Assembly (NCBI RefSeq): GCF_020181035.1
Contig: NZ_JAIQYY010000009.1
Coordinates: 186,001 to 250,000, forward strand
Reading direction: 5' to 3'
Source: Streptomyces sp. CoH27
GTDB taxonomy: Bacteria > Actinomycetota > Actinomycetes > Streptomycetales > Streptomycetaceae
Length of the DNA: 64,000 bases
The notes beneath the pieces are model-generated. The model made no database searches. It saw only the letters and a program-made list of their open reading frames with translations, and was not told where the DNA came from. Numbering within the stretch: the first letter of the stretch is position 1; each line of letters starts with the position of its first letter. Of the stretch, positions 1 to 64,000 are shown one piece after another. Both the position numbers and the translations under genes were made by a program.

Positions 1-132
1 TGGGTGAGGGGAGAGTGTGAACTCCCGTACGCGGATTGACAGATTGACGTGATGAGTAACACGGTCCGAAATGTCCGCATCGAGTGCACTTACTCACAAC
101 GCCTTCACGCCGGTCGGCATATGCTTCACAGC

Positions 133-306
133 ATGTCCACCACTGTTGAAGCCGCCCCCGAGCGATCGGCCGCGGAGGTCAACGAGGAGATCAGGGCCCT
201 GTGGCGCCGGTCGGGCGGGACACTGACCACCGAGCAGCGCGCGCAGTACCAGCGCCTCGTGATGGAGTGGGCCGCCGCGGCCCCGCGATCGCAGCGAGCG
301 GCCTGA
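133..306 (+). CDS. Small hypothetical protein (57 aa)
   Basis: A short acidic-then-basic protein of unknown function. I chose the ATG at 133 because the encoded MSTTVEAAP start gives a compact protein; an in-frame upstream ATG at 49 would add 28 residues of low coding character. The middle (residues about 10 to 45) reads as amphipathic helix with several Arg and Glu residues and ends in an Ala/Arg tail. No membrane segment or signal peptide is visible. A strong hairpin lies about 30 bases after the stop, so it is probably a monocistronic transcript. It could be a small regulator, but nothing in the sequence shows that. Confidence 0.55.
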   Translation: MSTTVEAAPERSAAEVNEEIRALWRRSGGTLTTEQRAQYQRLVMEWAAAAPRSQRAA

Positions 307-338
307 CCGGCCTCGCGCGGACCGCGCCGTAACCTCCA

Positions 339-364
339 GGGCACCCGTGACCGCACGGGTGCCC
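339..364 (+). terminator. Hairpin terminator after the 57-aa gene
   Basis: Perfect 10-bp inverted repeat, GGGCACCCGT and ACGGGTGCCC, with a 6-base loop, followed by TTGT. It sits between the small gene and the convergent protease gene, so it may serve both directions. Confidence 0.6.
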
Positions 365-370
365 TTGTCG

Positions 371-417
371 TAACCGCCGTAAACCGCCGTAACCGCCGTA
401 ACCGCCGTAACCGCCGT
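371..417. repeat. 9-bp tandem repeat CCGCCGTAA
   Basis: About five near-perfect copies of CCGCCGTAA lie between the terminator and the 3' end of the protease gene. Each unit contains TAA, so the array is not an open coding repeat in that frame. Confidence 0.7.
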
Positions 418-421
418 CTCG

Positions 422-1828
422 TCAGCCCCAGGTCGCCGAGTAGTACCGCTGATAGGCCTTGCGGTCCTGCTCGGCTCGGATGTATCGGGTGGCGACGAGC
501 GCGATCAGACTGCCCGCGATGACCAGCAGCCCCGGACCGATGTTCCGGGTGTCCGTCAGCCGGGCCAGCAGCGTTTCGTTCTGGCCGCCGGACACCGGCG
601 CCGCCGAGCCCGGCGAGACCGCGCTCGGCGCGATCGCGGCCTGCGTGGCCGCGGGGGAGGGAGCGGCGCTCTGGGCGGTGCCGCCGGAGTTCTGGGCGTT
701 CCGGGCGTTCTGGGCGGCGGCGCTCTGGGCCGACACGATGAGCTTGACGTTCAACGCCGCCATCGCCTTCGTGACCGGCTGGAAGAACGTCGTCCCGCCC
801 GCCGTGCAGTCCCCGCTGCCGCCCGAGGTGACACCGAGCGCGATGCCGTCGGAGAACAGCGGGCCGCCGCTGTCGCCGGGCTCGGCACACACATTCGTCT
901 GGATGAGCCCGGTGACCGTGCCCTCGGGGTAGTTGACGGTGGCGTTCAGCGCGGTGACCGTCCCGTCGTGCAGACCGCTGGTGCTGCCGCTGCGGAACAC
1001 CCGCTGCCCCACCTGCGCATCGGCCGCCCCCGTGATCCGCACCCCGTTGCCGCCGCCGATCGCGACGACGTCGGCGCCGTCACCGGCCGTGCCGGAGGCG
1101 TACTTCACGAGCGAGAAGTCGTTGCCGGGGAAGGTGCTGCTCACCGTCTGCCCCAGCTGCCGGTTGCCCTGGTTGTCGGCGAACCAGGTGGATCCGGCCG
1201 GACCGCAGTGCCCGGCGGTGAGGATGAAGGCGCTCTGCCCGTCGGTCACGTTGAACCCCGCCGAGCAGCGGCCGCCGGTCGACAGGATCGGCTGGGCGCC
1301 GTTCAGCCGTGTGGTGAAGGTGCCCTTCGTACGCTCCATCCGCACGAAGTCGCCTATTTTCGCGGTCAGATGGCTCATCCGGGACCAGTCGTCCCGGGAG
1401 ACCGTGCTGTCCGCGCTCACCATGACCTGGTTGGTCCGGTAGTCCACCGCCCACGCGGTGCCCGCCACCCGGGGTGCCGAACGCAGCGCGGCCGTGGCCG
1501 ACTTGAGCTCGTCCATGCTGTGCGCGACGACCTTGGCCTCGGCCCCCGCGCCGCGCACCGCCAGTGCCGCCGCGTCGTCGGTCACCGCCACCACCGGCCG
1601 CCCGTCGGCGCCGATCCAGCTGCCCGCCGTACGTGCCGTGCCGAGCCGCGCCACCAGCGCGGCGCCGGTGTCCCCGGTACCGGTGGGGGCGGCCAGGGCT
1701 CTCACGGCGGCCGGAGGTGTCTCGCTCGCCATGGCCGCCTGGGTGACCATCGCGCCCCCCAGAAGGAGTCCGCCGACCGCCGCCAGGCGTGTCACTCGCC
1801 GGACGATGCGTCGTCGTGCGTGCCGCAT
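422..1828 (-). CDS. Membrane-anchored trypsin-like (S1) serine protease
   Basis: A chymotrypsin/streptogrisin-fold protease of 468 aa. An Arg-rich n-region and hydrophobic stretch (residues 12-33) form a signal peptide, followed by a propeptide-like region up to about 185. The catalytic triad is readable: His207 in TAGHC, Asp237 in NDFSLVK and Ser320 in GDSGGP. Cys pairs near 188/208 and 314/341 fit family disulfides. After the protease domain comes an Ala/Ser/Pro/Gln-rich linker (about 365-425), then one membrane helix (about 431-447) and a short basic tail, so the enzyme is probably tethered outside the cell membrane rather than released. I chose the start at 1828 (MRHARRR) because GGGAG precedes it; the in-frame codon at 1861 adds 11 residues. 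Substrate cannot be told from sequence. Confidence 0.88.
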   Translation of the reverse strand: MRHARRRIVRRVTRLAAVGGLLLGGAMVTQAAMASETPPAAVRALAAPTGTGDTGAALVARLGTARTAGSWIGADGRPVVAVTDDAAALAVRGAGAEAKVVAHSMDELKSATAALRSAPRVAGTAWAVDYRTNQVMVSADSTVSRDDWSRMSHLTAKIGDFVRMERTKGTFTTRLNGAQPILSTGGRCSAGFNVTDGQSAFILTAGHCGPAGSTWFADNQGNRQLGQTVSSTFPGNDFSLVKYASGTAGDGADVVAIGGGNGVRITGAADAQVGQRVFRSGSTSGLHDGTVTALNATVNYPEGTVTGLIQTNVCAEPGDSGGPLFSDGIALGVTSGGSGDCTAGGTTFFQPVTKAMAALNVKLIVSAQSAAAQNARNAQNSGGTAQSAAPSPAATQAAIAPSAVSPGSAAPVSGGQNETLLARLTDTRNIGPGLLVIAGSLIALVATRYIRAEQDRKAYQRYYSATWG

Positions 1829-1984
1829 GCATGGCTCCCGAAGCCGAACCCGAACGCGCACCGCCCGTACCGGCAGCGCGAGACCCCCGGCTCATCGGGG
1901 GGCCGCACTCCCATACGGGAGTCACGGCCCCGGCGTTCAGCGGAATCGGCGCCGCCCTGCGGGTGAGGGACGTTCCGCCGCCAC

Positions 1985-2036
1985 CGCAACCCCGCCCGGA
2001 GCGCACGCCCCGCAACCCCGCCCGGAGCGTACGCCC
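1985..2036. repeat. Two tandem 26-bp repeats
   Basis: Two adjacent 26-bp units starting CGCAACCCCGCCCGG differ at one base (CGCACG against CGTACG). Degenerate partial copies continue to about 2090. The surrounding 1829-2113 segment holds no convincing gene. Confidence 0.65.
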
Positions 2037-2113
2037 CGGCAACCCACCCGGGCGTGCGGTCGCCACGGCAACCCCGCCCGGCCGTTCGGCTGCCCCGGCG
2101 TTCCGGCGCCGGC

Positions 2114-2566
2114 TCAGCCCTTGCGGGCCACCCCGCCGTACATGGCGACCTCCTCCGGCTCGGCCCCGTGCGGGTGCTCCGGGCGCCGGCGCGAGCACGA
2201 CACCACACCCGGTTCCAGCAGGTCGAGGCCATCGAAGAACCGGGCCACGGCCTCGGGCGTGCGCTGGGTCGGCTGCGGGGCCGTTCTCGTTTCAGAATGT
2301 CACCGTCTCGTCCAGGAACTGCCGGAACCCCGCCTCGGCGACCAGACGGCGCACGGCACGGCCGAGGAAGAGCCGGTCGGCGCGCGCGTACTCCCCGATG
2401 CCCGGGTGCAGTTGGCGTATCCGGCCGTCGGCCGCGCGGTCGACCTCGTAGGTGTCCTTGCCGGCGAGTCAGTAGTTACAGATCCGGGCGGTGTGCGGCT
2501 GACTGGTGTCGATGCGGCTGCGCAGCGACGCGGCCACGTCGTCGGTGGCTGCCGGGTTGACGGTCA
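2114..2566 (-). pseudogene. Decayed DUF574-type SAM-dependent methyltransferase
   Basis: Remnant of the actinobacterial DUF574 (SAM-dependent methyltransferase) family. Reading leftward from a GTG at 2566, the frame gives the family N-terminus (RIDTSQPHTARICNY), then an in-frame TGA, then LAGKDTYEVDR and a stretch ending FRQFLDETVTF before another stop. After a short gap the family C-terminus follows, with FFDGLDLLEPGVV and AMYGGVARKG up to the stop at 2114. The central SAM-binding part is missing, so besides the nonsense codon there has been an internal deletion. Intact family members are about 260-280 aa. This gene cannot make an active enzyme. Family recognition is from memory of the motifs. 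Confidence 0.8.
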
Positions 2567-2740
2567 CGTGGGTCAGCTCCTGGATGCCTGAGAAGAGCAG
2601 GACGAGAGGCCGGAGAAAGGCCGGACGGGCGGCGCGTTCACACCGCTCAAGACGCAATCCGGACGCACGAGTTGATCATTGCCGGGCACCCCGGTCCTCC
2701 GCCGTTCCCTCTCCTGCCCCGGCCGCCTATCGTGAGCCCC

Positions 2741-3934
2741 ATGACCGGCACCCCGCACGACTCCTCTGGCTGTCCGGACCCGCTGCGCGCCCTCGACCTG
2801 GAGCGGCTGCGCCGCCGTACGAGCATGAAGTGGCGCACCTATCCCGAGGACGTGCTGCCGCTGTGGGTGGCCGAGATGGATGTCCCCCTCGCCGAACCGG
2901 TGGTCCGTGCCGTCACCGACGCGCTCGCCCTCGGCGACACCGGGTACCCTGCCGGCAGCGCCTATGCCGAGGCGCTGGCCGCGTTCGCCGCCGACCGCTG
3001 GGTCTGGGACGGGATCGCGATCGAGCGCACCGCGATCGTTCCTGACGTGATGCTCGGTGTGGTCGAGATGATCAAACTGGTCACCGGGCCCGGCGATCCG
3101 GTGATCGTCAACCCGCCGGTGTACCCGCCGTTCTTCCAGTTCATCGGCCACATGGACCGCAAGGTGGTCGAGGCCCCGCTCGGTGCCGGGCTGCGCCTCG
3201 ATCCGGCCGCCCTGGAGGAGACGTTCCGGGTGGCGACCGCCTCCACCGGCCGCGCCGCCTTCCTGCTGTGCAGCCCGCACAACCCCACCGGCACCGTCCA
3301 CACCGCGCAGGAGCTGGCCGCCGTCGCAGCCCTCGCCGAGCGGTACGGCGTTCGGGTCGTCGCGGACGAGATCCACGCCCCGCTCGTCGCCCCTGGCGTG
3401 CCCTTCGTGCCGTATCTGAGCGTGCCCGGCGCCGAGCGCGGCCTGTCCCTGATGTCCGCCTCCAAGGGCTGGAACCTGGCCGGCCTCAAGGCCGCCCTCG
3501 CCCTTGCCGGACCGAAGGCCGCCGCCGACCTCGACCGGATGCCCGAGGAGGTCAGCCACGGCCCCAGCCACCTCGGCGTCATCGCCCACACGGCCGCCCT
3601 GCGCGACGGCACCGGCTGGCTGGACGCCCTGCTGACCGGCCTCGACACCAACCGGCGCCTGCTCGCCGCCCTCCTCGCCGAGCACCTGCCCGCGCTCCGC
3701 CTCCACCCGGCCGAGGCCACCTATCTGGCCTGGCTCGACTGCCGTGCCCTCGGCCTCGGCGACGATCCCGCGCAGGTCTTCCTGGACCGCGGCCGGGTCG
3801 CCGTCAACTCCGGTCTGCCGTTCGGCACCGGCGGCGCTGGGCACGTACGGCTGAACCTGGCGACCTCGCCGGAGATCCTCACCGAGGGCGTCCGGCGGAT
3901 GGCGGCGGCCCTGCCCGCACCGGGTGGCTCCTAG
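2741..3934 (+). CDS. MalY/PatB-type PLP aminotransferase (cystathionine beta-lyase-like)
   Basis: A fold-type I PLP enzyme of 397 aa, the usual length for the MalY/PatB group. Features seen: LPLWVAEMD near residue 40, typical of this group; NPPVYPPF at 124-131; CSPHNPTG at 177-184; DEIH at 209-212; and SASKGWN with the probable PLP lysine at K242. Enzymes of this group cleave C-S bonds such as that in cystathionine, or act as aminotransferases; the substrate here is not shown by sequence. It is cytoplasmic, with no signal peptide. I took the ATG at 2741 because homology-like sequence begins shortly after; an in-frame start at 2672 would add a Pro-rich stretch. The next gene starts 10 bases after the stop, so the two may be cotranscribed. 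Confidence 0.88.
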
Positions 3935-3944
3935 ACTGCCGGGC

Positions 3945-4331
3945 ATGGACGACACACGGCTGGACCGACTCGGCTCCGGCAAATATCTGCTGGTGACCAG
4001 CTATCGCAAGAACGGCGCCCCGGTCGCCACCCCGGTGTGGGTGGTCCGGGACGGGGACACCCTCGGGGTCTGGACGGCCGCCGACAGTTTCAAGGTCAAG
4101 CGGATCCGGCGCCGCCCCGACGTTCTCGTCGGCCCCTGCGACCTGCGCGGCAACCCCACCGGCGACCAGCTGCCGGCCACCGCCGCGATCGCCGACGCGG
4201 CCACCACCGCCCGCTACCGGGGCCTGATCACCCGCAAGTACGGCATCCTCGGCCGCCTCACCCTGCTCGGCAGCCGGCTGCGGCGCGGCCTGGACGGCAC
4301 GGTCGGGATCCGGGTGACCCTCACGGACTGA
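3945..4331 (+). CDS. PPOX-class F420-dependent oxidoreductase (split beta-barrel)
   Basis: A 128-aa protein of the pyridoxamine-phosphate-oxidase-like, F420-binding family common in actinomycetes. It begins with LGSGKYLLVTSYRKNGAPV, followed by TPVWVV and LGVWTAADSFKVKRIRR, which is the usual pattern of the flavin/F420-binding split barrel, then the LVGPCDLRGNPTG stretch. It is cytoplasmic and lies 10 bases downstream of the aminotransferase gene, so it is probably in the same transcript. Members reduce varied substrates; no specific reaction can be assigned. Confidence 0.82.
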   Translation: MDDTRLDRLGSGKYLLVTSYRKNGAPVATPVWVVRDGDTLGVWTAADSFKVKRIRRRPDVLVGPCDLRGNPTGDQLPATAAIADAATTARYRGLITRKYGILGRLTLLGSRLRRGLDGTVGIRVTLTD

Positions 4332-4363
4332 CCGCGGCGAGGGCCACCCGGACAGAGGAGCTG

Positions 4364-7123
4364 CTACGACGCGTCCAGCACCGACCCGGTCAGCACCAGC
4401 CCGCCGTCCTTCGGCTCACCGGTGTTCATGTCGGTCTGCTGGAACCGCACCGACTCGGCCGGTTCCTTCACCTTGTCCTTGACCGTGGGCACGGTGATGT
4501 CCACGCTCGTCTTCCCCGCAGGGACGTCCACCCACAGGTAGATCCCGGCCTTTGACAGCGGACGCTCCGGATCGGGCTTCACTCCGGCGGTCTCCTGAAG
4601 CCAGCGCGCCGAGACGTCCTTCGTGGACAGCTCCGGACCGGTGCCGGGCGGCACCGCGGTGAACATCGCGCTCATGCCCACGTCCACCGCCTGCGACAGC
4701 GACAGCCGCCACGTCAGGGACTTCCCCTCGGTGACCCGGTCGGCGACCGGTGTGACGGTCATCGTCGGCGCCGGATCGTCGTCGTGGACCGTGATCCCGC
4801 CCCGGTAGGAGCCGACGACCGCCCCGTGCACCGCCTTGACCAGGACGTCGTGCGACACATCGGGGCCGTAGCGCGTGTTGCCCTTCACCTCGACCGGTAC
4901 GTCGATGTCGTGACCGCCCGGACGCACCGTCACCAGCCGGTCCTTCGCCGTGCCGGTGGCCGGGTCGACGACGTACACCCGGACCTGTCCGCTGCCGTGG
5001 CCGGTCACCTGGACCGGAACGCGGTAGGTGCGCACACCCGAGTCGCCTTCGGCGACCGTCATCCGGCCGATGTCCACGCGGGGCAGCGCGGCCGCCCGCA
5101 CCGCCGGTGTCCCCGGCCGCCAGCCCCACGCGTCCATCAGCCAGGCCTGCCCGGCCGCCGAACGCGACGTCAGTTCAAGGGACTTCACCGAGCCGAGCGC
5201 GAACCGCCCGCGCGTGGCCGCAGTCAGCGGCACCCGGAACTCGCGCGCCCAGTACGACGCGGTGCGCCCGCTGCCGGGCAGTCCGTCGGCCCGCACCCGG
5301 CCCAGCGTCACCTTCCGGCCGGCGGTGTCGGTGAGGGACACATCCAGCTGGGTGCCCCGGGAGTTCGGCGGCACGAACAGCCGCAGCGCCAGCGCCTCGG
5401 AGCCCTTCAGCGACACCGGGTGCGAGGTGCTCACCCGGGCAAGGGCACCGGTGCGCGTCCAGCGCAGCGCGATCGTGTGCCGGCCCGTCTCCCGGTCGGT
5501 CTCCCACGGCGCGAAGTGTGGCGAGGCGCCCGCCGCGCGCCTGTCCAGACACGCCTCGCCCGGGCTGGGGTTCACCGCGTCGCACAGCCGGGCGCCCGTC
5601 ACCGACACCCCGCCGTCCGGCAGGAACCCGGCCCCTCGGCGCGCCCCCACCGCATGGCTCAGGACGCGCGCCGGATCCGCCGACGGCGCCCGTTTCCCGG
5701 AGCCGTCCAGCAGCGGCCGTACCCGGTCGTCACCGGCCAGGAACAGCCGCGCGGCGGCGGCGATGTACGTCGAGCCGGCCCGGTGCTGCTGGTCGGCGGT
5801 GAGCCGGGTCGCCGCGCGCTTGCCGCACACGGGGTCCGGGTGCTGCGGGTCGTCGGAGAAGTCGTCCTCCGAGGGCGCCGCGGACCTGCCGGGCGTCCAC
5901 TCGGAGTTGAAGAAGTTGTGGTCGGCGCCGATGACGTACACGGCGCTGTGCAGCGCGCTGCCGTCGCTGACCGCGCGGGTCCCGTCGACGTACACCTCGC
6001 CCTGCAGGTCGGAGACGTCCCCGTCGCAGCCGGGCAGGACCGTCACCGACGGCACGTCGGGCACCGGGTTCTGACCGAAGACCGTGGGACCGATCAGCAC
6101 CATGCCGCGGACGGACCAGCGGACCGGGCCGTGATAGCCGTCCTGGTCGGCCGGCGGCGGGTAGAGGCTGTCCAGGGCCGCCCGGTTGACGCCCTCGCCG
6201 CCCCGCGAGTGCCCGACGAGCAGCACCCGGGACACATCGGCGCGCGGTGACCGGCGTACGACGGCCGGAGCGGTCTCGGGGTGCGCGGCCCAGTCGGCCC
6301 ACCGGGCCAGGTGCAGCCGCACCAGCGAGGAGCGGGCCTGGGCGCCGCCGTCCTCGGCCGCGAAGTCCTGGCCGTTGATGCCGTCCGCGGAGATCGAGAC
6401 GGTCACATAGCCCTGGGATGCCAGGAGTTGCTGGTCGCGCAGATAGCCGCGGTGGCTGGGCACCGGCTTCCAGCCGGTCTTGCAGGGCCAGTCGCCGCTG
6501 GTCTGCTTGCCCTGGTAGCAGGTGTAGTGGCGGCCGTGCAGGAACAGCGCGAGCGGCCGCTCGCCCGGCGCGCCCACGGGGGCGACGACCACTCCGCGCA
6601 TCTCCACCGGCGCTGAAAGGCCGGGCAGCTTCACCGACGTGAGGCTGTACTCGCCCGTCCTGGTCCGGTACGAGCCGGGCTTGCCCGGGTCGACGGGGTT
6701 CGCGGACAGCGGGGCGGGAGGCTCGGCCGCCGATGTGTCCCCGGTCGTCCTGCGCGAGTCCAACCGCCGTCCGCCGGACCAGACTTGCAGTCCGTGCAGA
6801 TCGCCGGCGCGCTGCCCGTCCAGCGGCAGCCGGAAGCTGTGGCCGTCCCCGCTCGACTGCGGGACTCCCAACAGGCGCCCGTCCGACCGGAATTCGACCC
6901 TGGCGTCACCCATCGGCACCGGCCGGTCCGACCGCCACACCAGCTGCGCCTGCGACCGCCCGCCGGCGATCCGCCAGCCCGGTGGCAGCGTGCCCTCACC
7001 CGATGCCACCAACTCGGCCGTATGCGCCGGTGGTCGGCCTTGGGCGACTGCCGCCCCTGGGGATGCCCCCGCCACCGCGAGCAACGCGGCGGCGGTCACC
7101 CATATGTGCCGGGCACGGACCAC
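4364..7123 (-). CDS. Large secreted alpha/beta hydrolase with C-terminal beta-sandwich region
   Basis: A 919-aa exported protein. A signal peptide occupies about residues 1-27 (ending AAVAQG). The GTG start at 7123 is preceded by GAGGAGGATC, a strong ribosome site. Residues about 180-450 form an alpha/beta hydrolase: LFLHGRHYTC holds the oxyanion-type HG, VLLVGHSRGG carries the probable nucleophile serine, and GADHNFFN is a likely catalytic-His region. A second, lipase-like beta region follows, and the last 250 residues contain two stretches with TV-EGDSG and VTEGKSLTWRL signatures resembling Calx-beta modules, which often bind calcium or glycans. Family members are annotated only as secreted hydrolases or lipases. 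The gene converges on the F420-type gene with only 32 bases between stops. Confidence 0.75.
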   Translation of the reverse strand: MVRARHIWVTAAALLAVAGASPGAAVAQGRPPAHTAELVASGEGTLPPGWRIAGGRSQAQLVWRSDRPVPMGDARVEFRSDGRLLGVPQSSGDGHSFRLPLDGQRAGDLHGLQVWSGGRRLDSRRTTGDTSAAEPPAPLSANPVDPGKPGSYRTRTGEYSLTSVKLPGLSAPVEMRGVVVAPVGAPGERPLALFLHGRHYTCYQGKQTSGDWPCKTGWKPVPSHRGYLRDQQLLASQGYVTVSISADGINGQDFAAEDGGAQARSSLVRLHLARWADWAAHPETAPAVVRRSPRADVSRVLLVGHSRGGEGVNRAALDSLYPPPADQDGYHGPVRWSVRGMVLIGPTVFGQNPVPDVPSVTVLPGCDGDVSDLQGEVYVDGTRAVSDGSALHSAVYVIGADHNFFNSEWTPGRSAAPSEDDFSDDPQHPDPVCGKRAATRLTADQQHRAGSTYIAAAARLFLAGDDRVRPLLDGSGKRAPSADPARVLSHAVGARRGAGFLPDGGVSVTGARLCDAVNPSPGEACLDRRAAGASPHFAPWETDRETGRHTIALRWTRTGALARVSTSHPVSLKGSEALALRLFVPPNSRGTQLDVSLTDTAGRKVTLGRVRADGLPGSGRTASYWAREFRVPLTAATRGRFALGSVKSLELTSRSAAGQAWLMDAWGWRPGTPAVRAAALPRVDIGRMTVAEGDSGVRTYRVPVQVTGHGSGQVRVYVVDPATGTAKDRLVTVRPGGHDIDVPVEVKGNTRYGPDVSHDVLVKAVHGAVVGSYRGGITVHDDDPAPTMTVTPVADRVTEGKSLTWRLSLSQAVDVGMSAMFTAVPPGTGPELSTKDVSARWLQETAGVKPDPERPLSKAGIYLWVDVPAGKTSVDITVPTVKDKVKEPAESVRFQQTDMNTGEPKDGGLVLTGSVLDAS

Positions 7124-7231
7124 TGATCCTCCTCGTACCCCCGACCTCGGGCGTCCCGGCCGTCCCGGGAGCCTCTCGCCCCCGGAGGACGGAACGCGGA
7201 GTCTGTGGGTTGCCTGTGAAGGAGGGGCCGT

Positions 7232-7245
7232 CGATCACGTGATCG
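7232..7245. promoter_or_regulatory. 14-bp palindrome upstream of the secreted hydrolase
   Basis: Perfect palindrome CGATCACGTGATCG about 110 bases upstream of the hydrolase GTG. It may be an operator. No cognate regulator is encoded next to it, so the role is inference only. Confidence 0.35.
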
Positions 7246-7248
7246 AGA

Positions 7249-8352
7249 TCAGGACAACCGGGATCGGCACGCCCGTAGTTGCTCCGCGGACCGCCCGTCG
7301 GCGATCTCGGCCGCCACCAGCCGGCCGATCACGGGCGCGAGCGTCACGGCGGAGTGGGCGACGGCGACGTACACCGAGCCGTCCGAGGTCAGCGGGCCGA
7401 TGAGCGGGCCGCCCGCGGGCACCGGCCGGCCGGCGACCCGCGAGCCGACGACCTGTCAGGCGCCGGTGCCGGTGGCGCCGAGCCCTGCGCAGCGGCCGTT
7501 TCCGGCTCCGGCAGTGTCATGAGCAGCTGTCCCGGCGCCACTTCCCGTACCTCGAAGTCCGGTCCGGCCGCGATGCCGTTGACCAGGCCGGGCGGCGCGG
7601 TCAGCCGGACGTGGCGCTCCGGTGACGCAGTGACCGGGGGGGAGAGAGAGACGCCCAGCGGCGCGCAGAGCGCGTTCACACCCGTACCGGCGGCCGGCAC
7701 CACCCGGTCCGCCGGATGGAAGCCGTCCTCGGTGGCCACACCGGTCACCCGGGCCCCGGCGACCCGCAGCGCCGCCCCGGACACCCCGAGCAGCACCCGG
7801 CCGCCGAGCGCCGGCACCGCCCGGACCAGGGCCTCGGTGACCGCGACCGGATCCACGCCGCCGTCGGAGGGGGTATGGACGGCCGACGGCGGGAGTGCGC
7901 AGCCGGAGTTCGAGCGCCCTGATCCGCTCCGAACCCACCCGTACGACCGCCCCGTCGGCCGCCCTTTCGGCCCGGCCGTCCCCGGACACCCATGTCTCTT
8001 CGGGCCGGCCGTCCCTGGACAGCCATGCCTCTTCGGGCCGGCCGTCCCCGGACAGCCATGCCTCTTCGGGCCGGTCTTCCCCGGGCGGCCACCGCAGCGA
8101 GCCCGTTCAGCGCACCCGTACCCGGGGCAGCTTCGCCTCCAGCCGCCGCCAGTCCGCCAGGACCGACCCGCGCAGGCCGGCCGCGCCGCCGGGCCAGTGA
8201 CCGCCCGCGCCGCCGATCCACGCGAACGAGTCGCCCGTCACCCCCGCGCCGGGCCGCGCCGCTCGCTCCACCAGGGTGACCGGCACCTTCCGGCCCGCCG
8301 GGTGATACGCCACCGATGCCCCCAGCATCCCGGCACCCACGACGGACGACAT
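7249..8352 (-). pseudogene. Decayed DAO-family FAD-dependent oxidoreductase
   Basis: Broken D-amino-acid-oxidase/glycine-oxidase-like gene. From an ATG at 8352 the N-terminus reads VVGAGMLGASVAYH, a Rossmann FAD-binding loop, then VTLVERAARPGAGVTG and SFAWIGG. A TGA at 8107-8109 interrupts the frame where family members have a VRW-type segment. The same frame continues through an 11-residue repeat (DGRPEEAWLS-like) and then shifts. A different frame gives VDPVAVTEALVRAVPALGGRV, and the C-terminus RPVPAGGPLIGPLTSDG with AHSAVTLAP is found in a third stretch ending at 7249. At least one nonsense codon and two frame changes mean no functional enzyme is made. Its 5' end abuts a fragment of an unrelated gene. 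Confidence 0.8.
7984..8082. repeat. Three tandem 33-bp repeats inside the DAO pseudogene
   Basis: Three 33-bp units start with GGACA at 7984, 8017 and 8050 and share CATGYCTCTTCGGGCCGG. The unit is a multiple of three and encodes an 11-residue repeat in the former reading frame, so the array could have grown without shifting frame. Confidence 0.8.
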
Positions 8353-8881
8353 GGCCGTCCTCGTCCGGTACGCGCGCGGAGCCACGATGACCTACCACCT
8401 GACCGCCTACTCCCCGTGGGAGGGCTACCGGGTCATGGTCAACGGCAGCGCCGGCCGGCTGGAGCTGGAGGTCGAGGAGAGCCGCTGGCAGTCACCTGCC
8501 CCGCAGCGCACCGGCGGCAGCGGCGCGCTGCACGGGGACACGGCGGCCCGGCACGCGGGCGGCGTGCGCCTCACGCTGCGCCCGTTGTGGCAGCCTCCGG
8601 CCGACATCCCGCTCAGGACCGCGCACGAGGCACACGGCGGGGGAGACCCGCGGATGCTGGACGCGCTGTTCGGGCCGGTGGACGCGGCCGGCCCCGGTCC
8701 GGGGCCTCGTCCCGTGTACGGCGTCGGTCCCGGTCCGGTTGCCGGTACCGGTACGGCGCCGACGGCCACCGAACGTGATGGTGCGCTGGCTCTCGCCGTC
8801 GGCCTCGCCGCCAACCGTGCGTTCGAGACCGGACGGCCCGTCGGCGTACGGGAGTTGGTGCCGGGCCTGTGGGGCCGGTGA
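8351..8881 (+). pseudogene. C-terminal fragment of a Gfo/Idh/MocA-type oxidoreductase
   Basis: About 176 codons matching only the C-terminal part of a sugar-type NAD(P)-dependent oxidoreductase. Motifs seen are DDMAVLVRY, MTYHLTAYSPWEGYRV and the typical ending ALALAVGLAANRAFETGRPV. The N-terminal Rossmann domain expected in this family (total about 400 aa) is absent: directly upstream lies the divergent DAO pseudogene, whose start codon overlaps this fragment. This is best read as the scar of a deletion that joined two broken genes. A short Gly/Pro-rich stretch (GPGPGPRPVYG) near codon 117 may be a further degenerate expansion. Confidence 0.72.
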
Positions 8882-8920
8882 CGCCGTTGCCGGGCGCCCG
8901 CCCCGGCCCGCCCGGGTGGG

Positions 8921-9337
8921 TCAGGTCCAGGCCCGGTACGGCTCGTCGATCAGCTGGAAGACCGGCTCGCCCCGCACCGGGTCCTTGGCGGTGGACAGCC
9001 GGACCCGGTCACCGCTGTGGATGCCGATCGGCGGGCCCATGACCCGGCCCCGCAGGACGAACCCCTCGGCCATCTCGATCAGCGACACATTACGCGCGGC
9101 GGGCGTATTGCGGTGCAGCACGGTGGAGTGCCGCACCGTCCCGACGCCCTCGCTGCGCTCCGTGCGCAACTCGCTGCCCTGGCACACCGGACACAGCAGC
9201 CGGTGGTACATCGCGGTGCCGCACCAGGTGCAGCGCTGGAAGAGGATGGCGTCCTTGGAGTCCGCGGAGACGGGGTCGAGCAGACCCGTCGCGGCACCGG
9301 CTGCCGGATGCGAGGTGTTTGCTGAGTGGTGGTACAC
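8921..9337 (-). CDS. Zn-ribbon domain-containing OB-fold protein (DUF35)
   Basis: A 138-aa cytoplasmic protein of the DUF35/OB-fold acyl-CoA-associated family. The zinc ribbon reads CTWCGTAMYHRLLCPVC (two CxxC knuckles) near residues 38-54, followed by an OB-fold with HSTVLHRNT, IEMAEGFVLRGRVMG and a VRL beta strand. Known members partner with thiolases or acyl-CoA dehydratases in CoA-ester metabolism, but no such partner is adjacent. I chose the GTG at 9337 because AGGGAG lies 9 bases upstream; an ATG at 9454 is in frame but inside the palindromic operator region. The TetR-type gene just upstream and a shared palindrome suggest this is its target. Confidence 0.78.
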   Translation of the reverse strand: MYHHSANTSHPAAGAATGLLDPVSADSKDAILFQRCTWCGTAMYHRLLCPVCQGSELRTERSEGVGTVRHSTVLHRNTPAARNVSLIEMAEGFVLRGRVMGPPIGIHSGDRVRLSTAKDPVRGEPVFQLIDEPYRAWT

Positions 9338-9438
9338 GCTGGTCAACTCCCTGCGCTCGGCCGGAATCCCGCGTGTCCGGCGCGCACCGGGCACACGTGT
9401 GCCCGGCAGCAGTGCCACCGTGCACGCCGAACAGACTA

Positions 9439-9453
9439 TGGCACTCAGTGTCA
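9439..9453. promoter_or_regulatory. Palindromic operator upstream of the Zn-ribbon/OB-fold gene
   Basis: TGGCACTCAGTGTCA is a 15-bp imperfect palindrome of form TGNCACTNAGTGNCA. A similar element lies upstream of the neighbouring TetR gene (10274-10288), which suggests both are bound by that regulator. Confidence 0.6.
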
Positions 9454-9498
9454 TGCGTAAAGACACTCCGTACCCTGAATCTGCGCGGACGAGCCGTC

Positions 9499-10242
9499 TC
9501 AGGCGGGCCCGCGTGCCGCCTCCAGCTCCTGTACCACCCGCCACAGCGGGGTGTCCCGGCGGCAGGCCAGCACCACCACGTCGTCCGGCTGACCCGCGGG
9601 TCCGCCGAACGGCCCCGGGCCGACGGGCGCGGGCGCAGCCGCCTCGGCGGGACGCCCGAACGCCTTCTGGACATACCCCAGCGCGTGATCCACCGCCGCC
9701 CCCGCGTCGCCCTCGCCGTCCGAGCGCAGCCAGGACCGCAGGCCGTTGTTGTGCGCGGCGACGACCGCGGCCGCGATCACGTCGGCCCGCAGCGTGCCGT
9801 CGGGCCGGCCGGCGAAGCGTCCGCGCAGATACTCGGCGAGCGCGCGCTCGTAGCGCCACACCACCGACAGCTCGTAGGCGCGCAGACCCGGCACCTGCCT
9901 GGTGAGGCGGTAGCGCTGCACGGAGAACGTCGGGTTCTCGGCGTACATCCGCAGCACCAGCCGGGCCGCATCGCACACCCGCCGCACCGGTTCGTGCTCC
10001 GCGCCGCCCGCCGCGAGGAACGCGGTCATGTCGGCCAGGCAGCGTTCGTGGTCGGGAAAGACCACGTCCTCCTTGGAGGGGAAGTAGCGGAAGAACGAAC
10101 GCCGGCCGACTCCGGCCAGGGCCACGATGTCATCGACGGTGGTCTGCTCGTACCCGCGTTCCAGGAAGAGCCGGAAGGCCGCCGCGACCAGGGCCTCCCG
10201 CATCGGCGGCTTCGCGGTCGGCACCACGCTGCTGGAGCTCAT
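9499..10242 (-). CDS. TetR-family transcriptional regulator
   Basis: A 247-aa DNA-binding regulator, slightly long for the family because of a Pro/Ala-rich C-terminal extension. The helix-turn-helix spans about residues 14-60, with ALVAAAFRLFLERGYEQTTVDDIVALAGVGRRSFFRYFPSKEDV, a textbook TetR N-terminus (quoted in part). The ligand domain follows (about 65-200). The start at 10242 (MSSSS) is chosen because the HTH begins shortly after; longer in-frame readings reach 10389 but enter the operator. The gene is oriented toward the Zn-ribbon/OB-fold gene 161 bases away. Palindromes upstream of both genes imply autoregulation and control of the neighbour. The ligand may be a CoA ester or lipid given the partner family, but that is inference. 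Confidence 0.88.
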   Translation of the reverse strand: MSSSSVVPTAKPPMREALVAAAFRLFLERGYEQTTVDDIVALAGVGRRSFFRYFPSKEDVVFPDHERCLADMTAFLAAGGAEHEPVRRVCDAARLVLRMYAENPTFSVQRYRLTRQVPGLRAYELSVVWRYERALAEYLRGRFAGRPDGTLRADVIAAAVVAAHNNGLRSWLRSDGEGDAGAAVDHALGYVQKAFGRPAEAAAPAPVGPGPFGGPAGQPDDVVVLACRRDTPLWRVVQELEAARGPA

Positions 10243-10273
10243 GAACGGGAACGTAGCACCCGGAGGAGAGTCA

Positions 10274-10288
10274 TGACACTCAGTGCAG
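10274..10288. promoter_or_regulatory. Second TetR operator-like element
   Basis: TGACACTCAGTGCAG matches the left and centre of the TGNCACTNAGTGNCA palindrome and is weaker in the right arm. It lies 32 bases upstream of the TetR start codon, where an autorepressor would bind. Confidence 0.5.
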
Positions 10289-10369
10289 GAGGAGCGGGCC
10301 AGCAAGGGAACTGAGTGCTGCGCGTACGCCTGCCGAACAGAGGAACGATCGAATGCACCCGCACCCCGG

Positions 10370-10760
10370 GTCGGCCGCCGCCGGGTCATCGCACTGCTGC
10401 GGCCCGTCGACCCGCACTTCCTGCTGCACGACCTCTACGCCGACTCCGCCGAGGCCTGCGTCCTCGGCGCGGAATGAGCCGGCCTGGACGAACTCGCCGC
10501 GCGCGGTGACGTGGTGACATCCAACGGCGCAACCCTCGTCAACTCCGCCCGCGGCTCCCTGGTGGACAGCGACGCCTTCACCGCACACCTGCTCACCGGC
10601 CGCCTGAACGCCGTCCTCGACGTCACCGAACCCGGCGTTCCGCCCGCCGGCTCTCACCCTGCCGAACGACCTGCTCACCCCGCACATCACAGCGCCGGCT
10701 CCCTCGGGAGGCGGCCGGCCTTCGAACCGGACGGCCGTCCCCGCCGGGAACACCGGCCCG
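10370..10760 (+). pseudogene. Decayed D-isomer-specific 2-hydroxyacid dehydrogenase
   Basis: Remnant of an NAD-binding D-2-hydroxyacid dehydrogenase. Frame one gives VGRRRVIALLRP and LLHDLYADSAEACVLGAE, then an in-frame TGA at 10475, then AGLDELAARGDVVTSNGATLVNSARGSLVD in the same frame (quoted in pieces), and GRLNAVLDVTEP. Between DVV and NGATLVN intact enzymes have about 20 more residues (the LHxPL...TRGMI segment), which are missing here. Further on, LPNDLLTPHITA appears in another frame, showing a frameshift. The 5' half of the gene is also absent. No active enzyme can be made. Confidence 0.78.
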
Positions 10761-10926
10761 GCCCCGTCCCACCCCGCCGGCACGGCGAGTGGCCCCGCTC
10801 TGCACCGCTCGTAGCCTGCGACGTAACCTTTCTCCACCGTGCCGGGACCGGCCCGCGTCGGCAGGCACCCTCTGCGGCGGCGGGGCACCGGCCGTTCCCA
10901 CACCGGCCCGTCCGAGGAGCTCCCGC

Positions 10927-11781
10927 ATGTCCGCAGCCCGCCCCCGTCTGCTCTACGTCACCGACCTGGCGTACCGGGCCCGTGGGCGCCGCTACTGCGA
11001 CGAGGACATCTTCCTCACCTCCCGGCTGCGTGCCCGCTTCGACCTCGCCCTGTGCCACCCGCTGGACGCGGGCGCGCTGATGGACGGCTTCGACGCCGTG
11101 GTCGTCCGCAACAGCGGGCCCGTCCTCGGTTACCAGAGCGCCTACGACGCCTTCCGGGCACAGGCGCTCGCCACCGGCGCCCGGGTGTACAACCCGCTCA
11201 CCGGCAAGGCAGACATGGCGGGCAAGCAGTATCTGCTCGACCTGAGCGCCGCCGGCTTCCCCGTCATACCCACGGTCGGCAGCGCCGAGGAGCTGCACCG
11301 GCTGCCGTCCGCCGAGCGGTACGTCGTCAAGCCGAAGCTCGGCGCGGACTCCGTCGGCCTGCGGATCGTGCCCGCCGGACAGGTCGCGGCAGCCGTCACG
11401 GCGGCCGGCGGCGAGGTGCTGATCCAGCCTTGCGTCGACTTCGTCCACGAGGTGTCCTTCTACTTCGTCGACGACGACTTCCAGTACGCCTTGTACGCGC
11501 CCGACCCGGAGCGCCGCTGGGAGCTGCGGCCTCACGCCGCGACCGCCGCCGATCTGGAGTTCGCCCGGCGCTTCATCGACTGGAACGACCTCGGCCACGG
11601 CATCCAGCGGGTGGACGCCTGCCGCACCCGCGACGGCGGCCTGTTGCTGGTCGAACTGGAGGACCTGAACCCCTATCTGTCCCTGGAGGCGCTGGCGGAG
11701 GAGGCCAGGGACGCCTTCGTCACCGCGTTCACGGCGTCCCTGAGCCGCTTCGCGCAAGGCGCCGCCCTCAACCCGGCCTGA
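10927..11781 (+). CDS. ATP-grasp domain protein
   Basis: A 284-aa cytoplasmic protein that reads as a small ATP-grasp enzyme (ATP-dependent carboxylate-amine ligase fold). RYVVKPKLGADSVGLRIV near residues 137-154 is the nucleotide-binding lysine and small loop; EVLIQPCVDFVHEVSFYFVDDD (about 166-187) is the following strand; and LLVELEDLNPYLSLE (about 240-254) supplies the acidic and Asn metal ligands. GARVYNPLTGKADMAGKQYLL precedes the domain as in related glutathione-synthase-like proteins. The ATG at 10927 has GAGGAG upstream. It stands alone between a pseudogene and a gene for a membrane protein, so the substrates (an acid and an amine or thiol) are unknown. Confidence 0.72.
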   Translation: MSAARPRLLYVTDLAYRARGRRYCDEDIFLTSRLRARFDLALCHPLDAGALMDGFDAVVVRNSGPVLGYQSAYDAFRAQALATGARVYNPLTGKADMAGKQYLLDLSAAGFPVIPTVGSAEELHRLPSAERYVVKPKLGADSVGLRIVPAGQVAAAVTAAGGEVLIQPCVDFVHEVSFYFVDDDFQYALYAPDPERRWELRPHAATAADLEFARRFIDWNDLGHGIQRVDACRTRDGGLLLVELEDLNPYLSLEALAEEARDAFVTAFTASLSRFAQGAALNPA

Positions 11782-12070
11782 CCGTCACCCGCGGGTCGTC
11801 CCCGCCGGGCCCGTGAGGTCGCCGAAGGTCGGTGTCAGCGTGGATCCGGTGGCCGCCGAGGCGAGTGTGCCCGGCGCGGACGTCACCGCGGCGATCGCCC
11901 GCCTCCAGGTCACGGTGAGCCACTGCGCCTGGCCGCCGTGCCCGCCGATGTGCGCCCACCTCGCCCGGGTGAGCGTCGGCCGTGGAGGTGCGGGCCCGGA
12001 TCGGGCCCGGCGGTCTGAACGGGGCCGCAGTCCCGGCCGTATCAGTGCTCGGGGACGGAAGGAGAGCCTG

Positions 12071-12790
12071 GTGTCGACACCGCCCGATCCTGAACGCCCG
12101 CATCACGGACCGGTCCTGGAACCCGTACGGGTGCTGCGGCCCCGTCGCTTCGACGCCCTTGCCGAGCTGATGCGGGAGATCCGGCCGGACCCGGTGGCGT
12201 ACGAGCCCGTCACCACGGAGCCCGGACCGCGCCCGGCACCGGAGCGAACGGCGCACACCACCGAGGAGGACACACAGGAGCTCCCACCCGTGCCGCCGGC
12301 CGGCTCCACCCCGGGCGTCCCGCGCCGCGCCCCCGGTCTGCGCCGGGCCGTCCTCGCCGGGGCCATCGCGGTGGCCGCGCTTGTCGGCTTCGGCTGCGCG
12401 ATGCTGCTGTCCGACGGCCAGAAGTCCTCCGCGGCCACGCCTGCGGCCCCGCCCGCGACGACCGCACCGCCCGCGACGACCGCACCACCCGCGACCACGC
12501 CGGCTCCCACCGCCTCCGCCGCGCCCACCGCCGCCACCGACCCCGACGGCCCCGGCACCCTCCGCCAGGGCGACACCGGCCCCGAGGTCACCGAACTGCA
12601 GCAACGCCTGCTGCGCATCCCGGACGTCTACCGCGACGGCTCCACGAACGGCACCTACGACGCCACGCTCACGGCGGCCGTGGCCCGGTTCCAGCTCTGG
12701 TACGGCATCAGGGGCGACGAGACCGGCGTCTACGGCAACGACACGCGCCGCGCGCTGGAATCGCGGACGACCCTCGGCGACGGTTTCTGA
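12071..12790 (+). CDS. Membrane-anchored peptidoglycan-binding protein
   Basis: A 239-aa protein with a cytoplasmic N-terminus (about 1-92), one membrane helix (about 95-115, AVLAGAIAVAALVGFGCAML), a Pro/Ala/Thr linker containing three copies of PPATTA, and a C-terminal peptidoglycan_binding_1 domain (about 158-235) with LRQGDTGPEVTELQQRL and TYDATLTAAVARFQ. The domain binds cell-wall polymers outside the membrane. The GTG start at 12071 follows GGAAGGAGAG. It is a common streptomycete architecture in which the N-terminal tail may interact with a cytoplasmic partner. No enzymatic domain is present. Confidence 0.82.
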   Translation: MSTPPDPERPHHGPVLEPVRVLRPRRFDALAELMREIRPDPVAYEPVTTEPGPRPAPERTAHTTEEDTQELPPVPPAGSTPGVPRRAPGLRRAVLAGAIAVAALVGFGCAMLLSDGQKSSAATPAAPPATTAPPATTAPPATTPAPTASAAPTAATDPDGPGTLRQGDTGPEVTELQQRLLRIPDVYRDGSTNGTYDATLTAAVARFQLWYGIRGDETGVYGNDTRRALESRTTLGDGF

Positions 12791-12847
12791 CACCGGGCGG
12801 AAGCGGACCGGGGCAAGGGCGAAGCGGACGGCCCGCCGCGGCGGGCG

Positions 12848-13228
12848 TCAGCGGCCCGGGCCGCGGACCGCCAGGGCCTCGCTGACCGCGCGCACGCTGC
12901 GGGCGATGTGCTGGAGCTGCATGACCTCGGCGGCGTACATCTTGATCGTGTGCTCGATGACCGACTCGGGCAGTCCCAGCATCGGCAGTTCGGTGCGCGC
13001 GGTCTGCAGGGCGGTGCGGGCCACGCGGACCTCCTGCTGGACCTGGATCTGGGCGTGCCGGGCGAGCAGTACGGGGTGCCGGATGAGCGCCGGGTAGCTG
13101 GCGTACCGCGCGGGGATCAGCTCCCGCAGCCATCTGGCGGCCGAGCGCTCCCAGTCGTACGAGCCCGGCGTCTTGACCTGACAGGGCCAGTCGGGACTGA
13201 TGCGCGTGCTGGTCAAGGGCATGATCAT
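12848..13228 (-). CDS. Conserved hypothetical protein (126 aa)
   Basis: A soluble, mostly helical 126-aa protein without membrane segments. The first third contains WPCQVKTPGSYDWERSAARW and the rest is a long helical stretch rich in Arg, Val and Gln, with coiled-coil-like spacing. I recognise the type as a lineage-specific streptomycete protein but know no function. It converges with the peptidoglycan-binding gene (57 bases between stops). A candidate promoter with an A/T-rich -10 region lies about 260 bases upstream. Confidence 0.65.
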   Translation of the reverse strand: MIMPLTSTRISPDWPCQVKTPGSYDWERSAARWLRELIPARYASYPALIRHPVLLARHAQIQVQQEVRVARTALQTARTELPMLGLPESVIEHTIKMYAAEVMQLQHIARSVRAVSEALAVRGPGR

Positions 13229-13634
13229 CGCTTCCGGTGTGCGGCGTCGTGAGGGTGTCGACGGGTGCGGGGCGGCCCCGGTCTAGGGGATGGCCGGGGC
13301 CGCCACGGGCGCGTCGCGCAGACGGCGCGCCCCGGAACACCCCGGGCACCGACGTGGGTAGGGAACGGCGGCTGAGGGTGTCCGTACAGGGGCCCCGGGT
13401 ACGCGAAACCGGCGCTGCGGGGCGGGGTGCGTGCGCATGGCTGGTCCGTCGGCTTTCTCGGGGCTGTGGTGCGAGCAGTATTTATATATGCCGTCCCGTT
13501 TGCAAGCCGTATGAAAACATTCATGCGCGCTTTGTGTCGGATGATCCCTGTCCGGGGGAGAGGAGGTGCAGGATCTTCACGGGTGCCCGGCGTGCGGACG
13601 CGGACCGCCGTGGCGTCGGTCCGTCGTGGACAGG
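13229..13634. other. Intergenic region with candidate promoter and inverted repeat
   Basis: 406 bases without a convincing gene. The most notable part is 13480-13530, unusually A/T-rich for this genome: on the minus strand it holds TTGCAA followed by TATAAAT, and an ATGAA-N4-TTCAT inverted repeat (13511-13524). Both would serve the leftward gene that starts at 13228. The rest is G/C-rich with several short dyads. Confidence 0.45.
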
Positions 13635-14552
13635 TCAGTCCTTCATGAAGAACTGGTGCTGCTCGGAGAGCTGCTCGTACTTCTCCAGCCGGGCCTGGGT
13701 GCGCTCGGGGTCGGCGTCCGTCATGGCCTGCAGCAGCGCGGCCGCCAGCACACCGGGCGCGGCGTAGGAGTCGAACACCATCCGGGAGCCGGTCCCGGTG
13801 GCGAAGGTGATGTCGGCCTCGTCGGCCAGCGGCCCGAGCGCGAGGTCGGTGACGAGGGCGACCTTCAGGCCGGCGCCGCGGGCCACCTGGACGGCGTGCA
13901 GGGTCTCCTGGGAGTGCCGGGGCATGGCGAAGGCGAGCACCCAGGTGCCGCCGGCCTCGCGGGACTGCAGCAGCGCGTCGTAGGCCACGCTGCCGCCCCG
14001 GGTGACCAGCCGTACGTCGGGGTGGATCCGGCGGGCCGCGTAGCCGAAGTACTCGGCGAGGGACACGGAGATGCGCAGGCCCAGCACGGTCAGCGGGGTC
14101 GAGCGGGACAGTGCGCGGCCGACCTGGATGATCCGGTCGGGGTCGGCGAAGTCGCGCCGCAGGTTCTCCAGGTTCTCGATCTCGGCGTCGACGGCCGCCT
14201 GGAGCTCGTTGGCCCGGTTCTCCTCGCCGGGTCCGCCCGCGAGGGTGCTCAGGGCGATCGACTGGAGCTTCTCGCGCAGCGCGGGATAGCCGCTGAAGCC
14301 GACGGCGGCGGCGAAGCGGGTGACGGAGGGCTGGCTCACCCCGACCCGGTCGGCGAGCTCGGTGATCGACAGGAACGCAGCCTCGGTGATGTGCTCGATC
14401 AGGTACTGGGCGATGCGCCGCTGACCCGGTGACAGACGCGGCCCGTCGAACAGTTCCCGGAGGCGGGAGGTCGGGGCGGGCTCGGCTTCGGGCACGGTCT
14501 TGCCCGAGGTGATCGCTGACGCCTGCGCGCGTGCCTGCTGGGGCGAGGACAC
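13635..14552 (-). CDS. MurR/RpiR-family transcriptional regulator
   Basis: A 305-aa sugar-phosphate-responsive regulator. Residues about 30-105 are the HTH_6 domain (LSPGQRRIAQYLIEH, then ITELADRVGVSQPSVTRFAAAVGFSGYPALREKL, quoted in part). Residues about 145-280 are a SIS domain with the sugar-phosphate-binding pattern (LTVLGLRIS, SVAYDALLQSR, ALVTD). The family usually controls genes of amino-sugar or sugar-phosphate use. I took the GTG at 14552 because GGAGG lies 9 bases upstream; the ATG at 14582 overlaps that site. No sugar gene is directly next to it, but the kinase and ABC importer 4-8 kb away could be in its regulon. Confidence 0.88.
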   Translation of the reverse strand: MSSPQQARAQASAITSGKTVPEAEPAPTSRLRELFDGPRLSPGQRRIAQYLIEHITEAAFLSITELADRVGVSQPSVTRFAAAVGFSGYPALREKLQSIALSTLAGGPGEENRANELQAAVDAEIENLENLRRDFADPDRIIQVGRALSRSTPLTVLGLRISVSLAEYFGYAARRIHPDVRLVTRGGSVAYDALLQSREAGGTWVLAFAMPRHSQETLHAVQVARGAGLKVALVTDLALGPLADEADITFATGTGSRMVFDSYAAPGVLAAALLQAMTDADPERTQARLEKYEQLSEQHQFFMKD

Positions 14553-14630
14553 CCGGTCGCCTCCTTTGTCTGCCACGACCACTCAACATAGCTCACCGGC
14601 CGTTGTGACCAGCAGGTTGAGCGTACGTGC

Positions 14631-16682
14631 TCATCGGCGATAGAGGCTGATCGAATGACCGACGTCGCCGACCGGATGACTGGAAGCGATCAGTTCAGCC
14701 AGCTTCCCGCGCGCCTTGGCGACCGCCGAGTCCGACACCACCAGCAGGCCGTGCACCCGGTCGGCCGGGACGTCGCGCGGATCGGCGGCGCGGATGCCGT
14801 AGTACGACGGCACACCGCTGCCCTTGTACACCAGCCACACCCGCTCGCCCGGAGGTTCCCGCCGGAGCCGGTCGGCGAGCCGGCCCAGGTCCTGACCCCA
14901 GTCCACGTTGGAGTCGTGCAGCAGCCGGTGCGTCTGCGCGGGCCCGCCGAACGCCTCGTTGGCGTACGGCAGGTAGTACGGGAAGGTCCGCAGCGAACTC
15001 ACCGCCGTCCACAGCACCAGCGCGGCCGTCACGGCGGCCGTCCGGCGCCGGCCGGGCCACGGTGCGCCGGCCGGTACACAGGCCGCCGTCACCGCGAGGA
15101 ACACCGGCACGAACAGCGCGTACCGCGTCCCGAAGTCCCGCGCGCCGGTCATCGCCGCCGCGAGCAGGACGCCGGGCGGCAGCAGCAGATACGGTGCCGC
15201 GGGCCGCAGCCGCCGTACCGCGACGAGGGCCACGGCACCGGCCGCACCGAGGGCCAGCAGGCCGAGCGGTGTCTTCACCAGCAGGGCCGCGGGCAGGTAG
15301 TACCAGCGCGAGCCGGTGTAGAGGTGCCCGAACAGATAGCCCTGCCACGGTTGGTCCTCGAACGCGAACTGCACCCGCATCCCGGCCCGGTACGCGGGCG
15401 GCAGCGGCAGCAGAGCGACCAGCCGGCCGCGCAGACCGTGCAGGGGCGGGACCGGTTCGGCGGGCGAGAACCGCAGCCGCGGATCGACCGCCAGATACGA
15501 GACCCAGACGACGCCGACGGCCACCAGCCCCATGACGCCCGCACCCCCGGCCGCCCCCGACACCCTCCGCCACCGCCCGCCCGCCGTTCCAGCGCGGGGG
15601 GCCAGGTCCCGGCGCCGCCCGTCCCGGGCCGGCCCGACGTGGGCGGACTCGTCCGTTCGCCGACGGCTGCCGGCCGGGCCCACGGGGGTGGACAGGGCCT
15701 CGTACCGACGGCCGCCGGCCATCCCCGCGAGCAGGGACAGGACCGTGCGCCGACGGCCACCGACCGGACCGACAAGAGCGGACAGGGCCCTTCGCCGACG
15801 GCCACCGGCCGGACCGGCGAGGGTGGACGGGACCGTACGCCGGAGAGTGTCATCCTCCCGGCCGCCGCGCGTGAACCGCCGGCCCGTGCCCGTGCCCGTG
15901 CCTGTGCCGGAGTCCGTGCCGTCCACCGGCGTTGCCGCCCGATCCCGCCCCGCCGCCAGGACCGACACCACCGCCAGCCCCATCAGCACCGGCACCGCCG
16001 GCAACGTGCTCATCTTGGTCGCCACGGCCGCCCCCAGTGCCGCCCCGGCGAGCGGCAGATACAGCGCGGGGCGCCGGCGCGCCCACCACACCAGCCAGGC
16101 CGAGGTCAGCACGAAGCCGGCCGCCGGCATGTCCAGCGTGGCCAGTGAACCGTGGGCGATCAGATCGGGGGAGAAGGCGTACAGGGCGAGGGCCACCAGG
16201 CCACCGGCCGTACCCGTCAGCTCGCGGGCGAACGCGAAGGCGACCAGCCCGCACAGCAGCGTCAGCGCGATCACCGGCAGTCGCGCCCACAGCATCAGCC
16301 GCCACGGGTCGTTGCCCGACTCGTACAGCAGATGCCGGCCCACGTCTCCTTGCGTGCCGGGATACGACGGGTCGTAGTGCGGGCCGGCCACCGCCACCCC
16401 GGCCTCGATCAGCAGCTTGCCGAGCGGCGGGTGCTCGGGGTTGTAGCGGATCCGGTGCTCGTGCAGATAGTCGGTGGCCGTCGCGACGTACACCGGTTCG
16501 TCGATCGTCGGGGTCTGCCGGACGGCCGTCGTCACCATCGCCGCGGCCATCTGGGCCAGCAGCATCGCCACGAGGAGCGGGACCAGCCACCGCCGGTGCC
16601 GGCGCACCCGGGCGTACGGGCGGGCCGGCGCCCGCGCAGGTGCCGTTCGGCTGAGGACCAGGTGCTGTGCGCGCGCCATCAT
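14631..16682 (-). CDS. GT-C (PMT/ArnT-like) membrane glycosyltransferase with internal repeat
   Basis: A 683-aa integral-membrane protein of the dolichyl/polyprenyl-phosphate-sugar transferase superfamily. After the first helix (about 33-53) the luminal loop has TIDEPVY, the conserved acidic motif of this superfamily. About ten membrane segments follow. The extracytoplasmic C-terminus contains NVDWGQDLGRLAD and KGSGVPSYYGI, typical of the family. Between membrane segments (about residues 285-378) there is an Arg/Gly-rich array of six 15-residue repeats not expected in the family. It probably moves a sugar from a polyprenyl-phosphate donor to a protein or wall polymer. The acceptor is unknown. 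Transcription converges with nothing nearby; the RpiR gene lies 79 bases downstream on the same strand. Confidence 0.8.
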   Translation of the reverse strand: MMARAQHLVLSRTAPARAPARPYARVRRHRRWLVPLLVAMLLAQMAAAMVTTAVRQTPTIDEPVYVATATDYLHEHRIRYNPEHPPLGKLLIEAGVAVAGPHYDPSYPGTQGDVGRHLLYESGNDPWRLMLWARLPVIALTLLCGLVAFAFARELTGTAGGLVALALYAFSPDLIAHGSLATLDMPAAGFVLTSAWLVWWARRRPALYLPLAGAALGAAVATKMSTLPAVPVLMGLAVVSVLAAGRDRAATPVDGTDSGTGTGTGTGRRFTRGGREDDTLRRTVPSTLAGPAGGRRRRALSALVGPVGGRRRTVLSLLAGMAGGRRYEALSTPVGPAGSRRRTDESAHVGPARDGRRRDLAPRAGTAGGRWRRVSGAAGGAGVMGLVAVGVVWVSYLAVDPRLRFSPAEPVPPLHGLRGRLVALLPLPPAYRAGMRVQFAFEDQPWQGYLFGHLYTGSRWYYLPAALLVKTPLGLLALGAAGAVALVAVRRLRPAAPYLLLPPGVLLAAAMTGARDFGTRYALFVPVFLAVTAACVPAGAPWPGRRRTAAVTAALVLWTAVSSLRTFPYYLPYANEAFGGPAQTHRLLHDSNVDWGQDLGRLADRLRREPPGERVWLVYKGSGVPSYYGIRAADPRDVPADRVHGLLVVSDSAVAKARGKLAELIASSHPVGDVGHSISLYRR
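15556..15825. repeat. Six in-frame 45-bp repeats in the GT-C gene
   Basis: Approximate limits. The translation shows six degenerate 15-residue units such as LAGPAGGRRRRALSA, LVGPVGGRRRTVLSL and LAGMAGGRRYEALST. All keep the frame. The insert lies in a loop between predicted membrane helices and is strongly basic. Confidence 0.8.
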
Positions 16683-16774
16683 CCGCCCCGCGGTGGCACC
16701 GGCCGTACGGCGGCGGGGGAGTGCGTGGGCCGGATCATGGCCCTACTGTCGCACCGCTCCCGCCGCCGGGGGTG

Positions 16775-18688
16775 TCATCGCTGCACGAGTCGTACCGACA
16801 GACCTTCTGCCGTGTACACGGGTACGGCCCGCAGCCGCTCGGAGTTCACCTCGATCCGGGCGAACCGGCCGCGCAGCCGGGGCACGTCGAGGACCGGCAG
16901 CGTGCTGCCCGCGGCCGGCGGCCGCTCGGTGTCGAGGCGCAGCGACAGGACGGACGATCCGCCCAGCACCGCGAGGTGACGGACCGTCAGCGGGGCCTTG
17001 CGGCCCGCGCGCAGGGTGACCTCCAGCGTGCCCGCGTCCTGCGCGTAGGCGCCGCGCACCCGCAGCCGCAGCCGCCCGTCGATGCGCAGCGTGCCGTCCT
17101 TCACCCGCACGTCCCCGTGGCCGAGGGCGTCCTCGCCGCCGGCGACCAGCGTGCCCTGGGCCAGCACGGTCCCGCCCGTGTACCGGTTGCGGCCGGTCAG
17201 GGTGAGTGTGCCGGTGCCGCGCTTGGTCAGAGCGCCGCAGCCGTCGATGTCGTGGCGCCAGGCGTCGGCCGCCGAGAAGCCGCCCGCCGCCGCGTCCAGC
17301 GTGACCGTGACGTCCGTGTCGAAGGCGCCGTAACCGTCCGCCGCGGCGAACAGGTTCAGCCGGCCCCACTGCTCGAAACCGTCGAGCAGCACATAGCCGG
17401 AGGGCAGGGCGGTGGTGCGCAGCACCTCGCGGCGCTGGTCCGCGCTCAGATACGGCAGCCGGGTCTCCAGCAGCACCTCGGCGCCCTTCGGCACGGTCAG
17501 CGGTACGTCGCGGCCCTGCCGGGTGAGGACGTACGTCAGCCGGGGCCGGACCGCGCGCTCGTTGACGTCCCGGTCGGCGTACGGGTCGGCGCCGCTGTGC
17601 GCGTAGGCGTACAGCGTGTCGGCAGTGGTACCGGTCTGCGCGGTGAAGTAGGCAAGGGCCTGGGCGCGGGCGGCGGCCTTCAGCTGGGCGTTCGCCGGGT
17701 CGGCGAGGGTGGCCGCGGCGAGCGCGGTGGCCATGATCCGGCCGCCCATGACGTCCACGGGGTGGTGCATGCCGGCCACGATCCGGGTGTGGCCCAGCTC
17801 GAAGGCGCGCGTCACCAGCTCCTGGAAGCGCTCCGGCACGGCGTACGCGTAGGCCAGCGCGGCCAGATGGAACGCGTTGGTGTGACCGCTCGGGAAGCCG
17901 CCGTCGTCGGCCGGGGAAGTACCGCGCTGGCGCAGCAGCTGCGGGGCGACGGCCACGGGGGAGTCGTAGACCGGATACCCGAACGCGTCGGTCTTCCCGG
18001 TGTCGACGACCTCGCTGTCCTCGTTCAGCCGCCAGGGACGCGGGTACAGGTAGGCGTACTTGGACGGGTTGCCGGAGGCGTAGGGGCCGCGCAGGGTGTC
18101 GACGAGTTCGGCGACCTTGCCGAGCGCGGAGTCGTGGGCGCCCGCGCCGAGCGCCGAGCCGGCCGGGGCGTTCGCGGGCACGGTGTCGCTGACGGTGGTC
18201 GCCGGGGTGCCGTCGGGGGCGCCGGTGATCGAGGTGACGGCCTTGGCGCCCGCCTTGTACAGGTCGCTCAGCGGGCCGAGGCCGGCGATCATCGCGTAAC
18301 TCTGGTGCTGGCGGTCGTAGACGAAGGCTTCCTTGGCCTGGGCGTCGGTGCGCTCGGCCGTGATCGTCGCGCAGTAGCGCAGGTCGGCGCGGAGGATCTC
18401 GGGGCGCAGCGGGGTGCCGGTGTTCCAGGCGGAGCCGGTCTTCCACACCTGGGCGAAGCCGCCGAGGGCCCGGACCACGGCGTTGGTCTCGGGCGTCAGG
18501 TTGGCGGCGACGTTGGTCTTGTAGTCGTCCACGAACGCGGCCGGCGCCGTCGCGGCCTTGGCGTCGGCCGCCGGCAGCCAGACGGCGACGGCCGGGGCGG
18601 CGAGCACCCCCGCCGACGCGGCCAGCGTGGTCGTGAGGAAGCCGCGCCGGTTCAGCGCGGAGGAGGGATGCCCGGCGGGTGACGGCAT
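16775..18688 (-). CDS. Tat-exported PAP2 phosphatase with autotransporter-type beta-strand repeat
   Basis: A 637-aa secreted protein. The N-terminus has the Tat motif NRRGFLTTT and a hydrophobic stretch ending near residue 45. The vanadium-haloperoxidase/PAP2 fold occupies about residues 60-350: GGFPSGHTN (about 262-270) is the central motif with the catalytic His, and HTRIVAGMHHPVD (about 302-314) is the third motif. C-terminal to it, GALTKRGTGTLTLTGRNRYTGG (in part) followed by LAQGTLVAGGEDALG is the autotransporter-associated beta-strand repeat (PATR type), here probably a beta-helix stalk or substrate-binding part rather than a true autotransporter. It should hydrolyse phosphomonoesters outside the cell. 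The ATG at 18688 is followed by a typical Tat leader. Confidence 0.82.
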   Translation of the reverse strand: MPSPAGHPSSALNRRGFLTTTLAASAGVLAAPAVAVWLPAADAKAATAPAAFVDDYKTNVAANLTPETNAVVRALGGFAQVWKTGSAWNTGTPLRPEILRADLRYCATITAERTDAQAKEAFVYDRQHQSYAMIAGLGPLSDLYKAGAKAVTSITGAPDGTPATTVSDTVPANAPAGSALGAGAHDSALGKVAELVDTLRGPYASGNPSKYAYLYPRPWRLNEDSEVVDTGKTDAFGYPVYDSPVAVAPQLLRQRGTSPADDGGFPSGHTNAFHLAALAYAYAVPERFQELVTRAFELGHTRIVAGMHHPVDVMGGRIMATALAAATLADPANAQLKAAARAQALAYFTAQTGTTADTLYAYAHSGADPYADRDVNERAVRPRLTYVLTRQGRDVPLTVPKGAEVLLETRLPYLSADQRREVLRTTALPSGYVLLDGFEQWGRLNLFAAADGYGAFDTDVTVTLDAAAGGFSAADAWRHDIDGCGALTKRGTGTLTLTGRNRYTGGTVLAQGTLVAGGEDALGHGDVRVKDGTLRIDGRLRLRVRGAYAQDAGTLEVTLRAGRKAPLTVRHLAVLGGSSVLSLRLDTERPPAAGSTLPVLDVPRLRGRFARIEVNSERLRAVPVYTAEGLSVRLVQR

Positions 18689-18934
18689 GCCTGTGCCTCT
18701 CAGGGACGGGCCACGGGAAAGCCCGGCGCACTGTGCCGAGTTGTGTGATCCCGTGGAGAAGAAAGGGGAAGAAGTTGAACGGATGAATATTTAGGGCGAG
18801 GGTGTGACCCGCTGGGGAGACCCGGGTGATCTCCGGCTGTTCGGCAGGTGAACGCGGGGAGTCCGGCGCACAGAAACCAACAGCCGGTGCAGGGATGTGT
18901 CACAACGGCAGCCGGGTGCACGGGAGTTGGTGCG

Positions 18935-19834
18935 TCACAGCAGCGCACGCGCGAGCGCCACGGCCCCCTCCACCGGCGGCACCCGCAGCGGCCGGGGCCG
19001 GGCCGACGGCAGGGACGCGGCGAGCGCGCCGGCGAAGGCGTCGTACAGCGGTGGCTGGGCGAGGATCGTGCTGCCCGCGACCACCACGTCGTCGACCGCC
19101 GCGCCCCGCCGTTCCAGCAGGACGATCAGCGCGGCCAGGCCGCGACCCCCGGCGGCGATCACCTCCCGGGCGAGCACGGAGCCCGCCTCGGCGGCGGAGA
19201 AGACGGCCGGGGCGGCCCGGCCCCACGCGGCGGACGGGTCGGGGGCGCTCTCCAGCGCCGCGCCCAGCGCGGGCACTTCGGGCACGCCGAACGCGTCGAG
19301 GAGCGCCGCCGCCAGCGCGTCGGGTGCCTCGCCCCGGTCGTGGGCGGCCCAGCAGGCGCGCACCGCCTCGCGGACCAGCCCGGCCGCGCCGCCCTCGTCG
19401 CCGAGGACCGCGCCCCAGCCGCCGACCTGCACCGGCGTACCGTCGGCGCGGCGGCCCACGGCCACCGAGCCGGTGCCGGCGACCAGACCGGCGCCCTTGT
19501 CCAGGGCGGCGGCGGGGACGAGGAGTTCGGCGTCGCCCACGACCAGTGCGGGCGCGTCGAAGTGCAGATGCAGGGCGGTGCGGATCTGTTCGCACTGGCG
19601 CGGGGTCTCGCAGGCGTGGCCGCCCACCGCCAGCGCCGACGGGCGCAGACCGGCCGGCAGGGCCTCGGCGGTCAGCCGGGCCAGCCAGCCGGCGGCGGCG
19701 ACCGGATCGTGCGGCCGCCAGCCGCTGCTCGAACGGACGTGGTCGGCGACCGGGGTGTGGCCGGCCAGGGCGCGCAGATGCGTCTTGGTGCCGCCCACGT
19801 CGATGCCGACCAGGACGGGCGTGGAGTCCTGCAC
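18935..19834 (-). CDS. N-acetylglucosamine-kinase-like (BadF/BadG/BcrA/BcrD) ATPase
   Basis: A 299-aa cytoplasmic sugar kinase of the ASKHA superfamily. GIDVGGTKTHLRAL (residues about 9-22) is the first phosphate loop, GLVAGTGSVAVGRR (about 115-128) the second, and GWGAVLGDEGGA (about 138-149) is typical of BadF/GlcNAc kinases. VVVAGSTI (about 250) is the adenosine motif. The reaction is most likely ATP-dependent phosphorylation of N-acetylglucosamine or a related sugar. The GTG start at 19834 has AAGAGG upstream. It is transcribed away from a ROK regulator across a 217-base region holding a perfect inverted repeat, so it is probably controlled by that regulator. Confidence 0.85.
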   Translation of the reverse strand: MQDSTPVLVGIDVGGTKTHLRALAGHTPVADHVRSSSGWRPHDPVAAAGWLARLTAEALPAGLRPSALAVGGHACETPRQCEQIRTALHLHFDAPALVVGDAELLVPAAALDKGAGLVAGTGSVAVGRRADGTPVQVGGWGAVLGDEGGAAGLVREAVRACWAAHDRGEAPDALAAALLDAFGVPEVPALGAALESAPDPSAAWGRAAPAVFSAAEAGSVLAREVIAAGGRGLAALIVLLERRGAAVDDVVVAGSTILAQPPLYDAFAGALAASLPSARPRPLRVPPVEGAVALARALL

Positions 19835-19983
19835 GGGACCTCTTTCGTCGTGTGCGCTGTCGTTGTTTCGTGCGCGTGATGCTGCGACGGCGGGCGAACC
19901 GTGCCTGGATGAAGCGGGGGCGGAGCGGTCGGGAAGCCCCGGGACGGGCCTCTGGCGGAGTACGGCAGGCGAGTACCGTGAAG

Positions 19984-20007
19984 TTCGTTAGGAAATTAAC
20001 TAACGAA
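19984..20007. promoter_or_regulatory. Perfect inverted repeat, candidate ROK operator
   Basis: TTCGTTAG and CTAACGAA are perfect 8-bp arms around an 8-base A/T-rich spacer (GAAATTAA). It lies 45 bases upstream of the ROK start and 150 bases upstream of the divergent kinase start. A/T-rich dyads of this form fit known ROK-family repressor sites, so it probably controls both genes. Confidence 0.68.
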
Positions 20008-20051
20008 GTACAGTGCGTCAAGAGTCCTCGCGACGACCTAGTGGGAGAACC

Positions 20052-21206
20052 GTGGAACACGACGTGGTGGCTGCGCCCCGGCTGACCGAGAGCGCGAGCG
20101 CGGTCTTCGCCGTGCTCGCCGAGGCGGGCAGCGCGACCCGGCCGCAACTGGCGAGCCTGGCCCGCCTGTCCAAACCGACGGTGTCCTCCGCCGTCGCGGA
20201 GCTGGAGAGCGCCGGGCTCGCCGCTCACTCCGGCACCGCCTCCAGCGGCACCGGCCGCACCGCCGCCGTCTACCGGCTCGGGCCGGAGGCCGGCGCGGTC
20301 CTGGCCGTCGATCTCGGCCCGGACCTCACCCGGGTCCGGGGCTGCGCCCTGGACGGCACGCTGCTCGCGGAGGCCACCGGCTCCCGGGCCGGGGCCGCGG
20401 ACGCGGTGACCGAAGCCCTCGACGCGCTGCCCGCCACGGCCCCGCTGCGGGCCATCGTCGTCGCGATCGGCGACGTCAGCGCACCGGCCACGGAGAGCTC
20501 CGGAGAGCGTCCGGCGACCGCCAAGGCGGGCCCGGTCTTCGACGCCGTGGCCGTCGCGCTGCCCCCGGGCGTGCCGGTCCACCTGGAGAACAACGTCAAC
20601 TGCGCCGCCCTCGCCGAGCTGCACGAGGGTGCCGCCCGGGGTCGGGGCACCTTCGGCTATCTGCGGGTCGGTGTGGGCGTCGGCCTCGGCATCGTCGTCG
20701 GCGGCCAGGTGCTGCGCGGGGCGAACGGCGCGGCCGGCGAGCTGGCCCGGCTGCCCTACCCCTGGGACGAGGGCCGCGAGCCGCGCCTGGAGGCCCTGGA
20801 GGAGTACATGGGCGCGCACTCCCTGCTGCGCCGCGCCGCCGAGGCCTGGCGGGACGCACCGGACGCGAACGGGCCGTGCCCGAAGACCACCGAGCGTCTG
20901 TTCGCGCTGGCCGGCGGAGGGCAGGGACCGGCCCGTGCCGTGGTCGACGCCCACGCCGCCGACGTGGGCCGGCTGGCCGCCGCCGTGGCCGCCGTACTGG
21001 ACCCGGGGCTGATCGTGCTCGGTGGCAGCACCGGCGCGGACCCGCAGCTCCTGCCCGGGGTGCGGGCCGAGCTGGCCCGGCTGAGCTGGCCCACCGAGGT
21101 GGTCAGCAGCACGGTCGGCGATCTCGGCACCGTGGTGGGCGCGGCCCGGCTCGCGGTGGCCCGAGGTGTCCGAACCGTGACCGAGCCCGCGCGATGGAGG
21201 CATTGA
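20052..21206 (+). CDS. ROK-family transcriptional regulator (NagC/XylR-like)
   Basis: A 384-aa sugar-responsive regulator. The N-terminal winged helix (about 10-75) reads LAEAGSATRPQLASLARLSKPTVSSAVAELESAGL (in part). The ROK kinase-like domain follows, with AVDLGPDLTRV near 87, ENNVNCAALAELHEGAA (about 180-196) and VGVGLGIVVGGQVLRGANGAAGELA (in part), the family signature. The cysteine zinc motif (CxCGxxGC) usually found after GELA is absent: the segment reads LEALEEYMGAHSLL. Either this member does not bind zinc there or the loop has diverged. I chose the GTG at 20052 because GGGAG lies just upstream. It diverges from the kinase gene and precedes the ABC importer, which it most likely regulates. 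Confidence 0.88.
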   Translation: MEHDVVAAPRLTESASAVFAVLAEAGSATRPQLASLARLSKPTVSSAVAELESAGLAAHSGTASSGTGRTAAVYRLGPEAGAVLAVDLGPDLTRVRGCALDGTLLAEATGSRAGAADAVTEALDALPATAPLRAIVVAIGDVSAPATESSGERPATAKAGPVFDAVAVALPPGVPVHLENNVNCAALAELHEGAARGRGTFGYLRVGVGVGLGIVVGGQVLRGANGAAGELARLPYPWDEGREPRLEALEEYMGAHSLLRRAAEAWRDAPDANGPCPKTTERLFALAGGGQGPARAVVDAHAADVGRLAAAVAAVLDPGLIVLGGSTGADPQLLPGVRAELARLSWPTEVVSSTVGDLGTVVGAARLAVARGVRTVTEPARWRH

Positions 21207-21230
21207 CGGCTTCCGGCTCGCTCTGTCAAT
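21202..21230. promoter_or_regulatory. Inverted repeat between ROK gene and importer operon
   Basis: ATTGAC and GTCAAT are perfect 6-bp arms 17 bases apart, at the 3' end of the ROK gene. Just after it, ACAAGCGCTTTCT carries an 8-bp palindrome AAGCGCTT (about 21239-21246), like a LacI-type core. Either could be an operator for the importer operon beginning at 21483. Confidence 0.4.
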
Positions 21231-21482
21231 GTCCGGACAAGCGCTTTCTAAGTCGGCCGGGAACGCCGACTCCGGGTGAGCCTCCCGCCGGTACGCGAAG
21301 TACGGCAGCCGCACGAGGGCGTGCTTGTGCGACGACGGCCCTCATGGCCGGGGACCTCACCCGCTCAAGGCGGCGAGGCCGGGCGAGGCCGCGCCCCCGG
21401 AAAGCGAAATTTCCTGCAAAATGCACCCGTGCCGCCTCGGTCGGCGCCGTGCTCCGTCCCCTACGACGAAAAGGGATCGAAG

Positions 21483-22814
21483 ATGACCAGTGTGGGTGTG
21501 CGGCGCTCCCGCCGACTCGGCCGCCGCGGCATACGCCGGATGGTTCCCCTCGCTGCCGCTGCCGCGGCAGGTGCCCTTCTGCTCTCCGCCTGCGGCGGGT
21601 CGGGGTCCGGCTCGGGCGGGAACTCCAAGTCGCTGACGTTCTGGATCTCCACGGTCCCGGGGCAGGACGCGGGCTGGAAGAAGCTGGTGGCGCAGTACAA
21701 GCAGGAAGCCGGCGTCGACGTCAAGCTCGTCAACATCCCCTACGACGGCTACCCGACGAAGCTGCACAACGCCGCGCAGGCGAACGCTCTGCCCGACGTG
21801 GCGGACGTGCCCGCGCTGGACCCGATCTGGTCGAACAAGCTGATCGACCTCAGCTCCATCGCCAACGACAAGAGCAACAACATCAACGGCAACTTCCTCG
21901 CCAAGGACTCGTCCGGGAAGGTGCTGTCCATCCCCTCGGACGTCACCGCGTCCGGCCTGTACATCAACGAGACGCTGTTCAAGAAGGCCGGCGTCTCCTT
22001 CCCGACCTCGCCCCAGAAGACCTGGACCTGGACCGACTTCATCAAGGCGGCGAACCAGGTCCGGGAGAAGACCGGCGCCAAGTACTCCCTGACGTTCGAC
22101 CAGTCGCCGTCCCGGCTCCGCGCCATGGTGTACGAGATGGGCGGGCAGTATGTCCACGCGGACTCCTCCGGCACGTTCTCGGTGGACGCCGCGACCAAGA
22201 AGGCCGTGAACTTCTTCGTCGGACTGAACGACGACAAGACCATGCCGAAGTCGGTGTGGACCAGCGGCGCCGACCCGTCGGCCATGTTCCAGAGCGGTGA
22301 CGTGGTCGCCTACTGGTCCGGCGTGTGGCAGGTTCCCGCCTTCGCGGAGAGCATCAAGAAGTTCGACTGGGCGAGCGTCCCCACGCCCGCCGAGCCGGTC
22401 CAGGCGAGCGACGTCAACAGCGGCGGCATGATGGTCGGCTTCAACAACAACGGCGCCGCGGCCACCGCCGCGCAGAAGTTCCTGGCCTGGGTGTACGCGC
22501 CCAAGCAGTACACCGAGCTGGTCGAGACCTCCGGGTTCCTCCCGGTCGAGAGCGGCCTGAACCCGAAGTACCCCTTCACCTCCGAGGCGGCGCAGGCGGC
22601 GTTCAAGCTGTACAACCAGGAGATCCCGCTCTACGCCCCGATCTCCGGGTACTTCAACAACGCGCAGACGAACTGGGTGCTGAAGGGCAAGAGCCTCACC
22701 ACCGACCCGACCAAGACGGAGCTCGGCAAGGCGGTCAACGGCCAGCAGTCGGCCGACAAGGCCCTGGAGAACATCGTGGCCGGCTACAACCAGCAGGTCG
22801 GCGGCGGATCGTAG
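21483..22814 (+). CDS. ABC sugar importer, solute-binding lipoprotein
   Basis: A 443-aa extracellular binding protein of the family-1 carbohydrate type. The signal peptide has Arg-rich start MTSVGVRRSRRLGRRG and lipobox LLLSACGG with Cys37, so it is lipid-anchored outside the membrane. The mature part starts with a Gly/Ser linker and SLTFWISTVPGQDAGWKKL, then QEAGVDVKLVNIPYDGY, typical of sugar-binding proteins. LPDVADVPALDPIW and SGLYINETLFKKAGV are further family features. It is the first gene of an operon with two permeases and two enzyme candidates; no ATPase is encoded, as is usual in streptomycetes, where the shared MsiK ATPase serves such importers. Confidence 0.88.
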   Translation: MTSVGVRRSRRLGRRGIRRMVPLAAAAAAGALLLSACGGSGSGSGGNSKSLTFWISTVPGQDAGWKKLVAQYKQEAGVDVKLVNIPYDGYPTKLHNAAQANALPDVADVPALDPIWSNKLIDLSSIANDKSNNINGNFLAKDSSGKVLSIPSDVTASGLYINETLFKKAGVSFPTSPQKTWTWTDFIKAANQVREKTGAKYSLTFDQSPSRLRAMVYEMGGQYVHADSSGTFSVDAATKKAVNFFVGLNDDKTMPKSVWTSGADPSAMFQSGDVVAYWSGVWQVPAFAESIKKFDWASVPTPAEPVQASDVNSGGMMVGFNNNGAAATAAQKFLAWVYAPKQYTELVETSGFLPVESGLNPKYPFTSEAAQAAFKLYNQEIPLYAPISGYFNNAQTNWVLKGKSLTTDPTKTELGKAVNGQQSADKALENIVAGYNQQVGGGS

Positions 22815-22817
22815 ACC

Positions 22818-22861
22818 ACAGGGCCGGGCGGCGGGGTCGAGACACTGCCGCCCGGCCCTGT
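22818..22861 (+). terminator. Strong intercistronic hairpin after the binding-protein gene
   Basis: Perfect 15-bp arms ACAGGGCCGGGCGGC and GCCGCCCGGCCCTGT with a 14-base loop, starting 4 bases after the stop codon. There is no U-run, so it is probably a partial terminator or an mRNA-stabilising stem that raises binding-protein level above the permeases. Confidence 0.72.
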
Positions 22862-22931
22862 TCGCCCACGTGACGCCGGGCTCATGGCGTGAGCCCACAG
22901 GAACCCATTCCACCAGCACGGAGTCAGGAAG

Positions 22932-23843
22932 ATGACAAAACGCGCCTCGGACGTGTCCGTGAGCTCGCCCAGGAGACGCAGCCGCTACACCCTCGCGCCG
23001 CTCGTCCTCATCGCGGCCAATGTCGTGCTCTTCGCGCTGTTCTTCGTCTGGCCGGCGGTGATCGGGCTCGTCTACTCCTTCACGAACTACACAGGCGTGG
23101 GCGCGTTCCAGTTCATCGGACTGGACAACTACAGCAATCTGTTCGGGGACTCCTCCTTCTACGACGCGCTGACCCGGACGCTGCTGTACACCGTCCTCTT
23201 CGTTCCGCTGAACTTCGCGCTCTCGCTGCTCATCGCCAACGTGCTGGTGAGCAAGCACGCCAAGGGCACGTCGGTCGCCCGTGTCGTCTTCTTCATCCCG
23301 TGGCTGCTGTCGCCCATCGTCGTGGGCGTCCTGTGGCGGTGGCTGTTCGGCGAGAACTTCGGACTGGTCAACTACGTCGTCGAGAAGCTCGGCGGGCACG
23401 CGATTCCGTGGCAGTCGAACGCGGACCTGTCGCTGCTGGTGGTGGTGATGGCGGCATCCTGGGCCTGGACGGGCTTCTCGATGCTGCTGTTCATCGCGGC
23501 GATCAAGAACGTACCGGTGTCGTACTACGAGGCGGCCGCGCTCGACGGCGCCGGTCCGTGGCGCCAGTTCATCAGCATCACGCTGCCGAGCATCGCGCCC
23601 ACCTCGTTCATCGTCATCCTGCTCAACACGATCAACGCGATGAAGGAATACCCGCTGTTCGTCTCCCTCAACAACGGCGGACCCGGAACGTCGAACAACC
23701 TGCTTGTCCAGTACATCTATCAGACCGGCTTCCAACGGGGCCAGATCGGCTACGCGAGCGCCGCGTCATTCGTGCTCATGCTCATCCTGATGGCCGTCGC
23801 GATCATCCAGCTGATCGTCAACCGGCGGGTGGAGAACCGATGA
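22932..23843 (+). CDS. ABC sugar importer permease (MalF type)
   Basis: A 303-aa inner-membrane permease with six predicted helices. The first is at about residues 23-47, and SFTNYTGVGAFQFIGLDNYSNLF (in part) is the usual periplasm-side stretch. The EAA loop that docks the ATPase reads YYEAAALDGAGPWRQFISITLP (about 198-219, in part). It pairs with the next permease, whose start codon overlaps its stop (ATGA). Start ATG at 22932 follows GGAGTCAGGAAG. Confidence 0.9.
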   Translation: MTKRASDVSVSSPRRRSRYTLAPLVLIAANVVLFALFFVWPAVIGLVYSFTNYTGVGAFQFIGLDNYSNLFGDSSFYDALTRTLLYTVLFVPLNFALSLLIANVLVSKHAKGTSVARVVFFIPWLLSPIVVGVLWRWLFGENFGLVNYVVEKLGGHAIPWQSNADLSLLVVVMAASWAWTGFSMLLFIAAIKNVPVSYYEAAALDGAGPWRQFISITLPSIAPTSFIVILLNTINAMKEYPLFVSLNNGGPGTSNNLLVQYIYQTGFQRGQIGYASAASFVLMLILMAVAIIQLIVNRRVENR

Positions 23844-24742
23844 CAACCACAGACATGGCACGCCCGGTCGACGCCGATCCCGGACGGGCCGACTCCAAGA
23901 AGCGGCCCCGCAGCGAGGGCGGCGGTGGGCTCCGGCGGGCGATACCCGCGACGACACTCCTGTGGCTCCTGGCGTGCCTCTACGGGCTGCCGGTGCTGTG
24001 GTTCATCCTCAGCTCCCTCAAACCGGCCGGGGACTTGTTCTCCTATCCGCTGACGCTGGTTCCGCACCACCCCACCCTGTCGGGTTACCTGACGGCGTGG
24101 CGCAGCGCCAACTTCTCCCAGTACTTCATCAACACGACCCTCGTGTGCGTGATCACGACGGTCCTCACGGTGGCAGCCAGCTGCTGCACCGGGTACGCGC
24201 TGGCCAAGTACGACAACAAGTGGCTCAAGGCGTTCTTCATCTGCATCCTGGCCACCACGATGCTGCCGGGCGAGGTCATGCTCGCCCCGGAGTTCCTGGT
24301 GGTCCGCAACCTCGGCCTCTACAACTCGTTCACCGGCATCATCCTCCCGGCCGTGCTCACCGCGACCGGATGCTTCATGTTCCGCCAGTTCTTCCTGACG
24401 GTCCCCGACGAACTCGTGGAAGCCGCACGCATCGACGGCGCCCGCGAACTGTCGATCTTCCTGCGGATCATGGTGCCGCTCTCCCGGCCCATCATGCTGA
24501 CCCTCGCCATCCTGTCCTTCCAGTGGCGCTGGAACGACTACATCTGGCCGCTGCTGATGCTCAACGACCCCAGCAAGTTCACCGTGCAGATCGGCATCCA
24601 GAGCATCGTCGGCGCGCAGAACATCAACTGGTCGGTCCTGCTCGGCGCATCGGTCATCTCCATGATCCCGCTGATCGTCATCTTCCTGGTCTTCCAGCGC
24701 TACGTCATGGGCGCCGACATCAATGCCGGACTGAAGGACTGA
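23840..24742 (+). CDS. ABC sugar importer permease (MalG type)
   Basis: A 300-aa permease, second half of the transmembrane channel. A charged N-terminal tail of about 35 residues precedes the first helix. It then shows FILSSLKPAGDLFSYP, five further helices and the EAA loop LVEAARIDGARELSIFLRIMVP (in part). The start overlaps the MalF-type gene by 4 bases and the next gene follows within 2 bases, so translation is coupled throughout. Confidence 0.9.
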   Translation: MTTTDMARPVDADPGRADSKKRPRSEGGGGLRRAIPATTLLWLLACLYGLPVLWFILSSLKPAGDLFSYPLTLVPHHPTLSGYLTAWRSANFSQYFINTTLVCVITTVLTVAASCCTGYALAKYDNKWLKAFFICILATTMLPGEVMLAPEFLVVRNLGLYNSFTGIILPAVLTATGCFMFRQFFLTVPDELVEAARIDGARELSIFLRIMVPLSRPIMLTLAILSFQWRWNDYIWPLLMLNDPSKFTVQIGIQSIVGAQNINWSVLLGASVISMIPLIVIFLVFQRYVMGADINAGLKD

Positions 24743-24744
24743 CC

Positions 24745-26445
24745 TTGCCCACTGGGTTCGACCACGAGTTCGTCCGCGCAGCGGCGCTCGCCGCCGACGG
24801 GTCGGCCGACCCATCGGCGGAATTCATTGAGCCGCACCGCGCCCTGGCCCGGCGGGTGAAGACCCTGGTCGCGGCGTACCTCTCGCCGGAGTCGGCCCTG
24901 CACGGCAGCGAGCGGGCCGTCGCCGCCGCGCTGACCCACCTCCGTGCCCTGCGGTCCGTGCAGACGGCCTCCGGCCTCTTCGCGGGCGGCGACAACGTGC
25001 AGTCGCCGCCGGACTCCGCGTTCACCGTCAACGACGTGTGCGACGCGCACGTCCTCGCCGCGGGCGCGGGGCCGGAACTGGCCGACGTCACGGCGGCGCT
25101 CGCCGACATCGCGGGCGCCGCCACCGGCCCTCTCCTGACCGGCGGGGTGCACACCCCGAACCACCGCTGGGAGCTGTCCGCGGCGCTGGCCCGACTGCAC
25201 CGCTCGTTCCCGGACGACCGGCTGCTCGCCCGCGCCGAGGAGTGGCTCGCCGAGGGCGTCGACATCGACGCGGAGGGCCTGTACTCGGAACGCAGCGCCG
25301 TCTACGCGTCCATCGTCACCAACCCGTCGCTGCTGTTGCTGGCCGAGGTGCTCGGGCGTACCGACCTGCTGGACGCCGTCGAACGCAACCTCGCCGCGAC
25401 CCTGGACCTGATCAGGCCGGACGGCACGGTGGAGACCGTCCACTCGCGCCGCCAGGACCAGAGCCATTCGTTCCCGTTGTGGCCCTACCTGCCGCACTAC
25501 CGGCTGCTCGCGATCCGCACCGGCCGGGGCGACTTCGCCCGCGCGGCCCGCCTGGCGGCGGCCGACGGCATCAACGACCCCGACCTGCTCGCCCAGACCC
25601 TCCTCACCCCGGATCTGTGCCGCGCCCTGCCGGCCCCGGACGCGGAGAAGCTCCCGCGCGACCGGTACCTCCCCACCGCACGCCTCGCCGCACACGCCTC
25701 GGCCACCGCGCACACCGTGGTGTACGGCGGCTCCGACGTGCCCGAGCACCGGCGCATCCGCTCGGGCCTCGCCTGCAACCCCACCTTCCTGCGCCTGTTC
25801 GCCGGCGACGCCGTCCTCGACGCGGTCCGTCTCTCGCGGGGGTTCTTCGACATGGGCCCGTTCCGCGCCGGAGACATGGAACAGCTCGCCGACAACCGGT
25901 ACCGGCTCACCGAAACCCTCACAACCGCCTACTACCAGCCGCTCCCGAAGGACCTCAGGCGTGACGACGGCGCCTACCGTCTGGTGGACGAGGGCCGCTT
26001 CTCCGCGGCGATGGCCTTCCCCGACCGCCCCGAGGACGAGGTCTCCCACACGACCCGAGTCGAGGTCGACCTGCGGGAGGACGGGGCCGACCTGCGGATC
26101 GACATCAGCGGCCCGCCGGTGCCCTGGGCCCTCGAACTGACCTTCCGGCCGGGCGGCGTGCCGGAGGGCGCCGTACCGATCGGTGACGGACGCTGGTGCC
26201 TGACGACCGGGCCGATGACCTACCGGGTCGGTGACGACGAGATCCGGGTCGAGGCCGACGTCGAGGCAGGCGAACCGCTTGCCGGGTCGTACCGCAGCGA
26301 CGTACTGCGGTACGACCCCGGTCAGGACTACACCGTGGTGGGCGGCACCGACGCGACGACCGGGAACCGCGTCTACATCGGTGGACACGGCCCGCACACA
26401 CTGACCGTCGCACTGCGCGCCCGCCGGCCCGCACCTGCCGTGTGA
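24745..26445 (+). CDS. Toroid-type carbohydrate-active enzyme candidate (heparinase-like), 566 aa
   Basis: A 566-aa cytoplasmic protein with no signal peptide. The N-terminal 380 residues are helical with conserved aromatics and polar motifs such as GGDNVQSPPDSAFTVND, GGVHTPNHRWE and VETVHSRRQDQSHSFPLWPY (in part), which fit an (alpha/alpha) toroid. The last 150 residues are beta-rich with an all-beta pattern (VEVDLREDGADLRIDISGPP, in part). This two-part architecture occurs in polysaccharide lyases and some glycosidases, but I cannot assign a family. The TTG start at 24745 is supported by GAAGGACT 9 bases upstream and by 2-base spacing after the permease stop. Coupling to the importer implies that it acts on the imported oligosaccharide. 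Confidence 0.62.
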   Translation: MPTGFDHEFVRAAALAADGSADPSAEFIEPHRALARRVKTLVAAYLSPESALHGSERAVAAALTHLRALRSVQTASGLFAGGDNVQSPPDSAFTVNDVCDAHVLAAGAGPELADVTAALADIAGAATGPLLTGGVHTPNHRWELSAALARLHRSFPDDRLLARAEEWLAEGVDIDAEGLYSERSAVYASIVTNPSLLLLAEVLGRTDLLDAVERNLAATLDLIRPDGTVETVHSRRQDQSHSFPLWPYLPHYRLLAIRTGRGDFARAARLAAADGINDPDLLAQTLLTPDLCRALPAPDAEKLPRDRYLPTARLAAHASATAHTVVYGGSDVPEHRRIRSGLACNPTFLRLFAGDAVLDAVRLSRGFFDMGPFRAGDMEQLADNRYRLTETLTTAYYQPLPKDLRRDDGAYRLVDEGRFSAAMAFPDRPEDEVSHTTRVEVDLREDGADLRIDISGPPVPWALELTFRPGGVPEGAVPIGDGRWCLTTGPMTYRVGDDEIRVEADVEAGEPLAGSYRSDVLRYDPGQDYTVVGGTDATTGNRVYIGGHGPHTLTVALRARRPAPAV

Positions 26446-26494
26446 CTCCGACGACCCACGCCATGGCCACCTCAGGTATGAAGGGCTGATCCCC

Positions 26495-28333
26495 GTGCAC
26501 CTCCCGCCCCCTCCCGTGCATCTGCCCCGCCAGCTCGGCCCGCTGCACGACCTGCCCGACACCCCCGAGGCGTACGACGCGGTCCTCGCGGACGTCGTCG
26601 AGGCGGCCCTCGCGCGGATCACGCCGGAAGGCAACCTTGAGCACCCGGACGCCGGCGACGACATCGGCGACACCTCGCTCGGCATCACCTCCCTGCTCGC
26701 CCTCGCCTGGCAGCGCGGCAAGGACCCCCGCCTCCCCGCGGCCGTCCGCACCAGCCTCGCCTTCCACCTGCGCGAACGCGTCTACACCGAGGACAACCCC
26801 GGCTACCCCAACCTGCGCGTCACCAACTCGGGCCTGCCGTACGCCCGTTACGTCCTCGAAGCGGGCGCCCACCCCATCGGCGACTGGCCCAGCACGGTCT
26901 GGGCCCTGCTCCAGGCGGTCAACGTCCTCGACGCGGCCGAGGGCCTCGTGGACGGCGAACAGCGCACCGAACTGAGGGAGTTGGCGCACGGCTACTGGCA
27001 GTGGCTGACCGAGGCGACCTTCTTCAACCCGCAAGAGGCCGGCAACCAGGCCATCGGCTGTGTGGTCGGCGGCCTGATGCTCGCCCGCCATCTCCCGGAC
27101 AGCGAGGGGGAGTTGGTGCGTGCACGGGCCTTGCGCCTGTACGCCGAGGAGATCCGCGCCCACCGGGTCCGTGACCGGGGCGCATCGCTGCCGCCTGAGC
27201 ACGGCGGCGCCTACGACAACAACTACGGCCCGATCTCCCTGTCGTTCCTCGCCCAGGCCCACCGGGTCAGCGGCGCGGAGATGTTCGCCGAGGACGGCGA
27301 CACCCTTGCCCGCTATCTCGACGCCCGGCTGACCAGCGGCGGCTACGACTGCGGCGGACCCCGCTACAGCGAACAGCACTCCGGCTTCGAATCCGTCCTG
27401 GGCCTGCGGTACTTCGGCGCGCGCATCGGCGCCGACCTGGGCCGCTACCGGGGCGACACCCGCTGGGGCCGGCACGCCGTGCAGGGCGACGGCCGGATCG
27501 ACGGGCACTTCGCCTTCATGCTCGTCTGGCAGATCCAGGACCCCACCCGCTGGCACCGCACCCCGTCCCCCGGCCCCGCCCGCCACCAACTGCGCTCCGG
27601 CACGGTCTCCGTGGCCTTCGACAGCCGGATGACCCCCGCCCTGATCGAGGCCGCCGGCACCTACTACCTGCCCGCCGCCGTGCGCCGCCAGCACGGCTTC
27701 GGCCCGGTCACCGACGGCTTCCTGCTGTGCCGCCCGATGGGCGAGGTACGCGTCCGCGACGTCCGTGCCGACGGGCTCGCCGCCAAACTGGTCACCAAAC
27801 CGGTCGTCGGCCGCGACCACGTCCTGCGCCATGTCCGCTCGCTGTACGTCACCGACGGCACCAGCCTGTGGGTCACGGTCGCCGTGGAACGCCTCGACGG
27901 GGAGCCGTACCTGCTGTCCGGAATGCCGTACGCCGCCGATGACGGCGACCGGGTGCGCCGCACCGCCGAAGGCCAGGTCACGGCGGCGGGCGGTCTGCGC
28001 CTCACGCACCCGGCGGCGCCGGGCGACGACCACTTCGACGCCCGCGGCGAACTCACCCAGGAACAGGCCGCGTTCGCCCTCGCCGCCGACCCGCGCGGCT
28101 ACGGCAACCCGGACGAGGGCTGGCGCCACCTGATCTCCTCCACCGCCCTGGAGGCCGACCCGGCCCCGGGCGCCCCCGCCGGGCTGCACGTGTTCGCCGT
28201 ACGGTACGGGCCCGGGGGAGCCTTCGCGCCCGTCTTCGAGGAGGGCCCGGAGGGACTCACCGTGCGCACGGAGGCGTTCACCGCCGTGCTCGGCGAGCCG
28301 GTGGGCGAACCCCGGCTGGACATCTCCGCCTGA
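26495..28333 (+). CDS. Second toroid-type carbohydrate-active enzyme candidate, 612 aa
   Basis: A 612-aa cytoplasmic protein. The N-terminal 340 residues are helical, with LGITSLLALAWQRGKD, FFNPQEAGNQAIGCVVGGL, EHGGAYDNNYGPISLSFL and GGPRYSEQHSGFESVLGL, which place Asn, Gln, His and Tyr side chains as in toroid lyases or hydrolases. A beta-rich part (about 360-605) follows. It resembles the preceding gene in layout but not clearly in sequence. The GTG start at 26495 follows AAGGGCTGA, 49 bases after the previous stop, so it is probably the last gene of the importer operon. The reaction is unknown. His and Tyr in RYSEQHS are candidates for catalysis. Confidence 0.62.
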   Translation: MHLPPPPVHLPRQLGPLHDLPDTPEAYDAVLADVVEAALARITPEGNLEHPDAGDDIGDTSLGITSLLALAWQRGKDPRLPAAVRTSLAFHLRERVYTEDNPGYPNLRVTNSGLPYARYVLEAGAHPIGDWPSTVWALLQAVNVLDAAEGLVDGEQRTELRELAHGYWQWLTEATFFNPQEAGNQAIGCVVGGLMLARHLPDSEGELVRARALRLYAEEIRAHRVRDRGASLPPEHGGAYDNNYGPISLSFLAQAHRVSGAEMFAEDGDTLARYLDARLTSGGYDCGGPRYSEQHSGFESVLGLRYFGARIGADLGRYRGDTRWGRHAVQGDGRIDGHFAFMLVWQIQDPTRWHRTPSPGPARHQLRSGTVSVAFDSRMTPALIEAAGTYYLPAAVRRQHGFGPVTDGFLLCRPMGEVRVRDVRADGLAAKLVTKPVVGRDHVLRHVRSLYVTDGTSLWVTVAVERLDGEPYLLSGMPYAADDGDRVRRTAEGQVTAAGGLRLTHPAAPGDDHFDARGELTQEQAAFALAADPRGYGNPDEGWRHLISSTALEADPAPGAPAGLHVFAVRYGPGGAFAPVFEEGPEGLTVRTEAFTAVLGEPVGEPRLDISA

Positions 28334-28403
28334 GGTCCGGTTCAGCAGCCGGCAGCGGCTCGGCGTCCGCCGTACGCCCTCCCGGGATTCACCGGCCGGC
28401 ACC

Positions 28404-29054
28404 TCAGGCTATGCCGGGCAGCGCGGTCGGCGGGACGATCAGGTCCGCCCGCCCCCGCGTCGTCTCCACCAGCTCGGCGTTGCGCTGGTCCGTGCCCAGC
28501 ACCCAGGCCACCGCCTCCTCGTGGCCCTTGCCGAACTCCTCGTGCCGGGCGACCAGCCGGCGGATCCGCTCCTCCTCGGCGAGCTCGCAGAACCACGCCT
28601 CGTCCAGGCACGGCCGCACCCGCGCCCACGAACCCTCGGTCAGCAGCAGGTAGTTGCCCTCGGTCACCACCAGCCGGGCCGCCGGCTCCACCGGTATCGC
28701 GCCCGCCAGCGGCTGCTCCAGGACCCGCTCGAAGCCGGGCGCGTACACGACCTCCTCGGTGTCCTCGTGCAGCCGGCGCAGCAGTGCCGCGTAGCCGGCC
28801 GCGTCGAAGGTGTCCGGGGCGCCCTTGCGGTCCCGGCGGCCCAGGCGGTCCAGTTCGGCGTCGGCCAGGTGGAAGCCGTCCATCGGCACATGCGCCGCCC
28901 AGGGCGGCCCGTCCCCGTTCAGGGCCCGCACCAGATGCTCCGCGAGGGTCGTCTTGCCCGCACCGGGGCTGCCCGCGATGCCGAGCACGGCACGCCGGCC
29001 CTCCCCGGCGAGGGCACGGGCACGGGCGAGGAGGTCGTCGAAGGTCAGCGGCAC
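28404..29054 (-). CDS. P-loop nucleoside/sugar kinase (uridine kinase/FrcK-like)
   Basis: A 216-aa cytoplasmic kinase of the phosphoribulokinase/uridine-kinase fold. The Walker A loop is GIAGSPGAGKTTLAEHL (about residues 26-42); MDGFHLADAELDRLGRRDRKGAPDTFD (in part) holds the acidic substrate motif; and VVTEGNYLL is the second acidic segment. This group includes fructose-transport-associated kinases and pantothenate-kinase-like proteins of actinomycetes. I favour the GTG at 29054 (PLTFDDLL follows); a codon at 29087 would add a Cys-rich stub. It converges with the importer operon and diverges from the beta-phosphoglucomutase gene 85 bases away. Confidence 0.78.
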   Translation of the reverse strand: MPLTFDDLLARARALAGEGRRAVLGIAGSPGAGKTTLAEHLVRALNGDGPPWAAHVPMDGFHLADAELDRLGRRDRKGAPDTFDAAGYAALLRRLHEDTEEVVYAPGFERVLEQPLAGAIPVEPAARLVVTEGNYLLLTEGSWARVRPCLDEAWFCELAEEERIRRLVARHEEFGKGHEEAVAWVLGTDQRNAELVETTRGRADLIVPPTALPGIA

Positions 29055-29139
29055 ACCGCACAGTGTGCACCAGGAGTTCGCGCACACATGTGGCGTGCGC
29101 CACCCACTGGACGGCGCCTCATGGGGAACAGTGCTGGGT

Positions 29140-29880
29140 ATGACTCAGCTCGGTCTGCCCGACACAATCCAGGCCTGCCTGTTCGATCTCGACGGGGTCG
29201 TGACCAAGACGGCCCTCGTGCACGCGGCCGCCTGGAAGGAGACCTTCGACCCGTTCCTGCGCGACTACGACGGCGCGCAGGGGCGGCCGTTCGACGCGGT
29301 CGCCGACTACGACGAGTACGTCGACGGCCGCCCCCGCGCCGACGGCGTGCGCGCCTTCCTCGCCTCACGCGGCATCCAGCTGCCCGAGGGCACCCCCGAG
29401 GACCCGCCGGACGCCCGCACCGTGCACGGCGTCGGCAACCGCAAGAACCTCCTGCTCCTTGAGAAGATCCGCACCGGCGGCGTGGAGGCCTACGCGGGCA
29501 CCCTGCGCTATCTGGAGGCGGTGCGCGCCGAGGGGCTGCGCACGGCGATCGTCTCCTCCAGCGCCAACTGCCGTGACGTGCTGCGCGCGGTCGGCGCCGA
29601 GCACTTCTTCGACGTACGGATCGACGGGGTCGTGGCCGCCGAACGGCACCTGCCGGGCAAGCCGCACCCCGACACCTTCCTCGCCGCCGCCCGCGACCTC
29701 GGCGTCGAGCCGTCCCACGCCGCCGTCTTCGAGGACGCGCTGGTCGGCATGGACGCGGGCCGCGCGGGCGGCTTCGGATACGTCGTCGGCGTCGACCGGG
29801 TCGGCCAGGCCGACGCGCTGTACGCGCACGGCGCGAGCATCGTCGTCCAGGACCTCGCCGAGCTGGGAGGCAAGCAGTGA
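29140..29880 (+). CDS. Beta-phosphoglucomutase-family HAD hydrolase
   Basis: A 246-aa haloacid-dehalogenase-fold enzyme. CLFDLDGVVT carries the nucleophile Asp16 and acid/base Asp18. TAIVSSSANC is motif II, GKPHPDTFLAAA holds the motif III lysine and FEDALVGMDAGRAGGF is motif IV. The family interconverts beta-glucose-1-phosphate and glucose-6-phosphate. The stop overlaps the start of the GH65 gene (GTGA), and GH65 phosphorylases release beta-glucose-1-phosphate, so the two form a disaccharide-use unit. The cap-domain insert is longer than in Lactococcus PgmB, as common in actinomycetes, where some act as trehalose-phosphate phosphatase-like enzymes. Confidence 0.85.
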   Translation: MTQLGLPDTIQACLFDLDGVVTKTALVHAAAWKETFDPFLRDYDGAQGRPFDAVADYDEYVDGRPRADGVRAFLASRGIQLPEGTPEDPPDARTVHGVGNRKNLLLLEKIRTGGVEAYAGTLRYLEAVRAEGLRTAIVSSSANCRDVLRAVGAEHFFDVRIDGVVAAERHLPGKPHPDTFLAAARDLGVEPSHAAVFEDALVGMDAGRAGGFGYVVGVDRVGQADALYAHGASIVVQDLAELGGKQ

Positions 29881-32240
29881 TCACCGACCGGTCGTACGCC
29901 GTCGAGCCCTGGGCCGTCCGCGAGACCGCCCTCGACCTCGACGTCCTCGCCCAGAGCGAGTCCGTGTTCGCGCTGTCCAACGGCCACGTCGGCTGGCGCG
30001 GGAACCTCGACGAGGGCGAACCGCACGGCCTGCCCGGCAGCTACCTCAACGGCGTGCACGAGATACACCCGCTGCCGTACGCCGAAGCCGGGTACGGCTA
30101 CCCGGAGTCCGGCCAGACCGTCATCAACGTCACCAACGGCAAGATCCTCCGGCTGCTCGTGGACGACGAACCGTTCGACCTGCGCTACGGCCGACTCGTC
30201 ACCCACGAGCGGGTCCTGGACCTGCGCCGCGGGGTGCTGGAGCGGACCTGCGAGTGGACCTCGCCGGCCGGCTCCACGGTCCGGGTGCGCTCCACCCGGC
30301 TGGTGTCGCTGACCCAGCGCGCGGTCGCCGCCGTCGCGTACGAGGTGCAGGCCGTCGGCTGCCGCAGCCGGGTCGTCATCCAGTCCGAGCTCGTCGCCAA
30401 CGAGACCCTGCCCGAGTCCGACGGCGACCCGCGCGCGGCCATGGCGCTCCAGTCGCCGCTGGAGCAGGAAGACCACCTCGCCGCCGGCAGCCGGCTGCGG
30501 CTGGTGCACCGCACCCGGCGCAGCGGCCTGCGGGTCGCCGTCGCCGCCGACCACGTCGTCAGCGGCCCCGAGCGGACCACCACCCGCAGCGAGAGCGGCA
30601 CCGACGTGGCCCGGCTCACCGTCACCTCCGTACTGGAACCCGGGCAGACGCTGCGGGTGGAGAAACTGGTCGCGCACGGCTGGTCCGGCGCCCGCTCGCT
30701 GCCCGCGATGGCCGACCAGGTCGACGCCGCGCTCGCCGCCGCCGCGCACGACGGCTGGCAGGGGCTGCTCGCGGACCAGCGGGCCTGCCTGGACGCGTTC
30801 TGGGCCCGCGCGGACGTCGAGGTGGAGGGCGACGAGGAGATCCAGCAGGCCGTCCGCTTCGCCCTGTTCCACGTCCTGCAGGCCGGCGCCCGTGCCGAGC
30901 AGCGGGCGATCCCGGCGAAGGGCCTGACCGGCTCCGGATACGACGGGCACGCCTTCTGGGACTCCGAGATGTTCGTGCTGCCCGTCCTCACCCACACCGC
31001 GCCCGCAGCCGTCGCCGAGGCGCTGCGCTGGCGCCACAACACCCTGGACGAGGCCCGAGAGCGCGCGGCCCAACTCGGCCTCGGCGGGGCCGCGTTCCCC
31101 TGGCGGACCATCGCCGGACCGGAGGGCTCGGCGTACTGGCCGGCCGGCACCGCCGCCTTCCACGTCAACGCCGGGATAGCCGACGCCGTCGTCCGGTACG
31201 TCGAGGCCACCGGCGACGGCGCGTTCGAGCGTGAGGTGGGCACCGAGCTGCTGGTGGAGACGGCCCGGCTGTGGCGCTCCCTGGGCCACCACGACGCCCA
31301 CGGCGTCTTCCACATCGACGGCGTCACCGGACCCGACGAGTACAGCGCGGTCGCCGACGACAACACGTACACCAACCTGATGGCCCGGCAGAACCTGATG
31401 GCCGCGGCCGACGCCGTCGAACGCCACCCGGACCAGGCCGCCCGGCTCGGCGTGGACGCGGAGGAGAGCGCGGCCTGGCGGGACGCCGCCGCGGCGATGC
31501 ACGTCCCCTACAACGCCGAACTCGGCGTCCACGAACAGCACGCCGGGTTCACCCGCTACCAGCGCTGGGACTTCGCCGGCACCCGCGCCGAGCAGTACCC
31601 GCTGCTGCTGCACTTCCCCTACTTCGACCTCTACCGCAAACAGGTCGTCAAGCAGGCCGACCTGGTGCTGGCCATGTACACCTGCGGCGACTTCTTCGAG
31701 CGCGGCGACGGGAAGGCGGCCGAGGAGCAGATCGCCCGGAACTTCGCCTACTACGAGCCGCTGACCGTCCGCGACTCCTCCCTGTCCGCCTGCTGCCAGG
31801 CCGTCATGGCCGCCCGGACCGGCCATCTGGACCTCGCCTACGCCTACACCGCGGAAGCGGCCCTGATGGATCTGCAGGACCTGGAGCACAACACCCGCGA
31901 CGGGCTGCACATCGCCTCGCTGGCCGGGACCTGGATGGCACTGGTGGCGGGCTTCGGCGGGCTGCGCCGCGACGGGGAGAGCCTGCGGTTCGCGCCCCGG
32001 CTGCCCGAGCGGCTGAGCCGGCTCGCCTTCCACGTCCAGTTCCGCGGCCGCACGCTGCGCGTGGACATCGGCGCGGACAAGGCCACCTACGAGCTCCTGG
32101 ACGGCCCGCCGCTCACCTTGCGCCACCACGGCGACCCCCTGACCCTGACCCCCGACGGTCCGGCCGTCCGCCCGGTACCCCCACCGATCCGCCGCTCGAC
32201 CCCCGAACAGCCCCTGCACCGGGTGCCGAACGGGGGGTGA
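29877..32240 (+). CDS. Glycoside hydrolase family 65 (maltose/trehalose/kojibiose phosphorylase)
   Basis: A 787-aa cytoplasmic GH65 enzyme. The N-terminal beta-sandwich (about 1-270) starts VEPWAVRETALDLDVLAQSESVFALSNGHVGWRGNL (in part), then a helical linker and an (alpha/alpha)6 barrel (about 320-690). The general-acid glutamate is in DGVTGPDEYSAVADDNTYTN (in part) at about E488. AYWPAGTAAFHV and HFPYFDLYRKQVVKQADL are phosphate- and substrate-side motifs. The C-terminal jelly-roll ends at about 760. The enzyme phosphorolyses an alpha-linked disaccharide to beta-glucose-1-phosphate plus glucose. Start is a GTG overlapping the upstream stop. The linkage it cleaves cannot be told from sequence. 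Confidence 0.9.
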   Translation: MITDRSYAVEPWAVRETALDLDVLAQSESVFALSNGHVGWRGNLDEGEPHGLPGSYLNGVHEIHPLPYAEAGYGYPESGQTVINVTNGKILRLLVDDEPFDLRYGRLVTHERVLDLRRGVLERTCEWTSPAGSTVRVRSTRLVSLTQRAVAAVAYEVQAVGCRSRVVIQSELVANETLPESDGDPRAAMALQSPLEQEDHLAAGSRLRLVHRTRRSGLRVAVAADHVVSGPERTTTRSESGTDVARLTVTSVLEPGQTLRVEKLVAHGWSGARSLPAMADQVDAALAAAAHDGWQGLLADQRACLDAFWARADVEVEGDEEIQQAVRFALFHVLQAGARAEQRAIPAKGLTGSGYDGHAFWDSEMFVLPVLTHTAPAAVAEALRWRHNTLDEARERAAQLGLGGAAFPWRTIAGPEGSAYWPAGTAAFHVNAGIADAVVRYVEATGDGAFEREVGTELLVETARLWRSLGHHDAHGVFHIDGVTGPDEYSAVADDNTYTNLMARQNLMAAADAVERHPDQAARLGVDAEESAAWRDAAAAMHVPYNAELGVHEQHAGFTRYQRWDFAGTRAEQYPLLLHFPYFDLYRKQVVKQADLVLAMYTCGDFFERGDGKAAEEQIARNFAYYEPLTVRDSSLSACCQAVMAARTGHLDLAYAYTAEAALMDLQDLEHNTRDGLHIASLAGTWMALVAGFGGLRRDGESLRFAPRLPERLSRLAFHVQFRGRTLRVDIGADKATYELLDGPPLTLRHHGDPLTLTPDGPAVRPVPPPIRRSTPEQPLHRVPNGG

Positions 32241-32598
32241 GAGGCGGCGCCGGTACGCGCCGGTGGGGCAGCCCTGACGGCGGCCGACGGGGCTGCGGTG
32301 TCACTGTTCGGGAACGGCGTCCTGCGGCACGGTGGGCGGGCAGTCCGGGCGTGCCGGTAGGCCGGGGCCGACGATCCCGGCGTACCGCTCGTCCCGCGGG
32401 GGAACCTCCGCGGGCGTCGCCGGCGCGCCGCCGACGACTCGCCGGTCGCCGGGCTCAGCTCAGGGTGCCGGACAGTAGCCCCAGCCGGTCGTCAGCCCCA
32501 GCCGGTCGTCCGTGGTGCCGGCAGCGAGTGGGGCTGGCGCGGTGAGGGCGGTCGTAAGGTCCCCGCTTGTCCTGCGGGCCCCGGCCGGTCGTCGGGGC
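32241..32598. other. Intergenic region with degenerate copy of the M56 gene 3' end
   Basis: 358 bases without an intact gene. It contains a GGGGCAGCC/GGGGCTGC hairpin about 32262-32295 after the GH65 stop, a 17-bp tandem duplication of AGCCCCAGCCGGTCGTC (32477-32510), and at 32454-32493 a near copy of the last codons of the downstream M56 gene. Confidence 0.6.
32477..32510. repeat. 17-bp tandem duplication
   Basis: AGCCCCAGCCGGTCGTC occurs twice in direct contact at 32477-32493 and 32494-32510, inside the degenerate duplicate of the M56 gene tail. Confidence 0.8.
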
Positions 32599-33492
32599 TC
32601 AGTTCAGGGTGCCGGACAGCAGGCCCAGCAGGTCGCCCGTCGCGTCGGCCGCGAGCAGGGCGGGCAGGGTGGCCAGGGCGAGGACGGCCGCCGCGGCGGC
32701 CCACAGCCGGGGCGGCGGGGTCGTCTGGAGGGCCGCGATGCGGCGGGTGACGGCCCGGTCGGTGAAGCCCAGGGCGCAGGCGGCGCGGGTGCGGCCCGCC
32801 GTGAGGGCGGCCCGGGCCAGGGCGAGGGCGGTGACGCGGCGGTCGCCGACCGTGGCCGCCGCCTGCTCGTCCGCCCAGCGCTCCACGAGGAAGGCCACGG
32901 CCGTACGCACCGGCCGCAGCAGCGGATTGGCCGCCGCGGCCAGCGTCACCGCCGTGACCAGCGCCCCGTGCCGGTGGACGAGGTGCGCGCGCTCGTGCGC
33001 GAGCAGCACCCGCCGCTCGGCCGGCGCCAGTGCACTCAGCATCGCCGAGGTGACCAGGATGCGGCCCGGCCGGCCCGGGATCGCGAACGCCTGCGGCACC
33101 TCGGAGGCGGCGACGATCAGCTCGGTGCCGTCCGGCTGCCCCGCGCACAGCCGGCGCAGCGCCCGCCGCGTGGACCGCTCGGCCCGCACGGCCCGGTGCA
33201 CCCGTACGGCGACCACCAGCAGCACCAGACACGCGCCGAGCCCGATCGCCTCCGGCACCGGATCCATCACCCGGTGCCCGTGCTCGCGGGCCTCCCGGAT
33301 CACCGGCGGTGTGTCCCCGAGCAGCGCGGCGGCCAGCAGCACCAGCGACCAGGTGGTGGCCAGCGCCGTCACCACGGCGGCCGACGCCAGCACGCGCGCG
33401 GCGAGCGCAGGGGCGACCCGGCGGGCGAGCACCGGGCAGACCAGCACCGGCAGCGGCGACAGCACCAGCGGGCCGTACACGTCGAACTTCAT
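32599..33492 (-). CDS. M56/BlaR1-like membrane metallopeptidase
   Basis: A 297-aa membrane protein paired with a BlaI-type repressor. Four or so hydrophobic segments are seen (about 9-25, 38-60, 85-103, 265-285). The zinc-protease motif HERAH lies in VLLAHERAHLVHRHG, and FAIPGRPGRILVTSAML precedes it as in other M48/M56 proteins. There is no C-terminal penicillin-binding sensor, so it is shorter than BlaR1/MecR1. In established systems the peptidase cuts the partner repressor on sensing envelope stress. Its start overlaps the BlaI gene stop (ATGA), which implies coupled translation. Confidence 0.82.
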   Translation of the reverse strand: MKFDVYGPLVLSPLPVLVCPVLARRVAPALAARVLASAAVVTALATTWSLVLLAAALLGDTPPVIREAREHGHRVMDPVPEAIGLGACLVLLVVAVRVHRAVRAERSTRRALRRLCAGQPDGTELIVAASEVPQAFAIPGRPGRILVTSAMLSALAPAERRVLLAHERAHLVHRHGALVTAVTLAAAANPLLRPVRTAVAFLVERWADEQAAATVGDRRVTALALARAALTAGRTRAACALGFTDRAVTRRIAALQTTPPPRLWAAAAAVLALATLPALLAADATGDLLGLLSGTLN

Positions 33493-33872
33493 GCGCCGCC
33501 TCCGGCAAGCAGTTCGCGCAGCGCCCGCTCCTCCGCGGGGCTCAGCCCGGTGACGAACTGCTGCAACGCGGCGATCGGGTCCGGGCCCCGGTCCAGGGCC
33601 TCGTGCATCGCCTCGGCGGTCAGCTCGGCCGCGTTCTTCGCCGGCCGGTACGCACCGCGCCGGCCGTCCGCGTCCCGCAGCACCAGCCCCTTGTCGTACA
33701 GGCGTTTGAGGATCGTGTGCACCGTGTTGTAGGCGAGCGCCCCGTCCACCTCGGCCTGGATCTCCGCCGGGGTCAGCGGCCGCTCGGTGGCCCACAGTGC
33801 GGCCAGCACCTCGCTCTCCAGCTCCCCGGCACTTCTCCGCTCCGCCCTGCCGCGGGACTCTGTGCCAGCCAT
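33489..33872 (-). CDS. BlaI/MecI-type repressor
   Basis: A 127-aa winged-helix repressor. The HTH reads SAGELESEVLAALWATERPLTPAEIQAEV (in part) at about residues 15-43, followed by YNTVHTILKRLYDKGLVLRD and the Arg-rich wing RRGAYRPAKNA. The C-terminal helices give the dimer. Family repressors bind TACA-N-TGTA-type dyads; sites of that form occur at 34021-34035 and 45986-45999. The gene is in one unit with the M56 peptidase and diverges from a GT-C gene about 200 bases away. Confidence 0.87.
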   Translation of the reverse strand: MAGTESRGRAERRSAGELESEVLAALWATERPLTPAEIQAEVDGALAYNTVHTILKRLYDKGLVLRDADGRRGAYRPAKNAAELTAEAMHEALDRGPDPIAALQQFVTGLSPAEERALRELLAGGGA

Positions 33873-34020
33873 GCCCCAACCTTACAGCGCGTAGTGCGTG
33901 GGCCGGATGGCCCCGTCCGCCCGGCAAGAGCCAGCGATACGGGGTACTTTGGCGGTGTTTTCCCCCGGGGTCGAGGGTGTTGTCACCGTGCGGCGACATG
34001 CTCCCGGCTCCGTGCTGGAC

Positions 34021-34035
34021 CCTACAGGCTGTAGG
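34021..34035. promoter_or_regulatory. BlaI-like palindrome upstream of the GT-C gene
   Basis: CCTACAGGCTGTAGG is a perfect 15-bp palindrome (one-base centre), 40 bases upstream of the next start codon and 149 bases upstream of the divergent BlaI gene. Its CTACA/TGTAG arms match BlaI-type half-sites. Confidence 0.55.
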
Positions 34036-34074
34036 GTGACAAGGGCTCCGCACGCTGCGGAGGCAAGAGGGGTG

Positions 34075-35544
34075 ATGATGGCCGGCAGCGCGCACGCCAC
34101 ACTCGCCGGACTACGGCGCGAGCGCGGCCGCCGCACGTCCGCCGGCCGCGCACCGCGCACCACTGCCCCGCTCGCCGCCGTCGCGGCCGCCTTCACCCTG
34201 GCCCAACTGCTCCTCGTCCGGCCCGGCATGGGCCTCGGCTGGGACGAGACGGTGTACGTCAGCCAGGTCAGCCCCCAGGCCCCGGCCGCCTTCTTCAGCG
34301 CACCCCGGGCCCGGGGAGTTTCCCTGCTCGTCGCGCCCGTCGCCGCCTGGTCCACCTCCACGGCACTGCTGCGGACCTACCTCGCGCTGCTGTCCGGCCT
34401 CGCCCTGTTCCTGGCCCTGCACGCCTGGCGCGGCCTCTTCCCGGCCCGCGTGCTCGCCCTCGCCGGCGCCCTCTTCGCCTCCCTGTGGATCACCCTGTTC
34501 TACGGCCCGCAAGCCATGCCCAACTACTGGGTCGCCGTGGGCGCCCTGGCCGCCGTCGGCTGCTTCCTGCGTGCCGGCGCCGGGCGATCCGCGCTGTGGG
34601 GCCTCGCGGCGAGCGGTGCGCTGATGGCGTGGATGCGGCCCATGGACGCCGTCTGGGCGGTGCTGCCGCTCCTCGCCGTCGGCCTCGTCCGCCGCCGGTG
34701 GCGGGCACTGTCGGTGCTGCTCGCCGGGCTCGCGGCCGGCGCCGCCCAGTGGGTGATCGAGGCGTACACGAGCTACGGCGGCCTCGCCCACCGGCTGTCG
34801 CGGGGCTCGGCGATACAGGGCGGTCTCGGCTGGCACTTCGCCGTCACCGACCAACTGCGCAGCCTCGGCGGCCACACGCTGTGCCGACCGTGCACCGGCG
34901 GCCTGCCGAATCCGTTGATCACCGCGTGGTGGTTCGTCCTGCCCGTGCTCGCCGGGCTCGGACTCGCCGTCGCCGTCCGTGCCCGCCGCCCGGCCGCCAC
35001 GGCGCTCCCCCTCGCCTGCGCGGCGAGCGCCGCCTTCCCGTACCTGTTCCTGATCGGCTACGCGGCCCCCCGCTTCCTGCTCCCTGCCTACGCCCTGCTC
35101 GCGCTCCCGGTCGCCGACGCGCTCGCACATCTCCTCACCGCACCGCGCCGCCGGGTCGTCGCCCCTCTGCTCGGCCTCGGGCTCGCCGCCCACCTGGCCG
35201 TACAACTGGCCGTCCTGACGCACACGGTGGACCGCACGACCCAGGCCCACAAGGCCTGGTTCCGCACCGCCACCGCCCTGCACCGGCTCGGCGTCCGCCC
35301 GCCCTGCCTGCTCACCGGCAACGACGCCCTTCCCCTCGCCTTCTACACCGGCTGCTCCTCGGCCGTGACCGACGGCGCCGACGCCAACAGCACCCCGGCC
35401 CGCATCGCCGCCGCCGCCCGCCGGACGCCGGTCGCCGTACTCGTACCAACAGGCTCCCAGCCACCGCCGTACGCCCGCGCCTGGCCGGCCGAACCCCTCG
35501 ACGGACAGTGGCTGTACTACTCCGTACCGGGGAGCGGCCGATGA
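34075..35544 (+). CDS. GT-C-type membrane glycosyltransferase
   Basis: A 489-aa multi-pass protein with about ten hydrophobic segments. The first extracytoplasmic loop holds MGLGWDETVYVSQVSPQAP (in part), the acidic DE motif of polyprenyl-linked sugar transferases. YYSVPGSGR ends a small C-terminal soluble part, with CLLTGNDALPLAFYTGC before it. AGAGGGG precedes the tandem ATGs at 34075/34078. Donor and acceptor are unknown. The last 20 codons are duplicated 160 bases downstream. A UPF0104 flippase-like gene follows, so the two may build a glycolipid or wall polymer. Confidence 0.74.
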   Translation: MMAGSAHATLAGLRRERGRRTSAGRAPRTTAPLAAVAAAFTLAQLLLVRPGMGLGWDETVYVSQVSPQAPAAFFSAPRARGVSLLVAPVAAWSTSTALLRTYLALLSGLALFLALHAWRGLFPARVLALAGALFASLWITLFYGPQAMPNYWVAVGALAAVGCFLRAGAGRSALWGLAASGALMAWMRPMDAVWAVLPLLAVGLVRRRWRALSVLLAGLAAGAAQWVIEAYTSYGGLAHRLSRGSAIQGGLGWHFAVTDQLRSLGGHTLCRPCTGGLPNPLITAWWFVLPVLAGLGLAVAVRARRPAATALPLACAASAAFPYLFLIGYAAPRFLLPAYALLALPVADALAHLLTAPRRRVVAPLLGLGLAAHLAVQLAVLTHTVDRTTQAHKAWFRTATALHRLGVRPPCLLTGNDALPLAFYTGCSSAVTDGADANSTPARIAAAARRTPVAVLVPTGSQPPPYARAWPAEPLDGQWLYYSVPGSGR

Positions 35545-35706
35545 CACGCGCAGGCAGTGCATGCGCCGTCGCCGCCGTCCGGGGGACCTCGGTCGCCCCG
35601 CCGGTGCCGGCAGGGGTGCGCATGCCCGGCCGTGCCCTTGGCCGGCCGGCCGAACCCCTCGGCGGACAGCGGCCGTACTCCTCCGTGCCCGGGGGCCGCC
35701 GATGAC
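35478..35706. repeat. Degenerate duplication of the GT-C gene 3' end
   Basis: About 68 bases ending at the GT-C stop (35478-35545) recur with some changes at 35638-35706, ending in the stop/start of the next gene. The encoded tails are AWPAEPLDGQWLYYSVPG and GRPAEPLGGQRPYSSVPG. Each copy ends in an ATGAC overlap, so a tandem duplication of about 160 bp is the simplest explanation. Confidence 0.75.
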
Positions 35707-36667
35707 GTCCCCGGGTACGGAACTCGTCGCGCCGGACGATGCTGCGATCCCCGTCCGGCGCCGCGCGCACTGGCACGCCGGTGTGCTGCTCGCCGTTCTG
35801 CTCGGCGGGCTGTACCTGGCCCGGCGGCACTGGCCCGCGCTGGAGAGCGGGGCCGGGCGGCTGGCGGGGGCCGATCAGGGGTGGATGCTGGTCGGGGCGA
35901 CCGCGGCACTCGGCACCTGGGCGGCCTCGGCGCTGGCCCAGCAGGGCGCGGTCCTGCGGCGGCTCCCCGGACCCCGGCTGGTCGCCGCCCAGTTCGCCGC
36001 CTCCGCCGCCAACCACCTGCTCCCCGCCGGCCTCGGCGCGGGCGCGGTCAACCTGCGCTTCCTGATGCGCTGCGGACTGCCCGCGGGGCGCAGCGCCAGC
36101 GCCCTCGCCGTCAAGGCCACCGCCGGCGCCGTCGTCCGCCTGACGCTGATCGCGCTCCTCGCCCCCTTCTGCCCGGGCCTGCTGCGCCTGCCGGACCTCT
36201 CCGCGACCGCCCTCCTCGGTGCACTCGGGGCTGCCGTCCTCCTGGGCGCGCTGCTCGCGACCCCGCTGTGGCCGCGCTGCCACCGTGCCCTCGCCGCCGT
36301 ACTCGCCGACATCCGCGCACTGCACGCCAGTCCGGCCCGCGCGGCGGCCCTGTGGGGCGGCTCCCTCGCCTTCGCCGCCCTCCACTCCACGGTCCTCGTC
36401 GCGGTCACCCGGGCCGTCGGACTGCCGCTGCCCCCGCTCCAGGTGGCCCTGCTGTACCTCGCCGCCAGCAGCGCCGCCGCCCTGCTGCCCACCCCGGGCG
36501 GACTCGGCTCCCTGGACGCGGCGCTCGCGCTGGCCCTCACCGTCTCCGGCGCCCCCGGCGCGGCCGCTGCCTCCGCCGTGCTCGGCTACCGGCTGCTGAC
36601 GGTCTGGCTGCCCCTGCTCCCGGGCCTGCTGGTGCTCGGGGTGCTGGTCCGGCGCAAGGCTCTGTGA
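35702..36667 (+). CDS. UPF0104/LPG-synthase-type transmembrane protein
   Basis: A 321-aa integral-membrane protein of the lysylphosphatidylglycerol-synthase TM-domain family (AglD2/UPF0104). Eight or so helices are seen; characteristic pieces are ASAANHLLPAGLGAGAVNLRF (in part), where the family has an HxxxP-G-G pattern, VKATAGAVVRL and LLPTPGGLGSLDAALALAL. Members without a synthase domain are thought to move lipid-linked molecules across the membrane. It lies behind the GT-C gene, likely in one transcript, and ahead of an orphan proteasome gene. Confidence 0.82.
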   Translation: MTSPGTELVAPDDAAIPVRRRAHWHAGVLLAVLLGGLYLARRHWPALESGAGRLAGADQGWMLVGATAALGTWAASALAQQGAVLRRLPGPRLVAAQFAASAANHLLPAGLGAGAVNLRFLMRCGLPAGRSASALAVKATAGAVVRLTLIALLAPFCPGLLRLPDLSATALLGALGAAVLLGALLATPLWPRCHRALAAVLADIRALHASPARAAALWGGSLAFAALHSTVLVAVTRAVGLPLPPLQVALLYLAASSAAALLPTPGGLGSLDAALALALTVSGAPGAAAASAVLGYRLLTVWLPLLPGLLVLGVLVRRKAL

Positions 36668-36742
36668 GACACGGGGAGTTTCCCGCGGGCCCGCTTCAGG
36701 TAGGAGTCGGGTGTCGCATGCCGCAGCAGGAGGGGGAGAGCC

Positions 36743-37597
36743 ATGCCGGGAAACGGGACAGCGGGGCTGCCGGACGAGGCGTTCTTCACGCCGGGGACGT
36801 CGTCCTTCACCGAGTTCCTCGCCGCGCACCGACCGGAGATGCTGCCCACCGCGCCCCCGCTGCCCGCCGGGGTGCGGACGGCACCGCACAGCTTCCCGCA
36901 CGGCACCACCGTCCTCGCCCTGACCTACGGCGACGGCGTCCTGATCGCCGGCGACCGCAGGGCCACCATGGGCAACCTCATCGCCCAGCGCGACCTGGAG
37001 AAGGTGCACCCCGCCGACGACCATACGGCCGTCGCCTTCGCCGGCACCGTCGGTCTCGCCGTGGACATGGTGCGCCTGTACCAGGTCGAGCTGACGCACT
37101 TCGAGAAGATCGAGGGCACCCCGATGACCCTGGCCGGCAAGGCCACCCGGCTCGCGACCATGATCCGGCAGAACCTCGCCCAGGCCATGCAGGGCCTCGC
37201 CGTCGTCCCGCTGCTCGCCGGGTACGACCTCAGCGCATCCGAGGGCCGCCGCGGGCGCATCTTCGGCTTCGACCCGGCCGGCGGCCTGTACGAGAAGGAC
37301 GACTTCTACGCCGAGGGCTCCGGCTCCCCGTACGCCCGTGGCGCCCTGAAGAAGCTGTACCGGCCGGGCCTGACCCGCCGCGAGGCCGTCCTCGCCGCGC
37401 TGCAGGCGCTGTACGACGCGGCCGACGACGACTCGGCGACCGGCGGTCCCGACCTGAACCGCCGTATCTTCCCGGTCGTGGCGGTGATCACCGAGGACGG
37501 GTTCGAGCGGCTCTCGGTGCCGGAGACCGAGGAGCTGAGCCGGGAGATGATCCTGCGCCGTGGTGACCGCCCGGACGGACCGCACGCCACGCCCTGA
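36743..37597 (+). CDS. Proteasome beta subunit (orphan prcB-like)
   Basis: A 284-aa proteasome beta subunit. The propeptide (54 residues) ends at HG, and mature Thr1 is Thr55 in HGTTVLALTYGDGV. Mature Asp17 (GDRRATMGN) and Lys33 (RDLEKV) are present, so the catalytic set is complete. YDAADDDSATGGPDLNRRIFPVV (in part) is diagnostic of actinobacterial PrcB. It is close to Streptomyces PrcB in length but diverges at many positions. No prcA, pup, mpa/arc or pafA lies nearby, unlike the standard proteasome operon, so this is probably a second beta subunit. AGGAGGGGGAG precedes the ATG. The partner alpha ring would have to be encoded elsewhere. Confidence 0.88.
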   Translation: MPGNGTAGLPDEAFFTPGTSSFTEFLAAHRPEMLPTAPPLPAGVRTAPHSFPHGTTVLALTYGDGVLIAGDRRATMGNLIAQRDLEKVHPADDHTAVAFAGTVGLAVDMVRLYQVELTHFEKIEGTPMTLAGKATRLATMIRQNLAQAMQGLAVVPLLAGYDLSASEGRRGRIFGFDPAGGLYEKDDFYAEGSGSPYARGALKKLYRPGLTRREAVLAALQALYDAADDDSATGGPDLNRRIFPVVAVITEDGFERLSVPETEELSREMILRRGDRPDGPHATP

Positions 37598-37749
37598 CAC
37601 CAGAGACCTCTGACGATCCGTCGGTCGCTGTTCCTGCCCGGCGCGCAGGAGCGGACTCGCGCGAGTGCGGGCCTGCGCTGCTGACGGCGCCGACGTCGTA
37701 TCTGTGCGTGGACTGTGTCGGAAGCCGAAGCCGGTGGCGGCAGACGGGT

Positions 37750-39063
37750 TCATCTCGCGGCGGTACGCGAGGTGGTGCACGCGTCGGAGCGGGCCCCGCC
37801 GTGGGCATGGAGGTAGGCCAGGACGTCGCAGACGGACTGGCCGAGGACCTGGTTGTGGCCCGCACCAGGGTAGGTGCGGTAGAGGACGGCGGACGAGCTC
37901 AGGCGACGAAGGTGTGCAACGACCGCGTCGGTCCAGGCCGGCGGCACGTCCTGGTCGGCCTTGCCCTGGATGACCAGCGCGGGGACGGGCACGGCGGAGC
38001 GGTCCGGGTCGCCGTAGGCGCCCATCCGCTCGCCCATCTGCCGCATCTGCTCCGCGCTCAGCGGCAGCATCCGCTCGGTGTCCAGGCCATTGAGCACGGG
38101 ATCGCTGTCCGTCACGCAGTCGGCGAGGACGTGGGAGGCGGTCGCTGCGGCCGCGGGACCCAACAGCGAACGCAGATTCACCGAGGGGTCGATGGCGGCC
38201 AGTCCCGCCAGGGAGTAGAACGCGAAGGACAGCTCGCTGGGCACGTGAGAGGCTTTCACCCCGGCGAGCATCGCCTCCAGGTGGCTGGCCGGCGCGACGG
38301 CGACCACCGCGCCGAGGCGCTGCGCAGCCGTCGGACGCCGGGCGTGGGCGGCGAAGAGCGCGGCCTGCCCCCCTTGTGAGTGCCCCACCGCGAACCACAC
38401 CGGTGACAGGCCGGGCACGAGCCGGCCGGCCGCGGTGACGATGTCGGCGACGGCGTTGCCCTCGTCCGCGCCGACCAGGTAGGTGTGCACCGCAGGGGTG
38501 CCCAGCCCGGGGTAGTCCGAGGCAGTGACCGCGTAGCCGGCGCGTAGGAACGCGCGAAGCTCCTGAGCGAAGGCGTCTGCGCCCAGATTCGCTGATTGGG
38601 AGGGCGCGCAGGCGTCGGCCACGCCGGTCGTTCCGTGTGCCCAGGACACCACCGGCCAACCGCCCCTGGGCGCGGCACCGGGTGGCAGCAGCACCGTGCC
38701 ACTGACCGGAATGTCCGCGCCGCGGGCGTTGGTCGAGTGATAGAGCACCGTCCAGCGCCGCGCGCCCTCCAGCCGCGCATCGGGGCCGTGGTCCGTCGAG
38801 GCGATCAGCGAGCCCGGCACTGCGGCAGGCAGCGGATCGGGCACCTGGTAGGTGTGGCCCACCATGGTCACTCCCGACGGCATCCGCCGGTCCGAGGTGT
38901 CAACCGTCCCGGTGATGTCCCCCTGGTGTGAGAAGGCACAGCTGCCTCCCACCGCGGTGAGCGCGGCGGCGAACACGGCGGCGCACAGGCGGCCCGCCCG
39001 GCGGCGGCGCGGCACTCTGCCGGCGCGAGTCACCAGGAGGTGGAGCAGGCTCTGGATCCGCAC
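37750..39063 (-). CDS. Secreted alpha/beta hydrolase (secretory-lipase family)
   Basis: A 437-aa exported hydrolase. A long Arg-rich n-region and hydrophobic segment (about 22-42) form the signal; GGSC could be a weak lipobox. Motifs seen are VVSWAHGTTGVADACAPS (oxyanion HG and a lid Cys), SDYPGLGTP, and the nucleophile in AVGHSQGGQAALFAAHAR. VLADCVTDSD and VPALVIQGKADQDVPP carry the acid, and GAGHNQV the His. The family (Candida-LIP-like) hydrolyses lipids or other esters. It converges with the proteasome gene and diverges from the spermidine-synthase-like gene. Confidence 0.8.
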   Translation of the reverse strand: MRIQSLLHLLVTRAGRVPRRRRAGRLCAAVFAAALTAVGGSCAFSHQGDITGTVDTSDRRMPSGVTMVGHTYQVPDPLPAAVPGSLIASTDHGPDARLEGARRWTVLYHSTNARGADIPVSGTVLLPPGAAPRGGWPVVSWAHGTTGVADACAPSQSANLGADAFAQELRAFLRAGYAVTASDYPGLGTPAVHTYLVGADEGNAVADIVTAAGRLVPGLSPVWFAVGHSQGGQAALFAAHARRPTAAQRLGAVVAVAPASHLEAMLAGVKASHVPSELSFAFYSLAGLAAIDPSVNLRSLLGPAAAATASHVLADCVTDSDPVLNGLDTERMLPLSAEQMRQMGERMGAYGDPDRSAVPVPALVIQGKADQDVPPAWTDAVVAHLRRLSSSAVLYRTYPGAGHNQVLGQSVCDVLAYLHAHGGARSDACTTSRTAAR

Positions 39064-39399
39064 GGGTGAAGACCCCTTCCAGCGAACGTGTTTGCCTCAC
39101 CCTGGCATCACTCCCCATCAACGCGCCTGTGGAGATCCGCCGTCCGAGGCGCCGGCCGCGCCTGCTCCGATTGCGGCGGAGCCCACGTCTCGACGGGCTT
39201 CCGCTGTCGGTGGCCGCGGCTGATTCGCGCACTGCTGATGCTGTCCACAAGCGCCAGCACCGCAGCCGACTGCGCACCGGCAGCGCCGCCCGCGGCATGG
39301 TTGCCGGCTCCGCAAGACCTCTCTCAACCTGGAGATATCATCATAAAAGTCGGCAAGTCTCCTCGACTGACCGTGCTGAAGATGGCACCGTAATGGCGC
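39064..39399. other. Divergent promoter region
   Basis: 336 bases between two divergent genes. The segment 39325-39360 is A/T-rich (GATATCATCATAAAAG) and is the best promoter candidate. No gene or clear dyad was seen in the remainder. Confidence 0.4.
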
Positions 39400-41448
39400 G
39401 TGAGGCCGACCGAAATCAGACAAACCGACCGCGGGGTGCGCTGGCGGCTTCTGCTGGCCAGCGCCACCATGCTCTTCGTCGAGCTGGCGCTGATCAGATG
39501 GGCGGGCGCCAACGTCGTCCACCTCAGCTACTTTTCGAACTTCATCCTGCTGGGGTCGTTCCTGGGCATCGGCATCGGGTTCCTGATCCCCGCCTCGCGC
39601 GGGCAGTGGCTCGCACGCTGGGCACCGGTTCCGCTCGCGCTGCTCGTCGTTCTGGTGCGCGAATTTCCGGTGCAGGTGCGTCAGAGCAGCGGCCAGATCA
39701 TCTACTTCACCGCCGTGAAGACCACCGGCTTCCCCGAGTGGGTGACGCTGCCGGCCATCTTCCTGCTCACCGCGGTGATCATGGCTGCGATCGGCAAGAT
39801 CGCCGCCGATCTCTTCCGCCGGCTTCCCTCGCTCGACGCCTACCGCTTCGACCTGCTCGGCAGCATCATCGGCTCGGTGGCCTTCGCCCTGGTGTCCTGG
39901 CTCCGCGCTCCCTCGGTCGTATGGGGCGTACTCGCCGCCGCGGCCCTGCTGATCCTCGGGGGGCGGCGCAACACCCTGCGGTACGGCATCCCGCTCATGG
40001 CGATGGTCGCTGCGCTGTTCGTGGAGACGGCGACAGCCGGCATCTCCTGGTCGCCCTACTACAAGGTCCAGCTCACGCCCGTGCCGTCCACCGCCGGGGG
40101 GTACCGCATCTCCGCCAACGGTGTCCCGCACCAGAGCATCGCGCCGCTCCCGGTGCTGATGCGCAAGAACTCGCCCTATCGGCAGCCGTACGACCGCACG
40201 CCCGGCAACCCGCACAAGCGCGTGCTGGTCATCGGGGCCGGCAACGGCAATGACGTCGCGGTCGCCCTGGCCCACGGAGCGCAGCGCGTGGACGCGGTCG
40301 AGATCGATCCCCGGCTGCAGCAGATCGGCGCACAGCTGCACCCGGCGAAGCCGTACGACAACCCCCGGGTGCACGTCCACATCAATGACGGACGGGCTTT
40401 CCTGGAGCGGACGAACGCCAAGTACGACCTCGTCGTCCTGGCGCTGCCGGACTCGCTGACGCTGGTGGCCGGGGCGAGCAATCTGCGCCTGGAGAGCTAC
40501 CTGTTCACCCGGCAGGCGTTCGAGGCCGCACGCGATCACCTGGCGCCGAACGGCGCGTTCGCCATGTACAACTACTACCGGACGAGCTGGCTGGTCGACC
40601 GCTTCGCCGGCTCCCTCGACGACATCTACGGCCATGCCCCCTGTATGACGACGTTCGGCAAGAACGCGGCCGTGCTGGTGGCCGGGATGACGACCGCCGA
40701 CCAGTCGTGCGAGCGGATCTGGCAGCCCAGCGGCGCGGTCCCGGCGGCCGCGAGCGACGACCACCCGTTCCCGTATCTGCTGCACCGGACCATTCCCACG
40801 CTCTACCTGGGCACGCTGGGCGCGATCCTGCTGGTGACGCTCCTTGCGGTGCGCCTGACCGGAGTCCGGATCCGAAGCACGGTCCGCTACACCGACATGT
40901 TCCTGATGGGCGCGGCCTTCATGCTGCTCGAAACGAAGAACGTGATCGGCTTCGCGCTCTACTTCGGTACGACCTGGCTGGTCAACGCCCTGGTCTTCAT
41001 CGGTGTCCTGCTCGCCGTCCTCGCGGCGGTCGAGGTCCGGCGCCGGCTGCGGCGGGTCAACCAGCCGGCGCTGCAGCTTCTGCTGTTCGGCACCCTCGCG
41101 GTGGCCTGGCTCGTCCCGGCGCACGCGGTGCTCTCGCTGCCCTTCGCCGGACGGCTCGCCGCCGCCATCGCCCTGGCCTTCGCCCCCATCTTCTGCGCCA
41201 ACCTCATCTTCTCGGACCGCCTCGCGCTCGCCGCGGACCCGACATCCGCGTTCGGCGCGAATCTGCTGGGCGCGCTGACCGGGGGCGCGCTCGAATATCT
41301 GGCGCTGGTGACGGGCTATCAGGCGCTGCTGCTGGTCGTCGCCCTGCTGTACCTGGGGGCTTGCGTCGCCATGCGCATCGCAGGGCGCGGGCCGGGCGCG
41401 CAGTCGCCCCCGGTGCCCGACGAGACGGTGGCCGTCAACAGCCGGTAG
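39400..41448 (+). CDS. Membrane-fused spermidine-synthase-like protein
   Basis: A 682-aa protein that places a spermidine-synthase fold between membrane blocks. About six helices (residues about 15-220) come first. A soluble methyltransferase-like domain follows: RVLVIGAGNGNDVAVALAHGAQ (in part) is the SAM/dcSAM-binding loop, VDAVEIDPRLQQIG the acidic ribose-binding strand, and DGRAFLERTNAKYDLVVLALPDS (in part) the DxxxFL-YD pair. Five or six further helices close the protein. The aminopropyl-transfer Asp region (LALPDS) is kept. Such fusions occur in actinomycetes with no proven substrate. The GTG at 39400 lacks an obvious ribosome site, so a start at 39436 (also GTG, in frame) is possible. 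Confidence 0.72.
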   Translation: MRPTEIRQTDRGVRWRLLLASATMLFVELALIRWAGANVVHLSYFSNFILLGSFLGIGIGFLIPASRGQWLARWAPVPLALLVVLVREFPVQVRQSSGQIIYFTAVKTTGFPEWVTLPAIFLLTAVIMAAIGKIAADLFRRLPSLDAYRFDLLGSIIGSVAFALVSWLRAPSVVWGVLAAAALLILGGRRNTLRYGIPLMAMVAALFVETATAGISWSPYYKVQLTPVPSTAGGYRISANGVPHQSIAPLPVLMRKNSPYRQPYDRTPGNPHKRVLVIGAGNGNDVAVALAHGAQRVDAVEIDPRLQQIGAQLHPAKPYDNPRVHVHINDGRAFLERTNAKYDLVVLALPDSLTLVAGASNLRLESYLFTRQAFEAARDHLAPNGAFAMYNYYRTSWLVDRFAGSLDDIYGHAPCMTTFGKNAAVLVAGMTTADQSCERIWQPSGAVPAAASDDHPFPYLLHRTIPTLYLGTLGAILLVTLLAVRLTGVRIRSTVRYTDMFLMGAAFMLLETKNVIGFALYFGTTWLVNALVFIGVLLAVLAAVEVRRRLRRVNQPALQLLLFGTLAVAWLVPAHAVLSLPFAGRLAAAIALAFAPIFCANLIFSDRLALAADPTSAFGANLLGALTGGALEYLALVTGYQALLLVVALLYLGACVAMRIAGRGPGAQSPPVPDETVAVNSR

Positions 41449-41563
41449 AGCTTGGTCAGGCGCTTCCAGGCCTGCCCGCCGGGGTAGAAATCTCAGTCGC
41501 CCCGCCACCGGCAGAGGGCTTGCGTCAGGACAGCGCGCGTCGGCGAGGAGGGGGACTTCGCGG

Positions 41564-41983
41564 ATGAGGCAGGGCGCGGCTGCGAGCCGCCTGCACGTGA
41601 TCGACGACTGGGCAGAAGGCCAACGGGTTCTGCACGTTGCTCACAACACCGCGGCGGAACGCTTCGACCGCTGGGACCGCGTGACCGCCGTCTCGACCGC
41701 GGCACTGTCCACCGTCGTAGGTACGGCGATCTCCGCTACGCCGGCCGGCTCGTCACAGACGGCACTCCGCGGCCCCATCCGGCTCCGGGCCAGGCGGGAG
41801 ATCGCCGACCGCGTCGCGCGTCACCGCCCCTCGCGGATCGCACCGCTTGACCCGCCACGAACCAGTGATCCGCAAGGACGTCACCGAGCCACGAGCCACG
41901 AGCCATCCGGCCGAGCCGGCCGCGCTCACCCCGCAGGCAGGGTCACCACGAACCGCGCCCCCGGCCCGTGCCCCGGGTCGTAG
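41564..41983 (+). pseudogene. Possible truncated SLATT-like fragment
   Basis: A 139-codon frame of which only the first half looks like a real protein. VIDDWAEGQRVLHVAHNTAAERFDRWDR followed by a hydrophobic helix ending VVGTAIS (quoted in part) has the pattern of the N-terminus of SLATT-domain proteins, two-helix membrane proteins found in predicted defence systems. After VVGTAISATP the frame turns Arg/Pro-rich without membrane or coiled-coil character, and it runs into the 3' end of the histidine-kinase gene, so it is probably truncated. The match is weak and by eye only. Confidence 0.32.
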
Positions 41984-43290
41984 GACACCTCACCCCCTGC
42001 TGACCTGGCCAGACGCCGGGCGAGCGGCAGGCCGAGGCCCGCGCTGGCGTGCCCGTCGCCGGGGTCGGCCCGCTTGCCGGGCTGGAAGAGCAGCGCCGTG
42101 AACGCCGTGGGCACGCCCGGGCCGTCGTCCGTGACCTCGATGCGCACGAGGCCCTCCTCGCGGCTCGCGCTCAGTGTGACCGTCGTACGGGCGTAGCGCA
42201 CCGCGTTGGCCAGCAGCGGACTGACGATCCGTTCGAGGAGGGCCGGCTGGACCCCTGCCGTCAGCGGCCCCGGGGCGGCCGCCCGCACCGAAGGGGAGGC
42301 GTCCGACTGCGCGGCCAGCCGGTGCAGTACGGCCGGCACGTCGGCCGTGCCGGGAGCCGTGGGCATTCCCTCGCGGGCCTCGTCCAGCAGCGTGTCGCAG
42401 ATGGTGCGCATCGACTGCGCGGCCTCGGCCACGACATCGAGGGAGGCCTTCGTGTCGGCGGCGGAGCGCGGGCGGGCGTGCCACCAGTCCAGTTCGGCGA
42501 CGATCCGGCTGAGCGGGGTGCGCAGTTCGTGGGACAGCTCGCCGGTCAGCTGCCGTTCATGCCGCAGCACCGCCCGGATGCGGTCCAGCAGGGAGTCCAA
42601 CGAGACGCCCAGCGCAGCGAGTTCGGCCGGCCGGCCGCCGCCCGTGAAACGCTCCTCGGAGCCGACGGCGCTCCACTGCGTCGCCTGGTCCGTCATGGTC
42701 CGCACCGGCCGCAGCGCCCGCCCCACCGCCAGCCGGGTCAGCGCATAGGTGCAGGCGAGCATCACCGCGTCCAGCGCGAACGAGCCCAGCAGCAGCGTCC
42801 GGGCCGAGTTGCGGTACGGCGCGAGGTCCAGCGCCGTGACCACGGTGGCCCGCGCCGCGCCGCCGGGCACCGGCTCGGCGCACAGCCGTACCGTGTCGGC
42901 ACCGTGCGTCGTGCGGCACGCGCGCGTGCCCCGGGCGGCCAGGGCAGCGGCGGCGCGGGTGAGTTCACCGGCCCCGGACGGGGGCCGCTCCAGCAGTCGG
43001 CCGCCGGCATAGATCCAGGCGTTGGTGTCCAGAAGCCGGTCGCCCGAGGTCTCCAGGACCCGCACCCGGCCGTGCCGGGTGTCGACGGTCGTGGCCACGG
43101 CCGCCGCGCGGGTGCGCAGTTCGTCGTCCGCCTCCCGCTGCAGGCGGTGGCGGACCACGGTGTTGAACACCACGGTGAGGATCACCATCAGCAGCGCCGC
43201 CGTGGTCAGCGCGACCAGGGAGAGCCGCCCGCGCAGGGTGCGCGGCGCGAGCCGGGCGGACAACGAGCGGACCGGGGAAGGGAGACTCAT
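41926..43290 (-). CDS. Sensor histidine kinase
   Basis: A 454-aa membrane histidine kinase. Two helices (about 22-48 and 168-188) bound an extracytoplasmic sensor of about 120 residues. A HAMP-like segment (VGRALRPVRTMTDQATQW) leads to the H-box GELSHELRTPLSRIVAELDW (about 250-268) with the phospho-accepting His. The N-box is PLLANAVRYARTTV, the G1 box VTDDGPGVP and the G2-like box GLGLPLARRLARS. Its start overlaps the response-regulator stop by 4 bases. It is the last gene of the DedA-PAP2-PAP2 operon, so it may sense the envelope lipid state. Confidence 0.88.
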   Translation of the reverse strand: MSLPSPVRSLSARLAPRTLRGRLSLVALTTAALLMVILTVVFNTVVRHRLQREADDELRTRAAAVATTVDTRHGRVRVLETSGDRLLDTNAWIYAGGRLLERPPSGAGELTRAAAALAARGTRACRTTHGADTVRLCAEPVPGGAARATVVTALDLAPYRNSARTLLLGSFALDAVMLACTYALTRLAVGRALRPVRTMTDQATQWSAVGSEERFTGGGRPAELAALGVSLDSLLDRIRAVLRHERQLTGELSHELRTPLSRIVAELDWWHARPRSAADTKASLDVVAEAAQSMRTICDTLLDEAREGMPTAPGTADVPAVLHRLAAQSDASPSVRAAAPGPLTAGVQPALLERIVSPLLANAVRYARTTVTLSASREEGLVRIEVTDDGPGVPTAFTALLFQPGKRADPGDGHASAGLGLPLARRLARSAGGEVSYDPGHGPGARFVVTLPAG

Positions 43291-43949
43291 GTCAGGCGGT
43301 GGCCGATTCCGCGTGCCGTGGCGATGGTCAGCTCGCTGCCGGCCGCGCGCAGTTTGCGGCGCAGCCGGGTCAGATACTGGTCCAGCGTGTTGTCGCTGAC
43401 CTGAGCCCCCTCCGGCCAGCCCGCGCGGAGCAGTTCGCGGCGGCGCACCAGCTCCCCGCCCGCCGCGCCGAGTGCGGCCAGCAGCCGGAACTCCGTCGGG
43501 GTGAGGTCGATGCGCCGGCCGTGCACGGTGGCGCTGTGCCGCACGGCGTCGAGCGTCAGGCCGTCCGCGCCGCCGGCGGGCGGCGGCGCGGCCCGGCGCA
43601 GGGCGGCCCGCAGCCGGGCGGCCAGCTCGGCGAGGTGGAACGGCTTGGGCAGATAGTCGTCGCCGCCGGCCGAGAAGCCCGACAGGCGGTCGGTCAGCCC
43701 GCGCCGCGCGGTCAGGAAGACGACCGGGGCGAGGAATCCGCCCGCGCGCATCGCCTGGCAGACGTCGCGGCCGTCGGCGTCGGGCAGGCCGACGTCCAGC
43801 ACGACGGCGGACACGTCCGGCGTCGCCAGCCGCAGCGCGGTGGCGCCGTCGGCGGCCGTGAGCGTGTCGAACTCCTCGTCGTGCAGACCACGGCGCAGCA
43901 CGTCACGCAGGGCGTGATCGTCCTCGACGATGAGGATCCTGGGGCGCAT
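43287..43949 (-). CDS. OmpR-family response regulator
   Basis: A 220-aa response regulator. The receiver domain (about 1-115) has DD acidic residues in ILIVEDDHAL, the phospho-acceptor Asp in VVLDVGLPDADG, and the Lys in YLPKPFHLAEL. The winged-helix DNA-binding domain (about 130-220) ends DNTLDQYLTRLRRKLRAAG, GIGHRLT. The ATG at 43949 follows GGAGAGTG and overlaps the end of the PAP2 gene upstream (47 bases). It pairs with the downstream kinase. Confidence 0.9.
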   Translation of the reverse strand: MRPRILIVEDDHALRDVLRRGLHDEEFDTLTAADGATALRLATPDVSAVVLDVGLPDADGRDVCQAMRAGGFLAPVVFLTARRGLTDRLSGFSAGGDDYLPKPFHLAELAARLRAALRRAAPPPAGGADGLTLDAVRHSATVHGRRIDLTPTEFRLLAALGAAGGELVRRRELLRAGWPEGAQVSDNTLDQYLTRLRRKLRAAGSELTIATARGIGHRLT

Positions 43950-44655
43950 CACTCTCCACCGGCGCATCGGCCGGATCGCTCGGGTCGGACGTGCCCGGCT
44001 GCGGGGCACGCGGGACGAAGCCCGCGGGCAGCCACCGGGCCGCCGCGCGGACGGACAGGGCGAGCCAGCCGGCGGCGAACAACCAGCCGCCGACGACGTC
44101 GGTGAACCAGTGCACGCCGAGGTAGACCCGGGTCAGCCCGACCCCGGCGCCCCATACGGCGACCAGCAGACACAGTGCGGTGCGGCTCCGCCCGGCGCGC
44201 AGGCCCAGGGCCAGGATCAGCAGCCCCGCCGTCACCGCGCTCGTCGTGGTGTGTCCGGAGGGGAACGACCAGCCGGAGGCCTGCGTCTGCCAGTCGTACT
44301 GCGGCGGCCGGGCCCGCGCGACCAGGTCCATCACGCCGTAGCGCACCGCCTGGCCCGCGGCGAGGCAGGCCACGGCGAGAGCTGCGGCGACCAGTCGCTG
44401 CGGTGCGGTGCGCCCCGCGATCAGCCCGGCCAGCACTGCCAGGACGTACGGCACGACACCGGTGCCCGTCGCGGTCAGCCCGCGGGCGAGGGCCACCGCC
44501 ACCGGCGGGCGGTGTCCCACGGACCAGGACAACAAGTCCAGGTCCGGGAAGAGGGGGCCCTGGTCGCTGATCACCAGCGCGGCCAGCACCGTGAACGCCA
44601 GCCAGGCGCCCAGGGCCACGGTGACCGCCGGCTCCGCCAGGTTGCGGGGCCTCAT
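43903..44655 (-). CDS. PAP2-family membrane phosphatase
   Basis: A 250-aa integral-membrane phosphatase of the PAP2/UppP2 type. The three motifs are in place: RARPPQ (first, weak Lys-x6-Arg-Pro), SFPSGHT with the central His, and TRVYLGVHWFTD with the third His and Asp. About six helices are seen. Such enzymes remove the terminal phosphate from undecaprenyl pyrophosphate, phosphatidate or phosphatidylglycerophosphate at the outer membrane face. It overlaps the other PAP2 gene by 4 bases upstream and the regulator downstream. A charged C-terminal tail of about 40 residues is unusual. Confidence 0.86.
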   Translation of the reverse strand: MRPRNLAEPAVTVALGAWLAFTVLAALVISDQGPLFPDLDLLSWSVGHRPPVAVALARGLTATGTGVVPYVLAVLAGLIAGRTAPQRLVAAALAVACLAAGQAVRYGVMDLVARARPPQYDWQTQASGWSFPSGHTTTSAVTAGLLILALGLRAGRSRTALCLLVAVWGAGVGLTRVYLGVHWFTDVVGGWLFAAGWLALSVRAAARWLPAGFVPRAPQPGTSDPSDPADAPVESDAPQDPHRRGRSRPA

Positions 44656-45263
44656 GCCGGGTCCGACACCAGCAGCGGGCGCAGCCGGGTCCCCGACAGC
44701 CGCTCCGGCAGGTCCGCCGGCAGCCGCTTCAGGGCGGTCATCGCGAGGAACGCCACCGCCGCGCCGAGCGCCGCGCCCACGGCGACGTCGTGCGGGTAGT
44801 GCACCCCGACCCATACCCGGGACGCCGCCATGGCGCCCGCGCACAGGGCCGCCACCACGCCGAGCCGCCGGGAGACGAAGAACAGGGCGGTCGCCGCCGC
44901 GAAGGCGATCGCGGCGTGATTGCTCGGGAACGACCAGTCGCCGCGTGCGGGACACGCCTCCAGGGTGCGCAAGGCCAGGTGGCGGCACGGCCGGTCCTCG
45001 GCCACCAGCGGCTTCACCACGCTGGTCACCGCGTAGGCCAGCACCACCGCCACCGGCACGGCGAGTGCCGTCACGGCCGCGGTCGCGCCGTCCCGCCGGG
45101 CCCGCCACCAGCCGGCGAGCATGAGCAGGGCGAAGACCGCGAGTCCGTACGCCGACCACACCGCGATCACGCCGTCCAGCCAGCCGGGGGCGCGGTGGGC
45201 GAGGTCCACGATGTCCGTGTAGAGCGGGCCGTCGACCGACGCGCCCGTCAGGGCGAGGTTCAT
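44652..45263 (-). CDS. PAP2-family membrane phosphatase (second copy)
   Basis: A 203-aa, complete PAP2 phosphatase. KPLVAEDRP is the first motif, SFPSNHA the second and SRVWVGVHYPHD the third. It is closer to BcrC-like undecaprenyl pyrophosphate phosphatases than the downstream copy, judged by the short compact layout. It overlaps both the DedA gene and the second PAP2 gene by 4 bases each, so all three membrane proteins are made in coupled fashion. Confidence 0.87.
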   Translation of the reverse strand: MNLALTGASVDGPLYTDIVDLAHRAPGWLDGVIAVWSAYGLAVFALLMLAGWWRARRDGATAAVTALAVPVAVVLAYAVTSVVKPLVAEDRPCRHLALRTLEACPARGDWSFPSNHAAIAFAAATALFFVSRRLGVVAALCAGAMAASRVWVGVHYPHDVAVGAALGAAVAFLAMTALKRLPADLPERLSGTRLRPLLVSDPA

Positions 45264-45922
45264 CCGCGCACCTCCTTGGCGGCCCGGCGGGAGCGCAGCA
45301 GCTCGGCGGCGAGCGGGAGCAGGGAGACGACGACGATCAGCGCGATCATCGGCAGCAGGTACGTGTCGATGCTCGGGATCGTGGAGCCGAGCGCGTATCC
45401 GGCGAGAGTGAGGCCGAGGCTCCACACGAGCCCGCCGATCGTCTGCCAGACGGTGAAGGTCCGGGCCGGGACCCCGAGGGCGCCCGCCATCGGGTTCAGC
45501 ACCGTGCGCACCACCGGGACGAAGCGGGCCAGCACGATCGCCTTGGCGTGGCCGTAGCGCTCCAGCAGTTCCTCGGCGCGCCGGGCGCCCTCGCGCAGCT
45601 TCGCCGACCGGGTGCGGGCCAGCAGCGCGCCGCCCGCCTTGCGGCCGATGAGGAACCCGCACTGCGAGCCGGCCAGCGCGCCGACGGCGGCCGCGACCAG
45701 CAGCGGGCCGAGCGACAGATGCAGCCCGCGGTCGGCGGAGCCCGTGCACAGCAGGCCCGCGGTGAACAGCAGCGAGTCTCCGGGCAGGAAGAACCCGATC
45801 AGCAGGCCGGTCTCGGCGAAGAGCACCACGCCGACGCCGAGCACGCCGAAGGCGGCGAGCAGCGAGTGGGCATCGAGCACGTTGACCGCGAGCTGCGATG
45901 CCAGGTGTGGGGGAGTGGCCAT
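45260..45922 (-). CDS. DedA-family membrane protein
   Basis: A 220-aa DedA/SNARE-associated (PF09335-type) membrane protein. Motifs seen are FAETGLLIGFFLPGDSLLFTAGLL, GSQCGFLIGRKAGG, and the conserved loop YGHAKAIVLARFVPVVRTVLNPMAGALG (in part) with the functional Arg residues, then PARTFTVWQTIGGLVWS. DedA proteins include UptA, which returns undecaprenyl phosphate to the cytoplasmic face. Being followed by two PAP2 phosphatases in one operon fits that job. It is the first gene of the operon; an A/T-rich region with a CTACA/TGTAG dyad lies 64 bases upstream. Confidence 0.88.
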   Translation of the reverse strand: MATPPHLASQLAVNVLDAHSLLAAFGVLGVGVVLFAETGLLIGFFLPGDSLLFTAGLLCTGSADRGLHLSLGPLLVAAAVGALAGSQCGFLIGRKAGGALLARTRSAKLREGARRAEELLERYGHAKAIVLARFVPVVRTVLNPMAGALGVPARTFTVWQTIGGLVWSLGLTLAGYALGSTIPSIDTYLLPMIALIVVVSLLPLAAELLRSRRAAKEVRG

Positions 45923-45985
45923 CGCCGTACGCCCTTCCTTCGGCTTCTTCTTCGGCTTTTTGCGAATGGGTCGCGACTACTACGA

Positions 45986-45999
45986 CTACATATTTGTAG
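45986..45999. promoter_or_regulatory. BlaI-type dyad upstream of the DedA operon
   Basis: CTACATATTTGTAG has perfect 5-bp CTACA/TGTAG arms around a 4-base A/T spacer, in a locally A/T-rich stretch (45975-46005) that probably holds the promoter. It resembles BlaI/MecI sites. Confidence 0.58.
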
Positions 46000-46110
46000 A
46001 CGGTCGACCGGTCTGTAGACGAATCGAGGGCGCCGATCGTTCCCGGCCTTTACCTGCACATTGCCTTTTCGTGACTGAATGACTACATGGCCATGGTCAT
46101 GATGGTCCGC

Positions 46111-46129
46111 GAAGGTAAGGCATGCCTTC
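46111..46129. promoter_or_regulatory. IdeR/DmdR1-like iron box upstream of efe genes
   Basis: GAAGGTAAGGCATGCCTTC is a 19-bp dyad matching the actinobacterial iron-box consensus (TWAGGTWAGSCTWACCTWA) at most positions, 30 bases before the transporter start. It predicts iron-dependent repression. Confidence 0.68.
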
Positions 46130-46158
46130 GCTAAGTTGGTCTGGGAGGGCCGCAGGTC

Positions 46159-48189
46159 ATGTGGGACGACGCGTTTCCGAGTTTCCTGATCGGATTGAGG
46201 GAGGGACTCGAAGCCGGACTCATCGTCTCCATCCTGGTCGCCACCCTGGTCCGGGCCGAGGCGCGCTCACGGCTGCCCCAGGTGTGGACCGGCGTCCTGG
46301 CCGCGATCGCGCTGGCCATGAGCTTCGGTGCGGTGCTCACCTTCACCGCAGCCTCCATGCCGCAGACCGCCCAGGAGGCGTTCGGCGGCGTCCTCAGCGT
46401 GATCGCCGTCGCGTTCGTCACCGCCATGGTGTTCTGGATGCGCCGCTCGGCGCGCAGCCTGTCCGGTGAGCTGAAGGAGAAGGTGACCGGCGCGCTCGCC
46501 ATGGGCTCGGGCGTGCTGATCCTCACCTCCTTCCTCGCGGTCGGCCGTGAGGGCCTGGAGACCGCCCTGTTCCTGTGGACCACCGCACGGGCGGCCGGCG
46601 AGTCCGCGGGCCCGATGACCGGTGCCGGCATCGGCCTGGTCCTCGCGGCCGGCCTGTGCTGGGGTCTGTACCGCCGGGTCCTGAAGATCAACCTGACGAA
46701 GTTCTTCACCGCCACCGGCGCCGTCCTGATCGTCATCGCGGCGGGCGTCCTCGGCTACGGCCTGCGCGACCTCCAGGAGGGCGGCGTACTGCCCGGCAAG
46801 ACCGCCTACGCGGTCGACCTCGCGAGCAGCGTCGACGCCGGCTCCTGGTATAGCACCCTGGTCCAGGGCGTCTTCAACCTCACCCCGACCATGACCTGGC
46901 TCCAGGTGGTCGCCTACGTCGCCTACCTGGCCGTCGTGATGACCCTGTTCGTGCGCGGTGTGCGGGCCACGGCCCCCAAGGCGGCGAAGGAGAGCCCCGA
47001 GCGGGAGACCGAGGCCGAGCGGCCCGAGCGGCGCCGGCCGGTCTGGGTGGTACCGGCCGCCGTGGTCGCCGTACCCGCCGTCATCGCCGGACTCGTCGTC
47101 GCCTTCGCCCGTCCCAAGCCCGCCGGCGACCAGACCGTCGCCGTCTCCGAGACCGAGTGCGGCAAGGGCTTCACCGCCCCCAAGCCCGGCCGGCAGACCT
47201 TCCAGATGCACAACACCGGCGGCAAGACCTCCGAGGTGTACCTGGTCGACCCGTCGACCAACGCGGTCTACGGCGAGATCGAGGGCCTCGCCCCCGGCAC
47301 CACCCGCGACCTCGTCGCCACCGTCGCCGGCGGCACCTACGCCTGGCGCTGTGTCCCCACCGGCGGCAAGGCCGTCACCTCCGGGTCGGTCACCGTCACC
47401 GGCGGCGGCGCGGCCAAGCCGGTCGTCCCCGTCTCCGAGCAGGACCTCGCCACGCCCCTGAAGGCGTACAAGGCGTACGTCGGCCAGGGCCTGGCCACCC
47501 TGGTCGGCCAGACCCGCACCCTCGCCGACGACATCAAGGGCAACCACCTCGACAAGGCCCGCACCGACTGGCTCACCGCCCATCTGACCTACTCCTCGCT
47601 GGGCGCCGCCTACGGCACCTTCGAGGACTTCGACAAGAAGATCAACGGCCGGGCCGACGGACTGACCGACGGCGTCCAGGACAAGGACTTCACCGGCTTC
47701 CACCGCATCGAGTACGGCCTGTGGCACGGCCAGTCGGCCAAGGACCTGACCGGGCCCGCCCAGCAGCTCGTCACCGACGTCGCGGGCCTTCAGAAGGCGT
47801 TCCCGAGCCAGGACTTCGACCCGGGCGACCTGCCGCTGCGCGCACACGAGATCCTGGAGAACACCCTCCAGTTCGAGCTCACCGGCGACACCGACGAGGG
47901 CAGCGGTACCAACCTCGCGACCGCCGGCGCCAACCTGGACGGCACCCGCGAACTGCTCACCGTCCTCAAGCCGCTGCTCACCAGCCGCGCGCCCAAGCTG
48001 CTCCCCACGGTCGACGCGGACATCGCGCGCGTGCAGAAGCTGCTGGACGCCGCCCACGACGGGGACCGCTGGACGGCCGTCGACAAGCTCGCCGCGAACG
48101 ACCGGCAGCGGCTGAACGGCGCCACCGGCCAGCTGCTGGAGGACCTCGCCCCGATTCCGGACCTGCTGGAGATCCGGAAGTCCGCCTGA
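46159..48189 (+). CDS. efeU/efeO: Fused iron permease and periplasmic iron-binding protein (EfeU-EfeO)
   Basis: A 676-aa fusion. The first 280 residues are an FTR1-type permease with seven helices; the two iron-binding REGLE motifs are at about 14-18 and 130-134. After a charged linker a further hydrophobic segment (about 297-317) leads to a cupredoxin-like part with the [10 protein letters not shown] and [14 protein letters not shown] stretches (about 330-400). The C-terminal M75/EfeO domain (about 420-670) has [12 protein letters not shown] and [15 protein letters not shown], the metal-binding family motifs. In E. coli EfeU and EfeO are separate proteins. EfeB is encoded next, and an iron box lies upstream, so this is iron uptake under low iron or low pH. 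Confidence 0.9.
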
Positions 48190-48251
48190 TGACCGAAGCC
48201 CGCCCGACGACGCACCCGCACCCGCACCCGCACCCCGAAGGGAACCCTCCG

Positions 48252-49523
48252 ATGTCCACCGCCGACACGCCGACCTGCCCCGTCGGCCCCGCCCGCCGCT
48301 CCTTCGTGCGGACCGCGCTGGGTGCCGGTGCCGCCGGAGCGGTCCTGGCCGGCGGCGGCTTCGCCCTCGGCGAGAGCGGCGGCACCGCGCAGGCGCAGTC
48401 CGCCCACCCCGACAGCGCGGCCGAGGTCCCCTTCCACGGCGCCCACCAGGCCGGGATCATCACCCCCGCGCCGGCCGCCGCCACCTTCGTCTCCCTCGAC
48501 GTCATCGCCGACGACCGCAAGGGCCTCACCGACCTGCTGAAGACGATCACCGAGCGGGCCCGCTTCCTCACCTCCGGCGGGGCCCCGGCCGACCTGGGCG
48601 TCGGCGCGCCGCCCTCCGACAACGGCATCCTCGGCCCCGAGGTCCCCTCCGACGGCCTCACCGTCACCGTCGGCGTCGGCGCCTCCCTCTTCGACGACCG
48701 CTACGGCCTCGCCAAGGCCAGGCCCGCCCGGCTCACCCCGATGCGGACCTTCCCCAACGACAACCTGAACGCGGCCGAGTGCCATGGCGACCTCTCGCTG
48801 CAGATCTGCGCCCAGAGCACGGACACCGTGCTGCACGCGCTGCGCGACATCGCCCGGCACACCCGCGGCGCCATGCAGATCAAGTGGCGCATCGACGGCT
48901 TCCAGAACGCGCCACGCCCCACCGGCGCCCAGCGCAACCTGCTCGGCTTCAAGGACGGCATCGCCAACCCGGACGTCACCTCCGCCCGCGAGACGGACAA
49001 GCTGATCTGGGTCGGCGACGGCCAGGGCGAGCCCGCCTGGGCCACCGGCGGCAGCTACCAGGTGATCCGGATCATCCGGATGCTGGTGGAGTTCTGGGAC
49101 CGGGTCTCGCTGAGCGAGCAGGAGAAGATGTTCGGCCGCCGCAAGGACACCGGCGCCCCGCTCGACGGCGCCCAGGAGACCGACATCCCGCAGTACGCCA
49201 AGGACCCGCAGGGCAACGCCATCCCGCTGGACGCCCACATACGGCTGGCCAACCCGCGCACCGCGAAGAGCGACAGCTCCCGCATCCTGCGCCGCGGCTA
49301 CAACTACGACCGGGGCGTGGACAACGTCGGCAACCTCGACATGGGCCTGGTGTTCTGCTGCTACAACCAGGATGTCAAGCGCCAGTTCGAGGCCGTGCAG
49401 ACCCGGCTGATCGACGAGCCCCTCGTCGACTACATCTCGCCCACGGGCGGCGGCTACTTCTTCGCCCTGCCCGGCGTGAAGGACGCCAAGGACTGGCTGG
49501 GCCGGGGCATGCTCTCCGCCTGA
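48252..49523 (+). CDS. efeB: EfeB deferrochelatase/Dyp-type peroxidase
   Basis: A 423-aa Tat-exported haem peroxidase. The Tat motif is [11 protein letters not shown] (about residues 14-24), with the h-region ending at about 50. The Dyp fold has the GXXDG-type motif [11 protein letters not shown] (about 235) with the distal Asp, and the proximal haem His is expected in the [11 protein letters not shown] stretch (about 325). Dyp/EfeB can act as peroxidase or take iron from haem. I prefer the ATG at 48252 because GAAGGGAA precedes it and the Tat motif lies near the start; an ATG at 48189 overlaps the stop of the EfeU-EfeO gene and adds a His/Pro-rich stretch, which is possible too. Confidence 0.9.
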
Positions 49524-49543
49524 CCCCCGGTTCCCGGCGTTCC

Positions 49544-49582
49544 ACGGCAGGCCTTTCCCTCCTCATGGGAAAGGCCTGCCGT
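49544..49582 (+). terminator. Strong terminator after efeB
   Basis: Perfect 16-bp arms ACGGCAGGCCTTTCCC and GGGAAAGGCCTGCCGT with a 7-base loop, 21 bases after the efeB stop. It separates the iron operon from the nickel transporter. Confidence 0.85.
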
Positions 49583-49601
49583 CGCCTTTACCAACCCCCT
49601 G

Positions 49602-49618
49602 CTGCACATGAATTGCAA
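49602..49618. promoter_or_regulatory. Nur-like box upstream of the nickel transporter
   Basis: CTGCAC-ATGAA-TTGCAA fits the streptomycete Nur (nickel-responsive Fur) pattern TTGCAA-N5-TTGCAA with a perfect right arm and a TGCA core in the left arm. It is 70 bases before the transporter start. Confidence 0.5.
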
Positions 49619-49686
49619 GTAGGAGAAGATGGCATGAGGCTGCGCGGTGCGGCCGTACCCGCACGACCGAAGGACAGACCCTCCCG

Positions 49687-50838
49687 ATGACGGCCGCCCC
49701 CGGATCCGCTCCGTCCCTCCCCGCCCCGGCCGACGGCAAGCCGTCGCTCTGGCGGCGCGTCCGCGCCTCCATGACGCGACAGGAGTGGACCAGGGTCGGC
49801 GGGATGGCCGGATTCGTCCTCGCCCTGCACGTCATCGGCTGGGGCACCCTGGCCGGCATCATCGCGCCGCAGCACTTCAGCGTCGGCAAGGAATCCTTCG
49901 GCATCGGCATCGGCGTGACCGCCTACACCCTCGGCATGCGGCACGCCTTCGACGCCGACCACATCGCGGCGATCGACAACACCACCCGCAAGCTCATGGG
50001 CGAGGGGCAGCGCCCGCTGTCCGTCGGCTTCTGGTTCTCCCTCGGCCACTCCAGCGTCGTCTTCGGCCTCTCCCTGCTGCTCTCGCTCGGCATGAAGGCC
50101 CTGGCCGGCCCGGTCCGCGCCGACAACTCCCACCTCCACCAGGTCACCGGCCTGATCGGTACGACGGTCTCCGGCACCTTCCTCTACCTCATCGCCGGCA
50201 TCAACCTCGTCATCCTGGCCGGCATCTGGAAGGTGTTCCGCCGGATGCGCTCGGGCCACTACGACGAGGCCGCCCTGGAGCAGCAGCTGAACAACCGCGG
50301 CTTCATGAACCGCCTGCTCGGCCGCCTCACCGGCGCAATCCGCAAGCCGTGGCAGATGTACCCGCTGGGCCTGCTGTTCGGCCTCGGCTTCGACACGGCC
50401 ACCGAGATCGCCCTGCTGGTCCTCGCCGGCTCCGGCGCCGCCTCCGGCCTGCCCTGGTACGCCATCCTGTGCCTGCCGGTCCTGTTCGCCGCGGGCATGT
50501 CGCTGCTGGACACCATCGACGGCTCGTTCATGAACTTCGCCTACGAGTGGGCGTTCTCCAAGCCGGTCCGCAAGGTCTACTACAACCTCACCATCACGGG
50601 CCTGTCCGTGGCCGTCGCCCTGATCATCGGCACGGTCGAGCTGCTGGGCCTCCTCGCCGACCGGCTGGACCTGCACGGCGCGTTCTGGGACTGGATCTCG
50701 GGCCTCGACCTCAACACCGTCGGCTTCGTCATCGTCGGCCTCTTCTTCGCCACCTGGGCCGTCGCCCTGCTGGTGTGGAAGGCGGGCCGCATCGAGGAGA
50801 AGTGGACGGCGGGTCTGGCGGAACAGCCGACGGACTGA
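49687..50838 (+). CDS. NiCoT-family nickel/cobalt transporter (HoxN/NixA)
   Basis: A 383-aa integral-membrane permease of the NiCoT family. The metal-selectivity signature HAFDADHIAAIDNT is at about residues 86-99, with the GLRHAxDADH-like pattern of the family. GFWFSLGHSSVV (about 116-127) and LGFDTATEIALL (about 235-246) are the next two signatures, and LDTIDGSFMNFAYEWAF the fourth. Eight helices are expected. The protein imports Ni2+ or Co2+ with the proton gradient, supplying nickel superoxide dismutase, urease or cobalamin. No nickel enzyme lies adjacent. The Nur-like box suggests repression when nickel is plentiful. Confidence 0.9.
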   Translation: MTAAPGSAPSLPAPADGKPSLWRRVRASMTRQEWTRVGGMAGFVLALHVIGWGTLAGIIAPQHFSVGKESFGIGIGVTAYTLGMRHAFDADHIAAIDNTTRKLMGEGQRPLSVGFWFSLGHSSVVFGLSLLLSLGMKALAGPVRADNSHLHQVTGLIGTTVSGTFLYLIAGINLVILAGIWKVFRRMRSGHYDEAALEQQLNNRGFMNRLLGRLTGAIRKPWQMYPLGLLFGLGFDTATEIALLVLAGSGAASGLPWYAILCLPVLFAAGMSLLDTIDGSFMNFAYEWAFSKPVRKVYYNLTITGLSVAVALIIGTVELLGLLADRLDLHGAFWDWISGLDLNTVGFVIVGLFFATWAVALLVWKAGRIEEKWTAGLAEQPTD

Positions 50839-50859
50839 CTGCCGGACCGGGGCGCGCCA

Positions 50860-50899
50860 GGGGGCGCGGTGCTGTGCTCCGCACACGGCCCGCGCCCCT
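50860..50899. terminator. Convergent terminator
   Basis: GGGGCGCGG (50861-50869) pairs with CCGCGCCCC (50890-50898), leaving a 20-base loop. It lies between the converging nickel-transporter and 68-aa genes. Confidence 0.55.
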
Positions 50900-50922
50900 T
50901 GTCTCCGGCTTCCCCGGACGCC

Positions 50923-51129
50923 CTACGGCAGCAGCCTCTCGACCGCTGTCGGGCCCTCCTTCTCCATCTTGCGGCGGGCCCAGTCGAGGTTCTTCGGGGT
51001 GACGTCCCTGCCCGCCGCCATCACATAGTCCTCCGGGGTGATGTCCCGGGCCGGAGCGGTGTGGAGCAGGGCGTCCGGGGTGCAGTGGTCGTCGGGCGAC
51101 CGGGACGCGTCGGGTGTGGATGTCGACAT
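50923..51129 (-). CDS. Small hypothetical protein (68 aa)
   Basis: A 68-aa soluble protein of unknown function. The start at 51129 is supported by GAGGAGG a few bases upstream. The first 30 residues are Ser/Asp/Thr-rich and disordered-looking; the remainder (ITPEDYVMAAGRDVTPKNLDWARRKMEKEG, in part) is helical and charged and has the pattern of a conserved streptomycete family. It is divergent from the GH15 gene. Confidence 0.62.
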   Translation of the reverse strand: MSTSTPDASRSPDDHCTPDALLHTAPARDITPEDYVMAAGRDVTPKNLDWARRKMEKEGPTAVERLLP

Positions 51130-51283
51130 GATGCCTCCTCCTCGGTCCGGATGACCGCATCCGTGCCGGTGCCCCCGAACGGGGCACACTCTCACCATTC
51201 ACCGCGGCGCCTTCCCACGCCACCGGAGAGCACTCGCTCCTAAGCTGGAAAGCAGCTCGCTCACGCTCACCGGGAGGCCGCGG

Positions 51284-53146
51284 ATGGCCGAGACCCCGTT
51301 CGCCGAGGGATTCCGCCCCGGCCCGCGCTATCTGCCGATCGCCGAGCACGGACTCATCGGCGACCTGCGCAGCGTGGCCCTGGTCGGCACCAACGGCACG
51401 ATCGACTGGTACTGCTGCTCGTCCTTCGACGCGCCCAGCGTCTTCGCGGCCGTCCTCGACGCCGAGCGCGGCGGCTGCTTCGAGCTGGCCGCCACGGTAC
51501 CCGCGCGCACCAAGCAGTTCTACTTCCCCGACACCAACGTCCTGATCACCCGCTTCTTCACCGAGGACGGCGTCGGCGAGGTGCAGGACTTCATGCCGGT
51601 GACCTCGGACAGCGCGGCCGGCGGGGCCGGGACCGGCGAGGCAGGCCGGCACCGGCTGATCCGGCGCGTGGTCTGCGTCCGCGGCGCCGTCCCGTTCCGG
51701 GCGCTCATCGCGCCGCGCTTCGGCTACGGCGCCGTCCCGCACACGCTCAGCACGGCGGCCGACGGCACCGTGCTGTTCGAGTCCGCCGAGCTGTCCCTGG
51801 CGCTGACCTCGACAGTCACGCTGGAGTGCGACGCCCGGGACGCCCGCGCCGACTTCAAGCTCGCCGAGGGCGAGACCGCCGTGTTCGCCCTCGACCAGGT
51901 CGGCGCGGAGATCGCCCCCCGCGGCTGCGCCCACGCCGAGGCCGAGCACCAGTTCAACGCCACGGTCGCCTACTGGCGGCGCTGGCTGCACCAGTCCCGC
52001 TACCGGGGCCGCTGGCGCGAGATGGTGCACCGCTCGGCCCTCACCCTGAAGCTGCTCACCTACGCCCCCACCGGAGCCATCGTCGCCGCCCCCACCACCA
52101 GCCTGCCCGAGCAGCTCGGCGGCGAGCGCAATTGGGACTACCGGTACGTGTGGGTACGCGACGCCGCCTTCGCCGTCTACGCGCTGCTCAGGCTCGGCTT
52201 CAGCGGCGAGGCCGAGGCGTTCATGCGCTTCCTCACCACCCACGTCAGCCCCTGCGACAGCGCCGACGGCACCCCACCGCTGCAGATCATGTACGGCATC
52301 GACGGCCGCACCGACCTGCCCGAGCGCATCCTTCCGCATCTGGAGGGCTATCTGGGCTCCGCCCCGGTCCGGGTCGGCAACGCCGCCGCCGACCAGCTCC
52401 AGCTGGACATCTACGGCGCCCTGATCGACTCGATCTACCTCTACGACAAATGGGCCCAGCCGATCTCCAGCGCTCAGTGGGACGACGTGTGCCAGGTGGT
52501 CGACTGGGTGTGCGCGCACTGGGACCAGCCCGACGAGGGCGTGTGGGAGACCCGCGGCGGCCGCCGGAACTTCACGTACTCGCGGCTGATGTGCTGGGTC
52601 GCCATCGAGAGGGCCATCCGGCTCGCCAACCGGCGCGGTCTGCCCGCCGACCTGCCCCGATGGCGGCAGGCCCGCGACACGATCTACCGGCGGATCATGG
52701 ACCGCGGCTGGTCCGATCGGCGCGGCGCCTTCGTGCAGTACGAGGGCAGCGACGTCCTCGACGCCTCGCTGCTGATGATGCCGCTCGGCAAGTTCGTCGC
52801 CCCGACCGACCCCAAGTGGCTGTCCACCCTGGACGCCCTCGGCGAGGACCTGGTCTCCGACTCCCTCGTCTACCGCTACGACCCGCAGGCCAGCCCCGAC
52901 GGGCTGCGCGGCGACGAGGGCACCTTCTCCATCTGCTCCTTCTGGTACGTCGAGGCCCTGGTCCGGGCCGGCCGGCTCGACGAGGCCCGGCTGGCGTTCG
53001 AGAAGATGCTCACCTACGCCAACCATCTCGGCCTGTACGCCGAGGAGATCGGCCGCACCGGCGAGCAACAGGGCAACTTCCCGCAGGCGTTCACGCACCT
53101 GGCCCTGATCAGCGCCGCCTTCAACCTAGACCGCGCCCTCGGCTGA
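51284..53146 (+). CDS. Glycoside hydrolase family 15 protein (glucoamylase/trehalase-like)
   Basis: A 620-aa cytoplasmic GH15 enzyme. The N-terminal beta domain (about 1-230) begins IAEHGLIGDLRSVALVGTNGTIDWYC (in part). The (alpha/alpha)6 barrel has APTTSLPEQLGGERNWDYRYVWVRDAAF (about 262-291, in part), the family signature, then EGVWETRGGRRNFTYSRLMCW (in part) and EGTFSICSFWYVEALVRAGR (in part), where catalytic Glu residues are expected. Members hydrolyse alpha-1,4-glucans or trehalose. No signal peptide means the substrate is intracellular, such as glycogen-derived dextrin or trehalose. The gene stands alone after the 68-aa gene, with a divergent promoter between. Confidence 0.88.
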   Translation: MAETPFAEGFRPGPRYLPIAEHGLIGDLRSVALVGTNGTIDWYCCSSFDAPSVFAAVLDAERGGCFELAATVPARTKQFYFPDTNVLITRFFTEDGVGEVQDFMPVTSDSAAGGAGTGEAGRHRLIRRVVCVRGAVPFRALIAPRFGYGAVPHTLSTAADGTVLFESAELSLALTSTVTLECDARDARADFKLAEGETAVFALDQVGAEIAPRGCAHAEAEHQFNATVAYWRRWLHQSRYRGRWREMVHRSALTLKLLTYAPTGAIVAAPTTSLPEQLGGERNWDYRYVWVRDAAFAVYALLRLGFSGEAEAFMRFLTTHVSPCDSADGTPPLQIMYGIDGRTDLPERILPHLEGYLGSAPVRVGNAAADQLQLDIYGALIDSIYLYDKWAQPISSAQWDDVCQVVDWVCAHWDQPDEGVWETRGGRRNFTYSRLMCWVAIERAIRLANRRGLPADLPRWRQARDTIYRRIMDRGWSDRRGAFVQYEGSDVLDASLLMMPLGKFVAPTDPKWLSTLDALGEDLVSDSLVYRYDPQASPDGLRGDEGTFSICSFWYVEALVRAGRLDEARLAFEKMLTYANHLGLYAEEIGRTGEQQGNFPQAFTHLALISAAFNLDRALG

Positions 53147-53276
53147 GGACCAGGGCAACGGCCCTTCGGGCTCAGGTGAACCGGGAGCCGGTGACGGCCC
53201 GGCGGAGCCGACCCGCGCCCGGTCACCGCGCAGCCGGCTGCCCCTGACGGCCACCGCGAACGCCGCGAACTCCGCG

Positions 53277-54160
53277 TCACCGTCCGCCGGTCCCGCGCCG
53301 TCCCCCCGGATCCGGCTCCGGGCCGGCCGCCGTGATCGTCTCGGCGATCTCCGCCTCCGGCCGGTCGTCCGCCGGACCCCACCCGACCCCGCCGTCCGCG
53401 CCCGCGCGCAGCCGCTCGCCCCAGGGCGCCACCACCGACTGGTGCAGCAGGGCGACGCTGTCCGCCGTGAGCGCGGGCGGGCCGGTCCAGCAGCTCGCGT
53501 GCGCGTGCAGCACCTGCCCGGGCGCGCGCTCGAAGGGCGTGCCGATGATCTCCGGGCCGCCGTCGTGCGCCGCCGGCCCGTCCAGGTCGGACGCCACGAC
53601 CACCGTGTCCGTGCGGTCCGGGGCGAACGGCTCGGCCGGCAGGCCCGGCGCCTCGGCCGCGGCGAGTCCCGGTCGGGCAGCAGCGACACCGAGCGCGGCC
53701 GCACCTCGGCCGCCGCCGGCAGGGCGCCCAGCCGCAGCAGGCCGCGCAGCCACTGGTCCGGGGTGTCCTGCAGCCAGGCGTACCGGCCGTTCGTCCCGGC
53801 GTCGAAGCCGTACGGCGACAGCGTGCCGAGGACGGTGCCGGAGCTCACGTACTGCCGGCCGCGCAGCTCGGACGGGCCGGGCGAGGGCGCCCGTTCGGCG
53901 TCGGCCGCCCGTGCGAGCCCCCGGTTCGGCCGGTCGCGTGCGGGCCGCCACTGCGCTTCTTCGGGGTCGGACAGCAGCGCGTGCTGACGCCGGGCCGGCT
54001 CCGGATCGCCCGCCAGGACCGCGTTGAACACCAGCAGACAGCGGTCCGGCCGGTCCGCCGACGTCCTTTCGTACCGGGAGAGTTCGGTGACCGCCTCGCG
54101 GTGGCGTCCCTCGTGCTCGTACGCCGGCACCAGCTCCGGCAGCGCCACCGGCGATGCGTC
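53277..54160 (-). pseudogene. Frameshifted gene of unknown family
   Basis: A broken gene I cannot name. One frame from about 54160 gives ELVPAYEHEGRHREAVTELSRYERTSADRPDR and GRQYVSSGTVLGTLSPYGFDAGTNGRYAWLQD (in part), which looks like genuine coding sequence. After about 53690 the sense continues in another frame: DRTDTVVVASDLDGPAAHDGGPEIIGTPFERAPGQVLHAHASCW (in part) to a stop at 53277; a possible further frame change restores coding sense toward 53160. At least one frameshift is needed, unless the sequence has an error. Its 5' end touches the 3' end of the SpoIIE-type gene, which suggests truncation there too. Confidence 0.55.
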
Positions 54161-56898
54161 TACGGCAGCGGCTGCTCCGCCCAGATGACCTTGCCCTGAG
54201 GGGTGTAGCGGGTGCCCCAGCGGTCGGCGAGCTGCGCGACCAGGAACAGACCCCGGCCGCCCTCGTCGGTGCTCGCCGCGTACCGCAGATGCGGCGAGGT
54301 CGTGCTGGCGTCGGAGACCTCGCAGATCAGCGTGCGGTCGCGCAGCAGCCGTACCCCGATCGGGCCACGCCCGTAGCGGATGGCGTTGGTGACCAGCTCG
54401 CTCAGGATCAGCTCCGTCGTGAAGTCCAGTTCCTCCAGCCCCCATGCGGCCAGCTGCGCGGTCACCGAGGACCGCACCTGCGACACCGCCGCCGGGTCGG
54501 ACGGCACCTGCCACTGGGCTACCCGGTCGGTGTCCAGCACCCGGGTGCGGGCGACGATCAGCGCGACGTCGTCGCTCGGCCGGGCCGGCAGCCGCTCCAG
54601 CACCGTACGGCAGGTCTCCTCCGGAGAGGCGCCCGGCGTCCGGCGCAGGGAGTCCCCCAGCAGCTCCAGGCCCTCGTCGATGTCCCGGTCGCGGTCCTCC
54701 ACCAGCCCGTCGGTGTACAGCACCAGCCGGCTGCCCTCGGCCAGCTCCAGCTCGGCCGTCTCGAACGGCAGCCCGCCCAGACCCAGCGGCGGTCCCGCCG
54801 GCACGTCCGGGAACTCCACGCTGCCGTCGGGATGCACCAGCGCGGGCGGGGGATGCCCGGCCCGGGCCAGGGTGCAGCGCCGCGCCACCGGGTCGTAGAC
54901 CGCGTACAGACAGGTCGCGCCGGTGATCGCCGCCGTGCCGTCGGCGGAGGTCTCGTCCTGGTCGATCCGGCCCACCAACTCGTCCAGCAGACTGAGGAGT
55001 TCATCGGGCGGCAGATCGAGCGCGGAGAAGTTGTGCACCGCCGTGCGCAGCCGGCCCATGGTGGCCGCCGCGTGCAGTCCGTGCCCCACCACGTCCCCCA
55101 CCACCAGCGCCACCCGGGCCCCGGACAGCGGCAGCACGTCGAACCAGTCGCCGCCCACCCCGGCCTGGGCCGGCAGATAGCGATAGGCGATCTCCAGCGC
55201 GCCCTGCTCGGGCAGCGTGCGCGGCAGCAGACTGCGCTGCAGGGCCACCGCCATACTGTGCTCGCGGGTGTACCGGCGGGCGTTGTCGATGGACACCGCC
55301 GCCCGCGCGACCAGCTCCTCGGCGAGCGCCAGCTCCTCGGAGTCGAACGGCTCCGGCTTCTCCGAACGCCAGAAGTTCGCCACCCCCAGCACCAGACTGC
55401 CCGCCCGGAGCGGCACGGTGATCATCGAGTGGATGCCGTACTCCAGCACCTGGTCGGTGCGCTCCAGGTCCTGCGCCCGCCAGCCGGGCGCGTCCCGAAG
55501 GACGGGCACCACGACCGACTGACCGGTGGTCAGACTGCGTGCCTGCGGCGAGGTGGCCACGAACCGGATCCGCTCGCCGACCGGGTACAGCGGGGCTTCC
55601 TTGCGTACCCCGGCGCCCGCCGTGCGGCGCAGCGCGGTGCCGGGCCGCGGCTCCTCACCCTGCAGCACCGCGTCGAAGAGGTCCACCGTCGCGAAGTCCG
55701 CGAACCGGGGCACCGCCAGCTCGGCCAGCTCCTGCGCCGTGCGGGTCACGTCCAGGCTGGTGCCGATGCCCACCCCGGCGTCGTACAGCATGTTCAGCCG
55801 CTCGCGCGTCACCTCCGCCCGCCCGGACAGCGCCCGCAGCTCGGTGGAGTCGCGCAGCGTGGTCACGCTGCCGACCGGGCCGCCGCGCAGATCGGTGGGG
55901 CGCTGGTTGATCGCCAGCAGCCGGTCCTTGACCAGGTGCACCTCGTCCGTCGCCACCCGCCCCGAGGCCAGCAGCGCCGCCGTCTCGTCGTCCAGGCCCA
56001 GCTCCAGCACGCTGCGCCGCTCGGCGTCCTCGGGCAGGTCCAGCAGCCGGTGCGCCTCGTCGTTGGCGAGCAGCAGCCGGCCGCCGTCGCCGACGATCAG
56101 CACGCCCTCGCGGACCGAGTGCAGCACCGCGTCATGGTGCTCGTACATCCGGGTCATCTCGTACGGCCCGAGACCGCGGGTCTGGCGCAGCAGCCGTCTG
56201 CTGACCAGGGCCGTGCCGCCGGTGGCCAGCGCGAGCGCCACCGCTGCCGCTGCGAGCAGCAGGGGCAGCTGCTGGGCGGCGGCCCCGCCCACGTGCGCCG
56301 TGGTGATCCCGGCCGACACCAGGCCGACCACCTTGCCGGAGGTGTCCTTCACCGGCACCACGACCTGCACCAGCGGGCCTATCGTGCCGTTGACGTGCTC
56401 GGTGACGATGCCCCCGGCCACCGCCGGCCCGATCGTGCCGACGAACTTCTTGCCGATGCGGTCCGGCTTGGGGTGGGTGTAGCGGATGCCGTCGGTGTTC
56501 ATCACGACGACGAAGTCCACGCCGGTCGCCTTGCGGACCGCCTCGGCCTTCGGCTGCAGGACGGCCGTCGGATCCGGGGCGCGCAACCCGGCCACCGTGC
56601 CCGGCGCGTTGGCGAACGTCTCGGCGACGGCGAGCGAACGGTTCTGCGCCTCGGTGTCGCTGTCGCGCCGCACCTGGAGCACCTGCGCCACCACGGCCGC
56701 GACCACCAGCAGCAGCACGATCACGACCTGGAGCAGGAAGACCTGCCCGGCGACACTGCGTCCGGTCACCGCCGACCGCAGCATGCCCGGCCGGTCACCG
56801 TCCACGCCCGAGGCGTCCCCTGCCGGGCCCTTCGGTGCGTGCGGGCGCCCGAACGCTCGGGGCGGCCGGGTCGCGGACCGGCCGGACAGTCGCACCAT
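54160..56898 (-). CDS. Membrane sensor PP2C (SpoIIE) phosphatase with ATP-binding anti-sigma-type domain
   Basis: A 912-aa multi-domain regulator. Two helices (about 46-72 and 208-232) frame an extracytoplasmic Cache-like sensor (about 75-205) with DFVVVMNTDGIRYTHP. Next are a PAS domain (about 250-360), a GAF domain (about 370-530), the SpoIIE/PP2C phosphatase (about 545-760) with GDWFDVLPLSGARVALVVGDVVGHG (in part) and metal-binding Asp residues, and finally an RsbW-like HATPase domain (about 780-910) with ELVTNAIRYGRG and EGGRGLFLVAQLAD. Such proteins control sigma-factor partner switching by dephosphorylating an anti-anti-sigma factor. ATG at 56898 is taken; an in-frame upstream codon at 56946 is possible. 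Confidence 0.86.
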   Translation of the reverse strand: MVRLSGRSATRPPRAFGRPHAPKGPAGDASGVDGDRPGMLRSAVTGRSVAGQVFLLQVVIVLLLVVAAVVAQVLQVRRDSDTEAQNRSLAVAETFANAPGTVAGLRAPDPTAVLQPKAEAVRKATGVDFVVVMNTDGIRYTHPKPDRIGKKFVGTIGPAVAGGIVTEHVNGTIGPLVQVVVPVKDTSGKVVGLVSAGITTAHVGGAAAQQLPLLLAAAAVALALATGGTALVSRRLLRQTRGLGPYEMTRMYEHHDAVLHSVREGVLIVGDGGRLLLANDEAHRLLDLPEDAERRSVLELGLDDETAALLASGRVATDEVHLVKDRLLAINQRPTDLRGGPVGSVTTLRDSTELRALSGRAEVTRERLNMLYDAGVGIGTSLDVTRTAQELAELAVPRFADFATVDLFDAVLQGEEPRPGTALRRTAGAGVRKEAPLYPVGERIRFVATSPQARSLTTGQSVVVPVLRDAPGWRAQDLERTDQVLEYGIHSMITVPLRAGSLVLGVANFWRSEKPEPFDSEELALAEELVARAAVSIDNARRYTREHSMAVALQRSLLPRTLPEQGALEIAYRYLPAQAGVGGDWFDVLPLSGARVALVVGDVVGHGLHAAATMGRLRTAVHNFSALDLPPDELLSLLDELVGRIDQDETSADGTAAITGATCLYAVYDPVARRCTLARAGHPPPALVHPDGSVEFPDVPAGPPLGLGGLPFETAELELAEGSRLVLYTDGLVEDRDRDIDEGLELLGDSLRRTPGASPEETCRTVLERLPARPSDDVALIVARTRVLDTDRVAQWQVPSDPAAVSQVRSSVTAQLAAWGLEELDFTTELILSELVTNAIRYGRGPIGVRLLRDRTLICEVSDASTTSPHLRYAASTDEGGRGLFLVAQLADRWGTRYTPQGKVIWAEQPLP

Positions 56899-56979
56899 GT
56901 GCCCATGTCTACACTGCCCAGCCCGCTCAGGCGAGACCGTGACCACCGGTGATCCGCCGCCCGGGTCCGCGCGATCCGG

Positions 56980-59514
56980 TCACCGGCGCGGCCGGGCAGC
57001 CGAACGGCGGGCGGCGAGCAGCAGCGCCACGTCGTCGGGCCGGTCCATGGCACGCCGGGCGGTGGCGGTCAGCCGGTCCGCGACCCCGGCCAGCGAACGC
57101 CCGCCACGCCGCCCGGCGGCGGCCCCGGCCCGGCCGAGCGCCAGCCGCAGCGCGGCGATGCCGTCGTCGATGTCGGCACCCGGCCGCTCCACCAGCCCGT
57201 CCGTGTACAGGGCGAGGATCGCGTCCGGCTCCAGCACCAGCTCGGCCACCGGGTACCGGGCGAGCGGATCCACGCCGAGGACGACCCCGCCGGGGATGTC
57301 CAGCAGCCGGGTACGGCCGTCGGGGCAGCGCAGCAACGGCGGAGGATGGCCCGCCCGCGCGACCAGGGCCCGGCCGGTGGCCGGGTCCAGCCGCAGATAG
57401 CAGCAGCTGGCGAACTGGCCGGGGTCGAGGTCGATCAGCAGCCGGTTGGTGCCGCTCAGCACCTCGTCCGGCGGCCGGTCGCCCAGCGCGAACGCCCGCA
57501 CCGCGCTGCGCAGCTGGCCCATGGTGGCGGCCGCCTGCACCCCGTGCCCCTGCACATCACCGATCACCAGCGCGATCCCGTCACCGGCCTCGACCACGTC
57601 GTACCAGTCGCCGCCGACGTCCATGCCCTGCGTGCCCGGCAGATACCGGCCCGCGGTCTCCACCCGGGGGTGCGTCGACAACCGGTGCGGCAGCAGCGCC
57701 TGCTGCAGGCCCCGGGCGAGGGCGGCCTCGTTGTCGTAGCGCTGCGCCCGCTCCATGGCGTGCGCGATCAGCCCGGCGAGCGCGGTGAGGACCGTACGTT
57801 CCTCGGTGCTGAAGCTGCGCCGGCAATCGAAGCCGAGGATGCACGAGCCGACGGGCCGGCCGGAGGCGATCATCGGCAGGAACGCCCGCGCGCCCTCCTC
57901 GGCGTCCAGCGGCATGCCCGGATACGCGGCCGCCATCTGCTGCATCGACTCGAAGAACAGCGGCCGGCCCGTGGTCAGGCACTCCACACCGGGCAGACGC
58001 GCGTCCAGCCCGGTCCCCTCGAACGGGGCCAGGAACCCCTGCGGGAAGCCACTCTCCCAGGCCAGGTACAGATGCCGGTCCTGGAGCACGTAAATGGCGA
58101 GGCACCCGCCGCCGAACGCCGGCAGCAGCTCCTGCACGACCACCGCCGACACCTGTCGTGCGGTCACCGCGTCCGTCAGCGCGATGGCCAGGGCGATCGG
58201 CCGGTACGCCGGCGCCATCGACGGACCGGCCGCGTCGCCGGCGAGGTACGTCTCGGCGACCGGCCCGGTCGGCGTGACCGGCGTGACCGGCCCGACCGGC
58301 GCGTCCATGCGGCTGGCCGGGACGAGTGTGCAGGTCAGCAGGTCCGCGCCGGGATGCACGGACACGGCGAGCCAGTCCCCCTCACCGGGCTGCTCACGGT
58401 CCGCTCCGGCCGGGCGTCTGGCGTGGAAGTGCACCGGTTCCGGGGCCAGCAGCGCGCCGCGCAGATGGTCGTCGTACGGCGGCCCGGTCAGCCACGGCAT
58501 CGCCTCCCACACCGGGCGCCCGAGCAGCCGCCCCCGTTCCTGGCCCGTGAGGCGGGCCGCGGCCTCGTTGGCGTACACGACCAGCCCCAGCCGGTCGAGG
58601 CAGAACACCCCCTGCGGCAGCAGATCGGCCGCGCCGTCGGCGAAGGCGCCCGGTCCGGGGTCGACCACCACCCCGCCGACCGGCTCCGCCGCCGCGTTCT
58701 CCGGGGCCGGCCACAGGTCCAGCAGCCGGAGCGTGCCGTCCCCCGCCCGCAGGCTCAGCGGCGCCCCCGGCGGCTTCCCGCCGGCGGTCTCGCGCAGCGC
58801 GGCCAGGATGCGGTCCGCGTCAGCCGGGGCGACGGCGGCCGCGAGGGCCTCGTCCGTCCCCGCGAACTCGCCGGGGCGCAAGCCCAGAAGGGCGTGCAAC
58901 CGGTCGTCCGCGCGCACCGCGCAGGTCACCGGATCCCAGCTGAACCGCCCCACCACGGCCTGTGCCGACCGGCTCGCGGGCGGCCGCACACTCAGCGGCT
59001 CGGCGTCCCAGACGACCGCCTCCGGGTTCCCGGCGGCCAGCGCGAGCAGCTCGGCGCCGAGGCCCTCGGCGAGCCGGGCGAGGAGCTCCTGGTCCAGCGG
59101 CTCGTCCGTGTCGTCCGCGATCGCGGGGCGCAGCACCGTGAGCACACCGAGCGGCTCGCTGCCGCCCGGCACCGGCACGTGCACCGACCCGAACGGGAAG
59201 GGCAGGCCCGCCGCGAACTGGGGGTAGCGGCGCATCGTCTCGGCGGCGTCGGCCAGCACCACCCGCACGCCGAGACGGTAGGCGTCGGCGACGGGGAAGG
59301 GACGGCCCACGTGCAGCCGCCACCAGGGACGGAACAGCGGGCCGGGCAGCCCGGCGACCACCGCCAGCCGCAGCAGACCCGGCGTGCCCGAGCGCAGATA
59401 CACGCCCGCCACCCGGCCGCCCGCCGCGCCGACCGCGCCGGTCGAGACGTCGGCAAGCAGCGCGGCCAGCCTGGCCCGCGTACGGACCAACTGCTCGCCG
59501 CCGCTCCCAGCCAT
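56980..59514 (-). CDS. GAF-PAS-GAF-SpoIIE (PP2C) phosphatase
   Basis: An 844-aa cytoplasmic sensor phosphatase. An N-terminal GAF domain (about 1-165), a PAS-like part (about 180-290), a clear PAS domain (about 300-420, LPQGVFCLDRLGLVVYANEAAARLTG, in part), a second GAF domain (about 440-590) and a C-terminal SpoIIE phosphatase (about 605-830) with GDWYDVVEAGDGIALVIGDVQGHG (in part) and ALYTDGLVERPGADIDD. There is no membrane segment and no ATPase domain. The ATG at 59514 has GAGG upstream. It lies just upstream of, and in the same orientation as, the membrane SpoIIE protein, with 81 bases between, so both probably act in the same signalling layer. Confidence 0.86.
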   Translation of the reverse strand: MAGSGGEQLVRTRARLAALLADVSTGAVGAAGGRVAGVYLRSGTPGLLRLAVVAGLPGPLFRPWWRLHVGRPFPVADAYRLGVRVVLADAAETMRRYPQFAAGLPFPFGSVHVPVPGGSEPLGVLTVLRPAIADDTDEPLDQELLARLAEGLGAELLALAAGNPEAVVWDAEPLSVRPPASRSAQAVVGRFSWDPVTCAVRADDRLHALLGLRPGEFAGTDEALAAAVAPADADRILAALRETAGGKPPGAPLSLRAGDGTLRLLDLWPAPENAAAEPVGGVVVDPGPGAFADGAADLLPQGVFCLDRLGLVVYANEAAARLTGQERGRLLGRPVWEAMPWLTGPPYDDHLRGALLAPEPVHFHARRPAGADREQPGEGDWLAVSVHPGADLLTCTLVPASRMDAPVGPVTPVTPTGPVAETYLAGDAAGPSMAPAYRPIALAIALTDAVTARQVSAVVVQELLPAFGGGCLAIYVLQDRHLYLAWESGFPQGFLAPFEGTGLDARLPGVECLTTGRPLFFESMQQMAAAYPGMPLDAEEGARAFLPMIASGRPVGSCILGFDCRRSFSTEERTVLTALAGLIAHAMERAQRYDNEAALARGLQQALLPHRLSTHPRVETAGRYLPGTQGMDVGGDWYDVVEAGDGIALVIGDVQGHGVQAAATMGQLRSAVRAFALGDRPPDEVLSGTNRLLIDLDPGQFASCCYLRLDPATGRALVARAGHPPPLLRCPDGRTRLLDIPGGVVLGVDPLARYPVAELVLEPDAILALYTDGLVERPGADIDDGIAALRLALGRAGAAAGRRGGRSLAGVADRLTATARRAMDRPDDVALLLAARRSAARPRR

Positions 59515-60550
59515 CGGCCCTACCTCGTCCCGTGCGCCCTCCGGGTGGCTGACACAGCAAGAATGCGCCACGAGGAGCACGGAATGCACCTGGGCAAGGG
59601 GGGAGAACGCGGGCCGCCCCGCCATCGGGTCGATGCCACTCACATGGCCCGGCCGGGGGCGTCCTGGGCGGCGGGTCCGACAGGAGGCTCCTCCTGACGG
59701 AGTGCGATGCCGCGGCCGTACGCGAGGGGGCGCTGCCCCGGTGGCACCCTCCGACCGGAGCCTGGGTGACCACCCGCTCTTCGCCCCCCTGACCCGTCCG
59801 GCCGGACCGCCCCCGCCCCGGATACCCGAAGCGCCGCATCCCGAGGGCTCGTACGAGGGCCCGGACGGGGACCGGTACGGGGCCCGGACGCTGCTCCCCA
59901 GGCGGTCTTGTACAAGGGTCCCCACACGGTCTCGTACGAGGGCTCGTACGGCGTTTCGTACGAGGCTCCCCACGTGGTCTCCCAGCCGGGGGAGGCGTCC
60001 CGCCCGGTCGAGGACTGGCATGCGGCCGATGACTTCCATGGGGCCGCGGGTTCCCGTCCCGTCGCGGCTCGGCGTGCGGCGGAGGCGTCCCGGCCGGAGG
60101 CCTCCCGGGCGACCGCGGTCTCCCACCCGGCGCTGCTGGTCCTGCTGCGCGGAGCGGCCCACGCCCCGCGCTTCTGGGCCGGACCGTCCCAGGGGGGCCT
60201 CGCGGCCACCGCTGACGCCTCGGGTCTGTGTGTCCTGCCGGCCCTCGCCCCGCCCGCCCGCGCGGCGCAAGGTCCGGCACGGCACGGCGACTGCCGCGCT
60301 CGGTGTCATCGCGGTACGTGCCGCCGGGCAGCTCCTCGGCGGGCGACGCTTCCTGCCTGCCTGGCCCCGCTGTGGGACAGAACCGCCTGGCCCGCCCCGG
60401 CTCGCTGCCACGGCGGCAGCGGCGGGCGCGCTCGGGGCGCTTGCGGTCCTGCCCACGGGCCTACCTGACGGGCCGCGCCCACCGTGAGGACACGGGCTGA
60501 CCCGTGCGTCGGCGGTTCACCGACGGCGCGGCGCGGGTCGCGTCCCGGAG
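59515..60550. other. Large intergenic region with phased palindromes
   Basis: 1036 bases with no gene I can support. Long open frames exist but are low-complexity and repeat-driven. TCGTACGA palindromes occur at 59849, 59932 and 59956, TTGTACAA at 59908 and TCGTACGG at 59944, spaced 24, 12 and 12 bases in the last cluster. A hydrophobic stretch near 60290-60470 on the plus strand could be a remnant of a membrane protein, but I could not identify it. Confidence 0.5.
59908..59963. repeat. Cluster of GTAC palindromes at 12-bp phasing
   Basis: TTGTACAA (59908), TCGTACGA (59932), TCGTACGG (59944) and TCGTACGA (59956) are spaced by 24, 12 and 12 bases. A further TCGTACGA lies at 59849. Confidence 0.65.
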
Positions 60551-61408
60551 TCAGTCCGCCGGGCGGCCCGGCTCCGCGCCGCCGGGCTCCGCGCCTGCGG
60601 GGTGCACGTCTGCGGGCTCGGTCCCTGCCGGGTCCGCGCTCGCGGGGTGCGTCGGGCGGGCGTCTGCCGGGCGGTCCGGCTCCGTGCCGCTGCCCGGCTC
60701 CGTGCTGGCGGAATACACCGGGCGCAGCACCAGGTGGCCGTCCATGCGGGCGGCCGCCATGGCGAACGGGAAGGTGTCCGCCTCCAGGCACATCGACACG
60801 TCCTCGGGGTGGACACCGGCCCAGCCGCGCCGCGCGCCGTCGGCCAGCCTGGCCGCGGCGTCGGAGCGCCGGGCCCGGTCGACATAAGGGCCCGGATCCG
60901 TGTCGCCGGTGCGGATCCGGTCGGCGATGTACTGCGCGCAGGCGAGATCCTCCTCGGCCCGCCCGCCGTCCCCGGTGACCACGAAGGTCACTGTGCGGGG
61001 CCGGGCCCGCCGCAGCAGCTCGGCGGTCGCACCGGCCACCACGAAGCTCGCGCACAGCAGCAGCCCGGCGTCCGCCACGGCGAGCGCCCCCGCCGTCCCC
61101 GCGGTCGTCTTCTGCACGACCGTACGGCCCCGCACGTCCAGCGCGCGCAGCCGGGCGGGCGAGTTGGCCAGGTCGAAGCCCGGCACCGGCGCTCCGTCCT
61201 GGAAGGCCAGCCAGCCGGGGTGACGCGCCTTCAGCTCCAGGGCCTCCTCCTGCGTACCGGCGAACACGATCCGCTCGGCGCCGCGCCGGAACGCCCAGGC
61301 GGCCACGGTGAACGCGCGCATGACGTCGACGACCACGGCCACGCGCGGAGCGATGGGCGTACCGGGGATCCCGGTGAACTCAGGCTGCACCGCTCCATGA
61401 TGCGCCAT
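60551..61408 (-). CDS. ComB-family 2-phosphosulfolactate phosphatase-like protein
   Basis: A 285-aa protein of the ComB family. The core (about residues 20-230) has [26 protein letters not shown] (in part), the acidic metal-binding start of the family, [21 protein letters not shown] with the conserved [16 protein letters not shown] with a Thr-rich phosphate loop, and [18 protein letters not shown]. In archaea the enzyme dephosphorylates 2-phosphosulfolactate in coenzyme M synthesis; actinomycetes do not make coenzyme M, so the substrate here is unknown. After residue 232 comes a Pro/Ala/Glu/Gly-rich tail of about 50 residues that looks like a repeat expansion and is not part of the fold. Downstream is the SpoIIE pair; upstream the DUF1232 remnant. 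Confidence 0.8.
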
Positions 61409-61419
61409 CCGGCGGCCGT

Positions 61420-61700
61420 TCAGGGTTCGGCCGGCGGCGACGGCCGGGCGGCGCGCAGGCTGCGCAGCGCGAGCAGCAGCACGCCGATGTCGTCCAGATG
61501 GACAGGGTCCGGCAGCAGATCGGTGGGGAGCGGCAGGTAGGCGACCGCGCCCCAGAACACCCGGCGCGGGCCCGTCGGCAGCCCGGCCCGCCGCAGCGAC
61601 TTCCGGGCCGCACCAGCCGTACCAGCAGGACGGGCGCGACGGCGAGCGGCGCCGCCGCGACGACGGCGCCGATCACCAACAAGGTGGCCGTGGTGTCCCT
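61420..61700 (-). pseudogene. Frameshifted DUF1232 (YkvA-like) membrane protein
   Basis: Two frames share one gene. The upstream part gives [23 protein letters not shown], a membrane helix, in one frame. From about 61610 the sense continues in another frame with [38 protein letters not shown] (in part), the core of DUF1232, ending at the stop 61420. A single-base change near 61600-61615 would restore one reading frame, so this is a recent mutation or a sequencing error. Confidence 0.65.
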
Positions 61701-61768
61701 ACCGCCTCCTTCCGGGCTTCCTGCGTCCGCCGGCCGGCAGCAGGGCTACGGCATCGCCCGGCGGTGGG

Positions 61769-62992
61769 TCAGGACGTCCGGTCCGTGGCGTCGGCCGGGG
61801 CCGGGCCGTCGCCCTCGGCCGGCGTGTCCCGCGTGCCGCCCGGCGTGGCGTCCGCCGGGCCCTGTGGGCCGGGGGTCTGCTGCCGCTGGCCCCTGGCCGG
61901 GAACCTCAGCCGTTCGAAGGTCCGGGTCAGCTGCTGGAGCGCGCCCGGCGTCCGGGATGCGGGCCGCTGCTCGGGCAGGGCCGGCGGCGGGACGTCGCGG
62001 TAGGCGGCCAGGGCGGCGAGGGCCTGCTCGGCCGCGTCCTTGTACAGGTCCCGGGACTTCGTCATCGCCTCCAGCGCCTCGGCGTAGCGGGCGACCAGCC
62101 GGCGTTCGCGCTCCAGTTCCTCCCGGAGGGTCATCAGGGTCCAGTTCTCGCGCAGGTCGTTCAGCGCCTCCTCGGCCTCCTGCGGCAGGGGCCGGGGCTG
62201 GGCGGCGAAATGCCGCAGCACGGCGAAGAGTCCGGCCGGCTCGGATCCGTCCAGGAAGACGCTGCGCACCTGGTGCTCACGGCTGTCGTAGCCCTCCGGC
62301 GCCGGGTGCGGCGGCAGCACCACGGCGCCGCCGCGCGGCACCTCGACGCCGAGGTCCTTGAGCGCGTAGTTGACCGCGCGGAACTGCTGCGGGGCGGCCC
62401 GGTGCTCCACCACGCGGTGCCGCAGGCCGGGCGGGAGCAGCCGGGCCAGCGGCAGCCGGCCCGCCTCGTCCGGGGTCATCGCCTCGTGCACGACGACGTT
62501 GACGCACCAGCCCTCGCGGGCCGCGTCGCGCAGCCGGCGGCGCATCTCCCGGTCGTCCTCGGGCAGCGCGTTGACCTGCCGCAGGCGCAGGCCGGTGACC
62601 GTGGCGTGGTGGTCCCAGGCGCCGTCGTCGCCCTCGCCGGTCCCGCGCTCGGGCCAGAACAGGGTCGCGGGCGAGGGCCAGGTCTCGTCCCAGGGGTGCT
62701 CGGCCTCCGCGACGAGCCGCCACTCGTGTCCCTGCGGCCGCCCCGTGTGCGGTACGAGGGTGAGCCGGGCCCGCACGGTCACCGTGCCGGCCGCCCGCCA
62801 GCGCGCCTCGAAGATCCGCTCGGTCGCGTCCTCGGGCAGCGGAGGTTCGGCGAAGTCGTCGATGTCCCCGCTTTCCCGGTGCCGGCGCAGGGTGCGGCGC
62901 ACGACCTCCTCGGGAGCGGGACCGGTGTGGCGGCCGCGGACGGCCCAGAGAGTCTGCGGGTAGGAGGCGCGGTCGGTGGCGGAGTTCGACAT
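61769..62992 (-). CDS. Hypothetical protein with coiled coil (407 aa)
   Basis: A 407-aa cytoplasmic protein that I do not recognise. Residues about 1-130 are mixed alpha/beta with PEEVVRRTLRRHRESGDIDDF and conserved Trp/Pro (WRLVAEAEHPWDETWPSP). About 130-290 hold VNVVVHEAMTPDEAGRLPLARLLPPGLRHRVVEHRAAPQQFRAVNYAL (in part). A clear coiled coil spans about 280-345 (ALNDLRENWTLMTLREELERERRLVARYAEALEAM, in part). The last 60 residues are Pro/Gly/Thr-rich and probably disordered. The ATG at 62992 is followed by the first structured stretch. It is alone, divergent from the PadR gene. Confidence 0.68.
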   Translation of the reverse strand: MSNSATDRASYPQTLWAVRGRHTGPAPEEVVRRTLRRHRESGDIDDFAEPPLPEDATERIFEARWRAAGTVTVRARLTLVPHTGRPQGHEWRLVAEAEHPWDETWPSPATLFWPERGTGEGDDGAWDHHATVTGLRLRQVNALPEDDREMRRRLRDAAREGWCVNVVVHEAMTPDEAGRLPLARLLPPGLRHRVVEHRAAPQQFRAVNYALKDLGVEVPRGGAVVLPPHPAPEGYDSREHQVRSVFLDGSEPAGLFAVLRHFAAQPRPLPQEAEEALNDLRENWTLMTLREELERERRLVARYAEALEAMTKSRDLYKDAAEQALAALAAYRDVPPPALPEQRPASRTPGALQQLTRTFERLRFPARGQRQQTPGPQGPADATPGGTRDTPAEGDGPAPADATDRTS

Positions 62993-63431
62993 GGGCCAAT
63001 CTGCTGATGGGGGCGGGTGAGCTTCCCAGTATCGCCGCTCGGCGGGAAAGCATGTCGTCCGGGGCCGGGGGTGGCGCGTCGCGACGGGTGCGCGCCCCGC
63101 GCACGGGGTGTGCGCCGTCCGCGCAGGGTGCGCGGAGAACGCGTCCGGTGACTGCTGTGCGCACGTGGCCGGACCGTTCTCCGGTGCCCACAATGGTCCG
63201 GCGAACGGGGTCCGCCCGTCCATCCGCTCAGGGGTGGACCCCGTTCCCACGGCACGCGCGCGTGGACGCGCGGCACACCTTTCCCCTGGACACGCGCGCG
63301 TGATTCCCCCTGGACACGCGCGGCCCGGTTTTCCAGGCGCGGCACATGTCCGACGGCACGCGCGTGTGGCCGCCGTTCGCCGGAAGGCGCACCCTCTCGA
63401 TATATATCGGCTCTCGATATATCCTGGCTGC
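62993..63431. other. Divergent intergenic region with repeats
   Basis: 439 bases without a supported gene. It has a 24-bp direct repeat (CCCCTGGACACGCGCG at 63283 and 63307), a CACGCGCGCGTG palindrome at 63291-63302, several other CGCGCG runs, and at its right end an A/T-rich dyad just before the PadR start. Confidence 0.5.
63398..63409. promoter_or_regulatory. A/T-rich palindrome, candidate PadR operator and promoter
   Basis: CGATATATATCG is a perfect 12-bp palindrome. CTCTCGATATAT also recurs at 63394 and 63411, 17 bases apart. The second copy ends only about 10 bases before the PadR ATG, so the -10 element and the operator probably coincide. Confidence 0.62.
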
Positions 63432-63827
63432 ATGACAGCGAAGAGCATGACGCGGGCGGCGTTCTTCGTCCTCACGGCCCTCGCCGACCAGCCGCGGCAC
63501 GGCTACGGCATCCTGCGCGAGGTCGAGGAACTGTCCGGCGGGGACGTCCAGTTGCGGGTCGGCACGCTGTACGGCGTGCTGGACCGGCTCACCGCGGACG
63601 GCCTGATCGTGCTGGACCGGGAGGAGGTCCAGCAGGGCCGGCTGCGGCGCTACTACCGGCTGACCGACGAGGGGGTGGCCGCCCTGGAGGCGGAGGCCGA
63701 GCGGATGGCCGCCGGTGCCGGGGCCGCCCGCCGGCGCATCGCCGAGGGCCGTGCGGGCACGCCTCTCCACGGCCCGGCCGGCCTCGAACCCCCGACCGCA
63801 CCTGGACTCGCGGGAGGACTCGCATGA
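63432..63827 (+). CDS. PadR-family transcriptional regulator
   Basis: A 131-aa PadR regulator. The winged helix spans about residues 10-90 with FFVLTALADQPRHGYGILREVEELSGGDVQLRVGTLYGVLDRLTADGLI (in part) and RRYYRLTDEGVAALEAEAERMA, which is a full PadR N-terminus plus dimer helix. The C-terminal tail is Arg/Ala-rich. No ribosome site is seen before the ATG, which together with the A/T-rich -10 candidate suggests a leaderless transcript. Its stop overlaps the next start (ATGA), the usual layout of PadR with a membrane partner. Confidence 0.86.
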   Translation: MTAKSMTRAAFFVLTALADQPRHGYGILREVEELSGGDVQLRVGTLYGVLDRLTADGLIVLDREEVQQGRLRRYYRLTDEGVAALEAEAERMAAGAGAARRRIAEGRAGTPLHGPAGLEPPTAPGLAGGLA

Positions 63828-64000
63828 CCACGCTGCTGGAAGCCCGCTACCGCACGGTGCTGCGCCTGCTCCCCGCCTACTACCGGCGCGAACGGGAGGA
63901 GGAGATGGTCGAGACGTACCTGTGGGGAGTCGACCGCGACACCCAGGACCAGAGCCGGCCCACGGCCGGCGAGGTGGCGAGCATCGCCGCCCTGGCGGTG
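63824..64000 (+). CDS. Partial gene, PadR partner (cut by window edge)
   Basis: Only the first 59 codons are present. They read MTTLLEARYRTVLRLLPAYYRREREEEMVETY, then WGVDRDTQDQSRPTAGEVASIAALAV. The Arg/Glu-rich amphipathic start followed by a segment leading into hydrophobic sequence is the pattern of integral-membrane proteins that follow PadR genes in actinomycetes, but the membrane part lies outside the window. The start overlaps the PadR stop by 4 bases, so the two are coupled. Function unknown. Confidence 0.7.
   Translation, partial: MTTLLEARYRTVLRLLPAYYRREREEEMVETYLWGVDRDTQDQSRPTAGEVASIAALAV

Follow-up and report, generated by a model that had tools for sequence, protein, structure and literature searches.

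Which reaction two large proteins, P1 and P2, carry out in a compact Streptomyces sugar locus, and on which sugar, is the question raised by positions 18935-28333 of the window, i.e., the 64,000-nucleotide stretch of DNA analysed here. The locus comprises a BadF/NagK-type sugar kinase gene (18935-19834, minus strand), divergent from six plus-strand genes encoding a ROK-family regulator (20013-21206), the lipoprotein binding protein of a CUT1-type importer, hereafter importer A (21483-22814), permease 1 (22932-23843), permease 2 (23840-24742), P1 (566 aa, 24745-26445), and P2 (612 aa, 26495-28333). Open frames were found for all seven genes at these coordinates, and Pfam confirmed the kinase, the regulator, the binding protein, and both permeases, in agreement with the compact locus outlined in the preliminary description. 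The permease genes overlap by 4 bp, the TTG start codon of P1 lies 2 bases past the permease 2 stop, and P2 starts with GTG. Among the seven genes no ATPase gene was present, and none for the further use of unsaturated uronate was recognised. In other Streptomyces records, 71 of 80 P2 loci carried both the kinase and the ROK gene beside P2, so the cluster is not due to chance. The reading proposed here is that P1 and P2 both act as oligouronide lyases in the cytosol and fall outside the sequence families searched; we see an about even chance for it.

Searches of Pfam, NCBIfam, PHROGs, and PDB sequences yielded no convincing match to P1 or P2 (NCBIfam was searched with both sequences and, of the two alignments, with that of P1), and the failure of the preliminary description to match either to a named family is borne out for these collections. 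Across family members, the best Pfam E values were 0.026 (15 P1-family proteins) and 0.047 (10 P2-family proteins), a profile search of the PDB gave nothing better than E 0.02 for either protein, and neither Lyase_8 (PF02278) nor Hepar_II_III (PF07940) matched P1, P2, or the aligned family members at E ≤ 1. No relatives of P1 or P2 were found in viral contigs, and the two showed no similarity in a profile comparison (E 0.85). Against the PL8 profile, P1 reached E 0.0073 across the toroid (reversed control 0.17), and P2 reached E 0.019 (reversed 0.28) in a match that covers only residues 18-113 and misses the active-site motif. The P1 profile did not match the Hepar_II_III profile (E 0.23). Two further assignments were rejected, namely P1 as PL5, which it resembles in its Asn-His pair (profile E 0.094 over 16 columns, no match), and P2 as a relative of BACCELL_00875 (5no8; E 0.02), where the match falls apart into two segments scoring 6-8 bits. 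Pfam models may not exist for recently established PL families, and P1 and P2 could accordingly be ordinary members of named CAZy lyase families absent from Pfam, NCBIfam, and PHROGs, but the lack of a convincing match in these collections and the weak best E values of the family members and the PDB profile search make this rather unlikely.

Structure prediction and Foldseek supported the toroid plus beta-sandwich layout put forward in the preliminary description, a layout that is likely for the P2 model and probable for that of P1, with polysaccharide lyases as the best matches of both. Mean pLDDT was 66.5 for P2 (a modest model, with values below 50 in the proposed catalytic loops 226-240 and 278-293) and 51.7 for P1 (a poor model), because the alignments consisted of near-identical Streptomyces rows only; both models had strands over roughly the last 200 residues. 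All 29 PDB chains matching P2 at E ≤ 0.001 were polysaccharide lyases, the best being chondroitinase 9o3q (4.5e-7) and GAGase VII 8khw (6.3e-7), with exoHep and alginate lyases also present; PL8 chain 1rw9 followed at 6.6e-5, and the TM of about 0.4-0.45 to this fold marks the resemblance as approximate. For the low-confidence P1 model, 8/8 chains at E ≤ 0.001 were likewise lyases, headed by chondroitin AC lyase 1rwa/1rw9 (1rwa, 1.2e-5) and chondroitinase 9o3q. VIA-align, in which a solved fold missing from the lists was not counted as excluded, gave lyases Z 17-17.6 for P2, on the toroid alone, behind 7tem (an unnamed exported protein; Z 21.3) and the toroids of 2-epimerases (Z 18-21); for P1, lyases and epimerases were level at Z 13-14.

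Candidate active-site residues were searched for among invariant columns. In P2, N184, H236, and Y244 were invariant in 10/10 aligned homologues with identity down to 35%, and their spacing (N-H 52, N-Y 60) is near that of the Streptomyces PL8 motif GAN...QHxxxxYxxxYG (50 and 59, worked out on L131); for 1RWA, also PL8, PMC12088678 gives Asn183/His233/Tyr242. When letters were shuffled among the 129 invariant P2 columns, such a triple arose in 139 of 20000 trials, with a spacing window that had been picked with PL8 already known. By sequence, the PL8-type Asn/His/Tyr pattern appears, approximately, in P2 only. The 15 aligned P1 homologues had 41 invariant columns, 31 of them within residues 70-240, and P1 displays a heparinase/PL17-like motif (N139-H140 and E182RSxxY187), in which the stretch of the family reads DGxYxERSxxY (in the window, EGLYSERSAVY) and is similar to DGWEWEGSTYYH in two Hepar_II_III proteins. 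Y187 was kept in 14/15 rows by column, and it lies 48 residues beyond N139, as against about 53-57 between the toroid Asn (often part of an Asn-His pair) and the Tyr in PL12/15/17/33/35/39. In these families a beta-sandwich His follows the Tyr by about 130-166 residues; no His after H140 was invariant in the 15 P1 homologues, so P1 lacks this residue as known from PL12/17/33/35. From these patterns and folds we infer the lyase chemistry and the catalytic residues of both proteins.

The invariant acidic residues of P1 (D90, E170, D173, E182, and D238) would also fit (alpha/alpha) toroid glycoside hydrolases (GH88/GH105, GH76, or similar) in which acid residues cut the bond; GH76 and unsaturated glucuronyl hydrolases occurred lower in the fold lists, and the window's genome had no match to GH88 (PF07470). 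Such hydrolases, however, match the toroid alone, whereas the significant long matches were lyases and the Asn-His-Tyr of P2 is a lyase pattern, so that hydrolysis is regarded as unlikely. An evolutionary link between these lyases and DS-epi1 is stated in PMC11848413. Human dermatan sulfate epimerase 1 (DSE1, 6hzn), which shares the fold and a related Tyr/His site, aligned with P2 at Z 17.3 (437 residues, rmsd 9.2) and with P1 at Z 12.4 (385 residues, rmsd 13.5), and the top Z rows for the P2 toroid were mostly 2-epimerases, as expected if P1 and/or P2 were uronyl C5-epimerases like DSE1 or AGE-type 2-epimerases. Both forms of this explanation are quite improbable, as AGE enzymes are not known to have a C-terminal beta-sandwich, whereas both models carry strands in that region, and as an epimerase alone would free no sugar for the adjoining kinase, yet P2 is the sole one of the two enzymes in some loci (L090, L015).

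The preliminary description had P1 and P2 without signal peptides, and a simple hydropathy count agrees: the highest 12-residue mean within the first 50 residues was 0.88 for P1 and 1.85 for P2, compared with 1.61 for the ROK protein and 2.28 for the binding protein, which has a lipobox (LLLSAC). That an imported oligosaccharide is opened inside the cell, as also suggested there, is plausible. The binding protein matched SBP_bac_8 (E 1.9e-30) and the permeases BPD_transp_1 (permease 1, E 4.7e-19; permease 2, E 1.4e-17). The importer A binding protein was closest to 7bvt (nearest solved chain, E 1.1e-18) and to maltose/arabino-oligosaccharide binders, with YesO at just 2e-8, and its sequence matches give no uronide hint. 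An alternative importer, B, was tried in one locus (L015), and its binding protein was nearest to YesO (E 5e-48), a protein whose structure was solved with unsaturated rhamnogalacturonan trisaccharide according to PMC7596534. Two points, the lack of a uronide hint from the importer A binding protein and the fact that the match of P2 to PL8 leaves out its active-site motif, lower our confidence in the lyase reading to about even odds.

The kinase matched PF01869 (BcrAD_BadFG) with 47.6 bits, above the cut-off of 31.5, and scored 48.7 bits against the NagK_SO3507 equivalog, far under its cut-off of 370. Its nearest solved chains were MurNAc/GlcNAc kinase 8zo3 (E 2e-13), NAGK 2ch6/2ch5 (E about 1.7e-7), and hexokinase 2e2n (E 3.7e-7). 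The ROK protein matched PF00480 (77.9 bits) and has a MarR_2-like HTH just below the cut-off (E 2.2e-5); the better spaced GTG at 20052 is more likely its start than 20013. Between the kinase and ROK genes lies a palindrome, TTAGGAA[A/G]TTAACTAA, which in the window reads TTAGGAAATTAACTAA (19988-20003). It was kept in the kinase-ROK gap of 71/71 loci with both genes, none of which had a second site at ≤3 mismatches. At ≤2 mismatches, a single site was found in each of 15 of the 16 Streptomyces genomes known to carry P1 and/or P2, and no site in one further genome (G044) or in any of 10 Streptomyces genomes in which a search for P2 alone had found nothing; at most one site per genome occurred in the 27 genomes searched. 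With its ROK domain, the winged helix at its N terminus, and a palindrome close to its gene, the protein has the features of a ROK repressor, and the palindrome is a candidate operator that the regulator would bind.

The pairing of P1 with P2 is not obligatory. Each occurs without its partner, and P1-only, P2-only, and combined loci all retain the same kinase and ROK genes together with the palindrome. Since the two are lost independently while these elements stay the same, they probably deliver the same product. Two ideas on the substrate were discarded. The first had the locus processing products of the organism's own PL8, but among 25 same-genus genomes, own included, PL8 was present in 6/7 with P2 and in 13/18 without. 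The second was a general link of P1 to mannose via GH38, which was found beside P1 homologues in three genomes of one genus only and in none of the Streptomyces loci.

In the mechanism proposed, the ABC importer would bring in uronic-acid-containing oligosaccharides on which P1 and P2 act in the cytosol. Within the (alpha/alpha) toroid of each enzyme, Asn would neutralise the uronate carboxylate and Tyr, helped by His, would serve as base and acid, breaking the 4-O-glycosidic bond via beta-elimination, which would set a sugar free and leave a 4,5-unsaturated uronide behind. The BadF/NagK-type kinase would then phosphorylate the freed sugar, and the sugar or its phosphate would probably free the ROK regulator from the palindrome, while P1 and P2 may accept different oligosaccharides or linkages and release the same sugar. 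First substrate candidates are GlcNAc/GalNAc-GlcA, from the kinase type, and mannose-uronate, from GH38 near P1 homologues in that one genus. The preliminary description had held that the reaction may be new; since beta-elimination at uronic acid is known chemistry, the reaction itself probably is not, and the possible novelty lies in the families. More tentatively, and with the chances somewhat against it, P1 and P2 may found two new intracellular PL families, one PL8-like and the other with a heparinase/PL17-like site, that replace GH88/GH105 and feed one kinase and ROK switch, imported uronides in this lineage being opened by elimination by two lyases without detectable mutual similarity. 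If the proposed lyase reading is right, many Streptomyces species would offer two candidate new lyase families that can be assayed, and the regulator, candidate operator, and kinase that come with them would point to the product; soil actinobacteria would also be shown to open uronic-acid oligosaccharides by means of lyases in the cytosol.

Among known systems, PL8 (chondroitin AC, hyaluronate, and xanthan lyase) shares with P2 the toroid plus beta-sandwich, a comparable Asn-His-Tyr spacing (52/60 in P2 vs 50/59), and similar text around His and Tyr, and with P1 a weak profile match across the toroid. In contrast to PL8 enzymes of about 800 aa, P1 and P2 are shorter, show neither a Lyase_8 match nor a signal peptide, and adjoin an importer and a kinase. 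The PL12/15/17/33/35/39 group (heparinase, alginate-type) is among the best fold matches of both proteins and resembles P1 in the Asn-His pair and [DE]GxxxExSxxY, whereas P1 differs by its shorter Asn-Tyr distance and its lack of an invariant beta-sandwich His and of a Hepar_II_III profile match. In Bacillus subtilis, yesOPQR accounts for rhamnogalacturonan uptake and the cytosolic GH105 YesR hydrolyses, as described in PMC7596534; there, too, a uronide importer has a cytosolic enzyme beside it, and the importer B binding protein of L015 is nearest to YesO, but the present loci have lyase-like proteins in place of YesR, add a kinase and a ROK regulator, and in the window use importer A. The Paenarthrobacter/Microbacterium xanthan utilisation region, in the available text of PMC12772297, has importers, GH38, a kinase annotated as N-acetylglucosamine kinase (in Paenarthrobacter), and no GH88; its PL8 is described as secreted, unlike P1 and P2, and that text names no P1/P2-like protein. 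The Streptomyces loci differ from it in lacking GH38 and share with it importers and a kinase; the window's genome likewise had no GH88 match, and the P1 homologues of one genus have GH38 beside them as well. As the same text reports that both the organism studied and Microbacterium XT11 are without GH88 and that their uronic-acid-removing enzyme is unknown, P1-like proteins are possible fillers of this gap in the xanthan pathway.

The closest relatives of the genome carrying the window (9.75 Mb, G000:C94), judged by the locus, are Streptomyces. The seven-gene locus of the preliminary description (18935-28333) was recovered as open frames at those positions, and Pfam assigned the kinase to BadF/BadG (47.6 bits), the regulator to ROK (77.9 bits) and the binding protein to SBP_bac_8, and also recognised the two permeases; no ATP-binding protein was found among the seven genes. 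P1 (24745-26445(+), 566 aa) starts 2 bases past the stop of permease 2, and P2 (26495-28333(+), 612 aa) starts 49 bases downstream of P1. A simple hydropathy count detected no signal-peptide-like start in either protein, in agreement with their earlier description as lacking signal peptides. The best-supported account of the locus is cytosolic elimination, sugar phosphorylation and local control, in which imported uronides would be opened in the cytosol through elimination by P1 and/or P2, the freed sugar would be phosphorylated, and the ROK regulator would control the locus locally.

Neither protein had been matched to a named CAZy family, and the libraries searched here gave no family assignment for either. 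As single sequences, P1 and P2 matched nothing in NCBIfam, PHROGs or PDB sequences, and nothing in Pfam beyond a chance-level E of 0.047 for P2; Pfam scans of 15 P1 and 10 P2 homologues yielded chance-level matches only, and profiles from the homologue sets gave nothing convincing against PDB. Models were built from 52 rows for P1 (A3, the window and 51 loci) and 50 for P2 (A4, the window and 49 of 80 loci), these rows being 79-92% identical to the window and omitting loci without a called start or with an overlong start, contig-end cuts or a truncated P1; mean pLDDT was 51.7 for P1 and 66.5 for P2. In Foldseek, all PDB chains at E<=0.001 were toroid plus beta-sandwich lyases, both for P2 (29/29, including PL35, PL15, PL39, PL17, PL33, PL8 and PL21) and for P1 (8/8, chiefly PL8), which makes the proposed layout likely for P2 and probable for P1; the family numbers follow entry titles, PMC12088678 or general usage. 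VIA-align, in which Z below about 13 may be chance in helical models, placed an unnamed exported protein first for P2 (7tem, Z 21.3), and 2-epimerases (Z 18-21, ~300 residues, 3.7-4.8 A) also outranked the lyases (5no8, Z 17.6 on 275 residues; five chains, Z 16.8-17.1, 365-428 residues, 5.8-8.7 A). For P1, 9o3q and 8khw came first (Z 14.0, 374-378 residues), tied on the toroid with the 2-epimerase 3vw5 (13.8) and PL17 (13.5), and their rmsd of 15-16.5 A indicates that domain placement is wrong somewhere.

In P2, N184, H236 and Y244 were kept in 10/10 aligned homologues, with flanks (EHxxxxDxNYG) resembling QHxxxxYxxxYG of Streptomyces PL8 proteins; Table 4 of PMC12088678 gives Asn183, His233 and Tyr242 for the PL8 enzyme 1RWA. 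The same table lists an Asn, a Tyr 54-57 residues further on and a beta-sandwich His for PL35, PL12 and PL17, and the PL33 residues given in PMC11848413 are N238, Y291 and H444. In P1, HTPNHRW (136-142) and ERS (182-184) were invariant in 15/15 homologues and Y187 was present in 14/15, and no invariant His was found past H140. A heparinase-type motif pattern, once written, fitted 10/16 P1, 2/20 Hepar_II_III, 0/19 PL8 and 0/12 PL5 sequences, the window's P1 (EGLYSERSAVY) giving no strict fit. Profile comparison with PL8 gave E 0.0073 for P1 (reversed 0.17), laying HTPNHRWEL over TGANxxD, which bears the catalytic Asn, one residue out of step, and E 0.019 for P2 (reversed 0.28) across residues 18-113 only; values against Hepar_II_III (P1 0.23, P2 0.13) and PL5 (P1 0.094, P2 0.15) were at chance level. 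The likeness of P1 and P2 to lyases in residues and profiles is suggestive only.

P2 was present in 13 of 61 genomes (own counted, one marginal) and in 5/246 genomes of the class (own counted; one fragment, one marginal), and P1 in 11/246 genomes of the class, or 14/394 by profile (own included), across four genera. The P1 family reaches gut bacteria, a 27% identical relative lying on a Subdoligranulum plasmid (Bacillota; L112 11578-13194) near carboxylesterase-like and GH3-like frames named by eye. A distant P2 relative (46%; L126 5986-14964) occurs with kinase and ROK relatives and with genes for DUF6807, GFO/IDH/MocA and AP_endonuc_2 proteins, a set known from 3-keto-glycoside breakdown.

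Among 126 P2 relatives in genome contigs, 80 Streptomyces loci were kept (one labelled only Actinobacteria); having been collected through P2, all carry it. P1 covered >90% of its length in 51, all with the window's importer A (called where permease 2 was >60% identical), and was absent from 26, of which 15 carry a different importer (B), 8 have importer A and 3 lack an adjacent importer; no importer-B locus carried P1 (0/15). The three partial copies comprised two at contig ends and one truncated at 474 aa beside an intact P2 (L077). Conversely, P1, the kinase, the ROK gene and importer A are all kept in two genomes (G013, G162) that lack a whole P2; G579 had P1 and the palindrome described below with no P2 match listed. 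In G275 (L116), P1 and importer A stand beside a ROK gene that differs from the usual one, with no P2 match and no kinase match in the stretch taken. Behind full-length P1, about 50 C-terminal residues of P2 remain in G162 (L178) and only the last 200 in G258 (L176), decays that are independent. Thus, the loss of either enzyme need not affect the remaining genes of the locus. Adjoining the kinase, a PAP2 phosphatase that bears a passenger-transport repeat (PATR; 16775-18688(-)) was present in 73/80 P2 loci, and a 61% identical copy precedes the binding protein in a different actinomycete family (L120); it is a possible secreted partner. Other conserved neighbours (28404-32240) are a nucleoside-kinase-like gene (NF006743 above cut-off; matched in 75/80 P2 loci), followed by a HAD hydrolase gene and one for a GH65 protein. 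A 919-residue frame with a signal-peptide-like start (4364-7123(-)) had no Pfam match at E<=1e-5.

The divergent kinase-ROK gap contained the palindrome TTAGGAA[A/G]TTAACTAA in all 71 of the 80 loci with both genes, and no second site occurred in those loci at <=3 mismatches. In a scan of 27 chosen genomes (<=2 mismatches; 3 stray matches in the backward control), it occurred exactly once in 15 of the 16 Streptomyces genomes for which P1, P2 or both are known, the P1-carrying exception being G275, where the ROK gene differs; it was absent from ten Streptomyces genomes without a P2 match (scanned for P2 alone) and from G044, which holds a distant P2. From its distribution, the palindrome looks like a candidate local switch rather than a regulon. 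Kinase, regulator and palindrome are common to P1-only, P2-only and combined loci, which argues that P1 and P2 probably deliver the same product.

Regarding the substrate, the solved chain nearest to the kinase was that of a MurNAc/GlcNAc kinase (E 2e-13), with NAGK and an entry for a hexokinase coming next, which leans to an amino sugar. However, a kinase of the BadF type does not by itself imply an amino sugar, since the xanthan region as described in PMC12772297 has a kinase annotated as N-acetylglucosamine kinase alongside PL8, GH38 and ManA, GH88 being absent there. The importer B binding protein, tried in one locus (L015), was nearest YesO (E 5e-48), whose ligand is given in PMC7596534 as unsaturated galacturonate-rhamnose-galactose. 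The window's own binding protein had 7bvt (1.1e-18) and binders of maltose or arabino-oligosaccharides as its closest matches, YesO reaching only 2e-8, and thus importer A offers no uronide hint. GH38 adjoins P1 homologues in three genomes that belong to a single genus; two P1 loci of G198 have GH95 and GH2 nearby, and a second P1 locus of G259 has a GH3 with CBM6 at a distance of ~4 kb. Permeases 56-64% identical to importer A occurred in 6/9 non-Streptomyces actinomycete P1 loci, and kinase relatives were near in two (L121, L124). Elsewhere in the window's genome, PL8 and Hepar_II_III_C had one match each and PL5-like matches numbered five; GH88 had no match.

No published account of such a P1/P2 system was found in open-access PubMed Central. 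As to the earlier suggestion that substrate and reaction may be new, the reaction is probably not: the chemistry proposed for P1 and P2, elimination, is already known, whereas the families, their location and their pairing appear new, as judged against Pfam, NCBIfam, PHROGs, PDB sequences and open-access PubMed Central.
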